Shown: one piece after another, positions 1-39,826 of the stretch | Position numbering within the stretch: position 1 is the stretch's first letter | How the letters are laid out: each line of letters begins with the position of its first letter | Assembly: GCA_022447525.1 (NCBI GenBank) | Contig: JAKVBA010000041.1 | Location: 1-39,826, forward strand | Source of the DNA: Gammaproteobacteria bacterium | GTDB taxonomy: Bacteria; Pseudomonadota; Gammaproteobacteria; Arenicellales; Arenicellaceae | DNA: 39,826 bases | Reading direction: 5' to 3' | The notes under the pieces: model-generated | Told to the model about the DNA's origin: nothing | What the model saw: only the letters and a program-made list of their open reading frames with translations | The model's database searches: none | Program-made: the position numbers and the translations under genes

Positions 1-1
1 T

Positions 2-469
2 ATCGCTGCGACTTACGGCTTTTTGCTGTGGAATTGGCATCCAGCGAAGATATTTATGGGGGATGTTGGCAGTATTACTTTAGGTGCATTTTACGGTTGT
101 CTTATTGCCATAGCGTCTGATAGACATGAGGTTCCTGTAATTTCCTCGGTATTGGTATTTGCCGTTTTTATTTTTGATGCGACCTATACTCTGATAAGGA
201 GAGCCGTCAACAGAGAGAAATTCTGGCTCGCGCACAGAAGTCATTGGTATCAGAGAGCAGGTTTGGCATCGGTGCCTCACAATCAAGTGGTCTTGGCGGC
301 GGCAGGCTTGATGTGCTTATGCTCGTTATTTGCAACCATATCACTATTAAATCCTAGGTATTCTTTGCTGATGGTTTCTCTCACTTTTGCCATGTTGATA
401 TCGGTTTGTTTTGTTATACTAAGGGTAGAGAAGAGAAGTAATTCATACAATAATAAAAATAAAACTTAA
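2..469 (+). CDS. Undecaprenyl-phosphate sugar-1-phosphate transferase, WecA/WbpL family (5'-truncated)
   Basis: The reading frame is already open at the left edge, so only about the last 155 residues are present. They contain the family signature HPAKIFMGDVGS (the catalytic-Asp GDxGS motif before a membrane helix) and the later HRSHWYQR motif (HxxH) on a cytoplasmic loop, followed by two hydrophobic helices. Members of this family transfer a HexNAc-1-phosphate onto undecaprenyl phosphate at the inner membrane, the first step of O-antigen or capsule repeat assembly. The gene ends 47 bp before a WbpM-like dehydratase on the same strand; the same pair, wbpL-wbpM, closes Pseudomonas O-antigen loci, so a WbpL-type role is favoured over WecA. 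The sugar substrate cannot be told from this fragment. Confidence 0.88.
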   Translation: MAATYGFLLWNWHPAKIFMGDVGSITLGAFYGCLIAIASDRHEVPVISSVLVFAVFIFDATYTLIRRAVNREKFWLAHRSHWYQRAGLASVPHNQVVLAAAGLMCLCSLFATISLLNPRYSLLMVSLTFAMLISVCFVILRVEKRSNSYNNKNKT

Positions 470-516
470 TTAAACCCGGTGCAGAAACCTGCACACAGAA
501 GTCGCTCGAGTACAGA

Positions 517-2385
517 ATGGTCAAATCGCTTCTCACATTGGTCTATCGCTGGCGTATTTTACTGCATGACCTTTTGATGATCCCAATTGCATGGATGCTT
601 GCCTTTTGGTTACGTTACAATTTAGAAGCCGTTCCTGATATTTTTCTAAAGACCGCTATTTTTTCTCTCCCTGTGGTACTGAGTGTACAAGCGGTGGTCA
701 ATATTTTTACCGGTGTGCATAGGGGGGAGTGGCGATTTGTATCCTTACCAGATTTATCTTTGATCGTTAGATCAACCGCTGTCGGTACTGCGGCAATCGC
801 CTTTACCCTGTTTATTGTTGCCAATCGACTTTATTCAGTTCCCCGCTCTGTGTTTATTTTATACGCCCTAGTTCTCATTACCTTGATGGCCGGATCGAGG
901 CTGCTATATAGGCTTTATAAAGACCGCCACTTCAGCACCAGAACCGGACGCAAAGTAGTTATCTTTGGTGCGGGGGCCGCTGGTGAGCAGTTACTGAGGG
1001 ACTTGCGTCGAAATCACCCACATCGTTATAACATAGTTGCCTTTCTTGACGATGATCCTGAAAAAGTCGGAAGACAAATTCACCGTGTTCCGGTGGTAGC
1101 GTCGCCAGATGTTCTTCAAGATCTTATTTATCGCTGGGATATTGATTTGGTTCTTATCGCTGTGCCCTCAGCCGATGAGGAGCAAATGCAGCGTCTGGTA
1201 ACAATTTGCGAGTCCAGTGGGGTAGAGTTTAGAACCTTGCCCGGTGCGCACGAGCTTGTAAGCGGGCGAGTTCAACTTTCTGATTTACGAGAAGTTAGGA
1301 TTGACGATTTGCTTGGACGCGATCCGGTTAAATTGGATTGGCATCGCATCAAACATAGTCTATGCGACAAGACGGTACTGGTTACCGGTGCAGGAGGGTC
1401 GATCGGGTCTGAACTTTCTCGACAGCTTGCGTCTGTTTGTTCAGCACATTTGGTTCTGTTTGATCAAAGCGAGTATAACCTTTACCGAATACAAGAAGAG
1501 ATGCTAGAAAGATTCCCGAAAATCACGGTGACGGCAATTCTTGGAGATGTATGCGATTTAGCAGGCTCACGTCGTGTATTCGAGAGATTTCAGCCTGCCG
1601 CAGTTTTTCATGCCGCTGCTTATAAGCATGTCCCTTTGTTAGAAGGACAAGTGCGTGAAGCGATCAAGAACAATGCGATTGGCACGCGTAATATCGCGGA
1701 TCTGGCGCATGAGTTCAAAGCTGAAAAATTCGTCTTGATTTCAACCGATAAGGCAGTAAACCCAAGTAGTCTAATGGGGGCTTGTAAACGAGTAGCTGAA
1801 ATTTACTGTCAGCAACTTGCTGCGCTGAGTAAAACAAAGTTCATTACCGTCAGATTTGGAAACGTTTTAGGCTCAGCGGGAAGTGTTGTTCCAAAGTTTC
1901 AAAAACAGATAAAAGCTGGCGGTCCAGTGACGGTTACACACCCAGAAATGACTCGCTATTTTATGACGATTACAGAGGCGACACAGCTTATTCTGGAGGC
2001 AAGTGCGATGGGTGAGGATGGACGTATTTATGTCTTAGATATGGGGGAGCCTGTGCTTATATCAGAATTAGCCGATAAGCTAATACGCCTTTCCGGCAAA
2101 GAGCCAGACGTAGATATAGATATTGTCTATACAGGTCTGAGAAAGGGGGAAAAGCTCCACGAAGAGCTGTTTCACGACGAGGAAAATATAACCAGCACTG
2201 ATTATGAAAAGATACATTTGGCCGCTACTCGTTATGTCGCGCCTGAGCGAGTTGCCGAGGTATTTGATATTATGAGCGGCAAATTAGACAGTTTTGATGA
2301 TAGCTTAGTGTTTTGCTTAGAGGCTCTGGTTCCCGAATATAATAGCCAACTAGATCTTGAGCTTACCACTCAAAAATCAGCATAG
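517..2385 (+). CDS. WbpM/CapD-like membrane-bound UDP-sugar 4,6-dehydratase
   Basis: This 622-residue protein has the usual architecture of the WbpM/FlaA1/PglF group. About four N-terminal membrane helices (residues 1-130) are followed by a CoA-binding-like Rossmann domain (VVIFGAGAAGEQLLR, about residue 145) and then a second, catalytic extended-SDR domain with the NAD motif VTGAGGSIGSE near residue 290. The catalytic region reads STDKAVNPSSLMGACKR, so Met takes the place of the usual SDR Tyr in the xxxK motif; this substitution is characteristic of WbpM-type dehydratases. The expected reaction is conversion of UDP-GlcNAc to UDP-4-keto-6-deoxy sugar, which would supply the preceding transferase with deoxy-amino sugars such as QuiNAc, FucNAc or bacillosamine. 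Length is normal and nothing suggests truncation. Confidence 0.92.
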   Translation: MVKSLLTLVYRWRILLHDLLMIPIAWMLAFWLRYNLEAVPDIFLKTAIFSLPVVLSVQAVVNIFTGVHRGEWRFVSLPDLSLIVRSTAVGTAAIAFTLFIVANRLYSVPRSVFILYALVLITLMAGSRLLYRLYKDRHFSTRTGRKVVIFGAGAAGEQLLRDLRRNHPHRYNIVAFLDDDPEKVGRQIHRVPVVASPDVLQDLIYRWDIDLVLIAVPSADEEQMQRLVTICESSGVEFRTLPGAHELVSGRVQLSDLREVRIDDLLGRDPVKLDWHRIKHSLCDKTVLVTGAGGSIGSELSRQLASVCSAHLVLFDQSEYNLYRIQEEMLERFPKITVTAILGDVCDLAGSRRVFERFQPAAVFHAAAYKHVPLLEGQVREAIKNNAIGTRNIADLAHEFKAEKFVLISTDKAVNPSSLMGACKRVAEIYCQQLAALSKTKFITVRFGNVLGSAGSVVPKFQKQIKAGGPVTVTHPEMTRYFMTITEATQLILEASAMGEDGRIYVLDMGEPVLISELADKLIRLSGKEPDVDIDIVYTGLRKGEKLHEELFHDEENITSTDYEKIHLAATRYVAPERVAEVFDIMSGKLDSFDDSLVFCLEALVPEYNSQLDLELTTQKSA

Positions 2386-2459
2386 AGAAGATTTCAGACC
2401 TTGAACCTAGTGATAGCTTGGCTCGAAGTAGCTTATCGATACTAGTGGTAGTAATGATC

Positions 2460-4208
2460 TTAATAGTCTTGGAATTGTAGCTTTGAAAGTCTTTGGTAGA
2501 GCTCGGATCTCTCCAGTAAGTTTGTATGTGTGTCCTTGGCAACAACCACTCCATTATCTAAAACTGCAATTTGATCAGCCTCTCTAATGGTGGCCAAACG
2601 GTGAGCGATTATGATGGTTGTTCTCCCTCTCATGAGACCTTTAAGCGCATCCTGAACACGTTTTTCGCTTTCTGCGTCAAGGGCAGATGTCGCCTCATCT
2701 AAAAGAAGAATTTTGGGGTCTTTGAGGATGGCACGAGCGATAGCAATTCGCTGTTTTTGTCCACCTGACAGCCTTACCCCGTTCTCTCCCAGATAGCTTT
2801 TATACCCATTCGGCAATGCTTTTATAAAATCGTGTGCATTTGCTGCTTTAGCCGCTTCAATCACTTCGTCATCGCTCGCTTCTGGCCTACCGTATCTGAT
2901 ATTGTGAAACACGTCCGCACTAAACAGCGTCGGTTGTTGTGCTACCACCGCCAATTGTCTGCGTAAATCTTGGGGTTTGAAGTCTGTGAGGCTTTGATTG
3001 TTTAAACGAATAACGCCACTCTGTGGATCGTAGAAGCGTTGTAACAATTCAAAAATTGTCGATTTTCCTGCACCACTTGGTCCTACAAGGGCCAAACTCT
3101 TTCCATTTTCTATTTGTAAATTAAAGTCCTTTAAAGCCGGTTGGTCAGGTCTTGAGGGGTAGGCGAAAGTAACATCGTTAAACTCTAGATTAGCAGAGAT
3201 TTCGTCAGTCGAAATAGGTTGCTTTGGTGACGTGATTAGGCTTCTCACGTCAAGTAGTTCGAAAAGCCTCTCAGCAGCCCCCACAGCCCTTTGCACATCG
3301 CCAATGACCTCTGAGATGGTTGCTACTGACCCAGCTACAATGATTGCATAAAAGACAAAGGCACCGAGATCTCCTGCGCTCATCGTACCATCCAATACAT
3401 CATTGCCGCCAACCCAAAGCATGGTAGCTATAGCACTAAATATCAGCGAGATAACGACCGCTATTAGCATCGCACGCTGTTTGATCCTACTTTTGGCGAC
3501 TATAAAAGCATCTTCTACATGTTTTGAAAATGCTAGTCTCTCGCGTTCTTCTTGAGTGTAGCTTTGAACCGTTTTCAATTGTTGGATAATTTCGCCTGCA
3601 TGGCTACCTACATCAGCAATGCTGTCCTGACTCTTTCTTGAAAGATTTCGAACTCGTTTTCCAAAAAGCATGATGGGTAGGAGAACGAGTGGAACCCCAA
3701 GCAAGACCATTATGCTGAGCTTTAAATTAGTCACCAATAGTAAAATTAGCCCACCAACAAAGGTTAAGAACGAGCGCAGAGCCATAGAGGCTGAGGAGCC
3801 TATAACTGTCTGTAATAGGGTAGTATCTGTTGTCAGACGAGACATGATTTCACCACTTCTATTTTCTTCGAAATAGTGTGGGTGTAGGCCGATCAAATGA
3901 TTAAAAACCTGTAGCCTAATATCGGCTGAAACCCGCTCTCCTAACCAAGAAACAAAATAGAATCTTAGAAAAGTGCCGACTGCCATCAAGCTAGCCAGGA
4001 CTATGATGAATATAGCTGCTTGATTTAATTTTTCGGGTGAACCAGCAACAAAGCCTTCGTCGATCAATAGTCTAACACCTTGACCCAAGCCCAGTGTGAC
4101 ACCCGCAGTAAAGATGAGCGCGACGGCTGCTGCCAGCAATGTTGTCTTATAGGCAGCTAGAAAATGAATTAGCCGCAATAGAACTGCGCGTTGGGGAGAG
4201 TCAATCAT
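2460..4208 (-). CDS. MsbA-like ABC exporter (fused permease and ATPase)
   Basis: The protein is a half-transporter of about 582 residues. An N-terminal six-helix ABC exporter domain (about residues 20-300) is followed by an ATPase domain with Walker A GPSGAGKST, a Q-loop, the signature LSGGQKQR, Walker B ILLLDEATSALD and an H-loop in AHRLAT. It belongs to the ABCB-type lipid/multidrug exporters, which work as homodimers in the inner membrane; position beside polysaccharide genes is compatible with lipid A or glycolipid export but does not prove it. An in-frame ATG lies upstream at 4253. I prefer the one at 4208 because a GAAGAAAAT stretch precedes it and the shorter form fits family N-termini. 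It converges on the dehydratase gene with a 74-bp gap. Confidence 0.9.
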   Translation of the reverse strand: MIDSPQRAVLLRLIHFLAAYKTTLLAAAVALIFTAGVTLGLGQGVRLLIDEGFVAGSPEKLNQAAIFIIVLASLMAVGTFLRFYFVSWLGERVSADIRLQVFNHLIGLHPHYFEENRSGEIMSRLTTDTTLLQTVIGSSASMALRSFLTFVGGLILLLVTNLKLSIMVLLGVPLVLLPIMLFGKRVRNLSRKSQDSIADVGSHAGEIIQQLKTVQSYTQEERERLAFSKHVEDAFIVAKSRIKQRAMLIAVVISLIFSAIATMLWVGGNDVLDGTMSAGDLGAFVFYAIIVAGSVATISEVIGDVQRAVGAAERLFELLDVRSLITSPKQPISTDEISANLEFNDVTFAYPSRPDQPALKDFNLQIENGKSLALVGPSGAGKSTIFELLQRFYDPQSGVIRLNNQSLTDFKPQDLRRQLAVVAQQPTLFSADVFHNIRYGRPEASDDEVIEAAKAANAHDFIKALPNGYKSYLGENGVRLSGGQKQRIAIARAILKDPKILLLDEATSALDAESEKRVQDALKGLMRGRTTIIIAHRLATIREADQIAVLDNGVVVAKDTHTNLLERSELYQRLSKLQFQDY

Positions 4209-4230
4209 ATTTTCTTCGGTTCTATTGGAT

Positions 4231-4362
4231 TTACGCTGGTAAGCGCGTTGCAATGAAAGTTATGCTTATCAATCCGCAAAATTCAAGTCCCATAAGCGTA
4301 AATCAAAAGCCCGACGCTAACTCAGATTTATGCACACCCAGTCTCTTCGTATCCACTATAAT
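4231..4362. promoter_or_regulatory. Divergent promoter region with repeated TTAyGCT elements
   Basis: The 188-bp gap between the ABC exporter and the pterin-synthase-like gene contains three related heptamers: TTACGCT at 4231, TTATGCT at 4260 and AGCGTAA (inverted) at 4295. The last two extend to TTATGCTTAT at 4260-4269 and ATAAGCGTAA at 4292-4301, an inverted repeat matching at 9 of 10 positions. A perfect TATAAT lies at 4357-4362, 34 bp before the plus-strand ATG, but no good -35 box sits 17 bp upstream, as would be expected of an activator-dependent promoter. This is pattern evidence only; the binding protein is unknown. Confidence 0.3.
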
Positions 4363-4396
4363 CGTCGAAAAGAAAACACGTGTAAGCTAAAAATCC

Positions 4397-4897
4397 ATGA
4401 AAAAAGTTGCGTCAATTAATATTGAAAAGTCTTACCTACACTTTTCCGCGGCACATTTCACTATATTTTCTGCCACCAATAGAGAAAGACTTCACGGCCA
4501 TAATTGGCGGGTGGGCGTAGAGATAGGGGGGTATATTGATGACAATGGGCTGTTATTCGACTATGCGCTTTATAAAGAAATTTTGAAAGATCTGTGTCAT
4601 AGTTTCGACGAATACACCTTGATTGCTGAAAAATCTCCTTATTTAGACATAAAAGAAGATGATGACTTTTTCCACGTCACGCACAATGGAATTAATCAGC
4701 CCTTGCTTAAGACCGATACCATTTTGCTGCCCATCGAAAACGTGACTATAGAATCACTGGCACATTATTTCCTCGAGCTTTTAGTCAAAGACGAAGCTCG
4801 CCTCGACGAGCTAAATATTATTTCTTTTGAACTAAAGGTTTCGTCTGGTCCAAATCAGTGGGGAATAGCTAGGTGGAATAAAGAGTTTGAGGCGTAG
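4397..4897 (+). CDS. 6-pyruvoyl-tetrahydropterin synthase / QueD superfamily protein with altered active site
   Basis: This 166-residue protein has the PTPS/QueD (T-fold) zinc site: His20 in FSAAHF plus His33 and His35 in ERLHGHNW. The catalytic Cys found four or five residues before HGH in PTPS and QueD is missing; instead Glu30 gives an ExxHGH motif, the signature described for PTPS-III proteins that replace dihydroneopterin aldolase (FolB). By eye, the conserved Asp-His pair of the catalytic triad also reads Asp-Glu (SFDEYTL). The C-terminal substrate-binding Glu appears kept (SFELKVSSG). It is therefore probably a pterin-binding lyase or aldolase-type enzyme acting on dihydroneopterin triphosphate or a relative, not ordinary QueD. 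It is the first gene of a four-gene operon and lies 2 bp from the YhhQ-like gene. Confidence 0.85.
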   Translation: MKKVASINIEKSYLHFSAAHFTIFSATNRERLHGHNWRVGVEIGGYIDDNGLLFDYALYKEILKDLCHSFDEYTLIAEKSPYLDIKEDDDFFHVTHNGINQPLLKTDTILLPIENVTIESLAHYFLELLVKDEARLDELNIISFELKVSSGPNQWGIARWNKEFEA

Positions 4898-4899
4898 TT

Positions 4900-5661
4900 A
4901 TGGAGGACAATTTTAAGCTTGCAATTAGTCACAGTGAAATTCAAGAGACAAGGGAACGAGTTTTTCTTGTACTTGCCGGGGTTTTTTTGTGCGCAATGAC
5001 ATTATTGAATGTGATTGGCATCACTCGGTTTGTCCAACTTGGCCCGATGCAGTTAGCTGTTGGGGTGTTGGCTTACCCTCTTACTTTTTTATGTACTGAT
5101 TTAATATCCGAGTTATATGGTCGTGCAAGAGCTAACTTTATGGTTACTGTTGGACTTGGCTTAAACTTTTTTATTCTCGCGGTTATGTGGCTTGGTAATA
5201 CCTTGCCAGCCGTTGATCCTTCAGCACAGCCTCCTTGGCAGTTATTGGATTTAAATTCGGCGGTCCCGCTGCCTAGTGGAGAGGTGGTGGAAGGTTCAGT
5301 AGAGCTCTTTTATCTGCTATACGCAAATACCACCGGAGCGGTATTCGCATCAATGATGGCCTATTTGCTGGCTCAGTACGTGGACGTTTACCTATTTCAT
5401 TGGATTAAAAAGAAAACAGGAGGTAAGCATCTTTGGCTGAGAAATAACGGAAGTACCATGGTTTCGCAATTGGTGGACTCTATTACCGTCATAACAGTCA
5501 CCTTTGGCGCTGCATATTTAGCCGGTGATATGTCCCTGATAATCCTGATTAGTTTAATGTTCAGTAACTATCTGTTTAAATTGGCATCAGCAATAGTGGA
5601 TACTCCCATCATCTATTTTTTGGTCGCGCGATTGCGACCATATCTAAAACTGGAGACTTGA
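4900..5661 (+). CDS. VUT/YhhQ-family membrane transporter (queuosine-precursor type)
   Basis: This 253-residue integral membrane protein has about six hydrophobic helices and the family motif LCTDLISELYGRARA after the second helix, with the characteristic DTPIIY near the C-terminus. E. coli YhhQ (QueT-like role) imports the 7-deazaguanine queuosine precursors preQ0 and preQ1. An insert after the third helix (GNTLPAVDPSAQPPWQ and following residues) is typical of the longer VUT proteins. The start codon is 2 bp after the preceding stop, with GAGG seven bases upstream, so the two genes are translationally coupled. Pairing with a PTPS/QueD relative fits a deazapurine or pterin substrate, but the altered synthase leaves the actual cargo open. 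Confidence 0.88.
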   Translation: MEDNFKLAISHSEIQETRERVFLVLAGVFLCAMTLLNVIGITRFVQLGPMQLAVGVLAYPLTFLCTDLISELYGRARANFMVTVGLGLNFFILAVMWLGNTLPAVDPSAQPPWQLLDLNSAVPLPSGEVVEGSVELFYLLYANTTGAVFASMMAYLLAQYVDVYLFHWIKKKTGGKHLWLRNNGSTMVSQLVDSITVITVTFGAAYLAGDMSLIILISLMFSNYLFKLASAIVDTPIIYFLVARLRPYLKLET

Positions 5662-5693
5662 GATCTCAATTATTTCTCTGAGAGTATAAAAAT

Positions 5694-6398
5694 ATGAGTA
5701 AGGTATTAGTAGTAACTGGCGCCAGTAAGGGAATAGGTTTAGCCGCGGCTAAGGTGTTCAGCTCTCAGGGCTATAAAGTGGTTAACTTGTCCAGATCTGC
5801 GTGTGGTCTGAGTGATGTCTTTAATGTCAGAGTAGACATGTCTGATACTTCTTGGTTGGAATCTCATAGTAGCGAAATTTTGTCGATCGTAGGTAGTCCA
5901 GATCAGCTTGTGCTGCTACACAATGCAGCCATGATGACTAAAGAAACTGTGGAAGACTTAAGCGGAGAAACTTTGAGGATGGTTCTGCAATTAAACGTGG
6001 TCGCTGCCGCAGAACTCAACACCCTATTGATTCCTAAAATGGGCAAGGGATCTTCGATTCTGTATATTAGTTCAACCTTAGGCAGGAAGGCTGTGGCAAA
6101 TACACATGCGTATGTTATCTCGAAGCATGCTGTAATTGGGCAGATGCGAGCAACTTGTCAAGATCTTGTTGGTTCTTTGATTCATACCGCGGCAATTTGT
6201 CCTGGTTTTACTGAGACCGAAATGCTGAAGGAGCACCTTGGTGCAAACCCTGATGTATATGAGCAAATTACCTCCGGTATCGCTCATCACCGGCTTGCGC
6301 AACCTCAGGAAATAGCCGACTGTATTTTCTTTTGCGCACAAACTCCGGTAGTAAACGGAGCGATATTAGATGCAAACCTGGGTCAAATTGAATCGTGA
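5694..6398 (+). CDS. Short-chain dehydrogenase/reductase, sepiapterin-reductase-like
   Basis: This classical SDR of 234 residues has the cofactor motif TGASKGIG at residues 8-15, HNAAM in place of NNAG, a catalytic Ser in YISST and the YVISK motif (YxxxK). The absence of an acidic residue after beta-2 (VVNLSRSA) favours NADP(H). The overall pattern resembles sepiapterin and benzil reductases; it lacks the TGxxKRxG fingerprint of FolM/PTR1 pteridine reductases. In an operon with a pterin-synthase relative, reduction of a pterin side chain or ring is an attractive guess, not a demonstrated function. It starts 32 bp after the transporter gene with a GAGAG ribosome site, and overlaps the next gene by 4 bp (GTGA). 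Confidence 0.85.
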   Translation: MSKVLVVTGASKGIGLAAAKVFSSQGYKVVNLSRSACGLSDVFNVRVDMSDTSWLESHSSEILSIVGSPDQLVLLHNAAMMTKETVEDLSGETLRMVLQLNVVAAAELNTLLIPKMGKGSSILYISSTLGRKAVANTHAYVISKHAVIGQMRATCQDLVGSLIHTAAICPGFTETEMLKEHLGANPDVYEQITSGIAHHRLAQPQEIADCIFFCAQTPVVNGAILDANLGQIES

Positions 6399-7342
6399 AC
6401 CTTTCGAAACAACTCTCTGCATGGAGTGGCTCCGGGGCATTTATAGAAATATCTCTGTTAGGTTTACGGGTTTTCTATCAAGACTTCGGTGAGATCGATG
6501 CAGACCCTAATGAAACTTGTTTATTAGTTCATGGATTTCCAGAATCTTCTTTTTCTTTTCATAAAGTTATTGAGGGGTTACAGCATAGATTTAGACGAGT
6601 GGTGGTTGTCGATATGCCAGGCTATGGATTGAGCGATAAGCCGGGATCTGAGTATAGCTACTCATTAATTGCTCAAGCCGACGCGATCATGTTTGTTTAT
6701 CGTGAGTTGGGCATCACTGGTGGGCATGTCATTTGTCACGATATGGGAACAAGCGTGGTAACGGAGTGGTTAGCGCGCTATGTGAATCATCAACTTCCAG
6801 GTTGGTTTAGTGATTCTTTCAAGAGCGTGACGTTTACAAATGGCAGTATGGTTCTTGGCCTAGCAAAATTAAGACTTATGCAAAAGTTACTGCTGAAGCA
6901 AAATATAGGCCCTTTGATCAGTAAATTTGCATCTTATTCTATGTTTGCAAAAACGATCTTGAGCGCCCATGGTGCCCAAGATCAGCATCAACTAGACAAC
7001 AATGACTTACAGCTTCTTTGGGAAAATGTGGCTTTGCAAGATGGCCATAAAAAAAATCACTTAGTCATCAGATATCTTATTGATAGACATCGATTTGAGG
7101 GGTCCAGATGGTTACCCAGCTTGCCGTTAGCATCAAAGTGTTTACCGATACATTTTTGTTGGGGTAATGCCGACCAAGTCGCCAGAATTGAAATGGCTAG
7201 ATATTTGCATCAAACAGTTTGTCCCGACTCAACGTTGACTGAAATGCAAGATGTGGGACACTTTTGCCAACTAGCTAGCCCTGAAGTCTGGTTAGACAGT
7301 GTGTTGCGTTTCTATGAGCCTGGAACAGGCGTTTCTCGCTAA
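6395..7342 (+). CDS. Alpha/beta hydrolase with Asp nucleophile (epoxide hydrolase / haloalkane dehalogenase-like)
   Basis: This 315-residue alpha/beta hydrolase fold protein begins with GTG inside the stop codon of the SDR gene. The HGFPE oxyanion-hole motif, the DMPGYGLSDKP strand and the nucleophile elbow CHDMGTS are visible; the nucleophile is Asp, as in epoxide hydrolases and haloalkane dehalogenases. The acid lies near WGNADQVA and the catalytic His in VGHFCQL. A cap domain occupies roughly residues 145-235. The substrate is unknown. The 4-bp overlap makes it the last gene of the pterin-like operon, so it may trim or activate a product of the upstream enzymes. Confidence 0.85.
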   Translation: MNLSKQLSAWSGSGAFIEISLLGLRVFYQDFGEIDADPNETCLLVHGFPESSFSFHKVIEGLQHRFRRVVVVDMPGYGLSDKPGSEYSYSLIAQADAIMFVYRELGITGGHVICHDMGTSVVTEWLARYVNHQLPGWFSDSFKSVTFTNGSMVLGLAKLRLMQKLLLKQNIGPLISKFASYSMFAKTILSAHGAQDQHQLDNNDLQLLWENVALQDGHKKNHLVIRYLIDRHRFEGSRWLPSLPLASKCLPIHFCWGNADQVARIEMARYLHQTVCPDSTLTEMQDVGHFCQLASPEVWLDSVLRFYEPGTGVSR

Positions 7343-7395
7343 ATAATCAATATTTGACTGATTGAATCGTGGTTTATTATGACTTGGGCTAAAGA

Positions 7396-7401
7396 TATAA
7401 T
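7396..7401 (+). promoter_or_regulatory. Candidate -10 box for panP
   Basis: A perfect TATAAT lies 59 bp upstream of the TTG start of the decarboxylase gene, in the only gap between it and the hydrolase operon. The hexamer at the expected -35 position (TTTATT, 7373-7378) is weak, so the assignment rests on the -10 match and location. Confidence 0.35.
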
Positions 7402-7459
7402 GTTCAGTCTTAGGGGCTAATGACTCGGCCTCAGGTAGTGAAAGACATTAGGTTTTAGT

Positions 7460-9136
7460 TTGAATAAAAAGGTATCAACAATTCGAAAACAAGTAGACTC
7501 GCAGCTGTTAGCAACGGCCAGCTTGGAGAATTTATACCGCATCTTTACGGTACCAGAAGCCCCCAACACCACGCTTGGTGCCATTGATAAGGAAATTTCG
7601 CTTAATTTGATGGGATTTTTAACCGATCGAATAGTTGCAAGAGAAAAGTCCTTGCCAGCTATTGAGCAAGACTTTCAGGTCTCAAAGGTACCCGAAGTTC
7701 CTCAGTTCGTCTCCGACTACACCGATTTTGTGATGCAAAAATTAGTTGCACACTCGGTTCATACTGCAGCGCCTGGCTTTATTGGGCATATGGCCACACC
7801 ACTTCCATACTTCATGCTGCCCTTATCACGGATTATGGTTGCTCTGAACCAAAACTTGGTGAAAATTGAGACTTCGAAAGCGTTTACGCCGTTGGAACGA
7901 CAAGTGCTAGGTATGCTCCATCATCTGATTTTCCAACAAAGCGATGAATTCTACGAGGAAAATTTACATAATTCCAAAAAAGCTCTTGGCACTTTCTGTT
8001 CGGGTGGGACCATTGCAAATATCACGGCCTTATGGGTTGCTAGAAATCAAATGTTCAAAGCTCAGCCTGGATTCGATGGCTTAGCAAAAGCGGGTTTACC
8101 TGCAGCATTGATTCATTACGGTTATAAAAAAGCAGTTATTTTAGTCTCGGAGAGAGGCCACTATTCACTTGGAAAAGCCGCTGATGTTCTGGGAATTGGT
8201 CGGAATAATGTGGTCTCTATAGATACAGATTCGAAATTTAAAATCGATTTGAAGGCACTCAGACAAAAATGTGAACAATTAAAGTCAGAGGGTGCCGCAA
8301 TTATTGCGATGATTGGTATCGCCGGTGCTACTGAAACCGGCCATGTTGATCCCTTGGAAGAAATGGCTCAAATTGCTGAAGAATTTGGTGCTCATTTTCA
8401 TGTCGATGCTGCATGGGGTGGGCCAACTCTGCTTTCAAATACTCATAAGCATATATTAAAAGGCATAGAGCGCGCCGATTCCGTAACCATTGATGCCCAT
8501 AAGCAGCTCTATGTGCCTCAAGGAGCGGGGATGGTTGTGTTTAAAGAAGCAAGCTTACTTGGAGCGGTTGAGCATCATGCCGAATACATTCTTCGTGCGG
8601 GTTCCAAAGATCTAGGACAATATTCATTGGAGGGAAGCCGGCCAGGAATGGCCATGTTAGTCCACGCTGCTTTTCACATCATTGGAAGGCATGGCTATCA
8701 AATACTCATTGATCAAAATATCGAAAAGGCAAGGGTCTTCGCAGACTTGATAAAGCAACACCCTGAATTTGAACTTATTACTGAACCAGAACTGAGCATT
8801 TTAAATTATCGTTATGTTCCTTCTCATATTCAGATGGCACTAAAAAAGGCGAATCCAAAATTGCAGTCTGATGTGAATGCATTGCTGGACAAAGTAACAA
8901 AGCGTATGCAAAAGCAACAGCGTGCTGCCGGTAAAACGTTTGTTTCAAGAACTCGTTTTTCGGTATTTAAATATAACAAAGAGCCTATTTCGGTGTTCAG
9001 AGTGGTTCTGGCTAATCCGATGACAACAGTAGAGACTCTTCGAGCAATTCTTGTTGAGCAGTCAAATTTGGCAAAACGAGATGGAACTCAAAAGATCCTT
9101 AACGAAATTCGAGAATTATTAGAGTTGGTTCCGTAA
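7460..9136 (+). CDS. panP: PLP-dependent aspartate 1-decarboxylase (PanP type)
   Basis: This 558-residue group II PLP decarboxylase matches the PanP family of Vibrio and Shewanella along its length. Family-typical blocks include RIFTVPEAP near the N-terminus, AHSVHTAAPGFIGHM, NLVKIETSKAFTPLERQ and FCSGGTIANITALW. The PLP-binding Lys is in TIDAHKQLYVPQG. PanP makes beta-alanine from aspartate for pantothenate and coenzyme A, replacing the pyruvoyl enzyme PanD. The start is a TTG with AGG eight bases upstream; the next in-frame Met is about 50 residues inside the conserved region, so TTG is the likely start. Its 3' end overlaps the convergent regulator gene by 18 bp. A glutamate decarboxylase activity is the main alternative. 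Confidence 0.92.
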   Translation: MNKKVSTIRKQVDSQLLATASLENLYRIFTVPEAPNTTLGAIDKEISLNLMGFLTDRIVAREKSLPAIEQDFQVSKVPEVPQFVSDYTDFVMQKLVAHSVHTAAPGFIGHMATPLPYFMLPLSRIMVALNQNLVKIETSKAFTPLERQVLGMLHHLIFQQSDEFYEENLHNSKKALGTFCSGGTIANITALWVARNQMFKAQPGFDGLAKAGLPAALIHYGYKKAVILVSERGHYSLGKAADVLGIGRNNVVSIDTDSKFKIDLKALRQKCEQLKSEGAAIIAMIGIAGATETGHVDPLEEMAQIAEEFGAHFHVDAAWGGPTLLSNTHKHILKGIERADSVTIDAHKQLYVPQGAGMVVFKEASLLGAVEHHAEYILRAGSKDLGQYSLEGSRPGMAMLVHAAFHIIGRHGYQILIDQNIEKARVFADLIKQHPEFELITEPELSILNYRYVPSHIQMALKKANPKLQSDVNALLDKVTKRMQKQQRAAGKTFVSRTRFSVFKYNKEPISVFRVVLANPMTTVETLRAILVEQSNLAKRDGTQKILNEIRELLELVP

Positions 9137-9595
9137 TGGCAGTTGAGTTACGTTCTTAATTTCGGTAACTGCCATATGAGAGTGTATTTCGCCAATATTT
9201 GGAACTTCAACTAAGAGTTGATTTCGAACGAAAATCTCATAGTGGCGTATGTCTTTAACAACCACTTTAAGCATGTAGTCCCAAGCGCCAGTCATCGTAT
9301 AACATTCTACTACTTCGTCGAGTTTTGCAACGGCCTCCTCAAACCTCTCCATATTGTTCCGTCCCGCTTGACTTAAATTGATTGTTGTAAAAGCCACCAG
9401 GTCCATACCTATCGCTTCTCTATTTAGCAGTGAAACGGTTTTTTTGATTAAGCCAGCCTCATGTAGTCTATTGATTCGACGCCAGCAGGGCGACTGACTG
9501 ATATTGAGTTTTTCGGCAATTTCTCCACTACTTCTGGAAGCGTCTTCTTGTAAAAGTTCGAGTATTTTTATGTCTTGTTGATCAAGTTCTAGCAT
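9119..9595 (-). CDS. Lrp/AsnC-family transcriptional regulator
   Basis: This 158-residue protein has normal Lrp/AsnC architecture. An N-terminal winged helix-turn-helix (about residues 3-60, with ISQSPCWRRINRLHEAGLIK as recognition helix and wing) is followed by a RAM effector-binding domain (about residues 65-145) with the GAWDYMLKV core. Such proteins form octamers and respond to amino acids. It is divergent from the unknown gene at 9804 and leucine dehydrogenase, the arrangement seen for BkdR-type regulators of branched-chain amino-acid catabolism, so those genes are the likely targets. The 3' end overlaps panP by 18 bp, which could allow antisense interference between the two transcripts. 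Confidence 0.92.
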   Translation of the reverse strand: MLELDQQDIKILELLQEDASRSSGEIAEKLNISQSPCWRRINRLHEAGLIKKTVSLLNREAIGMDLVAFTTINLSQAGRNNMERFEEAVAKLDEVVECYTMTGAWDYMLKVVVKDIRHYEIFVRNQLLVEVPNIGEIHSHMAVTEIKNVTQLPLRNQL

Positions 9596-9630
9596 AGATT
9601 TGCCATATTTTTATTAATGTCGGATAGATT

Positions 9631-9666
9631 ATGCATTGTTAGGCGTAATTTTTAAATTGAATGCAT
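9631..9666. promoter_or_regulatory. Candidate Lrp-type operator: two ATGCAT sites 30 bp apart
   Basis: The 208-bp AT-rich gap between the Lrp-type regulator and the divergent gene at 9804 contains the palindrome ATGCAT at 9631-9636 and again at 9661-9666. The spacing is exactly 30 bp, about three helical turns, which would place both on the same face of the DNA as expected for an oligomeric Lrp-family protein. ATGCAT is short, so chance occurrence is possible. Confidence 0.3.
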
Positions 9667-9803
9667 AAATTTATCTCGATGCTTAAATTATACTTTTGTG
9701 CAGTAAGTGGGAGATTTGTCGCAATCTCAATTACGCATTTGCCAAATAACTTAAAACGCCAACTTAATAAGGCGTAAAACACCAAATGTGAGGATATATG
9801 GCC

Positions 9804-10211
9804 ATGCCTTCATTAAGTGCCGAGAAAAGAAAATTCGATGAAGCTGAAAATGCAAGTCACCTTTGTTGTATTTCTTTGAATAACCAATCCCCTCTCAGTC
9901 AAACGCAACTTTTGATAAAAGACCTCGGTGCTTTTGAAAAAACACCTATTTTAAAACATCAATGTGATCAAGATCGTGGGTTAAATGCGGCTGAATTGGT
10001 TATTGTCGATGATGGTTTATGGTTGAGCGATGCTGGTCTAACAAATAGGAATGGCAAGCCGAATCCTACTGTCGTTGTGGCGTATCCAGATCTGGTAATT
10101 CAAAGAGCAATCGATACAAATTGTGAATTGACAGCGTTTTCCTTGAGATTCCGCAACAAGGTCGAGGTCCTAGGTAAGGCAGGCATACAGACAATTTACG
10201 CAATCAGTTAA
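9804..10211 (+). CDS. Hypothetical protein of unknown family
   Basis: I do not recognise a family. The product has about 135 residues, no signal peptide and no membrane segment. It has a vicinal CysCys pair (HLCCIS) and a middle segment AELVIVDDGLWLSDAGL that looks like a beta-alpha unit. It ends in alternating hydrophobic residues (VLGKAGIQTIYAIS), so a small globular cytoplasmic protein is likely. There are two ATGs, at 9798 and 9804; the second is preferred because AGGA at 9791-9794 is then nine bases away rather than three. It lies between an Lrp-type regulator (divergent) and leucine dehydrogenase (101 bp downstream), so it may be co-expressed with branched-chain amino-acid catabolism. 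Confidence 0.7.
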   Translation: MPSLSAEKRKFDEAENASHLCCISLNNQSPLSQTQLLIKDLGAFEKTPILKHQCDQDRGLNAAELVIVDDGLWLSDAGLTNRNGKPNPTVVVAYPDLVIQRAIDTNCELTAFSLRFRNKVEVLGKAGIQTIYAIS

Positions 10212-10312
10212 TGTTGAAAAATAGAGTGCTGCTGTTTAAGACTGGCACAAGCAATATTCACTCTATCAACGTTGAAATGGCTTAGTAGCTCATATTGAGC
10301 GGGAAAAATGTA

Positions 10313-11392
10313 ATGAAAATAATTGACTATACCAGTGTTGCTGCAAAGACAGATTCTTTCGATGCTCATGAAAGAGTGTCGTTAGTGCAGGATGAAGATT
10401 CGGGATTACAGGCATTGATCGCGATTCACAATACTAATCTTGGACCTGCTGTTGGCGGCTGCAGGATGTTCCCATATGAGAATATTGAGGCTGCGCTGAA
10501 AGACGTACTACGTTTGAGCCGTGGTATGACTTATAAATCGGCTGTAGCAAATTTACCTATGGGCGGCGGTAAGGCCGTAATCATCGGCGATCCTGCGGCT
10601 GACAAGTCTGAAGCACTTTTACAAAAGATGGGCGAGTTCATTGACTTCCATCAAGGCAGCTATGTTACTGCTGAAGACTCTGGTATGTGCGTTGATGATT
10701 TGAAAACAATGGCAACCAAAACCGAGCACGTGCTTGGAATTGCTCCCGAACAAAGGTACGGGGGTGACCCATCTCCGCTGACGGCGATGGGTATATTTAG
10801 TGGTATTGAGGCCGCTGTAAAGCATAAATTGGGTAGAAGTACATTACATGGTATTGATGTCGCCATTCAAGGTGCAGGAGCAGTGGGAAGGTCGTTAACA
10901 AAAGAGCTCCTAGGGGCTGGAGCTAGGGTAATAGTCTGCGACATAAATCAAGATAATATTGATAAGGCTTGTGAGCTTGGGGCTTCAGTCACAAGTGTAG
11001 ATGAGATTTTCTCATTACCCGTTGATGTGTTCTGCCCGTGTGCGATGGGAGGAATACTCAATGCCCAAACGATTCCCAGCATAGTTGCCCCCATAATTGC
11101 AGGTGGAGCAAATAATCAACTATCTCAGCCTGCTGACGCTCTATCTCTTCATCAGCGCGGTACTTTGTATGTGCCTGATTTCGTTATAAATGCTGGGGGA
11201 ATAATCGAAATTTGTCGCCAATTAAAAGGCGGGGATGAGTCTCGATGGCACGCTAAGATCGTCGGAATTGGAGCGACTCTCGCAGAGGTCTTTGCTCAAA
11301 GTGATCAACAAGATCTACCTACATCAGTCATCGCTGAGAAACTGGCTGAGTCGTCATTCAAGCAAGACAGCATGAATACATCGGCGGCGTAA
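10313..11392 (+). CDS. Leucine (Glu/Leu/Phe/Val family) dehydrogenase
   Basis: The 359-residue product has the N-terminal substrate domain of leucine dehydrogenases: LGPAVGGCRMFPY, the catalytic Lys in PMGGGKAVIIGDP and VTAEDSGMCVDD. The C-terminal NAD domain has GAGAVGRSL, ending in the conserved NAGGIIE segment. It oxidatively deaminates leucine, valine or isoleucine to 2-oxo acids with NAD+. A TTG at 10295 is also in frame, but the ATG at 10313 has GGGA eight bases upstream and fits family N-termini. Valine or phenylalanine dehydrogenase activity cannot be excluded. The divergent Lrp/AsnC gene is a likely regulator. Confidence 0.9.
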   Translation: MKIIDYTSVAAKTDSFDAHERVSLVQDEDSGLQALIAIHNTNLGPAVGGCRMFPYENIEAALKDVLRLSRGMTYKSAVANLPMGGGKAVIIGDPAADKSEALLQKMGEFIDFHQGSYVTAEDSGMCVDDLKTMATKTEHVLGIAPEQRYGGDPSPLTAMGIFSGIEAAVKHKLGRSTLHGIDVAIQGAGAVGRSLTKELLGAGARVIVCDINQDNIDKACELGASVTSVDEIFSLPVDVFCPCAMGGILNAQTIPSIVAPIIAGGANNQLSQPADALSLHQRGTLYVPDFVINAGGIIEICRQLKGGDESRWHAKIVGIGATLAEVFAQSDQQDLPTSVIAEKLAESSFKQDSMNTSAA

Positions 11393-11494
11393 ATTCAGAC
11401 CAAGATCCAGCGAATGAATACTTTACACACCGTGCTTGCGCCGTAACTGTGCCGGCACTATGATCCTTACAGTTTTAACCAAAAGATAACAACT

Positions 11495-13411
11495 ATGCAC
11501 AATAAAATAATTACTCTCATAATGGGAGCAACAATCACATTTTTGATTGCTGGATACGGTGCTAAGGCTGAGTCAAAAGAAGTCAAAGATGCAAATAAGA
11601 CAGAAGTTGTAGCGCCGATGACAGATATCTTGGCTGCTGCGCAAACGGTCGAGACGACTAAGTTAAATAAATGGTTTGAGGCGAAGTATGAAGAAGAAGT
11701 CATGATGAGCCCCATTCAACTTACCTTCTTGGGAAGAAAAGAACGTCTTGGCGAGCTTGATCAGATGGGTGAAGAAGCCACTCTTGCAAAAATAGAGTGG
11801 AAGAAAAAAACCGTTGAGGAAATGAAATCGAAGTTCGATTACAATAAACTCGACGAAAATGGCAAGCTTTCCTATGACCTCTGGATTTATCAACTAGAGG
11901 GTCTTGAACGCTCTAAAAAGTTTTTGCGTCATGATTACATCTTCGAGCAAATGAATGGCGTTCATTCGTTCCTACCGACTTTAATGATGCAATTTCATAA
12001 GGTTGAAGACGACTCTGATATGGTCGCTTATGTCTCTCGCTTAAAAGAGATAGAGCGCGCAATGGGGCAATTAATCGAGCAAGCAAAATTGAATGCAGAG
12101 GCTGGCGTAAGACCGCCTCGATTTGCTTATGAGATAGTTATCAAGGAAGCTAAAGATATCGTTTCTGGTCAGCCTTTTGACGAATCTGATAAAGACTCCA
12201 CACTTTTAGCCGACGCAAAAACAAAAATAGCAGCACTGGCCAAGTCTGGCAAAATTGAACAAGCCCGAGCAGACGAATTAGCTTCGCAAAGCAAGTCCGC
12301 TTTGAAGGAAAGCTTCGGTCCTAGTTACCAAGCTCTGATATCTTATCTCGAAAATGACATCAAAAACGCAACGGAACAACCTCAAGGTGTGCATGGCTTA
12401 CCAAACGGGTTGAATTTGTATGCGATGTTACTCAAGAGTAATACCACCACGGATATGACAGCAGAAGAGGTGCATCAACTTGGTCTCGCTGAGGTTAGTC
12501 GACTGCGCGGTCTGATGGAAGAAGTAAAAGCAAAGGATGGCTTTGAAGGCTCACTGCAAGAGTACTTTGCTTTTATTCGAGATGATAAGTCTAATAGAAA
12601 ATACTACTTTCCCAATACTGATGAAGGCAGGCAAGGGTACATTGACGAAGCAACAGCTGCAATCGACAATATCAAAGCCGTGTTACCTGAGTATTTTGGC
12701 TTGCTACCCAAAGCCGATCTAGAAGTAAAGCGAGTAGAATCTTTCCGTGAGCAAGACGGTGCACCTCAACACTACTATCCTGGCACTCCTGACGGTTCAA
12801 GGCCTGGAATTTACTATGCACATCTCTCCGATATGGGGGCTATGCCGAAAAATGAGCTTGAAGTAATTGCTTATCATGAGGGTTTACCAGGCCACCATAT
12901 GCAAATTTCAATCGCTCAGGAGTTAAAAGGTATACCCACGTTCAGAACTCAGGCTAGGTTTACGGCCTATGTTGAGGGCTGGGCATTATATAGCGAAGCT
13001 TTATCAAAAGAGATGCCAGGTACATTTAAAACGATAAATTCAGAGTTTGGTCGTTTGGGAAGTGAAATCTGGCGGGCAATTCGTTTGGTTGTTGATACTG
13101 GGTTGCATCACAAAGGGTGGTCTATGCAACAAGCTGTGGATTATTTTTCGGATAACTCACCTGCACCATTGGAAACCATAGAAGCAGAGATCCGCCGCTA
13201 TCTTGTAATTCCAGGTCAAGCTACTTCCTATAAAGTTGGTATGATCGATATACAACGTTTGCGTAAATACTCAGAGGACAAGCTAGGTACTAACTTTGAT
13301 ATTCGCGAATTTCACGATGTCGTCTTAGGTGGTGGCGCTCTGCCTCTGAGTCTCTTGGATAGAAAAGTTAAAGATTGGGTCAAAGAGAAATCTGCATCGG
13401 TAGCAGGTTAA
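11495..13411 (+). CDS. Secreted DUF885-family zinc metallopeptidase-like protein
   Basis: This 638-residue protein begins with a signal peptide (about 24 residues, hydrophobic core TLIMGATITFLIAGYG, likely cleavage after AKA) and no lipobox. The DUF885 domain fills the rest. Its zinc-site motif HEGLPGHHMQ is near residue 465, preceded by YHPG-like QHYYPGTPDGSRPG and followed by the second-ligand region EGWALYSE. These proteins are predicted gluzincin-type peptidases of the periplasm or cell surface, with poorly known substrates. The gene stands alone and is followed by a clear terminator. Confidence 0.88.
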   Translation: MHNKIITLIMGATITFLIAGYGAKAESKEVKDANKTEVVAPMTDILAAAQTVETTKLNKWFEAKYEEEVMMSPIQLTFLGRKERLGELDQMGEEATLAKIEWKKKTVEEMKSKFDYNKLDENGKLSYDLWIYQLEGLERSKKFLRHDYIFEQMNGVHSFLPTLMMQFHKVEDDSDMVAYVSRLKEIERAMGQLIEQAKLNAEAGVRPPRFAYEIVIKEAKDIVSGQPFDESDKDSTLLADAKTKIAALAKSGKIEQARADELASQSKSALKESFGPSYQALISYLENDIKNATEQPQGVHGLPNGLNLYAMLLKSNTTTDMTAEEVHQLGLAEVSRLRGLMEEVKAKDGFEGSLQEYFAFIRDDKSNRKYYFPNTDEGRQGYIDEATAAIDNIKAVLPEYFGLLPKADLEVKRVESFREQDGAPQHYYPGTPDGSRPGIYYAHLSDMGAMPKNELEVIAYHEGLPGHHMQISIAQELKGIPTFRTQARFTAYVEGWALYSEALSKEMPGTFKTINSEFGRLGSEIWRAIRLVVDTGLHHKGWSMQQAVDYFSDNSPAPLETIEAEIRRYLVIPGQATSYKVGMIDIQRLRKYSEDKLGTNFDIREFHDVVLGGGALPLSLLDRKVKDWVKEKSASVAG

Positions 13412-13434
13412 TTTCCTTAGCTATTTTGAAATAT

Positions 13435-13466
13435 AAGCCGATGTAGTAAACTGCATCGGCTTTTTT
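13435..13466 (+). terminator. Rho-independent terminator after the DUF885 gene
   Basis: A 12-bp stem (13435-13446 with 13451-13462, one G-T pair) closes a TAAA tetraloop and runs into a T tract to 13466. It begins 24 bp after the metallopeptidase stop codon and would end its transcript before the next gene. Confidence 0.88.
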
Positions 13467-13488
13467 GGCTGAACCGCGTTTACCTTGC

Positions 13489-13905
13489 ATGATAAATCTT
13501 AAGTGGCGATCTGCTGATCAAACTATTGGTGAAAGATATATGCTGCGCTGGCATTTGATTCGAAAGCCTGGGATAAGAAATTTGTATTTGCATAAATACT
13601 TAGGGAGCGACGACGACAGAGCCTTGCATGATCACCCGTGGCCTTCGTTGAGTATTCTGTTATGGGGTAAACTCTATGAGGTCACAGACCATGGTGTTAA
13701 ACGTATCTGGCCTTTAATCCCAAAATATCGCTCGGCTGAGTACAGTCATCGATTAATCTTGAGAAGTAAAAGTGCTCGAACTTTGTTTTATACTGGTAAA
13801 AAAACGCGAGAGTGGGGATTTCATTGTCCCAGAGGATGGGTGCACTGGACCAAATTCACTGATGCTGAGGGCAATCAAACCGGTGCGGGGTGTGGCGAAG
13901 AGTAA
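13489..13905 (+). CDS. Small cupin-like protein with RALHDHPW motif (phage/bacterial hypothetical family)
   Basis: The product has 138 residues from the ATG at 13489. The central segment YLHKYLGSDDDRALHDHPW followed by SLSILLWG and later TREWGFHC / RGWVHW has the spacing of a cupin metal site (HxH plus a late His). Similar proteins with a DDDRALHDHPW block occur as hypothetical proteins in tailed phages and bacteria; no activity is known to me. An in-frame TTG at 13465 is excluded because it lies in the terminator tail. Another ATG at 13540 has a good GGTGA site and would give a 121-residue protein starting MLRWHLIRK. No phage genes surround it. Confidence 0.7.
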   Translation: MINLKWRSADQTIGERYMLRWHLIRKPGIRNLYLHKYLGSDDDRALHDHPWPSLSILLWGKLYEVTDHGVKRIWPLIPKYRSAEYSHRLILRSKSARTLFYTGKKTREWGFHCPRGWVHWTKFTDAEGNQTGAGCGEE

Positions 13906-13916
13906 AATCCACTAGT

Positions 13917-15086
13917 TCAAATTTCCCCAATAAAACTCAGACCCACACAGGTTAGTATAATTATAATCGCCGGTGTTTTTAAGACTCTCAGTGCGAATAC
14001 GCCGAGAGCGACGGTAGCGATAGCTGGAACACTATCCAGTGTATTTATCGCTAGTGGGTTAATGAAAGAAGCAGCCAGTAAGCCCACAACATAAGAATTA
14101 ATCGCCCATGAAGCTCCGGCAAAAGTTGGTAGGTTTAATAGCTGTTCCCAACTGTTCTTCAGCGTTAACACCAATAGGAAGCCCGGTAGAAAAATTGCCA
14201 GAGTAGCCAGTATCGCGCCAAGTAAAGGATTATCAAGAGTTAGTGCACCAAAAAAAGTTGCTAAAGTAAACATTGGACCGGGTACTGCTTGAGCCGCACC
14301 ATACCCGATCAAGAAGTCTTCTGTATTTATAAAATCGTTTAATCCATGTTGAAGCATGGGTAGCACAACATGACCACCTCCAAACACTAAGCTCCCTGCT
14401 CGATAGAAAGTTTCGAATAATAAGAATTCAGGCGATATCTGTCGGAACAAGATAGACCCTATCAACAAGCTAATAAAAAGGCTAAGAGGTATAATAGCGA
14501 TAAGGCCTTTAGCGTTGATGAGCTGCTGGGGATCAGCTGTTTTGGATCTGAAGGGCACGTTCTTGTAAACACCCGCCCCGTAAATAGCAGTTGTTATTAA
14601 TAATGAAATCTGGAAAAGAGCGCTGGGATAAACAGCTAACAAAACACACGCTAGAAACGCTATACCGCGGCTTTGCCAATCTTGGCAAAAACTTTTAAAC
14701 ATCGATATTAGAGCATCGGTCACCATTACTGCAGCCACTAGCTTTAGTGATGAAACAGCAGGCCAGATTAATACGCTTGAGCTTGCTTCGCTGTAATACC
14801 AAGCAAAGCAATACATTAGAATGAACGAGGGCATAGTAAAGCCGAGAAATGCGCTGATACCCCCGACGATCCCAGCGCGATGTAAGCCGATGCAAAAGCC
14901 TACTTGACTTGAACTCGGCCCAGGCAAAATTTGACTTAGTGAGACAAATTGCGAATATTGAATATCAGATAACCACATGAGCCTGGTTACAAACTGTCGA
15001 TGAAAGTAACCTAAGTGAGCTGCTGGCCCACCAAAACTCACGCACCCGAGAATAAAAAAGCGAAAAAACAATTTAATCCATGTCAT
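13917..15086 (-). CDS. chrA: Chromate-transporter family protein (ChrA, CHR superfamily)
   Basis: This 389-residue, two-domain CHR protein has about ten to twelve hydrophobic helices. The first half carries SFGGPAAHLGYFH and LPGPSSSQVG; the second repeats the pattern as LVFGGGHVVLPML and AVPGPMFTLATFFG. Long bidomain CHR proteins include Pseudomonas ChrA, an inner-membrane chromate effluxer; others may carry sulfate or have unknown substrates. No chrB regulator is present next to it, so chromate resistance is plausible but not shown. It is divergent from the Popeye-like gene with a 143-bp gap. Confidence 0.9.
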   Translation of the reverse strand: MTWIKLFFRFFILGCVSFGGPAAHLGYFHRQFVTRLMWLSDIQYSQFVSLSQILPGPSSSQVGFCIGLHRAGIVGGISAFLGFTMPSFILMYCFAWYYSEASSSVLIWPAVSSLKLVAAVMVTDALISMFKSFCQDWQSRGIAFLACVLLAVYPSALFQISLLITTAIYGAGVYKNVPFRSKTADPQQLINAKGLIAIIPLSLFISLLIGSILFRQISPEFLLFETFYRAGSLVFGGGHVVLPMLQHGLNDFINTEDFLIGYGAAQAVPGPMFTLATFFGALTLDNPLLGAILATLAIFLPGFLLVLTLKNSWEQLLNLPTFAGASWAINSYVVGLLAASFINPLAINTLDSVPAIATVALGVFALRVLKTPAIIIILTCVGLSFIGEI

Positions 15087-15229
15087 AGCTTTAAAAACAT
15101 CTCATATGCCTTTGATTTAGCTTTAAACATCACCCATTCAGGTGATTATAGGGCACGGTACTTGCCAATTGTTTTCTTCTCTGGCAGATTGGGGATGTTG
15201 ACTTATAAACAAACACAAAGACATCCGCC

Positions 15230-15886
15230 ATGAACTCGCTTTCTACCTTAGCTTTTGTACTGCTGAACTTTGGATGTTTAGTCGTATTAGCTGGTTTTTG
15301 TTTCCGAACTGAATTGATCATGCGCTTATTATTAGCGTTGGGCTCATTGATATTTTTACTCGGGTATTTAGATGCCAGTACCGAGCTAGACTTGATTGGC
15401 ACTTCCTGGGCGGCTTTGTTTACCCTCGTGAATCTAGCTTTCTTTGTAAAACTCTCTTTTGCTAAGTCTACCTTTAAGTTCCTACCTAGGGAAAAATATT
15501 TACACAATGTGTTTAAAGGCATGGAAGCTGATGACTTTAAAAAATTACTGGCCATCACCACATGGCATGAAGCTCCAGATCATATCAAGCTAACTGTTGA
15601 AAATGAGGTTTGCCCGGACTTGTTTTACATACTTACTGGCAAAGTAGAAGTCAGCAAGGATGAGAGTATGTTCACATTGAATCCCAATACATTTATCGGT
15701 GAGGTTGGGTATTTTTTACGCTCCGGTGCAAGTGCTACCACTATAGTTGAAAAGGGTGCGATGTACGTTTCTTGGAACACTCGTGAGTTGCGTGAATTAG
15801 AGGAAAACACACCTGGTGTTAGAGCAACTATCTACGGCATGCTAAATAAAGATATGGCTATGAAGGTCGCCGCAAGTTTGAGATAG
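15230..15886 (+). CDS. Popeye-like membrane protein with cyclic-nucleotide-binding-type domain
   Basis: This 218-residue protein has three predicted membrane helices (about residues 5-22, 28-46 and 55-76) followed by a soluble domain of about 135 residues with the jelly-roll pattern of Crp/Popeye domains: FKGMEADDFKKLLAI, LFYILTGKVEVS, and NTFIGEVGYFL where the phosphate-binding cassette would be. Animal POPDC proteins have the same three-helix plus cAMP-binding layout. The canonical RTA Arg of Crp phosphate cassettes is not obvious (GASATTIVE), so ligand binding is uncertain. There is no HTH domain, so it is not a transcription factor. It converges on the epimerase-like gene with a 72-bp gap. 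Confidence 0.75.
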   Translation: MNSLSTLAFVLLNFGCLVVLAGFCFRTELIMRLLLALGSLIFLLGYLDASTELDLIGTSWAALFTLVNLAFFVKLSFAKSTFKFLPREKYLHNVFKGMEADDFKKLLAITTWHEAPDHIKLTVENEVCPDLFYILTGKVEVSKDESMFTLNPNTFIGEVGYFLRSGASATTIVEKGAMYVSWNTRELRELEENTPGVRATIYGMLNKDMAMKVAASLR

Positions 15887-15958
15887 TGATTAGTAAGCTG
15901 ACGAGGATGCTGGTTACAGTTGTAATCTCTAGTTGAATTCGGGTAAGAGTAGGCGCAA

Positions 15959-16645
15959 TCAGATCTCTTTATTTTTGAGAGTAATACATTTCCCTTTGTA
16001 AAGTTCTTGGTTCGTGAAGGCATCTGCTATTCGTTCAGCAACCCGGTCAACGGTGACGAATTGCCACGGCATGATCGGCGCTACGGGGGCCGTAAACCAA
16101 TCAATTCTTAAGCGTTTACCACTGCTTAATGTTCTTATCCCCGTTACGACACCAGGCTTTAGTATGAGGGCGCTGTGCCCGTCTGACAACGCGGCAAATT
16201 TTTCGGCTGCTGCAATAACTTGTTGTTTGCCAACATAATAGGCGAAGTATTTGGTCTGCAAGACCCATGGTATTTGTGCACTTAATATGATCAGATTGTT
16301 GACGCCTGCTTTGCTAGCCGCTTCGATAGCGCTAACACAGGAGCTGCCATTGCTTTTGAGTTGTCTTTCATAAGCTGCTCTACCAAAGGTCGGTAAGGGG
16401 GGTGAACCAACACAGCAAATTAATGCGTCGCATATTCTCAAGAGATCATGGTCAGGTTGTGCAGCATCGCCTTTGCACCACTTTACTTTTGAGCTCCACG
16501 CATCGTTGTTTAGATAGAGCGGCTTGTGTCCAGTCCGGCTGATACAGACAACATCGGCACCCAACTCGCTGAGCGTCCTAGCAATATGTGTACCGATAAA
16601 CCCATTGCCACCGTATATGGCTATTTTATTGATAGTCCTGCTCAT
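15959..16645 (-). CDS. NAD(P)-binding atypical SDR / epimerase-like protein
   Basis: This 228-residue protein starts with a Rossmann fold (IAIYGGNGFIGTHIARTL, GxxGxxG at about residues 12-17) and the extended/atypical SDR layout of NmrA-like and complex-I-assembly (NDUFA9-type) proteins. YYVGKQQ (about residue 145) provides a YxxxK-like motif and LKPGVVTG is the usual strand before the C-terminal cap. The substrate is unknown; related proteins act as redox sensors, ubiquinone-associated factors or sugar-nucleotide enzymes. It is alone on the minus strand, divergent from the MBL-fold gene. Confidence 0.8.
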   Translation of the reverse strand: MSRTINKIAIYGGNGFIGTHIARTLSELGADVVCISRTGHKPLYLNNDAWSSKVKWCKGDAAQPDHDLLRICDALICCVGSPPLPTFGRAAYERQLKSNGSSCVSAIEAASKAGVNNLIILSAQIPWVLQTKYFAYYVGKQQVIAAAEKFAALSDGHSALILKPGVVTGIRTLSSGKRLRIDWFTAPVAPIMPWQFVTVDRVAERIADAFTNQELYKGKCITLKNKEI

Positions 16646-16836
16646 TTCTGAACTTTAATTCAGCTGGCGTAGTTAAAAAGTGATGGGCGTGTGAAAAATA
16701 ATGTGATTTATCCCCCTTTTGAGTGATTGCTAATACGAGAATTGTCTTATATAAATGAAAGTAGCCGAGGCGTTAGACTTTTGTAAAGAAAAATGCGTTG
16801 GGGACTAGGAGCATCATTTGGGTAAACGGGACCTGT

Positions 16837-18021
16837 ATGAAAAAAATCGACAACATGCGAGTGCATTTTTACGGGGTACAGGGAAGTGGTTCCATATTCC
16901 CTTCTAAGCATGAGCGGGATGAATCCAGAAAGTTATCCGATCTGGATCTTTTGAAGCAGTTATTTACTCTACTGAAGGGCAAAGCGGATATACGACAGCC
17001 CATTGGGTTGACTGTAGAAGATCTACTCGGAGGAGAGATTTCCACAGAGAATTTGACCAAGTTTAGAGAGCAATTTGAGCTCAGTGAACAGCGCGTCTAT
17101 GGTGGCTGGACTTCATGTTTTAGAGTCGAAACTTCAGACGGTTATGATCTTGTTTTCGACTGTGGCAGTGGATTTAGAATTTGCGCGCAAGACATTGTAG
17201 ATAAGTGGGAGGTTCATGGTAATAGAACGCTTACGATTTTTGGTAGTCACGCCCACTTCGACCATACAGAAGGCTTTGATCAGGCTGCCGTTTGTTTCGA
17301 TCCAAGGAATAAAATTAGGGTCATTGGTAATAATCAATATCTTCAAGCGTTGGATCAAAATCTTGGTATTTTTTCTAGACAAATAGACATGCAACTCAAT
17401 GGCATTCAAACACCACTCAATTACGAATTGATGCCAGCGGAGTTTAGCTCTATTGAAATCCGTGATTTGACTGAGAACCCTATTCCGTCTGAGCAAGACC
17501 CAATCGTTGGGGAATATCATGATATTCATGTTCCGATCACGATAGGAAGAACCACAATACAGCCATTTGAAGTCTTTCACCCTGATCCCTGCTTGGGGTA
17601 TAGAATTGAACACAATGGAAAGGTCTTCGTTTATTGTACTGATCATGAGCTAAGGCATGGGGATGATCCTGATCACCCATTGCAAATCGCGAGTCAAAAA
17701 GCAGAGGATGTTTTAAGAAAATATAGTCAAGGAATTGATCTTCTCTATCGAGATGGACAGTTTTTGCGCGCTGAATATGATGGTCAAATAGGAGTCAGCA
17801 GCGCTTTTGGGGTATCTAGGAAAGATTGGGGGCACAGTTGCTTTGAAGATGTAATCGATATGGCAGAGGCCTGCAAGGTAAAAACCACTTATATCGGTCA
17901 TCACGACCCGAATCGAAGCTGGTCAGAACGTAATTGGATGGACGAGACTTTGGCGCGAAAATCGAAGCAAATGGGTAGAAGAATTGAATTAGCGAAGGCA
18001 GAGACCGTTATAGATCTATGA
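16837..18021 (+). CDS. MBL-fold metallo-hydrolase
   Basis: The product has about 394 residues from the ATG at 16837 (an in-frame TTG at 16798 would add 13 residues that do not look conserved). The opening MRVHFYGVQGSGS, then GGWTSCFRVET and LVFDCGSGFR, is the pattern of RNase Z/PhnP/class-II phosphodiesterase-like MBL proteins. Metal ligands are visible in SHAHFDHTEG (HxHxDH), FHPDPCLGYRIE, YCTDHE and IGHHDP. An insert of about 110 residues separates the first and later ligands. The activity is probably phosphodiesterase or nuclease-like, but the substrate is not readable. A Crp-family gene follows 88 bp downstream on the same strand. Confidence 0.87.
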   Translation: MKKIDNMRVHFYGVQGSGSIFPSKHERDESRKLSDLDLLKQLFTLLKGKADIRQPIGLTVEDLLGGEISTENLTKFREQFELSEQRVYGGWTSCFRVETSDGYDLVFDCGSGFRICAQDIVDKWEVHGNRTLTIFGSHAHFDHTEGFDQAAVCFDPRNKIRVIGNNQYLQALDQNLGIFSRQIDMQLNGIQTPLNYELMPAEFSSIEIRDLTENPIPSEQDPIVGEYHDIHVPITIGRTTIQPFEVFHPDPCLGYRIEHNGKVFVYCTDHELRHGDDPDHPLQIASQKAEDVLRKYSQGIDLLYRDGQFLRAEYDGQIGVSSAFGVSRKDWGHSCFEDVIDMAEACKVKTTYIGHHDPNRSWSERNWMDETLARKSKQMGRRIELAKAETVIDL

Positions 18022-18109
18022 ACCTAGTTGGCATATTTTGTTTGTTGTTTGACTAACAAGTAACAATTAGCCTGCGCGTTGACTAAAATTGATCTAGAAT
18101 GAGCTCTAG

Positions 18110-18835
18110 ATGATTTTGTACGGAGTTGACGCGGCATTGCATACATCAGAAATCCAGGAAATCGCCAGAAACGGGTGGTTTAAAGACATATCAACAACAG
18201 AAATAGAATCGTTAGTGGCCAAAGCTAGGGTTTGCACTTATGAAGAAGGTGAGTGCCTTTACACTGTAGGAGGAAAGTCTGAGGGGTTTTACTGCATTTT
18301 AGATGGGCGTGTAACCTTGTCCATAGTACAACCCAATGGTGAAGAATTCGGACTCACTATTTGGGATGCTGGAGCCTGGTTTGGCGAGGCTGCAATGCAC
18401 AATGACGGGGTTATGCCAATTCAAGCCAAAGTTTCCAGCAGAGCCAAGGTGTTGGTGCTTCCGGTGAGTGCCATCGATCAGTGTTTACCCAATCCATCGT
18501 CATTTTACTACAATGTAACTATGGATATGATTGGCCGCGCCAAGCAGCTTTATAAGTTAGTTGAGTTGCTATTGTTCAAGCCTTTGCATGCGCGAGTTGC
18601 CATGCGGGTGATTCATTTAATAGAGATGTTTGGTAAAGAGAAGGATGGCAGTTTCATCTTACCTCTGAAGTTTAACCAATCAGATTTTGCTGAAATGAGC
18701 GGTGGATCTCGTCAGAGAGTGAATCAGATATTTCGTAATTGGGCTGAGCAAGGAATAGTGAGAAAGGAAAACAAACGTTATGTTGTTCACGATATTAATG
18801 CCCTAAAAAAAGAGTTGGACGCAACGGAAGATTGA
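18110..18835 (+). CDS. Crp/Fnr-family transcriptional regulator
   Basis: This 241-residue protein has an N-terminal cyclic-nucleotide-binding fold (about residues 20-140), a long dimer helix and a C-terminal winged helix-turn-helix (about residues 165-235) with FNQSDFAEMSGGSRQRVNQI as the HTH. The phosphate-cassette region reads WFGEAAMHNDGVMPIQAKVS, without the Arg-Ser/Thr pair of E. coli Crp, so cAMP is not a safe assignment. There is no N-terminal Cys cluster for an Fnr-type [4Fe-4S]. It follows the MBL-fold gene and may be cotranscribed with it. Confidence 0.9.
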   Translation: MILYGVDAALHTSEIQEIARNGWFKDISTTEIESLVAKARVCTYEEGECLYTVGGKSEGFYCILDGRVTLSIVQPNGEEFGLTIWDAGAWFGEAAMHNDGVMPIQAKVSSRAKVLVLPVSAIDQCLPNPSSFYYNVTMDMIGRAKQLYKLVELLLFKPLHARVAMRVIHLIEMFGKEKDGSFILPLKFNQSDFAEMSGGSRQRVNQIFRNWAEQGIVRKENKRYVVHDINALKKELDATED

Positions 18836-19421
18836 CTTATCACTCCAGGTATAGGAAGTGTCATTAACCAACGTTGAATCGTAATTTAAATTGTTATAAA
18901 AATTTGCCTCTATTTGATTATCAACCAGCCTAATTTTCAGAGACTTGTTGCCCTCGATGTTGAACTGGGTTTCGACCTTAATGCTGGTTTTGGCAGATGT
19001 TAGTAAAATGTCTGGGTATCTGGAGTGGAGTTGAATTCAGTGAAGCTTCGTTCTCTAAGATGAATAGCTAAATTAGTGGGTCGGATTTAATCATGTCAAA
19101 TACAAATGGCATATCGCTAACCTTTTTTTCATTTCATTACTAATTTGATAGCTGTCTCTAGGCGCTACTGAGGAAGTCGAGTCAATGAAGATGATTTAGC
19201 GAGCTAAATTACTAAGAAAAGGCTCTGCTAAGGCAAGTTACACCCCTGAAGCTACTAGTTTCCAAAAAGATGATTTCTACCATAAAGACTGATTTTTAAG
19301 CGCAAGGACTAATCGTAGATCGCGCGGAAAATAGGCTTGATAAATTATGATAACAGACTGGTTTAATCGACGCCCACTAGACATGACATCACGATTTTTA
19401 AGTAAACATCTAGTGAAGATA
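18836..19421. other. Gene-free region, possibly holding a decayed minus-strand coding fragment
   Basis: No intact gene with a start codon and ribosome site is seen in these 586 bp. On the minus strand a frame stays open from about 19037 down to a stop near 18806. It has no ATG and reads with protein-like composition (for example KVETQFNIEGNKSLKIRLV and EANFYNNLNYDSTLV). Upstream, in a different frame, there is a short start (MPFVFDMIKSDPLI then stop). This may be the remnant of a degraded gene or chance in AT-rich DNA. An inverted repeat CACTAGA/TCTAGTG (19375-19381 and 19409-19415) lies at the 3' end of the aldehyde dehydrogenase gene and lacks a T tract. Confidence 0.3.
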
Positions 19422-20837
19422 TTAGAGTAAGACGTCGCTCTTGATTACCGTCATTTTTTCTTGGGTCATCTCATGCATCGAATAGGGGATACCACCCATA
19501 CCGATACCTGAGGTATCACGCCCACCAAAAGGCATCCAGTCTACTCGAAATGCCGTGTGGTCGTTAACCATTACGGCCGTTGCGTTTAATCGCTGAGAGC
19601 TGTCCAGTGCGTCGTCCAAATTTTGGGTGAATACAGATGCTTGAAACGCAAAAGGTAAGCTATTGGCTCTGGCAATTGCATTGTCTTTCGATTCATAAGC
19701 ATAAACACAGACCACAGGGCCAAAAATCTCCATTTGCGAAACCTCAGAGACATCGCTTGGGTTGAGTAAAACTGTCGGGCTGTAACAAGTATCGCTTATA
19801 CGCTTACCCCCACACAAAATATTCGCACCTTGTTGCTCGGCCGAGCTAACCCATGATTCGACGCGCTCCAGTTCTTTTTGGGTGATCAGTGGCCCGACTT
19901 CAGTATCTTGTTTGAGTTGGTCTCCTACCTTTAGAACACTGGCCGCCTCGGCAATGCGTTCAGCTAATTTAGTAGCGTATTTAGCCGGTACGTAGATCCT
20001 TTGAACACTGACACATACCTGTCCAGCATGGTAGAAGCCACCCTTGGTCAAGCTGTTCACCATGTCATCAAGTTTTGATCGCTGGCTATCTTGAAACATG
20101 GATTCGTCAACGATTACTGGTGCCGCACCTCCATGCTCTAGTGCCGATCGAGTTCCAGGAGAGAGCCTGCTTTGTAACATCCAGCCTACCTTCGCAGAAC
20201 CAATAAACGAGAAAAAATTAGTTCTGCTATCACAGACCAATTGTTCTGTTATCTGTCTGCTTGGCAATATGGCGGAGCACCACCCCTCTGGCAAGCCTGC
20301 CTCTCTAAGGATTTCAACAAAACGAAAGCAAGATAGTGGTGTCAAAGCCGCAGGCTTGATCACAACCGGGCAGCCGACTGCCAAAGCTGGCACTGTCTGA
20401 TGCACAATGAGATTTAAAGGGTGATTAAACGCACTCACCGAAACCACAGGGCCAATAGGTTCTCGTCTAGTGAATGCCATTCTATTAGCAGACGAAAGTG
20501 TATGCCCCATGGGAATTTCCTCGCCTTTTATAGCCGGGATATGCTCGATAGCTAATTTAACTCCGTTGATTGCTCTTAGCACCTCAACTTTAGAATCGAT
20601 GTAGGGTTTACCACCTTCACTGGCGGCTAAGATTGTCAGTTCCTCGATTCGAGCGGTCATAATATCTACTACTCGTTCAAACACCTCGATACGTTCATAA
20701 GCTGGTAGCCACCTTTTTCTATCGTCGAATAGTTCGCACGCAGCGTTCATGGCTTTTATAGCTTCGCTTTCTGGTGTTTGTGGAATTTCCTTGATCAGAG
20801 ACTGATCAAAAGGATTGTTGACACTTATCGATGACAT
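19422..20837 (-). CDS. NAD(P)-dependent aldehyde dehydrogenase
   Basis: This 471-residue ALDH-superfamily enzyme has the conserved NHPLNLIVHQ and VIKPAALTPLS region, FIGSAKVG for cofactor binding, the general base Glu in LEHGGAAPVIV and the catalytic Cys in GGFYHAGQVCVSVQRIYV. The GQVCVSVQR form is typical of the lactaldehyde / phosphonoacetaldehyde / glyceraldehyde-3-phosphate-type subgroup rather than betaine-aldehyde dehydrogenases. It lies 29 bp downstream of an acetolactate-synthase-like gene on the same strand, so the two probably process one carbon source, with the aldehyde a product or side product of the ThDP enzyme. The exact substrate is undetermined. Confidence 0.9.
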   Translation of the reverse strand: MSSISVNNPFDQSLIKEIPQTPESEAIKAMNAACELFDDRKRWLPAYERIEVFERVVDIMTARIEELTILAASEGGKPYIDSKVEVLRAINGVKLAIEHIPAIKGEEIPMGHTLSSANRMAFTRREPIGPVVSVSAFNHPLNLIVHQTVPALAVGCPVVIKPAALTPLSCFRFVEILREAGLPEGWCSAILPSRQITEQLVCDSRTNFFSFIGSAKVGWMLQSRLSPGTRSALEHGGAAPVIVDESMFQDSQRSKLDDMVNSLTKGGFYHAGQVCVSVQRIYVPAKYATKLAERIAEAASVLKVGDQLKQDTEVGPLITQKELERVESWVSSAEQQGANILCGGKRISDTCYSPTVLLNPSDVSEVSQMEIFGPVVCVYAYESKDNAIARANSLPFAFQASVFTQNLDDALDSSQRLNATAVMVNDHTAFRVDWMPFGGRDTSGIGMGGIPYSMHEMTQEKMTVIKSDVLL

Positions 20838-20866
20838 ATAGCATTCCTCTTATGCGTTGGCTCAAG

Positions 20867-22507
20867 CTAAATTATGCAGGCGCTTTCTTTTATCAATACA
20901 TTAAGTATCGAGTGATTTAGTGAATAGTCTATTGGAAGGTCTATTAAATGCACACCGGGCGAGTTCAAAGCTTTATCCAAGATTGCCTCAAAGTCTTCTG
21001 ATGATTCAGGCCTATGTCCTATTGCCCCAAAGCTCTGCGCATATTGAATAAAGTCTGGATTATTGAAGTCGAGGCCAAAATTTTGAAAACCCATACCCTC
21101 TTGTTTCCATTTAATCATGCCATAGGCGCTGTCATTTAAAATGATTACTACGAGATCTAGTCCCATTCTGACCGCAGTCTCTAGCTCTTGCGAGTTCATT
21201 AAAAAGCCGCCGTCACCATTGATTGATATAACTTTACGTTCAGGGTAGATCTGTTTTGCTGCCATTGCCGATGGCAAGCCGGCTCCCATTGTTGCAAGTG
21301 CATTATCGAGCAGCATTGTGTTTGGCTTATGACACTTGTAGTTTCTCGCGAACCAGATTTTGTATACGCCATTATCCAGCGTGACAATATCATCATCTCC
21401 AAGTTTATTTCGCAGTGTTGCGACTAACCTCTGGGGCAGCATTGGAAATCGATCGTCTTCGAAATACTTAGTTATATGACTTTCGACTTCATCTCTCACG
21501 CGTTTGAAATAGCTATAGTCGCGGTCGTCTGGAAGATCCAACTTGTCGGTAATATCCCAGATTGCGGCTGAGATGTCACCAACGACGTTAAGTTGAGGAA
21601 AATAGACATCATCCATTTCGGCAGGGAAAAAGTTAACGTGAATAACTTTCTTGCCCCCTTTTTCCATGAAAAAGGGTGGTTTTTCGATAACATCGTGGCC
21701 GACATTGATGATTAGGTCAGCTCGCTCTATGGCGCAATGAAGATAGTCGTCAGCAGAAAGCGCGGCAGTACCGATATAGTTTTGGTGACGCTCATCGATT
21801 ACTCCCTTTCCTAATTGAGTATTAAAAAAGTAGATTCCTGTTTTATCCACAAACCTTGTTAGCGCTTTACTTGCCATTTTTCGATTAGCGCCAGCGCCAA
21901 TAAGCAATAGTGGGAGTTTAGCTTCCTTAATCATCTCAACTGCTGCATCGACTGATTTGAAATCTGGACTTGGACGTCGATGTCCAACAACATCAAAAAG
22001 AGTCGCATCGGTTTGCTCATCGGCAATATCTTCAGGTAATTCTAGATACGCGGCACCTGGCCTTTCCTCCATTGCAATTCTAAAGGCGTCGCGTGTCATT
22101 GATGGCACATTATTGCCATCGACAATCTGCTCTGAATATTTGGTTATTGGTTTCATTAGTCCAACGACATCGACTATTTGGAACCTTCCTTGCTTACTCT
22201 TTCGTATTGGTTTTTGTCCAGCCAGCATTATCATCGGCATGGCACCTAATTGAGCGTAAGCCGCAGAGGTTACGAAGTTTGTTGCCCCAGGACCAAGCGT
22301 TGAAAGACAAACGCCGGGTTTTCCGGTCAGCCTTCCGTAAGTAGCGGCCATAAATCCAGCTGCTTGTTCGTGTCTTGTGAGGATTAGCTTTATTGAGGAT
22401 CCTACCAATGAATTTAAAAAATCCAGATTTTCTTCTCCGGGGATACCATAGATGTATTCAACCCCTTCGTTCTCTAATGCTCTAACCAAAAGATCTGATG
22501 TCTTCAT
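20867..22507 (-). CDS. ThDP-dependent acetolactate-synthase-like enzyme
   Basis: This 546-residue protein has the three-domain ThDP enzyme layout. The N-terminal PYR domain carries YGIPGEENLDFL and the catalytic Glu in RHEQAAGFMA; a central domain follows; the C-terminal PP domain has the ThDP/Mg motif NGDGGFLMNSQELETAV ending in NDSAYG. The closest group is catabolic/IlvB-like acetolactate synthase, which joins two pyruvates. No small regulatory subunit gene is adjacent, so a catabolic role is more likely than valine biosynthesis. Pairing with an aldehyde dehydrogenase leaves open another carboligase or decarboxylase substrate. It is the first gene of the pair. Confidence 0.88.
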   Translation of the reverse strand: MKTSDLLVRALENEGVEYIYGIPGEENLDFLNSLVGSSIKLILTRHEQAAGFMAATYGRLTGKPGVCLSTLGPGATNFVTSAAYAQLGAMPMIMLAGQKPIRKSKQGRFQIVDVVGLMKPITKYSEQIVDGNNVPSMTRDAFRIAMEERPGAAYLELPEDIADEQTDATLFDVVGHRRPSPDFKSVDAAVEMIKEAKLPLLLIGAGANRKMASKALTRFVDKTGIYFFNTQLGKGVIDERHQNYIGTAALSADDYLHCAIERADLIINVGHDVIEKPPFFMEKGGKKVIHVNFFPAEMDDVYFPQLNVVGDISAAIWDITDKLDLPDDRDYSYFKRVRDEVESHITKYFEDDRFPMLPQRLVATLRNKLGDDDIVTLDNGVYKIWFARNYKCHKPNTMLLDNALATMGAGLPSAMAAKQIYPERKVISINGDGGFLMNSQELETAVRMGLDLVVIILNDSAYGMIKWKQEGMGFQNFGLDFNNPDFIQYAQSFGAIGHRPESSEDFEAILDKALNSPGVHLIDLPIDYSLNHSILNVLIKESACII

Positions 22508-22651
22508 GCGTTGCTTCTCCTATTCCGTATGATTGCTACTCACTTTACAATATTCGTGCTCATTGAGTCACAAGATTGCGTGTTCCTTCAAAATCACGAC
22601 AAATGGTAATCGCGATCTAAACGAGATAGTAATCGAGCTATCATTGACCTG

Positions 22652-22678
22652 AGTACTCTTTAGTATGAGTATTTTTTT
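22652..22678 (+). terminator. Orphan terminator-like hairpin
   Basis: AGTACTC (22652-22658) can pair with GAGTATT (22667-22673, one G-T pair) around an 8-base loop, and is followed directly by a T tract, giving a plus-strand intrinsic terminator shape. No plus-strand gene precedes it: the upstream gene is on the other strand and begins at 22507. It could end a small RNA from the 22510-22678 interval or be chance. Confidence 0.35.
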
Positions 22679-22941
22679 ATTTTCTGAGGGCACTTCGTGA
22701 ATACAGCTTGTCGCTGACTGAGATTAACCCGTCTCTATCTCTTGATAAAACGTGAGCGAAACGTATTAATACATAAGTTGTGACGTGATTCGAAAATGAC
22801 TATTGGAAAATCCCGTAACCCAATGACCCGATATTAGAATTTTCAACCTCACTTGGTACCGCGTTTGGGCTCGATCCAGCTGAGCCAATTTGGTCTCTTT
22901 AAAATAGGTGAAATTGGGGGGTAGAATCAAGTTCCTCATCG

Positions 22942-22973
22942 AAATCAATTGATTTTTTTTCACATTTGTGTGA
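22942..22973. promoter_or_regulatory. Two adjacent perfect palindromes upstream of gdhA
   Basis: AAATCAATTGATTT (22942-22955) is a perfect 14-bp palindrome. Four bases later TCACATTTGTGTGA (22960-22973) is an inverted repeat of TCACA around TTTG. A TATAAT at 23033-23038 lies downstream; a start near 23045 would place the palindromes at about -96 and -78, positions used by activators. The -35 region of that promoter is poor, which fits activation. The binding protein is unknown. Confidence 0.4.
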
Positions 22974-23119
22974 TTTTGGTGATGCCTGATCGCTTAGCAG
23001 TCAATGCTAAAAAAGTTGGTGGCAAGGGCCAATATAATGCGGGTAAAGGATCGGTCAGGTTTTTAATATAAACAAAAGAAAGTAGTTGCCCAATTGAGTG
23101 GGCGTTGGATTGTAAGTCA

Positions 23120-23160
23120 TTCCCTTTTCAAGTTTCAGTTTCGCCGCAGTAAAAAGGGAA
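23120..23160 (+). promoter_or_regulatory. Leader hairpin that can sequester a ribosome site upstream of gdhA
   Basis: TTCCCTTTT (23120-23128) is exactly complementary to AAAAGGGAA (23152-23160), with a 23-base loop. The right arm is the purine-rich Shine-Dalgarno sequence of a short frame starting at 23164, so folding would hide that site. This is seen directly in the sequence; a regulatory role is inferred. Confidence 0.4.
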
Positions 23161-23163
23161 AGT

Positions 23164-23262
23164 ATGGAGTTGTTTACTGAGCAGATCGTACTCTTTGACA
23201 ATCAGCGTCCGCTAACTTGTGAGTTTTGTCTAAGGATTATGGGGTTTAAGTTTTGCTCCTAA
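23164..23262 (+). CDS. Short upstream reading frame in the gdhA leader (32 codons)
   Basis: An ATG at 23164, three bases after AAGGGAA, opens a 32-codon frame ending in TAA at 23260-23262, 74 bp before the gdhA ATG. The peptide begins MELFTEQIVLF and contains three Cys near its C-terminus (TCEFCL and KFCS). Its ribosome site lies in the right arm of a 9-bp hairpin. It may be a leader peptide whose translation controls gdhA, or a chance frame; it has no recognised family. Confidence 0.35.
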   Translation: MELFTEQIVLFDNQRPLTCEFCLRIMGFKFCS

Positions 23263-23336
23263 ACCAGAGCGCTGTTATTCGAGGGCGATTCAAGTGGGGC
23301 AGCTCTTTCAATATAAAAATTCGAGGTCTAAGGGAT

Positions 23337-24698
23337 ATGTCTAGTCAAGCAAATGTTCAATTAAATGAGTTTATGACGGGCTTAGTTCGTCGCAACCCAG
23401 GTGAGATTGAATTTCATCAAGCAGTAGAAGAGGTGGCGGCAACGATCTTGCCGTTCATAGCGGACAAACCGCAATATCGTGACGCTCAAATTCTTGAGCG
23501 TATGAGTGACCCAGATCGAATGATTAGCTTTCGCGTTGCTTGGGAGGATGATAACGGCAACGTCAGGGTTAATCGAGGTTATCGAGTGCAATGTAATAAC
23601 GCCATTGGCCCTTATAAAGGTGGTATCCGATTCCACAAAAGCGTCAACGCTAGTATTCTAAAATTTCTAGCGTTTGAGCAAACTTTTAAAAACAGTTTGA
23701 CCGGCCTGCCAATGGGGGGTGGTAAAGGTGGATCCGACTTTAATCCAAGGGGAAAGTCAGACCGTGAGGTCATGAACTTTTGCCAAGCATTTATGACTGA
23801 ACTAATGCGCCATATTGGTCCAAATACCGATGTTCCAGCTGGTGATATCGGTGTCGGAGCTCGTGAAGTAAGTTACATGTTCGGACAGTATAAACGCTTA
23901 AAAAATGAGTTTGTTGGTGTTCTGACTGGCAAGGGTTTAGAGTTTGGTGGGAGTGAAATTCGCACCGAGGCAACAGGCTATGGTTGCGTATATATGATGG
24001 AGGATATGCTCAAACAGCACGATATCGGCATGGAAGGTCAGATAGCCATCGTTTCTGGTTCGGGCAATGTCGCTCAATACACCTGTGAGAAAGCCACTCA
24101 TCTGGGCGCTAAGGTAGTTACGCTTTCTGATTCTTCTGGGTTCATCTATGATCCAGAGGGTATAGATGCAGATAAACTCGCTTTCGTGAAAGAACTTAAG
24201 GGCGTCAAGAGAGGAAGAATAAGTGAGTATGCTGAAGAATTTGGATGTGAATTTTATGAGGGTAAACGACCTTGGGGCGTTAATGGAGACCTTGCTTTTC
24301 CCTGCGCGACACAAAATGAAATCAATCTGGATGACGCGAAGGCGTTAATTGCCAATAATGTGAAAGCGGTTTGTGAAGGGGCCAACATGCCTACCTATAA
24401 AGATGGTATCGACGCTCTGCAACAAGCCGGCGTTTTATTTGGCCCTAGTAAGGCCGCAAATGCGGGTGGTGTGGCTGTTTCTGGTTTAGAAATGACACAG
24501 AACAGTATGCGCTTATCATGGGATAGAGATGAGTTAGATCAAAGGTTGCGCAAGATTATGGGAGGAATCCATACTAGCTGTGTCCAATATGGAGAAGGGC
24601 AGCATGACACCACAGACCAGGTAGACTATGTTAAAGGAGCAAATATAGCTGGTTTTATAAAAGTAGCTGATGCGATGCTTGCTTACGGTGTAATGTAG
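23337..24698 (+). CDS. gdhA: NADP-specific glutamate dehydrogenase
   Basis: This 453-residue hexameric-type GDH is close in length to E. coli GdhA (447). Conserved sites include YKGGIRFH, the catalytic Lys region LPMGGGKGGSDF, DVPAGDIGVGAREV and the dinucleotide-binding SGSGNVAQYTCEKA. It makes glutamate from 2-oxoglutarate and ammonium with NADPH. An in-frame TTG at 23253 would add 28 residues unlike family N-termini and overlaps the upstream short frame; the ATG at 23337 has GAGG about ten bases upstream. A strong terminator follows. Confidence 0.94.
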   Translation: MSSQANVQLNEFMTGLVRRNPGEIEFHQAVEEVAATILPFIADKPQYRDAQILERMSDPDRMISFRVAWEDDNGNVRVNRGYRVQCNNAIGPYKGGIRFHKSVNASILKFLAFEQTFKNSLTGLPMGGGKGGSDFNPRGKSDREVMNFCQAFMTELMRHIGPNTDVPAGDIGVGAREVSYMFGQYKRLKNEFVGVLTGKGLEFGGSEIRTEATGYGCVYMMEDMLKQHDIGMEGQIAIVSGSGNVAQYTCEKATHLGAKVVTLSDSSGFIYDPEGIDADKLAFVKELKGVKRGRISEYAEEFGCEFYEGKRPWGVNGDLAFPCATQNEINLDDAKALIANNVKAVCEGANMPTYKDGIDALQQAGVLFGPSKAANAGGVAVSGLEMTQNSMRLSWDRDELDQRLRKIMGGIHTSCVQYGEGQHDTTDQVDYVKGANIAGFIKVADAMLAYGVM

Positions 24699-24750
24699 TC
24701 ATGGCCTTGTGTCTTCTTGGGTTTTTTTACGCAAGTTAGATCGAATTAAT

Positions 24751-24780
24751 AAAGGTCGACCAGTTAGGTTGGCCTTTTTT
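24751..24780 (+). terminator. Rho-independent terminator after gdhA
   Basis: An 11-bp stem (24751-24761 with 24767-24777, two G-T pairs) around the loop AGTTA runs into a T tract. It lies 53 bp after the gdhA stop and before the next plus-strand gene. Confidence 0.88.
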
Positions 24781-24849
24781 AATGCTTCAATGCTGGCAAA
24801 ATTGATTTATGATTTATTGCATGTTTAGAAGCAAAGAAAGTTACACATA

Positions 24850-25659
24850 ATGGATATAGAAAACAAAGTGATTGCTATTACCGGTGCGGCTAGTGGAATC
24901 GGTGAGGCAGTAGCAAGAGAGCTGGCCAAACGCGGAGCCAAGTTAGCATTATCGGATATTAATCTAAATGCACTCAATCTAGTTGCTGATGATCTAAATG
25001 CGCTCGCAGTAGAATGCGACGCAACCAGCGAGGACTCGATCCAATCTTTTATTGTCAAGGCCGAATCTTTGGGGCCAATAGATCTGTATTTCTCGAATGC
25101 TGGATTTGGTACTGGGGAACCTTCTCATGTGGCTTCCGCTGAGAATACTGTCTGGGAAAAGAATTGGAAGTTGCATGTGATGTCGCATGTATATGCATCC
25201 AGAGCTTTGCTACCCAAGATGATAGAGCGCGGATCGGGTTATTTGGTAAATGTCGCCTCGGCTGCTGGCTTGTTAGCGCAAATTGGAGACGCGGCATACA
25301 GTGCGACCAAGCACGCAGCTGTTTCTTTGGCGGAGTCTCTCGCCATTGGTCATGGGGACGATGGAGTAAAAGTCTCGGTCGTGTGCCCTCAATACGTCAA
25401 TACTAATATTTTGTCTTTGAGTGAGGAAGATCGAGCTAGAGACTTACCTGGTGTGATAACACCAGCGCAATGCGCTGAAACCATTGCAGACGGCATTGAA
25501 TCTGAAACATTTATGATTTTACCTCACCCTGAAGTACAGGCCTATTCAGAAAAAAGAGTGCAGGATAAAAAAGGGTGGTTGGATAATATGAGGTATTTCC
25601 GCAGAACACTTTTGAATGAAAAAGGTAGTGTGGATTTTAAGAAGATTTTTAAACTATAA
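24850..25659 (+). CDS. SDR-family oxidoreductase
   Basis: This classical SDR of 269 residues has TGAASGIGE at residues 11-19, an Asp at the end of beta-2 (LALSDINLNAL, favouring NAD), SNAGFG, catalytic Ser in NVASAAG and YSATK (YxxxK). The C-terminal region is longer than minimal SDRs (KKGWLDNMRYFRRTL). Similar proteins act on alcohols, steroids or acyl chains; the substrate is not evident. It stands alone after the gdhA terminator and converges on the cytochrome cluster. Confidence 0.88.
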   Translation: MDIENKVIAITGAASGIGEAVARELAKRGAKLALSDINLNALNLVADDLNALAVECDATSEDSIQSFIVKAESLGPIDLYFSNAGFGTGEPSHVASAENTVWEKNWKLHVMSHVYASRALLPKMIERGSGYLVNVASAAGLLAQIGDAAYSATKHAAVSLAESLAIGHGDDGVKVSVVCPQYVNTNILSLSEEDRARDLPGVITPAQCAETIADGIESETFMILPHPEVQAYSEKRVQDKKGWLDNMRYFRRTLLNEKGSVDFKKIFKL

Positions 25660-25697
25660 ACCTGCAGTGGTCGCGTAGCGATCTAATTAGATGGGGC

Positions 25698-25750
25698 GTG
25701 TCACATCAACTTGACACACCATGTTACCTCAGAACCACGGTGGACCACCG
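25698..25750. repeat. Inverted repeats between convergent genes
   Basis: GTGTCA/TGACAC (25698-25703 and 25712-25717, 8-base loop) and the near-perfect palindrome CGGTGGACCACCG (25738-25750) lie in the 123-bp gap between the SDR gene and the end of the cytochrome cluster. Neither is followed by a T tract on either strand, so they are not typical intrinsic terminators. Confidence 0.35.
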
Positions 25751-25782
25751 ATCGTTCAAGCTGACGCAAATCGATATGGAAA

Positions 25783-27129
25783 TTAGTAGCTGGTAGTTAA
25801 GTACTCTTGCATTAAGCGTTTCATTTTTCCTGCTTGATACTTCTCGTCATTACCCGTTAGTTTGTAAGCTTGATTGATGAAATCCTCTAAATTAACGTTG
25901 CCTGGAAAATGTTGACTGATCGCCGACATAGACATTAATGCTTGCTCAGCCGCTATATAGTCGGTGTATTCGCCATTGGCTCCAAATTGAGTGATCTCTT
26001 TGAGGATTAGGTTGCTAATTTCTTGACTAATATCTAGCCTACTAAACGTGATTTCGGCCTGTTTCGTTAGCTGAATCAAATCACGTGCTGCAGTTTTTAC
26101 TTCTTGGGTAGAGTTTAAAGACGCCTTATGGAGTTGCTTTGTGGCAATCAGAATACTGTTCTGAAGACGTTTATCGATAGCCCCAGACAATGCCGCCAAA
26201 AGGATAAAGCTACCATCGTTGATACGTATGCTTCCGGGTTTGAGACCGGAGGTCCTGGGACGGGGTTCCCACGATTGACTGTTTAAGGATTTATGGCAGC
26301 TGTGACAATTGAATAACGCAATTTCAGGAAACCCTTGTGGATGATCGAGAAGTTTGCTGTTTAAGTTCTCTGCGTTTGCTCGGGCGAACAATGCGGTTCC
26401 AATTAGCATACGGCTAATGGGCGATTCGGTGGATTGAATTCCTTTGCCTTTTCGCTCAATATAATCTTGATCAACATCGTAATGTACTGGCTGTCGCGCA
26501 ATAAAGGTATCAAGCTCAAAACTTAGGCGAGGATGACCTGCCCCCATAATATTATGATTAGCTAGTTTTTCTGATGTTCCAACATGGCATGACGTGCACA
26601 AAATAGTTCTGCTGGAGATAGAACCAGTAGGGTACATGCCATCTTTGAGATTTCTTTCTTGATCGTATGGTGTGATAGTGTGCGTACCAATATAGTTTTC
26701 TGCACCGCCATGACAGGCCTCACAGCCGACTCCGTCACTTATATGAAATTCTGGCCCACGTTTATCCTGAGAGACATTATCTGCATGACAATCCAAACAA
26801 ATATTCGCGGTAGAAGCGTCTGCTATACCGAGTTTTTGCGCTATCCTTTTCGAATCATCAGATAGTAAGGTTGTATAAGCCTTTGAATGGCGATCGTTAA
26901 ATAACCAGGTGTGGTATTCATTTTGCCTAACGTTACTTGGCTCGCTAAGAATTCTAACTCCGTGGCACATAGAATTAGCGCATGTTGCTACCCCCATATG
27001 ACTCTCAGCTGAGTATTGAGGTAGCGAAGTAGCTTGCCCATCCGCAGATGCTGCTTGCTCAGATAGACTCAATGTGAACACCAAAATAAGAGTAGCTAGA
27101 GTGAGAAATTGAGTCTGTTTACTTTGCAT
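25783..27129 (-). CDS. Pentaheme c-type cytochrome, cytochrome c554-like
   Basis: This periplasmic multiheme cytochrome has about 448 residues from the ATG at 27129, which is preferred to 27156 because AAGGA sits eight bases upstream. A signal peptide (core FLTLATLILVFTLSLSEQ, cleavage near AASA) precedes four CXXCH sites (CLDCH, CEACH, CTSCH, CHSCH) and one longer CX4CH site, CANSMCH. Blocks such as FHISDGVGCEACHGG and MGAGHPRLSFELDTF are typical of c554-like cytochromes. The C-terminal 150 residues are helical without hemes. Its start lies inside the last codons of the upstream decaheme gene (11-bp overlap), so the two are translationally coupled. It is the last gene of the cluster. Confidence 0.88.
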   Translation of the reverse strand: MQSKQTQFLTLATLILVFTLSLSEQAASADGQATSLPQYSAESHMGVATCANSMCHGVRILSEPSNVRQNEYHTWLFNDRHSKAYTTLLSDDSKRIAQKLGIADASTANICLDCHADNVSQDKRGPEFHISDGVGCEACHGGAENYIGTHTITPYDQERNLKDGMYPTGSISSRTILCTSCHVGTSEKLANHNIMGAGHPRLSFELDTFIARQPVHYDVDQDYIERKGKGIQSTESPISRMLIGTALFARANAENLNSKLLDHPQGFPEIALFNCHSCHKSLNSQSWEPRPRTSGLKPGSIRINDGSFILLAALSGAIDKRLQNSILIATKQLHKASLNSTQEVKTAARDLIQLTKQAEITFSRLDISQEISNLILKEITQFGANGEYTDYIAAEQALMSMSAISQHFPGNVNLEDFINQAYKLTGNDEKYQAGKMKRLMQEYLTTSY

Positions 27130-30100
27130 CGACGCGGTCCTTGTCATTAGGTTCATCGCTCACAGTCCATATCTTTCCTTTAGCATTTTGATACAGTTTT
27201 TGCATCTCTTGCTTGTTCAGTGGACGTGAGCCAAGTCGACCGAATACGGCAATTTGCCCGCCGGTTTCATCTACCGCTCTATCTCTATCCAAACCTTTAG
27301 ACAGAGCAATTGCCGGCGATTTAGTTTTTCTCCAAGCAATCAGCGCAGGTTTTGGCTCTGGACTGTACCCATAAAATTTTGGTTGTGAATCAGGGGAGGT
27401 GAGTTGTAGCACTTTAAGACCATTGACTCCGTCTGCGACGTAAGCGAATAAGCTTGCGTTAGTACTACCGACAACGATATCTCTAGCGTCGTTGATTTTC
27501 CCATCAGCGGTGTATTTTTGCAGTAACTTCATTTTGGTCGGATTTTTAACATCAACAATAACTAAGCCTTCCTCTCCAGCAGCAACATAGGCGTAAGTTC
27601 GAGCGACATAAATACGTTGTGCGTTTGCCATTGTAATCGTATTGTTTTCAAGAAGTTTGGGCTCAGCTCCCTGGGTAACATCGACCACTTTCAAGCCATC
27701 GGCATCTGTGACGAAAAGATATCTAAACTGAAGAGCAGTCGCGCGTCCGTCGTTTAATGGGATGATTTTTTCTAGTTTAGGTTCAAGGGGCGAATCCAGG
27801 TTAAGAATCACTAGCCCGGCATCAGCAATAATGTAGGCGTAGTGGCCGCCGATGGTAATGTGTCTCGCACCGTTCAAAACACCATCTTCGTTCCAAACCA
27901 ATTGAGCCGTCAAATCGTTATTTCTAAACTCTCCATCCGCAAGTGTGTTCACATCAACCAAAACGAGGCCGCTGCTACTATCAGTCACGAATGCATAGCT
28001 ATAAATTGGATGGAAAGGTTGCTCTTGGTTTACCACGCGCATCAACTCACCTTGATTCCGCTCTGGAGCAATATTTTGGTTTGTTGGCAGTGCCATACAG
28101 GTGGCGTTTTGAGTGTCAACCCGAGTTGATTGACCCATTGGACTAAATGGTGCGGTCACAATCCTTAAGCTATAGCCTTTATTGGCTACATTGGCCACGT
28201 CATACGCTCTGAAGCCTTTCTTTCCCTCAGCGACAAAAAGGTATTCCCCTCGTAGTTGCAGACAAGAAGCACGAGCAGATTTGTGACTGTGTTCTGTCTT
28301 CAGTTTTAATTTTCGTTTCTGATGATCCTCATACCAATCAGGGTAAGCGTATTTTTGCAAGTAACTTCCAATTACGGCCTGAGGTTCTTCCCACTCGGTT
28401 ACGGTAACAGCCGAAATACTCTTCTCACCACCAACCCAAGCATTGTAACCAACAAAGTTTACAAAATTAGTTCCTTGCAACAACAATTGTGCCATGATTG
28501 CGTTGTTGTCGTTTTCCTCAGAGAGGTGACAGTCGGTGCAGGTTTTAGTTTCCGTTAGCCTTGTGGTGTGCGGAAAGTGAGGAGCAAATGCCTGAGAGCT
28601 AAAGCCGCTTGCTGCAATAGGCGGTTGTTGAATGTATATCTTCTCTCTATTTGCATTTGTCGACGATAGCACTAGTGCAGATGATGATCTAACCGGTGTG
28701 ATTCGGCCGCCGTTAATGTCACCCCGTCGTCCCAGTTGAAACATTTGGTCCCGAGCTACCTGAGGATTATAAGTGGCATAGTTACGAGATTTTCCACCCT
28801 CGTAGTGATGTCGATCGGTTTTCCAATTTGCTTCGATAGGTAAGTGGCATCCAGCGCAACTAGTGGTCCATGAAGTATGGCAGGAGTAACACTCCATCTC
28901 CTCATCTTGATGAGCACGGTTACCGTAGGCGATCCCAGTTCCCCATTCTTGCTTCTCAGTATCACTGCTAACGGTTTTAGCGCGAGAGGCCTTATCGTTA
29001 TATTCTGGATGCTCAGGGTTAACCGAATCCTTGACTAAAGAAACTTCCCACTCCATTCCTGGGTTGAGTAGCGATCTTTGGATGAGTTTACCCTCGATCC
29101 ACTCGAACCTTAGTTTACCGTCAGGATTTCTGAGCGTAGCTAGTCTATTTCCTCCTGGAGGCGAGGCGGGACCTGAGGTAGTTAGCGTAGGATATTTATC
29201 AGCAGTACCATGGCAGTCTACGCAATCGATCTCTACCGCATTAGCTACCTCGCCATAAATATGTCCGTTTCCATGTGAATCCTGAGAAAAGTGACAATCA
29301 GAACAGTGCATGCCCTTATCAGCATGAATGGAGGCCATATGTACACCCTTTTTGAACTTTTCTGGATCATCATCGCTTATTTTTTCGCCTTCAGCATCAA
29401 GTAGGTTACCATCGCGATCTCTTTTGTAAACGGCTCGGAAATTCCAGCCATGTCCATGATAATCGGCGAACTGCGTATCTCTCAGCTTAGGATTTAATTC
29501 TGAAACCTTCGCTAGAAAGTCTGGATCTCCCCATTTTCCTCGAATAGCTGCCTCTTCAGGGTTGCGCTCATTAATTTCTCTGGTCTCAGAATGACTAGGG
29601 TACTTTTGCTCTTCTGGCCACATATGTGGTGCATCCGACTCATAGTCCCACATGGTATAGCCCAGATAGGTGTTAACAAACATATTGGGCTGATGCATAT
29701 GACAGATCATGCACTGTGAGGTGGGGATAGCTCGGGTAAACTCATGTTTCAGTGGGTGCCCTGATTCGCCTTTGGGAATAGTTGGATCTGAAGTTTGCGT
29801 GATGCCCAGATGTCCGAATTTGGCATAAGGTCCGGAGTGTTTGGGATCTCTATCATTTGCGTAAACAACATGGCAACCGGAGCACCCTGATGAGCGATAA
29901 TCACCTGGGTTGTCATTGGTTCCTAAAAACCAAGAAATTGGATCGTTTAATCTGGTTTTAGTGATGTTGATCAGAGGAACTGATATTCTAGCTCCGGTAC
30001 CAGGCCCACGATTAGATTGACGTATATCAGGACGGCCAGGCTCCTCAAGGCGTTGCAATTGACCGAGGGCATTAGGAAGTCCTGTTTCTGGGAATAGATT

Positions 30101-31033
30101 ACTTATGTTTCTACCACCGCGCTCGAATACACGAAAGATATCACCCGGCCTCACGGTCTCCCATGCAGGAAGTGGCGCTAGCGATGGTAAAACCCCATGC
30201 GCCTTCGTGAGTTCAGCTGCGTTTTTCATTGGTGGACCTTCAATCGACGCTCCAGTACCTTCCCTGGTGTAGGCCTCACCAAGAATATAGTTTTTGTAAG
30301 GAAGTATGCCATTGTTGTAAGAGGCTCCTCCCCATAGCATGGCGCCGGTACTCATTAGACTGCGTTTTGCTGCCTTGATAATTGGCAGATGGCAGGCACC
30401 ACAGGCTTCTTCCGCGATACGATAGTCGCCTGGGTTTACGAATCGTACGTATTCTGGACTCTCAGTGTTAAGAATAGTGTAAGCATGCGGAGGATTCGCG
30501 CTACTTGGGTAATGCCAAGTCTTGGGCAGAGTGGGTTGAACGTGCGCGATATCCATTGCTCCTTGATACTCTGCCGTATACTTCTTGTATGGTTTTTTGT
30601 CTGACTTTTTCTTCTTGTCCTTGTTCTTTTTGTCAGATTTAGAATCTTTTTTATACCCAGGTTCTGATTTCGAGGTATACATATCCCCACCTGACCATTC
30701 GATTTTTGCATTACCACCATGACAATCTGTACACCCTAAAATAACCCCAGGATTACTGTGCATGGTGTGTCTATCAGTTGATGTATGACAGCTCATGCAC
30801 CCTTTAGATTTTGTGTCAGCCTCAGTCTGAGTTTGAGACTTAGGTGCTGGTGGATAAAACGGATATGATATTTTTAATGGTGTCTCTCCGCCCGCAGCAA
30901 CCGCGTTACTTTGCCAGAATAAGCTCAGGAAGCTGAGCAGTATCAGGTTCAAAATCAATCCACTTAATCGTTTACACCTTGATCTTTGTGACTGTTTATC
31001 CTTACATTTTGTCATACTGTTTGCATGCATCAT
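27119..31033 (-). CDS. Secreted decaheme c-type cytochrome with C-terminal LVIVD beta-propeller
   Basis: This 1304-residue protein has a signal peptide (about residues 22-47, SNAVAA end, no lipobox). Ten CXXCH sites start near residues 79, 101, 211, 384, 441, 577, 604, 715, 726 and 832. A strongly basic insert rich in Lys and Asp/Ser lies at about 127-151, between hemes 2 and 3. From about 920 to 1245 come about six LVIVD-type repeats, seen as GLVLVDVNTL, GLVILNLDS, GLKVVDVTQ, GLVIVDVKN and GLKVLQLTS, each preceded by a Y-A-Y/F-V strand; these form a beta-propeller. The protein is exported and may work in the periplasm or at the cell surface beside the beta-barrel encoded 39 bp upstream. The propeller could bind a partner or substrate. 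I know no characterised member. Confidence 0.88.
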   Translation of the reverse strand: MMHANSMTKCKDKQSQRSRCKRLSGLILNLILLSFLSLFWQSNAVAAGGETPLKISYPFYPPAPKSQTQTEADTKSKGCMSCHTSTDRHTMHSNPGVILGCTDCHGGNAKIEWSGGDMYTSKSEPGYKKDSKSDKKNKDKKKKSDKKPYKKYTAEYQGAMDIAHVQPTLPKTWHYPSSANPPHAYTILNTESPEYVRFVNPGDYRIAEEACGACHLPIIKAAKRSLMSTGAMLWGGASYNNGILPYKNYILGEAYTREGTGASIEGPPMKNAAELTKAHGVLPSLAPLPAWETVRPGDIFRVFERGGRNISNLFPETGLPNALGQLQRLEEPGRPDIRQSNRGPGTGARISVPLINITKTRLNDPISWFLGTNDNPGDYRSSGCSGCHVVYANDRDPKHSGPYAKFGHLGITQTSDPTIPKGESGHPLKHEFTRAIPTSQCMICHMHQPNMFVNTYLGYTMWDYESDAPHMWPEEQKYPSHSETREINERNPEEAAIRGKWGDPDFLAKVSELNPKLRDTQFADYHGHGWNFRAVYKRDRDGNLLDAEGEKISDDDPEKFKKGVHMASIHADKGMHCSDCHFSQDSHGNGHIYGEVANAVEIDCVDCHGTADKYPTLTTSGPASPPGGNRLATLRNPDGKLRFEWIEGKLIQRSLLNPGMEWEVSLVKDSVNPEHPEYNDKASRAKTVSSDTEKQEWGTGIAYGNRAHQDEEMECYSCHTSWTTSCAGCHLPIEANWKTDRHHYEGGKSRNYATYNPQVARDQMFQLGRRGDINGGRITPVRSSSALVLSSTNANREKIYIQQPPIAASGFSSQAFAPHFPHTTRLTETKTCTDCHLSEENDNNAIMAQLLLQGTNFVNFVGYNAWVGGEKSISAVTVTEWEEPQAVIGSYLQKYAYPDWYEDHQKRKLKLKTEHSHKSARASCLQLRGEYLFVAEGKKGFRAYDVANVANKGYSLRIVTAPFSPMGQSTRVDTQNATCMALPTNQNIAPERNQGELMRVVNQEQPFHPIYSYAFVTDSSSGLVLVDVNTLADGEFRNNDLTAQLVWNEDGVLNGARHITIGGHYAYIIADAGLVILNLDSPLEPKLEKIIPLNDGRATALQFRYLFVTDADGLKVVDVTQGAEPKLLENNTITMANAQRIYVARTYAYVAAGEEGLVIVDVKNPTKMKLLQKYTADGKINDARDIVVGSTNASLFAYVADGVNGLKVLQLTSPDSQPKFYGYSPEPKPALIAWRKTKSPAIALSKGLDRDRAVDETGGQIAVFGRLGSRPLNKQEMQKLYQNAKGKIWTVSDEPNDKDRVDAK

Positions 31034-31072
31034 TTGGTATACGTCTATTTGCCTTTTTGTTTTTCTGAAAGT

Positions 31073-33427
31073 TTAATAGGCTAGTATTACGTTGGCTAAT
31101 ATGGAGTAGGGCGAACTGTCTCCATATAAGTCTTTAAAACCACTGCCAGGGTTTAACACTGCCCCCGATAGTCTAACAACCGCGTTTTGCGTGGCGAATG
31201 GTCGCCATATCAGCGCAGCCGATATATCTTGACCAATATTCTTTCTGATATCAGATTGGTTTCTCGCCAACTCTAGGCTTGTTGTGTCATCGAACCACAT
31301 TTGATTTAAATTGAATGACAATCGTGTCTGAGGCGTCAAATCTAAGTCTGCGCCGATACCGACAAGAGTAATACCCGGATTGGTGAAGTTAGACTGCCCA
31401 AGCTCCTTTGACGATCTCAAGGAAGGTATAATTGAGTTGCGACTATTTAACGCTACACGACCACCACCGATCAGTGGGACATTTTGTCGTATGAAAAATG
31501 CTGTGTCGCCACCAGCGAACTGTGGATTTTCAAAGATTGCATCAAAGCCCTTCTCTTTGTTGTCAAAAGGATTGTCGTCGCCACTAGAATGCAGGAAGGA
31601 GGCTCTGGCTCTTACCCAGTCGAAGTCTCTTGATAGTTCAGCCGCAAAAAAGTATGCACTGATATCAGTTTCATCATTGGTAAATACCCCATTGGATTGA
31701 TCACCAAATGCATAGTAAGCCGAGTAGGTGAGGTTATTGCGACCAAAATGGCCGTCTCCGCTAAGTCCTAGATAGGTTACGTCATAATCTCTTCCACGTT
31801 CAAATCCTAGTGAACTCGGGCGGGCAATAAATGCGTTATCGTCAAAGAAAAAGTCGTCCGCTTCTCGATTACGGTTATGTGTAATTGAGGCTTGTGAAAT
31901 AAATCCAAGACTCGGAAAGTCTTGCCAATATAGGTTTGCTGTAAAAATGTCGTCGTCACGCAAGGAATCAGCGATATCATTCAATCCGCTGTTGATTTCT
32001 TTTTCCATCCTTCTGAACCAAGCGACATTGTATTGAAATATATTGTTATCTCGAGTCCCAAAAAAACGTACTCCAAATTGATTATCTTGAAACAAAAATC
32101 CGCGAAAATCACTAGAGAAAGGTTGTATACCGATACGGAAACTATCGAAATCATAACGATCCGATACATTGCGAATGTGGTAGTCCCAGAAAGCGCCTTG
32201 TATTCCAATAAAGCCCTCGGTACGAGTAGTTCCTTCACCTGGGTCTGCTTTTAAAATGCCTCTCTCATCAACAACGGTATGATTTAGATTAAAAACCGTG
32301 ATCAGCCTAAACTCGTGGTCTGGGGGCCTAAACACGGTATCCCCTCGGTAAAGGACGGTCTCCACGATGAGATTTTCATTGAACAAAAATTGATCACCAT
32401 CCGCAAGCAGATCTAGTTGTCCTGCGCTTCTGGTTGTGGCAGCCCCGACGGGTAATGGAAAGTTTCTTGGTTCGAGAACGGTGTCTGATATAGCAGATAA
32501 GTTAAAAAACCACTCTTTGGTTGGTTTACCAAAAATAGGTTTATCACCTTTGAGGGTATTATTGCCGTTGTAGGGGTCCCACCATCTCTCTGCATAACCA
32601 AGAGTGTCTACAATACGCCACCTGTCGGGGACGGGTGCTGGATCAGCTAAAAGTGATGGGCGAGGTGCTTGTAGCCGATTCTCTCGACAATCCTCGGCCT
32701 CATAGCTCAACACTGGAAACCCAGGTCTTCGCCTCTGTCTTATTTCTTTACCATCTAATTGCGAGCACGTTGCAGGGGTAAATAATTCCGCCTTTTTCTG
32801 GTCAGCATCGTCATACCCAATTGGTGCGGGTATTAAGCTTGGTAACGTATTGGAGCTTGAACTGCTCTCATCTCTAATCATGATTGAGTCTGATGTCAAA
32901 CTTGTGTCAATCTGAATATTTGACTCCAGAGCTCTCGTTGATTTCGAGCAAAAAGGTGCTAAGCTCTGGTCGATTCCATTGATGTTGCATCGCGTCTGTT
33001 TGATCTTATCAATCGAGCTCACGATAAAACCATCAAGATTTAAATATTCAGATGCCTGACGAGCATCATTTACTAAGCTGTAAGCACCTGAAACTGCGAA
33101 AAAACGATTCGGCTTAGTGCTGGATTCAAAACAGTATGCCGCCTGTTTAGTATAGGACTCGAAGTCTTGTGCCAGTTGTTGACAATTTTTAAGACCATAG
33201 ACCGTGGCAAATTGCAGTGTTTGTCCTGAGCTTTGTTGATTTAGCCAACTATAGGCTCTTTTGTGGACTTCGTTGTTTGGCACATTTAGGGTGCTGAATA
33301 CAGCAGTTTTATCAGCCGCATGACTGACATTTACCCCAGTATTAAATGCTAGGGCAACAGCCGGCGCCAACAGTCGCTTTACTGGCTTGAACGCTATTTT
33401 GTTACCTATTTTATGTTTTTGCTTCAT
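31073..33427 (-). CDS. Outer-membrane beta-barrel protein with SPOR-like N-terminal domain
   Basis: The 784-residue product has a signal peptide ending near SHAA (residue 38). An N-terminal domain (about 57-145, LQFATVYGLKNCQQLAQDFE ... FFAVSGAYSLVNDARQASEY) has the pattern of SPOR peptidoglycan-binding domains such as that of DamX. A Ser/Pro-rich linker follows, then about 500 residues of alternating, aromatic-rich strands and turns ending in a C-terminal Tyr (ILANVILAY), as in outer-membrane barrels. Within a multiheme cluster it is the candidate porin sheath of a porin-cytochrome conduit. I could not place it in the MtrB/PioB or OmbB families by eye. The gene starts 18 bp after the GlcG-like gene. 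Confidence 0.8.
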   Translation of the reverse strand: MKQKHKIGNKIAFKPVKRLLAPAVALAFNTGVNVSHAADKTAVFSTLNVPNNEVHKRAYSWLNQQSSGQTLQFATVYGLKNCQQLAQDFESYTKQAAYCFESSTKPNRFFAVSGAYSLVNDARQASEYLNLDGFIVSSIDKIKQTRCNINGIDQSLAPFCSKSTRALESNIQIDTSLTSDSIMIRDESSSSSNTLPSLIPAPIGYDDADQKKAELFTPATCSQLDGKEIRQRRRPGFPVLSYEAEDCRENRLQAPRPSLLADPAPVPDRWRIVDTLGYAERWWDPYNGNNTLKGDKPIFGKPTKEWFFNLSAISDTVLEPRNFPLPVGAATTRSAGQLDLLADGDQFLFNENLIVETVLYRGDTVFRPPDHEFRLITVFNLNHTVVDERGILKADPGEGTTRTEGFIGIQGAFWDYHIRNVSDRYDFDSFRIGIQPFSSDFRGFLFQDNQFGVRFFGTRDNNIFQYNVAWFRRMEKEINSGLNDIADSLRDDDIFTANLYWQDFPSLGFISQASITHNRNREADDFFFDDNAFIARPSSLGFERGRDYDVTYLGLSGDGHFGRNNLTYSAYYAFGDQSNGVFTNDETDISAYFFAAELSRDFDWVRARASFLHSSGDDNPFDNKEKGFDAIFENPQFAGGDTAFFIRQNVPLIGGGRVALNSRNSIIPSLRSSKELGQSNFTNPGITLVGIGADLDLTPQTRLSFNLNQMWFDDTTSLELARNQSDIRKNIGQDISAALIWRPFATQNAVVRLSGAVLNPGSGFKDLYGDSSPYSILANVILAY

Positions 33428-33445
33428 GCTTTTTTTAAAAGTTAA

Positions 33446-35248
33446 CTACTTGCCATTGCAGGGGAAGGCTTCGGTAGAATCTATAAACGGCGCTTGCGGA
33501 CAGTTTATGTATCTTAGTCTCACACCCTGTGGAGACAGAGTATCCGCTCTGATAGCTGGGTCAGCATTATTTATCGCACCTCCCAACTCGAGTCCGGCAT
33601 GGTGTAATCCCAGAAAAGAAATCATGTCATCTTGGTCAACACCATCACCCGATACGCCAATGCCCCCAACGAGTTGTCTCCCACGATAAATCGGCACACT
33701 ACCCGGGAAGATCTGAATACCATTTGGCAAATTTGATATTCCAGTGCAGTTGGTCGTTGGGGTTGTAATAAGATTTTTGACCAAATCAAATTGAAGTCCA
33801 ACATTGAAAGGACTCCATTGCTCAAATGGACGACTGAACGGGCCATTTGGATTGCCGTTGATGCCATCCGGATAAAAAGGTCGTGATAGGTTTCCTCCTG
33901 AGCGATCAGAGAAGGCAATACCGTCGGCAAGCGCAGTTGGACCAATGAAAGATCTTGCTGTATTTACGTAGTGTTGAAGACCATTTTCACTGAGTATTTG
34001 AGCCGCATCAGGCCTAGAGAAGAACGCAGCGGTCCTTGCTTTCTGGAGAGACACATCAGTACCAAAAATAGGTGCGTCATGAGTTCTAGCGATACCAAGG
34101 ATGACTCCATTGCTGTCTACAATAGAAATGCTTACTCTAGCTCCTGAATCGGCTGGATTTCTTATTTGAGCTCTCGAGCGGTAAGCAATTCTAAGAGCAT
34201 TTGCTATCAGTACTCTGACTTCATTCGCGGTCAACGCAGCTTCATCAGTGCCATCGCGAGGTAGAAATCGATCGCCAAGCACAACTGCTGGCGAGCCAAA
34301 GTCTTCGGAACCGATGAACCCCGACTCTAAATTACCGAACTTAATTCCAGTCGTAAGTTGTCCGTTTGTAAATCCAGCAACCGCAATTAATTGACCGTTG
34401 CCACTCAGAGGCGCGACCCCATTACTTTTGAGATCCGCAAAGTTGGCGTCAGAATATCTGACTAACTTGCCGTCTAAACTGACTCTTTGCAATTGTATGG
34501 GGGCGTCGTAGCCTCGCGTAGCCGCTAAGGCAATCAGTTCGTCGGAATTTTTATCTAGATCGGAGATCGATCGGTCGATTGAATAAAGTCCATCTGCTAT
34601 TACGCCAACGCCACCAACAACAACACCATTTTTATAAAGCGGGAAACCGCCAGGATCAGCTGAGAGTCCAAGAGGGGAAGGCTTCGGCCCCTGAGTACCA
34701 CTTTTGACGGTAAGGTCTGAACAAAGTAATTGGCTAAATTGAACACCAAATAAGGGTCCCGCAGGTTGATTAAACTCCCCAGGGTTGAAGTGCTCTTGAA
34801 CAATTTGGCTTGCTACCCTGGTGCTAAATGAATTGCCGCCACTACTTAGATAGTTTCCGGTTATGGCTTTGGAGATAGCGGCAAAAGCCGAGGGTACCAC
34901 CAACATCTCCAAGCCGTTTCCAGCGGCTAAGCCGCGTCCGGAACTGATGGTGACCTGAGGGTTGGCACCATTCATCTGATATACACCTAAAACATTCCCT
35001 GATCTATCAACGACAGCAATGGTTGCCGGTGCTCCTTGTGCTTTCGCTTCTGCGATTGCTCGACCAATCACCTGTGCAACTTCTCCTTGGGTCAAAATTT
35101 GCTCGTTTTGAGCCGAAGCCGCGGATAAGCTAGCCAATAGCAAGAGATAAGTGGTTAGTAAGCATTTCAACGAATATCTAACGCGAGAAAGACATAACTG
35201 AGAGTTACAATAAAGTTGCTGCTTGATTAAGTTTGTCGACATAGTCAT
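33446..35248 (-). CDS. Periplasmic protein with two GlcG/HbpS heme-binding-type domains
   Basis: The 600-residue product starts at the ATG at 35248, with AAGGA five bases upstream; longer in-frame starts would run into the preceding gene. A signal peptide ends near SAASA. Two GlcG/HbpS domains follow. The first (about 48-250) opens with LTQGEVAQVIGRAIAEAKAQ and APATIAVVDRSGNVLGVY; the second (about 345-590) opens with LTANEVRVLIANAL and VSISIVDSNGVILGIA. Each ends with the family strand VVGGVGVIADG or LVGGIGVSGDG. HbpS of Streptomyces binds heme and redox-responds outside the membrane; GlcG itself is less understood. Position between two multiheme cytochromes suggests a heme-handling or electron-relay role, which is inferred. 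Confidence 0.85.
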   Translation of the reverse strand: MTMSTNLIKQQLYCNSQLCLSRVRYSLKCLLTTYLLLLASLSAASAQNEQILTQGEVAQVIGRAIAEAKAQGAPATIAVVDRSGNVLGVYQMNGANPQVTISSGRGLAAGNGLEMLVVPSAFAAISKAITGNYLSSGGNSFSTRVASQIVQEHFNPGEFNQPAGPLFGVQFSQLLCSDLTVKSGTQGPKPSPLGLSADPGGFPLYKNGVVVGGVGVIADGLYSIDRSISDLDKNSDELIALAATRGYDAPIQLQRVSLDGKLVRYSDANFADLKSNGVAPLSGNGQLIAVAGFTNGQLTTGIKFGNLESGFIGSEDFGSPAVVLGDRFLPRDGTDEAALTANEVRVLIANALRIAYRSRAQIRNPADSGARVSISIVDSNGVILGIARTHDAPIFGTDVSLQKARTAAFFSRPDAAQILSENGLQHYVNTARSFIGPTALADGIAFSDRSGGNLSRPFYPDGINGNPNGPFSRPFEQWSPFNVGLQFDLVKNLITTPTTNCTGISNLPNGIQIFPGSVPIYRGRQLVGGIGVSGDGVDQDDMISFLGLHHAGLELGGAINNADPAIRADTLSPQGVRLRYINCPQAPFIDSTEAFPCNGK

Positions 35249-35295
35249 AAATTTCCTTGCAGGTAGACCTCTGTGTATATAAGGCGGGAAGCTCA

Positions 35296-36759
35296 TTAAG
35301 GTTGCGATCTGGTTGTGGTCGTGTTGTCGGCCCCAGAGCGTGTTAATCTGATCTTTTGATTTTTTAGAAGTAACTCCGCGGTATTGCTGTTGCCCCATGG
35401 TTTTTGATTGTCTAAATGAAAGTCATGGCACCCGACACACGTAGTCGGTAGTTTACTTTCATGTGTTCTGGAACCGGTATGGCATGCCTCACAGTTTGGT
35501 AAATCGGGCATTAATACATCAGTCGCGGTGTCAGACAGCGTAGCGTTGTGGCAGCTAGCACAGGCGAATGTTTTATGGCTAAAATGATCAAAGTCTGATT
35601 TAGGCATCCAGTTCGTCGTTAAACGAATCGGGTTTACTCGCCACTTAGATAAATATTTCCCACTGTTATCGATACTAGTCTCGTGACACGTTTTACACGT
35701 AGTTCGTTCAAAGATCTCTTCAGCGATACTGTAGGCTTTGCCCCAAGGGCTGGCCAAGTTTTGTGTTTGCAACTCTCTTTGCTCTACGGATTTACCCGGA
35801 CGACGAAGCATAAAATCTCGGACTTCATCACTGGTTGGTTCACGACCTAGCTCAGTAAGCAAGTACTGACGTGAGTAATATTCCTCTAGCGTTAAAAGTA
35901 CGGTGTCCGGATCTCCATGAGGCACAAATCGACCAGGTGCATCTGCGTCAAAAATCATAGTATGGCAGTCACTGCAGTGATTAACCATGTTGATCGGTTG
36001 CATCAATTTGCCGGCATCATCATTTAAATGGCAGCTATTGCACTGAAGCACACGTGTACCCTCGGGCGCATCTATCCCGTCAGCATTTAAATGAACATCA
36101 TGAGGAAAAATTAAATTCGATTGTTCCTTGGGCGCATCTTTTAAGGCGACTCTCAGAGTTTCCCAAACTGTATCGTCAGCTGTGCCAGTTGGTTGTAGCA
36201 TTGAAACTTTGAAAGATGGATGAGGATTTTTTTTACTCGATCGTTGTTCCGATCCAAAGCTGTCTACATCAATAAGGTCAGTGGTTGCCACACCCGTTTC
36301 AGCCATATCACTATGACAAGCTACGCATAACTGATCGTCTTGACGAACAATCTGAAGAGGAGTCTCGTGTTCAAGATGACAGCTGGCGCATCGAGAGCTT
36401 TCCAAGCGCTCTACATCGTGCGTCGCCGTATCAAAATGATGATTCGTAGCAGCGTGGCACTCGAGACATGTATCGTCTTGTACTACCTCAAAACCATTAA
36501 CGTGGCATGCATCACAATTTTTGTTTAGGTCAGGAATTTGATGTGGTGGCGACAACTCACCTGAAATCCATGAATTATCTGACGGTAGTGGCGAGTTTCT
36601 CAGACTCGACGCTAGATCTTTATTAGTGAGGCTTACTAAAGGAATGATTAGAAATAGACTTAAAATTCCGACAAACAAAAGCCAAGATGGCCAACGTTTA
36701 CTGAGGTTGGTTTGATCTAGAGAGACCTTGTGTTCAGTTATATTCTTTGGATCTGCCAT
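35296..36759 (-). CDS. Membrane-anchored decaheme c-type cytochrome
   Basis: The product has about 487 residues from the ATG at 36759, five bases after the stop of the membrane-protein gene with GGTAGAGG as ribosome site. One uncleaved helix (about 23-44, WLLFVGILSLFLIIPLVSL) anchors it in the inner membrane. Ten CXXCH sites follow in the periplasmic part: CDACH, CLECH, CASCH, CVACH, CNSCH, CSDCH, CKTCH, CASCH, CEACH and CVGCH. The layout is like that of NapC/CymA-type quinol-linked or TorC-like cytochromes, though longer. It should take electrons from, or give them to, the adjacent di-heme-b protein and pass them across the periplasm. Confidence 0.9.
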   Translation of the reverse strand: MADPKNITEHKVSLDQTNLSKRWPSWLLFVGILSLFLIIPLVSLTNKDLASSLRNSPLPSDNSWISGELSPPHQIPDLNKNCDACHVNGFEVVQDDTCLECHAATNHHFDTATHDVERLESSRCASCHLEHETPLQIVRQDDQLCVACHSDMAETGVATTDLIDVDSFGSEQRSSKKNPHPSFKVSMLQPTGTADDTVWETLRVALKDAPKEQSNLIFPHDVHLNADGIDAPEGTRVLQCNSCHLNDDAGKLMQPINMVNHCSDCHTMIFDADAPGRFVPHGDPDTVLLTLEEYYSRQYLLTELGREPTSDEVRDFMLRRPGKSVEQRELQTQNLASPWGKAYSIAEEIFERTTCKTCHETSIDNSGKYLSKWRVNPIRLTTNWMPKSDFDHFSHKTFACASCHNATLSDTATDVLMPDLPNCEACHTGSRTHESKLPTTCVGCHDFHLDNQKPWGNSNTAELLLKNQKIRLTRSGADNTTTTRSQP

Positions 36760-36764
36760 GACCT

Positions 36765-37628
36765 CTACCAATAGTAAAAAACTACGATTATATGTACGAT
36801 TAACGCCGCCAGTAGGCCAAATGAAAGGGGCACATGGAAGTACAGCCAAGCTTTTAAAATACCGCGAATTTGGATGTCTCGGCGTACCCGCGCTAGCAAA
36901 GTTTGCTTTGCAGCAAAGTTAGCTAGCAAATTTTGAATCAATCCAGATCTCTCGCTGTCCTGTGATTGCGATAAATGCTCAGCGAGCTCTGATATAATTT
37001 TCTCTTGATTTCGATTTGATACTGATTTGCCGTTGTCATCCATCATCGAGGAGAAGTCTTTAGCCCTGAGTTGCTGCCACCATGAACCGCCAATACTACA
37101 ACCCGCTACAGCGCTCTCAACTATGCCGCTTAATTGTGCCAATTTTGCATCTTTTATGCATCTATCGTCTATCTTTTGTAGCTGTTCAATCAAGCCTGCG
37201 AGTGTCTCTCCTGCGCGATTGTTAGTCATCAGATTGGGATACCTGATATAAGCGTAAATACCAAAAAAACCACTCATGATCACGCTTACCATTAAAACGT
37301 AGGCTAGGGTATGTATGTTGTAGCCAAACTGGAGTCCGCAATGAAGAGTTGCGATTAAGAGTAGAGCGGTACCAAGATAAACATGAGCTGATGTCCATCC
37401 CTGCACTGACCCCATATTAGAGCGATAGTTTCTTTTGCGTACACCCAGTAGCATTAACCAAACAATAAGCAAGGCTCCAACCGTTCCCAGTGTATAACCT
37501 AGCCAAGTGCCACCATTAGGAGAGTTGATTGGCTGGTGTAAATAATACGCGAGTGCAGACACGGCACTGAGCAATGTAGCAACCCAGAAATACCGAGCCT
37601 GTTTATAATTTGCTATTGATTGATACAA
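36765..37628 (-). CDS. Di-heme b-type cytochrome membrane protein
   Basis: This 287-residue protein has about five membrane helices (13-30, 43-63, 79-99, 107-127, 260-284). Two helices each hold a His pair 14 residues apart: His82/His96 and His265/His279. This spacing is the mark of two helices sandwiching two b-hemes, as in NarI-, cytochrome b561- and ferric-reductase-like proteins. A soluble, charged segment of about 130 residues separates helices 4 and 5. The start is TTG with AAGG eleven bases upstream; an in-frame stop just before rules out a longer form. It probably links the cytoplasmic FeS/flavin protein, or the quinone pool, to the decaheme cytochrome encoded five bases downstream. 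Confidence 0.8.
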   Translation of the reverse strand: MYQSIANYKQARYFWVATLLSAVSALAYYLHQPINSPNGGTWLGYTLGTVGALLIVWLMLLGVRKRNYRSNMGSVQGWTSAHVYLGTALLLIATLHCGLQFGYNIHTLAYVLMVSVIMSGFFGIYAYIRYPNLMTNNRAGETLAGLIEQLQKIDDRCIKDAKLAQLSGIVESAVAGCSIGGSWWQQLRAKDFSSMMDDNGKSVSNRNQEKIISELAEHLSQSQDSERSGLIQNLLANFAAKQTLLARVRRDIQIRGILKAWLYFHVPLSFGLLAALIVHIIVVFYYW

Positions 37629-37715
37629 AATTTTAATTACCTTGTATTACATCAATTTAGCTCATGGCATTCATCGAATGTTTGTCGCCAAATTGTGTTT
37701 GATTTTCATTTTATA

Positions 37716-37735
37716 GTCTTACGAGAAGGTAAGAC
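37716..37735. other. Hairpin between flavin/FeS gene and cytochrome b gene
   Basis: GTCTTAC (37716-37722) and GTAAGAC (37729-37735) form a perfect 7-bp stem with a 6-base loop, in the 116-bp gap between two co-directional genes. There is no T tract, so transcript processing or modulation of downstream expression is more likely than termination. Confidence 0.35.
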
Positions 37736-37744
37736 ATTTCTTGA

Positions 37745-39826
37745 TTAGCCGAACCGCTGGCTAACCAACTCGACAAAATCTTTTGGATTGAAGCGTTGTG
37801 CGGCACCAGTTGGGCAAGCCCTTACACACGCAGCTCCCCCCGAGATATCTTTGCATGCGTCACATTTAACAGCCTTTTTGATATCGCTTTTGTCATCGTA
37901 GTTTTTGCCTCCGGGTCCAGGGCCCTTACCAGTAAGCAACCAGTTGAGAAGACCGGGCTTAGGGGCTGGATTTTTCTGTAAAGAAATAACTTCATATGGA
38001 CAATTACGCACACAGTTACCGCAACCAATGCATGCTTCTTGGTCTATATACACCTCTCCGTCTGAGGCTCTATGTATGGCGTCAGGCGGGCAGTCTTTCA
38101 TGCAATGTGGGTGTTCACAATGTCGACAAGATATTGGCACATGCAAATCAGCGAATGAAGCTCCAGCCTCTCGATTAAGTCTAGAATTTCCGTCGTGTGA
38201 TTCCGCACAAGCTTTTTCGCAATTATCACAACCCACGCATAATGATTCATCAATCAGCAGTACATCGGTTCCTTCGCCAAGACCTTCACTCATCAAGAAT
38301 GACATTAACTCTCCACCTTTTGGTTGAGCTTGCATTCTTGCTTCAACCGTCAGACGATCTCGCATATGGTCTTGAACCTGGGTTTTCATTGTTTTTTCTT
38401 TTTCTAAAAGAGTCAGAAAAGAATCTCGAGTCAGACAAATAGTTTCTGTTCTAACATTTGCTCGGGCGGTATCCGTGCGTTTGCCCTCGCCAAGCGCACC
38501 AGTTTCACCGAAGTAATGACCAACCGGCATATATGAGGTGATGATTTCCCGATTGTTGCTTTCTTTGATAGTTGTTACCGAGCCAACTCTGATTAAATGC
38601 ACTTCATCACCATCATCTCCCTGTCGATAAATGTCCTCTCCCGCATCAAAAGTTCGCAATGCCGATGAGTTAATGACTTCAGTTAACTCAGAGTGAGCAG
38701 TGTTTGGGGTGAACTTTGAGTGGATCGCACGCAACATAAATGCTCTATCCAAGGTCAACTTAACTGAATCGACTGAGTTTTGAAGTTTCACCATTGAACG
38801 ACGGGGTGTTTCGATTACTACACAGTTTTTACCCGCGTATACAGTGGCCGTTCTTCGGCGGCCTGATATCAAGCTTTGTTCTCCAAAGAATCCGCCTTTA
38901 TTGAAATGAAACTCGCCAACCCCAGGTAACTTTACGTATGCGTTTCCATCCGCCACCACAAAGAAAGTGTCGGTAAATTCTCCTTGTACGCACAACGGTT
39001 GGCCCTCAGGGACTAGCCTCACACTGCTGTCTAAGATAAATTCGCGAAACGTTAATGGGTTGACGTCAGCATATATCGGGGAGACATTTTGCAAGTACTC
39101 CAAAATTTCACTGACGGAGTTATCGTATGGAAGTCCTTTGAAAGCCTCGACCAATAATGGATGATCAGCGGGCTCGATGTCGTTGCCACGTATATATTCA
39201 ACTACCTCATAGCCTTGGTTCATCGCCTGCTTGATGAGAGGGTAGCCACCCAATGCGCCGATGATATACATGCCCGGCACATTTGATTCGTATTGATTAG
39301 AAAGCTCTGGTAAAGCTGCTGGGCTGTCGTTTGGAAATTCAATACCGAATGACTCAACCAAGCCTCTTTGCGGTATGGCTCCAAGACGGGCAATAACCCT
39401 ATCTACAGGCACTGGTTTTTCTCCTGTTGGGGTACTTAGATAGAAGATATAGCGGCTATTTTGTTCCGGGTTCTCCTCAATCCTGGCCGGATTCGATTCG
39501 TAGTGACACTCTATTTTTCCATCGCTAATATGAGCCAGTATCGAGTCAAGATTACCTTGTTTGGCACGAGCGAATTCGTCCCTTCGGTTAATAATATGGA
39601 CTTCATTATTGCCGGCCAGACCAACTGCGTTCTCGATCGCCGCGTCACCCGCTCCAACTACCGCGATTTTTTCGCCCTTATACTCGTCTGGATCATCTAG
39701 CTGGTATTGGATATGTTCAAATTCAGCTCCAGGGCAAGGAAGTTTTCTAGGGTTGCCCTGAACACCTATACCGAGAATTATAAATTCGGCTTTGAGTTGA
39801 TCTCCATTCGTCAGGGTGATTAGAAA
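37745..39826 (-). CDS. Flavin/NAD(P)-type oxidoreductase fused to two cyclic-nucleotide-binding domains and a four-cluster ferredoxin domain (5'-truncated)
   Basis: The frame is open to the right edge; 693 residues are present and the N-terminal FAD motif lies outside. In order, a thioredoxin-reductase-like fold carries the NAD(P) motif VVGAGDAAIENAV (about 54-66) and the closing flavin segment GMYIIGALGGYP. Two Crp-like domains follow: the first has the phosphate cassette FGEQSLISGRRRTATV, the second FGETGALGEGKRTDTARA. A C-terminal NrfC/DmsB-like domain has four Cys motifs: CVGCDNCEKAC, CRHCEHPHCMKDCP, CIGCGNCVRNCP and CDACKDI...CVRACP, enough for four [4Fe-4S] clusters. There is no membrane helix or signal peptide in this part, so it is probably cytoplasmic. 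It is the likely electron entry or exit point of the downstream cytochrome chain, with cyclic-nucleotide control inferred. Confidence 0.88.
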   Translation of the reverse strand, partial: FLITLTNGDQLKAEFIILGIGVQGNPRKLPCPGAEFEHIQYQLDDPDEYKGEKIAVVGAGDAAIENAVGLAGNNEVHIINRRDEFARAKQGNLDSILAHISDGKIECHYESNPARIEENPEQNSRYIFYLSTPTGEKPVPVDRVIARLGAIPQRGLVESFGIEFPNDSPAALPELSNQYESNVPGMYIIGALGGYPLIKQAMNQGYEVVEYIRGNDIEPADHPLLVEAFKGLPYDNSVSEILEYLQNVSPIYADVNPLTFREFILDSSVRLVPEGQPLCVQGEFTDTFFVVADGNAYVKLPGVGEFHFNKGGFFGEQSLISGRRRTATVYAGKNCVVIETPRRSMVKLQNSVDSVKLTLDRAFMLRAIHSKFTPNTAHSELTEVINSSALRTFDAGEDIYRQGDDGDEVHLIRVGSVTTIKESNNREIITSYMPVGHYFGETGALGEGKRTDTARANVRTETICLTRDSFLTLLEKEKTMKTQVQDHMRDRLTVEARMQAQPKGGELMSFLMSEGLGEGTDVLLIDESLCVGCDNCEKACAESHDGNSRLNREAGASFADLHVPISCRHCEHPHCMKDCPPDAIHRASDGEVYIDQEACIGCGNCVRNCPYEVISLQKNPAPKPGLLNWLLTGKGPGPGGKNYDDKSDIKKAVKCDACKDISGGAACVRACPTGAAQRFNPKDFVELVSQRFG

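Follow-up and report, generated by a model that had tools for sequence, protein, structure and literature searches.

Most known trans-envelope electron conduits come from organisms that reduce or oxidise metals. The described type closest to the locus considered here is PCC4, a predicted and uncharacterised porin-cytochrome type (He et al. 2017, PMC5566968). As described there, PCC4 has periplasmic cytochromes of 4, 5 and 10 hemes, lacks an extracellular one and is proposed to carry electrons inward, from a donor outside the cell to quinone.

The present locus lies in a window of 39,826 nucleotides, the whole stretch of DNA analysed, which is an entire gammaproteobacterial contig. Seven co-directional and tightly packed ORFs, named P1 to P7, occupy positions 25783-39826 on the minus strand, with the 5′ end of P7 truncated at the contig edge. 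The genome has residues 3-104 of P7 (numbered as in L152) at the end of a second contig (C90), together with a divergent eighth gene for a second pentaheme cytochrome. The same arrangement, with a full P7 and the divergent second pentaheme gene, occurs in the intact same-genus locus L152. The sequence-only reading had described a closely spaced set for a flavin/FeS protein, a di-heme b protein with two His pairs, an anchored decaheme cytochrome, a double GlcG/HbpS protein, an outer-membrane barrel, a decaheme-propeller cytochrome and a pentaheme cytochrome. It had counted 25 c-type heme sites, and these are found as four CXXCH and one CX4CH in P1, ten CXXCH in P2 and ten in P5 (24 + 1). This picture holds with two amendments: the flavin/FeS modules are there but their ORF is incomplete, and the decaheme has its ten sites and membrane helix but is probably shorter than its listed ORF. 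The window gave no match to Rfam and no tRNA, and upstream of P7 sites for FNR, CRP, NNR and Fur do not exceed chance.

The inner-membrane half begins with P7 (37745..39826, minus strand), of which the C-terminal 693 aa are present. It is a TrxR/FNR-like flavoprotein with Pfam matches to Pyr_redox, two cNMP_binding domains and 4Fe-4S domains for four clusters (PF13247, 44.1 bits), and a full-length relative matches solved structures of TrxR, the PKA regulatory subunit and HycB. All 16 cluster Cys are invariant and the Glu/Arg of the nucleotide pockets are conserved in 55 aligned sequences. The flavoprotein motifs are looser. The second basic residue of what we take to be the TrxR-type NADPH motif varies, and strict patterns are matched in 25/51 sequences for this motif, 36/51 for GxGDxAxE and 39/51 for the FAD GxGxxG. 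The two cyclic-nucleotide domains with conserved pockets were absent from the sequence-only reading. Genes for a CpdA-type phosphodiesterase occur in eight of the loci compared, PP2C genes in ten and FHA genes in ten. Downstream of P7, the inner-membrane di-heme b protein P6 (36765..37628, minus strand) matches no Pfam family, FRD included. Its signature, two WX3HX13H motifs and SGXXG, is found in the window and in 51 of 53 relatives, and P6 is fused behind P7 in one ORF in two genomes (L128 and L129). P5 (35296..36759, minus strand; listed ORF 35296-36849) likely starts just after P6, at the ATG at 36759 (487 aa), and has a single predicted N-terminal transmembrane helix. It matches the cytochrome c7/c3 families PF14522/PF02085 and combines ten CXXCH with ten invariant non-motif His (53 aligned sequences). 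The P5 profile finds the solved multiheme chain 3ov0 (E 3e-19) and, over one stretch, chain 6r2q_A (1e-5), presumably from the MtrCAB structure. All 52 relatives compared bear an N-terminal extension on P5, and Pfam detects FHA in 33/54 and YscD_cpl in 40/54. The anchored decaheme of most relatives carries a predicted cytoplasmic FHA-type domain, which is lost in the window genome.

The outer half consists of an exported HbpS-type protein, a barrel and two cytochromes. P4 (33446..35398, minus strand; likely start ∼35248) contains two HbpS/GlcG domains, with 91.4 bits over three stretches for PF03928 (cut-off 25), and its top solved-structure match is EfgA. A lipobox-like pattern occurs in 44/54 P4 relatives and is absent from the window P4; the pattern is crude, as the P1 heme motif also triggers a match. 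P3 (31073..33427, minus strand) is a probable AlgE-like outer-membrane barrel. The window P3 has no Pfam match and no predicted transmembrane helix; Tyr or Phe is the C-terminal residue in the window and in all 64 full-length relatives, and Alginate_exp matches 2 of 51 family members (27.8 bits in L047, cut-off 25.2). P3 lies immediately upstream of P2 in 64/65 relatives. A barrel encoded alongside multiheme cytochromes is a class feature of trans-outer-membrane conduits, and the barrel signs and synteny of P3 reproduce it. P2 (27119..31033, minus strand; 1304 aa) is an exported decaheme cytochrome with a C-terminal LVIVD propeller (PF08309, 75.1 bits). Its ten CXXCH and 13 non-motif His are conserved at ≥97% in 78 aligned sequences, and ten-site P2 accounts for 69 of the 73 P2 ORF calls among relatives. 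The others are two spurious fragments, a remnant with seven sites (L037) and a full-length protein with nine (L061). P1 (25783..27156, minus strand) is an exported pentaheme cytochrome of the c554 family (PF13435, 44.6 bits), whose profile matches the solved cytochrome c554 (E 1e-6) and whose five heme sites are accompanied by five invariant non-motif His (40 aligned sequences). It lies directly downstream of P2 in 34 of the 66 relatives with room downstream. PDB searches with P2, P3 and P6 returned no useful match. In the three cytochromes, conserved non-motif His equal or exceed the hemes (5/5 in P1, 10/10 in P5, 13 for 10 in P2), which fits the expectation for a bis-His wire. P2 is also the best conserved member of the set (median pairwise identity 63%, mean column identity 59%). 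In Geobacter and Shewanella, cytochromes of the outer membrane and the extracellular space are described as fast evolving (PMC12977616). In comparison, the slow P2 makes a defined partner or substrate likelier than a generic wire.

The set recurs. One scan returned at least 154 relatives of P2, of which 80 were kept; in 56 of these, P2 has ≥9 kb of upstream sequence. Presence was counted by tblastn, because ORF lists misread some GC-rich loci. P3 and P4 are present in 55/56 loci and P5, P6 and P7 in 52/56; the four exceptions are the L037 remnant and three loci whose genomes hold P6 elsewhere. P1 is a looser member, present in 31/56 and missing from the fetched stretch in 25/56. In one genome (G472), P7 to P3 reach a contig end and P2 was not found in the genome; the L039 genome has P2, and P6 was not found in it. 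Recurrence and near-constant heme counts rule out chance ORFs. The sequence-only reading had staked its case on seven genes that recur together under no characterised name. The survey bears out the first point, less tightly for P1, and the open-access literature the second: no description of this gene set was found there, the nearest being PCC4, itself a prediction.

Among 369 sampled genomes of the class of the window, 13 carry the set, the window genome counted; it also occurs in alpha- and betaproteobacteria. The hosts include many bacteria of water and soil. Their record titles include lake, groundwater and sediment-type sources, and named isolates belong to Tahibacter, Dokdonella, Solimonas and Pseudoteredinibacter. 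Inheritance appears mostly vertical. P2 sorts by class, with two changes for three classes, the minimum, among the 68 of 78 sequences labelled with a class; recent transfer as a unit is thereby rejected. In a plasmid collection, copies were found among sphingomonads only (13 records). A locus titled Acidobacteria (L083) clusters in the P2 tree with a bog alphaproteobacterium (L053), and a second phylum is therefore not claimed. Divergence of all seven proteins is correlated, perhaps by plain common descent, since the P2 tree follows class.

It is tempting to propose that the set encodes a trans-envelope conduit that carries electrons outward, is fed by NADPH and is gated by signals, a reading to which we give about even chances. 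The sequences show the modules and their recurrence, the heme sites, the signals of topology, conserved residues in the nucleotide pockets and the P7-P6 fusion, from which we infer the NADPH donor, the flow direction, the physical assembly, the gating and the acceptor. In the cytoplasm, P7 would pass electrons from NADPH to FAD and through four 4Fe-4S clusters to P6, whose two b hemes would carry them across the inner membrane in the manner of NADPH oxidases and ferric reductases. The ten c hemes of anchored P5 would take them into the periplasm, where pentaheme P1, if present, may act as a relay. P3, P2 and P4 would form an outer-membrane station, with the ten hemes of P2 delivering electrons to an acceptor at or beyond the outer membrane. 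Candidate acceptors are Fe(III) or another metal, a redox shuttle and O2. A cyclic nucleotide, probably cAMP, would gate P7, and in most relatives, not in the window genome, a phospho-signal on the FHA-type domain of P5 may provide a second gate.

Counted for the outward conduit are recurrence, heme counts, conserved His, the P6 signature and the P7-P6 fusion, together with the TrxR/FNR, PKA-regulatory and ferredoxin-type matches of P7 and their conserved binding residues. The CpdA, PP2C and FHA neighbours, the FHA-type domain of P5 and its match to 3ov0, the barrel signs of P3 and the correlated divergence count likewise. Against it stand the loci without P1, the failure to find P2 in the G472 genome and P6 in the L039 genome, the strong conservation of P2, the variable NADPH motif, the window P5 devoid of FHA and the lack of a promoter box upstream of P7. 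Isolates among the hosts live aerobically, which suggests a reductase duty over anaerobic respiration. A bolder version, offered tentatively and with doubt, is a non-respiratory, NOX-like NADPH oxidase that spans the envelope of aerobic Gram-negatives. In it, cAMP and protein phosphorylation would trigger electron export via ∼25 c hemes, and O2 (giving superoxide), Fe(III) or other compounds would be reduced at the surface for iron access, signalling or defence, not for growth. The outward conduit would join intracellular signalling domains (cNMP and FHA-type) to a surface electron route and, if true, give ordinary aerobes a regulated way to act on extracellular redox chemistry.

The same parts could run inward, with P2, P3 and P4 oxidising a donor outside the cell (Fe(II), Mn(II) or reduced organics) and electrons reaching quinone via P1, P5 and P6, or NAD(P)+ via P7. 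This is unlikely. PCC4-like loci hold relatives of P1, P5, P6 and part of P7, and PCC4 is proposed for inward flow from outside the cell (PMC5566968); lake, groundwater and sediment-type hosts would suit it too. P7 is, however, NAD(P)H-reductase-like and shares a single ORF with P6 in L128 and L129, and the isolates of the four named genera are organotrophs. Moreover, electrons moving inward to NADP+ would have to go against both the redox and the membrane potential. Equally improbable is an outer-membrane or periplasmic enzyme, in which P2 would be a terminal reductase or oxidase, P3 and P4 would import or bind a small substrate and electrons would stay in the cell. The unusual conservation of P2, its three conserved His in excess of the ten needed as distal ligands, the EfgA match of P4 and the resemblance of P3 to a solute-export barrel in 2/51 members, together with its invisibility to the MtrB profile, point that way. 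No open catalytic heme is visible in P2, however, as there are enough conserved candidate His for every heme and all ten sites in the window are CXXCH. Very improbable is a pair of separate modules sharing a locus, an NAD(P)H:periplasmic-cytochrome oxidoreductase (P7-P6-P5) and a surface complex (P4-P3-P2). Opposite orientations in L057, L078 and Sphingobium, genomes with the set apart (L059, L060, L068 and G669) and genomes with P7-P6-P5 in which P2 was not found (G474, G499 and G610) argue for it; co-occurrence in 52/56 loci and retention of P6 in the genome for three of the four exceptions argue against it.

Least probable of all is that the set is plain PCC4, already described by He et al.: the shared features set out below favour it, but the heme counts and, in the comparison with two PCC4-like loci (L130 and L136), the outer half do not. 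According to PMC5566968, PCC4 has the b-type protein with two WX3HX13H and SGXXG, as in P6, and, in Subgroup II, a PF13247 4Fe-4S/cNMP protein upstream of it, as in P7. In PCC4-like loci, the P5 profile finds a decaheme and the P1 profile a c554-like tetraheme, at ∼58 bits each. In contrast, the window cytochromes have 5 (4+1), 10 and 10 sites against the 4, 5 and 10 of PCC4, with its missing extracellular cytochrome, and one PCC4-like locus carries an extra 745-aa pentaheme. The L136 flavoprotein is a separate protein of the ferredoxin-reductase type, whereas P7 is fused and TrxR-like. No relative of P2 or P4 was found in L130 and L136, and the porin candidates of these two loci gave no detectable resemblance to P3 (hhalign probability 0.1-0.5 of 100 with single-sequence templates, no hmmsearch match).

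Other systems are more distant. PCC3 shares the b-type signature but has periplasmic and extracellular cytochromes with medians of 21 and 34 heme sites (PMC5566968); a PCC3 look is seen in L131, with its 24-heme ORF. MtrCAB, MtoAB and PioAB likewise combine a barrel with decaheme cytochromes. MtrAB as identity is rejected: P5 scores 23.9 bits against a cut-off of 192.2 for MtrA/DmsE (TIGR03508), which has no match in the window genome, and the MtrB/PioB barrel PF11854 matches neither P3 nor any of 51 P3 members. MtrB profile matches occur in three of six genomes or records holding the set, at sites other than P3; Tahibacter soli, T. aquaticus and Dokdonella immobilis have both systems, with one MtrB each, distinct from P3. 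In Pseudoteredinibacter isoporae LMG 25246 and Solimonas fluminis, isolates that also carry the set, neither an MtrA nor an MtrB match was found. The Geobacter extHIJKLMNOPQS cluster, with ExtI porin and ExtM, also groups a porin, a b cytochrome and multihemes. Its gene list differs in including Rieske and b-type proteins of the inner membrane and a rhodanese, and names no flavin/cNMP or HbpS protein. ExtM as P2 identity is rejected, the partial match to its model NF040943 reaching 66 bits, far under the cut-off of 800. With NADPH oxidases and ferric reductases (FRD), P6 shares HX13H pairs, in the third and fifth helices (PMC5566968), and the locus a cytoplasmic NAD(P)H flavoprotein, fused to P6 in two relatives; it departs from them in that P6 has no FRD match and electrons would pass on to c-type multihemes. 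Collectively, judged from sequence, the inner-membrane half resembles PCC4, and the outer half, with its LVIVD decaheme, AlgE-like barrel and HbpS protein, is not MtrAB and was not found in the two PCC4-like loci compared.

Seven ORFs, all on the minus strand, occupy positions 25783-39826 of the window, which is the entire contig C159 (39,826 bp); the genome measures 3.62 Mb and is 96.5% complete. They encode a c554-like pentaheme cytochrome (P1), a decaheme cytochrome of 1304 aa with an LVIVD propeller (P2), a probable barrel (P3), a double HbpS protein (P4), an anchored decaheme cytochrome (P5), a b-type membrane protein (P6) and a protein with a flavin domain, two cyclic-nucleotide domains and four 4Fe-4S sites (P7). 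The sequence-only reading had counted 24 CXXCH sites and one CX4CH site, a tally that proved correct on recount. P7 is without its start here, the locus being cut by the window edge. In a genome of the same genus (G017, locus L152) the locus is complete: P7-P6-P5-P4-P3-P2-P1 are all co-directional, while another c554-like pentaheme gene diverges from P7. The end of C90, another contig of the window's own genome, holds a second pentaheme gene of this kind (24523-25857, i.e. 9524-10858 of the extracted stretch L003) and encodes P7 residues 3-104 (26374-26679); the window picks up P7 at residue 107. Because of this content, the ends of C90 and C159 very likely adjoin in the genome, which would make the locus one of eight genes. 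The left half of the window includes a chromate-transporter family gene (13917-15086), and its remaining scanned genes appear to belong to ordinary metabolism.

P2 has at least 154 relatives in the species-genome collection, and the best 80 were retained for comparison. The genes recur together, whereas the sequence-only reading had named a failure to do so as a refutation: in the 56 of these 80 loci whose sequence extends 9 kb or more beyond P2 on the upstream side, tblastn finds P3 and P4 in 55 each, P5, P6 and P7 in 52 each, and P1 in 31. P5-P7 are missing from L037, L059, L060 and L068. The genomes of the last three encode P6 elsewhere (E below 1e-117). The same genome-wide search also located P6 in the genome of L088 and gave no match in the L039 genome or in the Sphingopyxis plasmid record. 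L037 (10001-14383), from the same-genus genome G002, is a remnant that retains P1 and a P2 lacking the N-terminal 314 residues, and with them the first three hemes, and the fetched stretch yielded none of P3-P7; by eye, the frame running up to the P2 break looks FecR-like. An order survey of 109 genomes matched 7 of 18 genus members (own genome included; G005 is a piece at a contig edge) and, weakly, five further genomes. Among 369 genomes sampled from the class (own included), P2 occurs in 13, spread over 10 of 271 genera, every one at >60% identity. It is also carried by 13 plasmid records (12 Sphingobium and one Sphingopyxis), annotated as ‘hypothetical protein’ or ‘multiheme cytochrome’. 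Since the P2 tree needs only two changes for three classes, the minimum (68 class-labelled rows of 78), P2 seems to have passed down mainly by vertical descent and to have been lost many times. Divergence is correlated in 21/21 gene pairs (r 0.74-0.96), for which common descent alone could suffice.

Heme sites are stable across relatives. P5 has ten in 52/52 complete sequences, P1 has 4+1 in 39/39, and P2 has ten in 69 of 73 calls, the other four being two spurious fragments, the remnant (seven sites) and one full-length protein with nine. Non-motif His residues conserved at ≥97% number five in P1, ten in P5, 13 in P2 and five in P6. In P1 and P5 this would supply every heme with one distal ligand, the CX4CH site counted, and in P2 there are three surplus. 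Such conservation is the pattern expected of a bis-His wire; judged by His conservation rather than spectroscopy, no open catalytic heme is visible in P1, P5 or P2.

At the inner membrane, P6 carries two WX3HX13H motifs and SGXXG in the window and in 51/53 relatives. A full-length P7 relative shows similarity to thioredoxin reductase (E 3e-18) and ferredoxin-NADP reductase, to PKA regulatory subunits and to ferredoxins of the HycB type. Across 55 rows the 4Fe-4S cluster Cys of P7 are invariant (16/16), and the Glu/Arg of its two nucleotide pockets are conserved at 96/100% and 85/100%. Of a putative TrxR-type NADPH motif, two Arg and the Lys are kept at 98-100%, its second basic residue being variable (R 33%, K 24%; same rows). 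Strict patterns match for FAD in 39/51 sequences, for dinucleotide in 36/51 and for NADPH in 25/51. CXXC is absent from the first 420 residues in 51/51, which rules out a TrxR-like disulfide reductase. In two loci, L128 (3052-6420) and L129 (4850-8203), P7 and P6 are joined in one ORF of ~1,120 residues, followed by a P5 with 9+1 hemes; P2 was sought in both genomes and not found. This fusion argues for direct feeding of P6 by P7.

Several neighbours and domains are of signalling type. P5 has an N-terminal cytoplasmic extension ahead of its helix in 52/52 relatives; P5 of the window and of L152 is without it. Pfam detects FHA in 33 of 54 P5 rows (window included) and the YscD cytoplasmic family, presumably FHA-related, in 40. 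By tblastn, PP2C phosphatase and tandem-FHA genes lie in 10 loci each, those with the tandem-FHA gene being nine gammaproteobacterial loci and L061; ORF clustering gives nine for each gene. A CpdA-type phosphodiesterase gene is found in eight loci, and in two Sphingobium plasmids it directly adjoins P5, one copy being annotated cpdA. These neighbours may gate the conduit. Regulatory boxes (FNR, CRP, NNR, Fur) upstream of P7 do not exceed chance level. In seven loci, all of one alphaproteobacterial clade (L021-L025, L027 and L032), P5 and P4 are separated by a gene for a small protein that matches no Pfam family (e.g. L021 239-757).

Within the outer module, P3 lacks a transmembrane helix and ends in Tyr or Phe in 64/64 relatives; 2/51 members match the alginate-export barrel family. 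Its identification as MtrB is rejected, as the MtrB profile picks out separate, adjacent MtrA-MtrB pairs in genomes also carrying the set (Tahibacter soli, T. aquaticus and Dokdonella immobilis); it has no match in Pseudoteredinibacter isoporae, Solimonas fluminis or a Sphingobium plasmid. The window's own genome gave no match in an MtrA-family search, nor in an MtrB search run without positive control. P4 shows a lipobox-like pattern in 44/54 relatives, absent in the window. On a Sphingobium herbicidovorans plasmid (L149), genes for a 2092-aa protein without Pfam match and a ShlB/FhaC-type transporter (2390-8668 and 515-2302) precede the cytochrome genes; L151 is similarly arranged, and L125 contains a match to the 2092-aa protein.

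Collectively, electrons would pass from NADPH through FAD and 4Fe-4S clusters in P7 to the b hemes of P6, then to P5 and, perhaps by way of P1, to a station formed by P3, P2 and P4, which would deliver them to an acceptor outside the cell, with the flow gated by cyclic nucleotide. The outward direction is the preferred one, as electrons from NAD(P)H go downhill when they exit a cell whose interior is negative; since such flow would conserve no energy at P6, reductase duty fits better than respiration. The literature searched held no expression or phenotype data for the gene set. That the genes encode some kind of trans-envelope electron-transfer system is probable; the whole statement, an NADPH-fed, cyclic-nucleotide-gated outward conduit, stands at about an even chance. 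A P6 profile run over 299 genomes of the phylum found 22, and 16 stretches were examined. L124 and L126 hold the system, P2 lies ~10 kb further along the contig in L123 and some 670 kb away on that of L125, and G474, G499 and G610 have P7-P6-P5 with no match in a P2 search. In L122 (contig C20 of genome G472) the genes from P7 to P3 extend to the edge of the contig, yet a search of G472, given as 100% complete, found no P2. G472 and L039 are counter-examples to the proposed system, and they leave our confidence unchanged because in each case the gene is missing from an assembly that is draft or partial.

Among known systems, He et al. (2017; PMC5566968) give two WX3HX13H motifs plus SGXXG as the signature of the b-type proteins of the predicted porin-cytochrome systems PCC3 and PCC4, and liken these proteins to ferric reductases and NADPH oxidases; P6 has this signature in common with them. 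PCC4-like loci were recognized at L130, L134 (no evident porin) and L136, the last with cytochromes of 5, 4 and 10 hemes, a cNMP/4Fe-4S protein and a flavoprotein of ferredoxin-reductase type. Against chosen L130 and L136 proteins, the P1 and P5 profiles score ~58 bits (E ~5e-19 and 3e-19, with only ten sequences searched), whereas those of P2, P3 and P4 have no match. Thus the inner half looks common to the window set and PCC4, as represented by these look-alike loci, and the outer half looks replaced. Median identities are 63% for P2, 53% for P3 and P4, 52% for P7, 46% for P6, 36% for P1 and 34% for P5. In Geobacter and Shewanella, according to PMC12977616, outer-membrane and extracellular cytochromes fall in a high mutation class; the window set reverses this, its presumed outermost cytochrome, P2, being the best conserved, which we read as a sign that P2 may meet a defined partner or acceptor.
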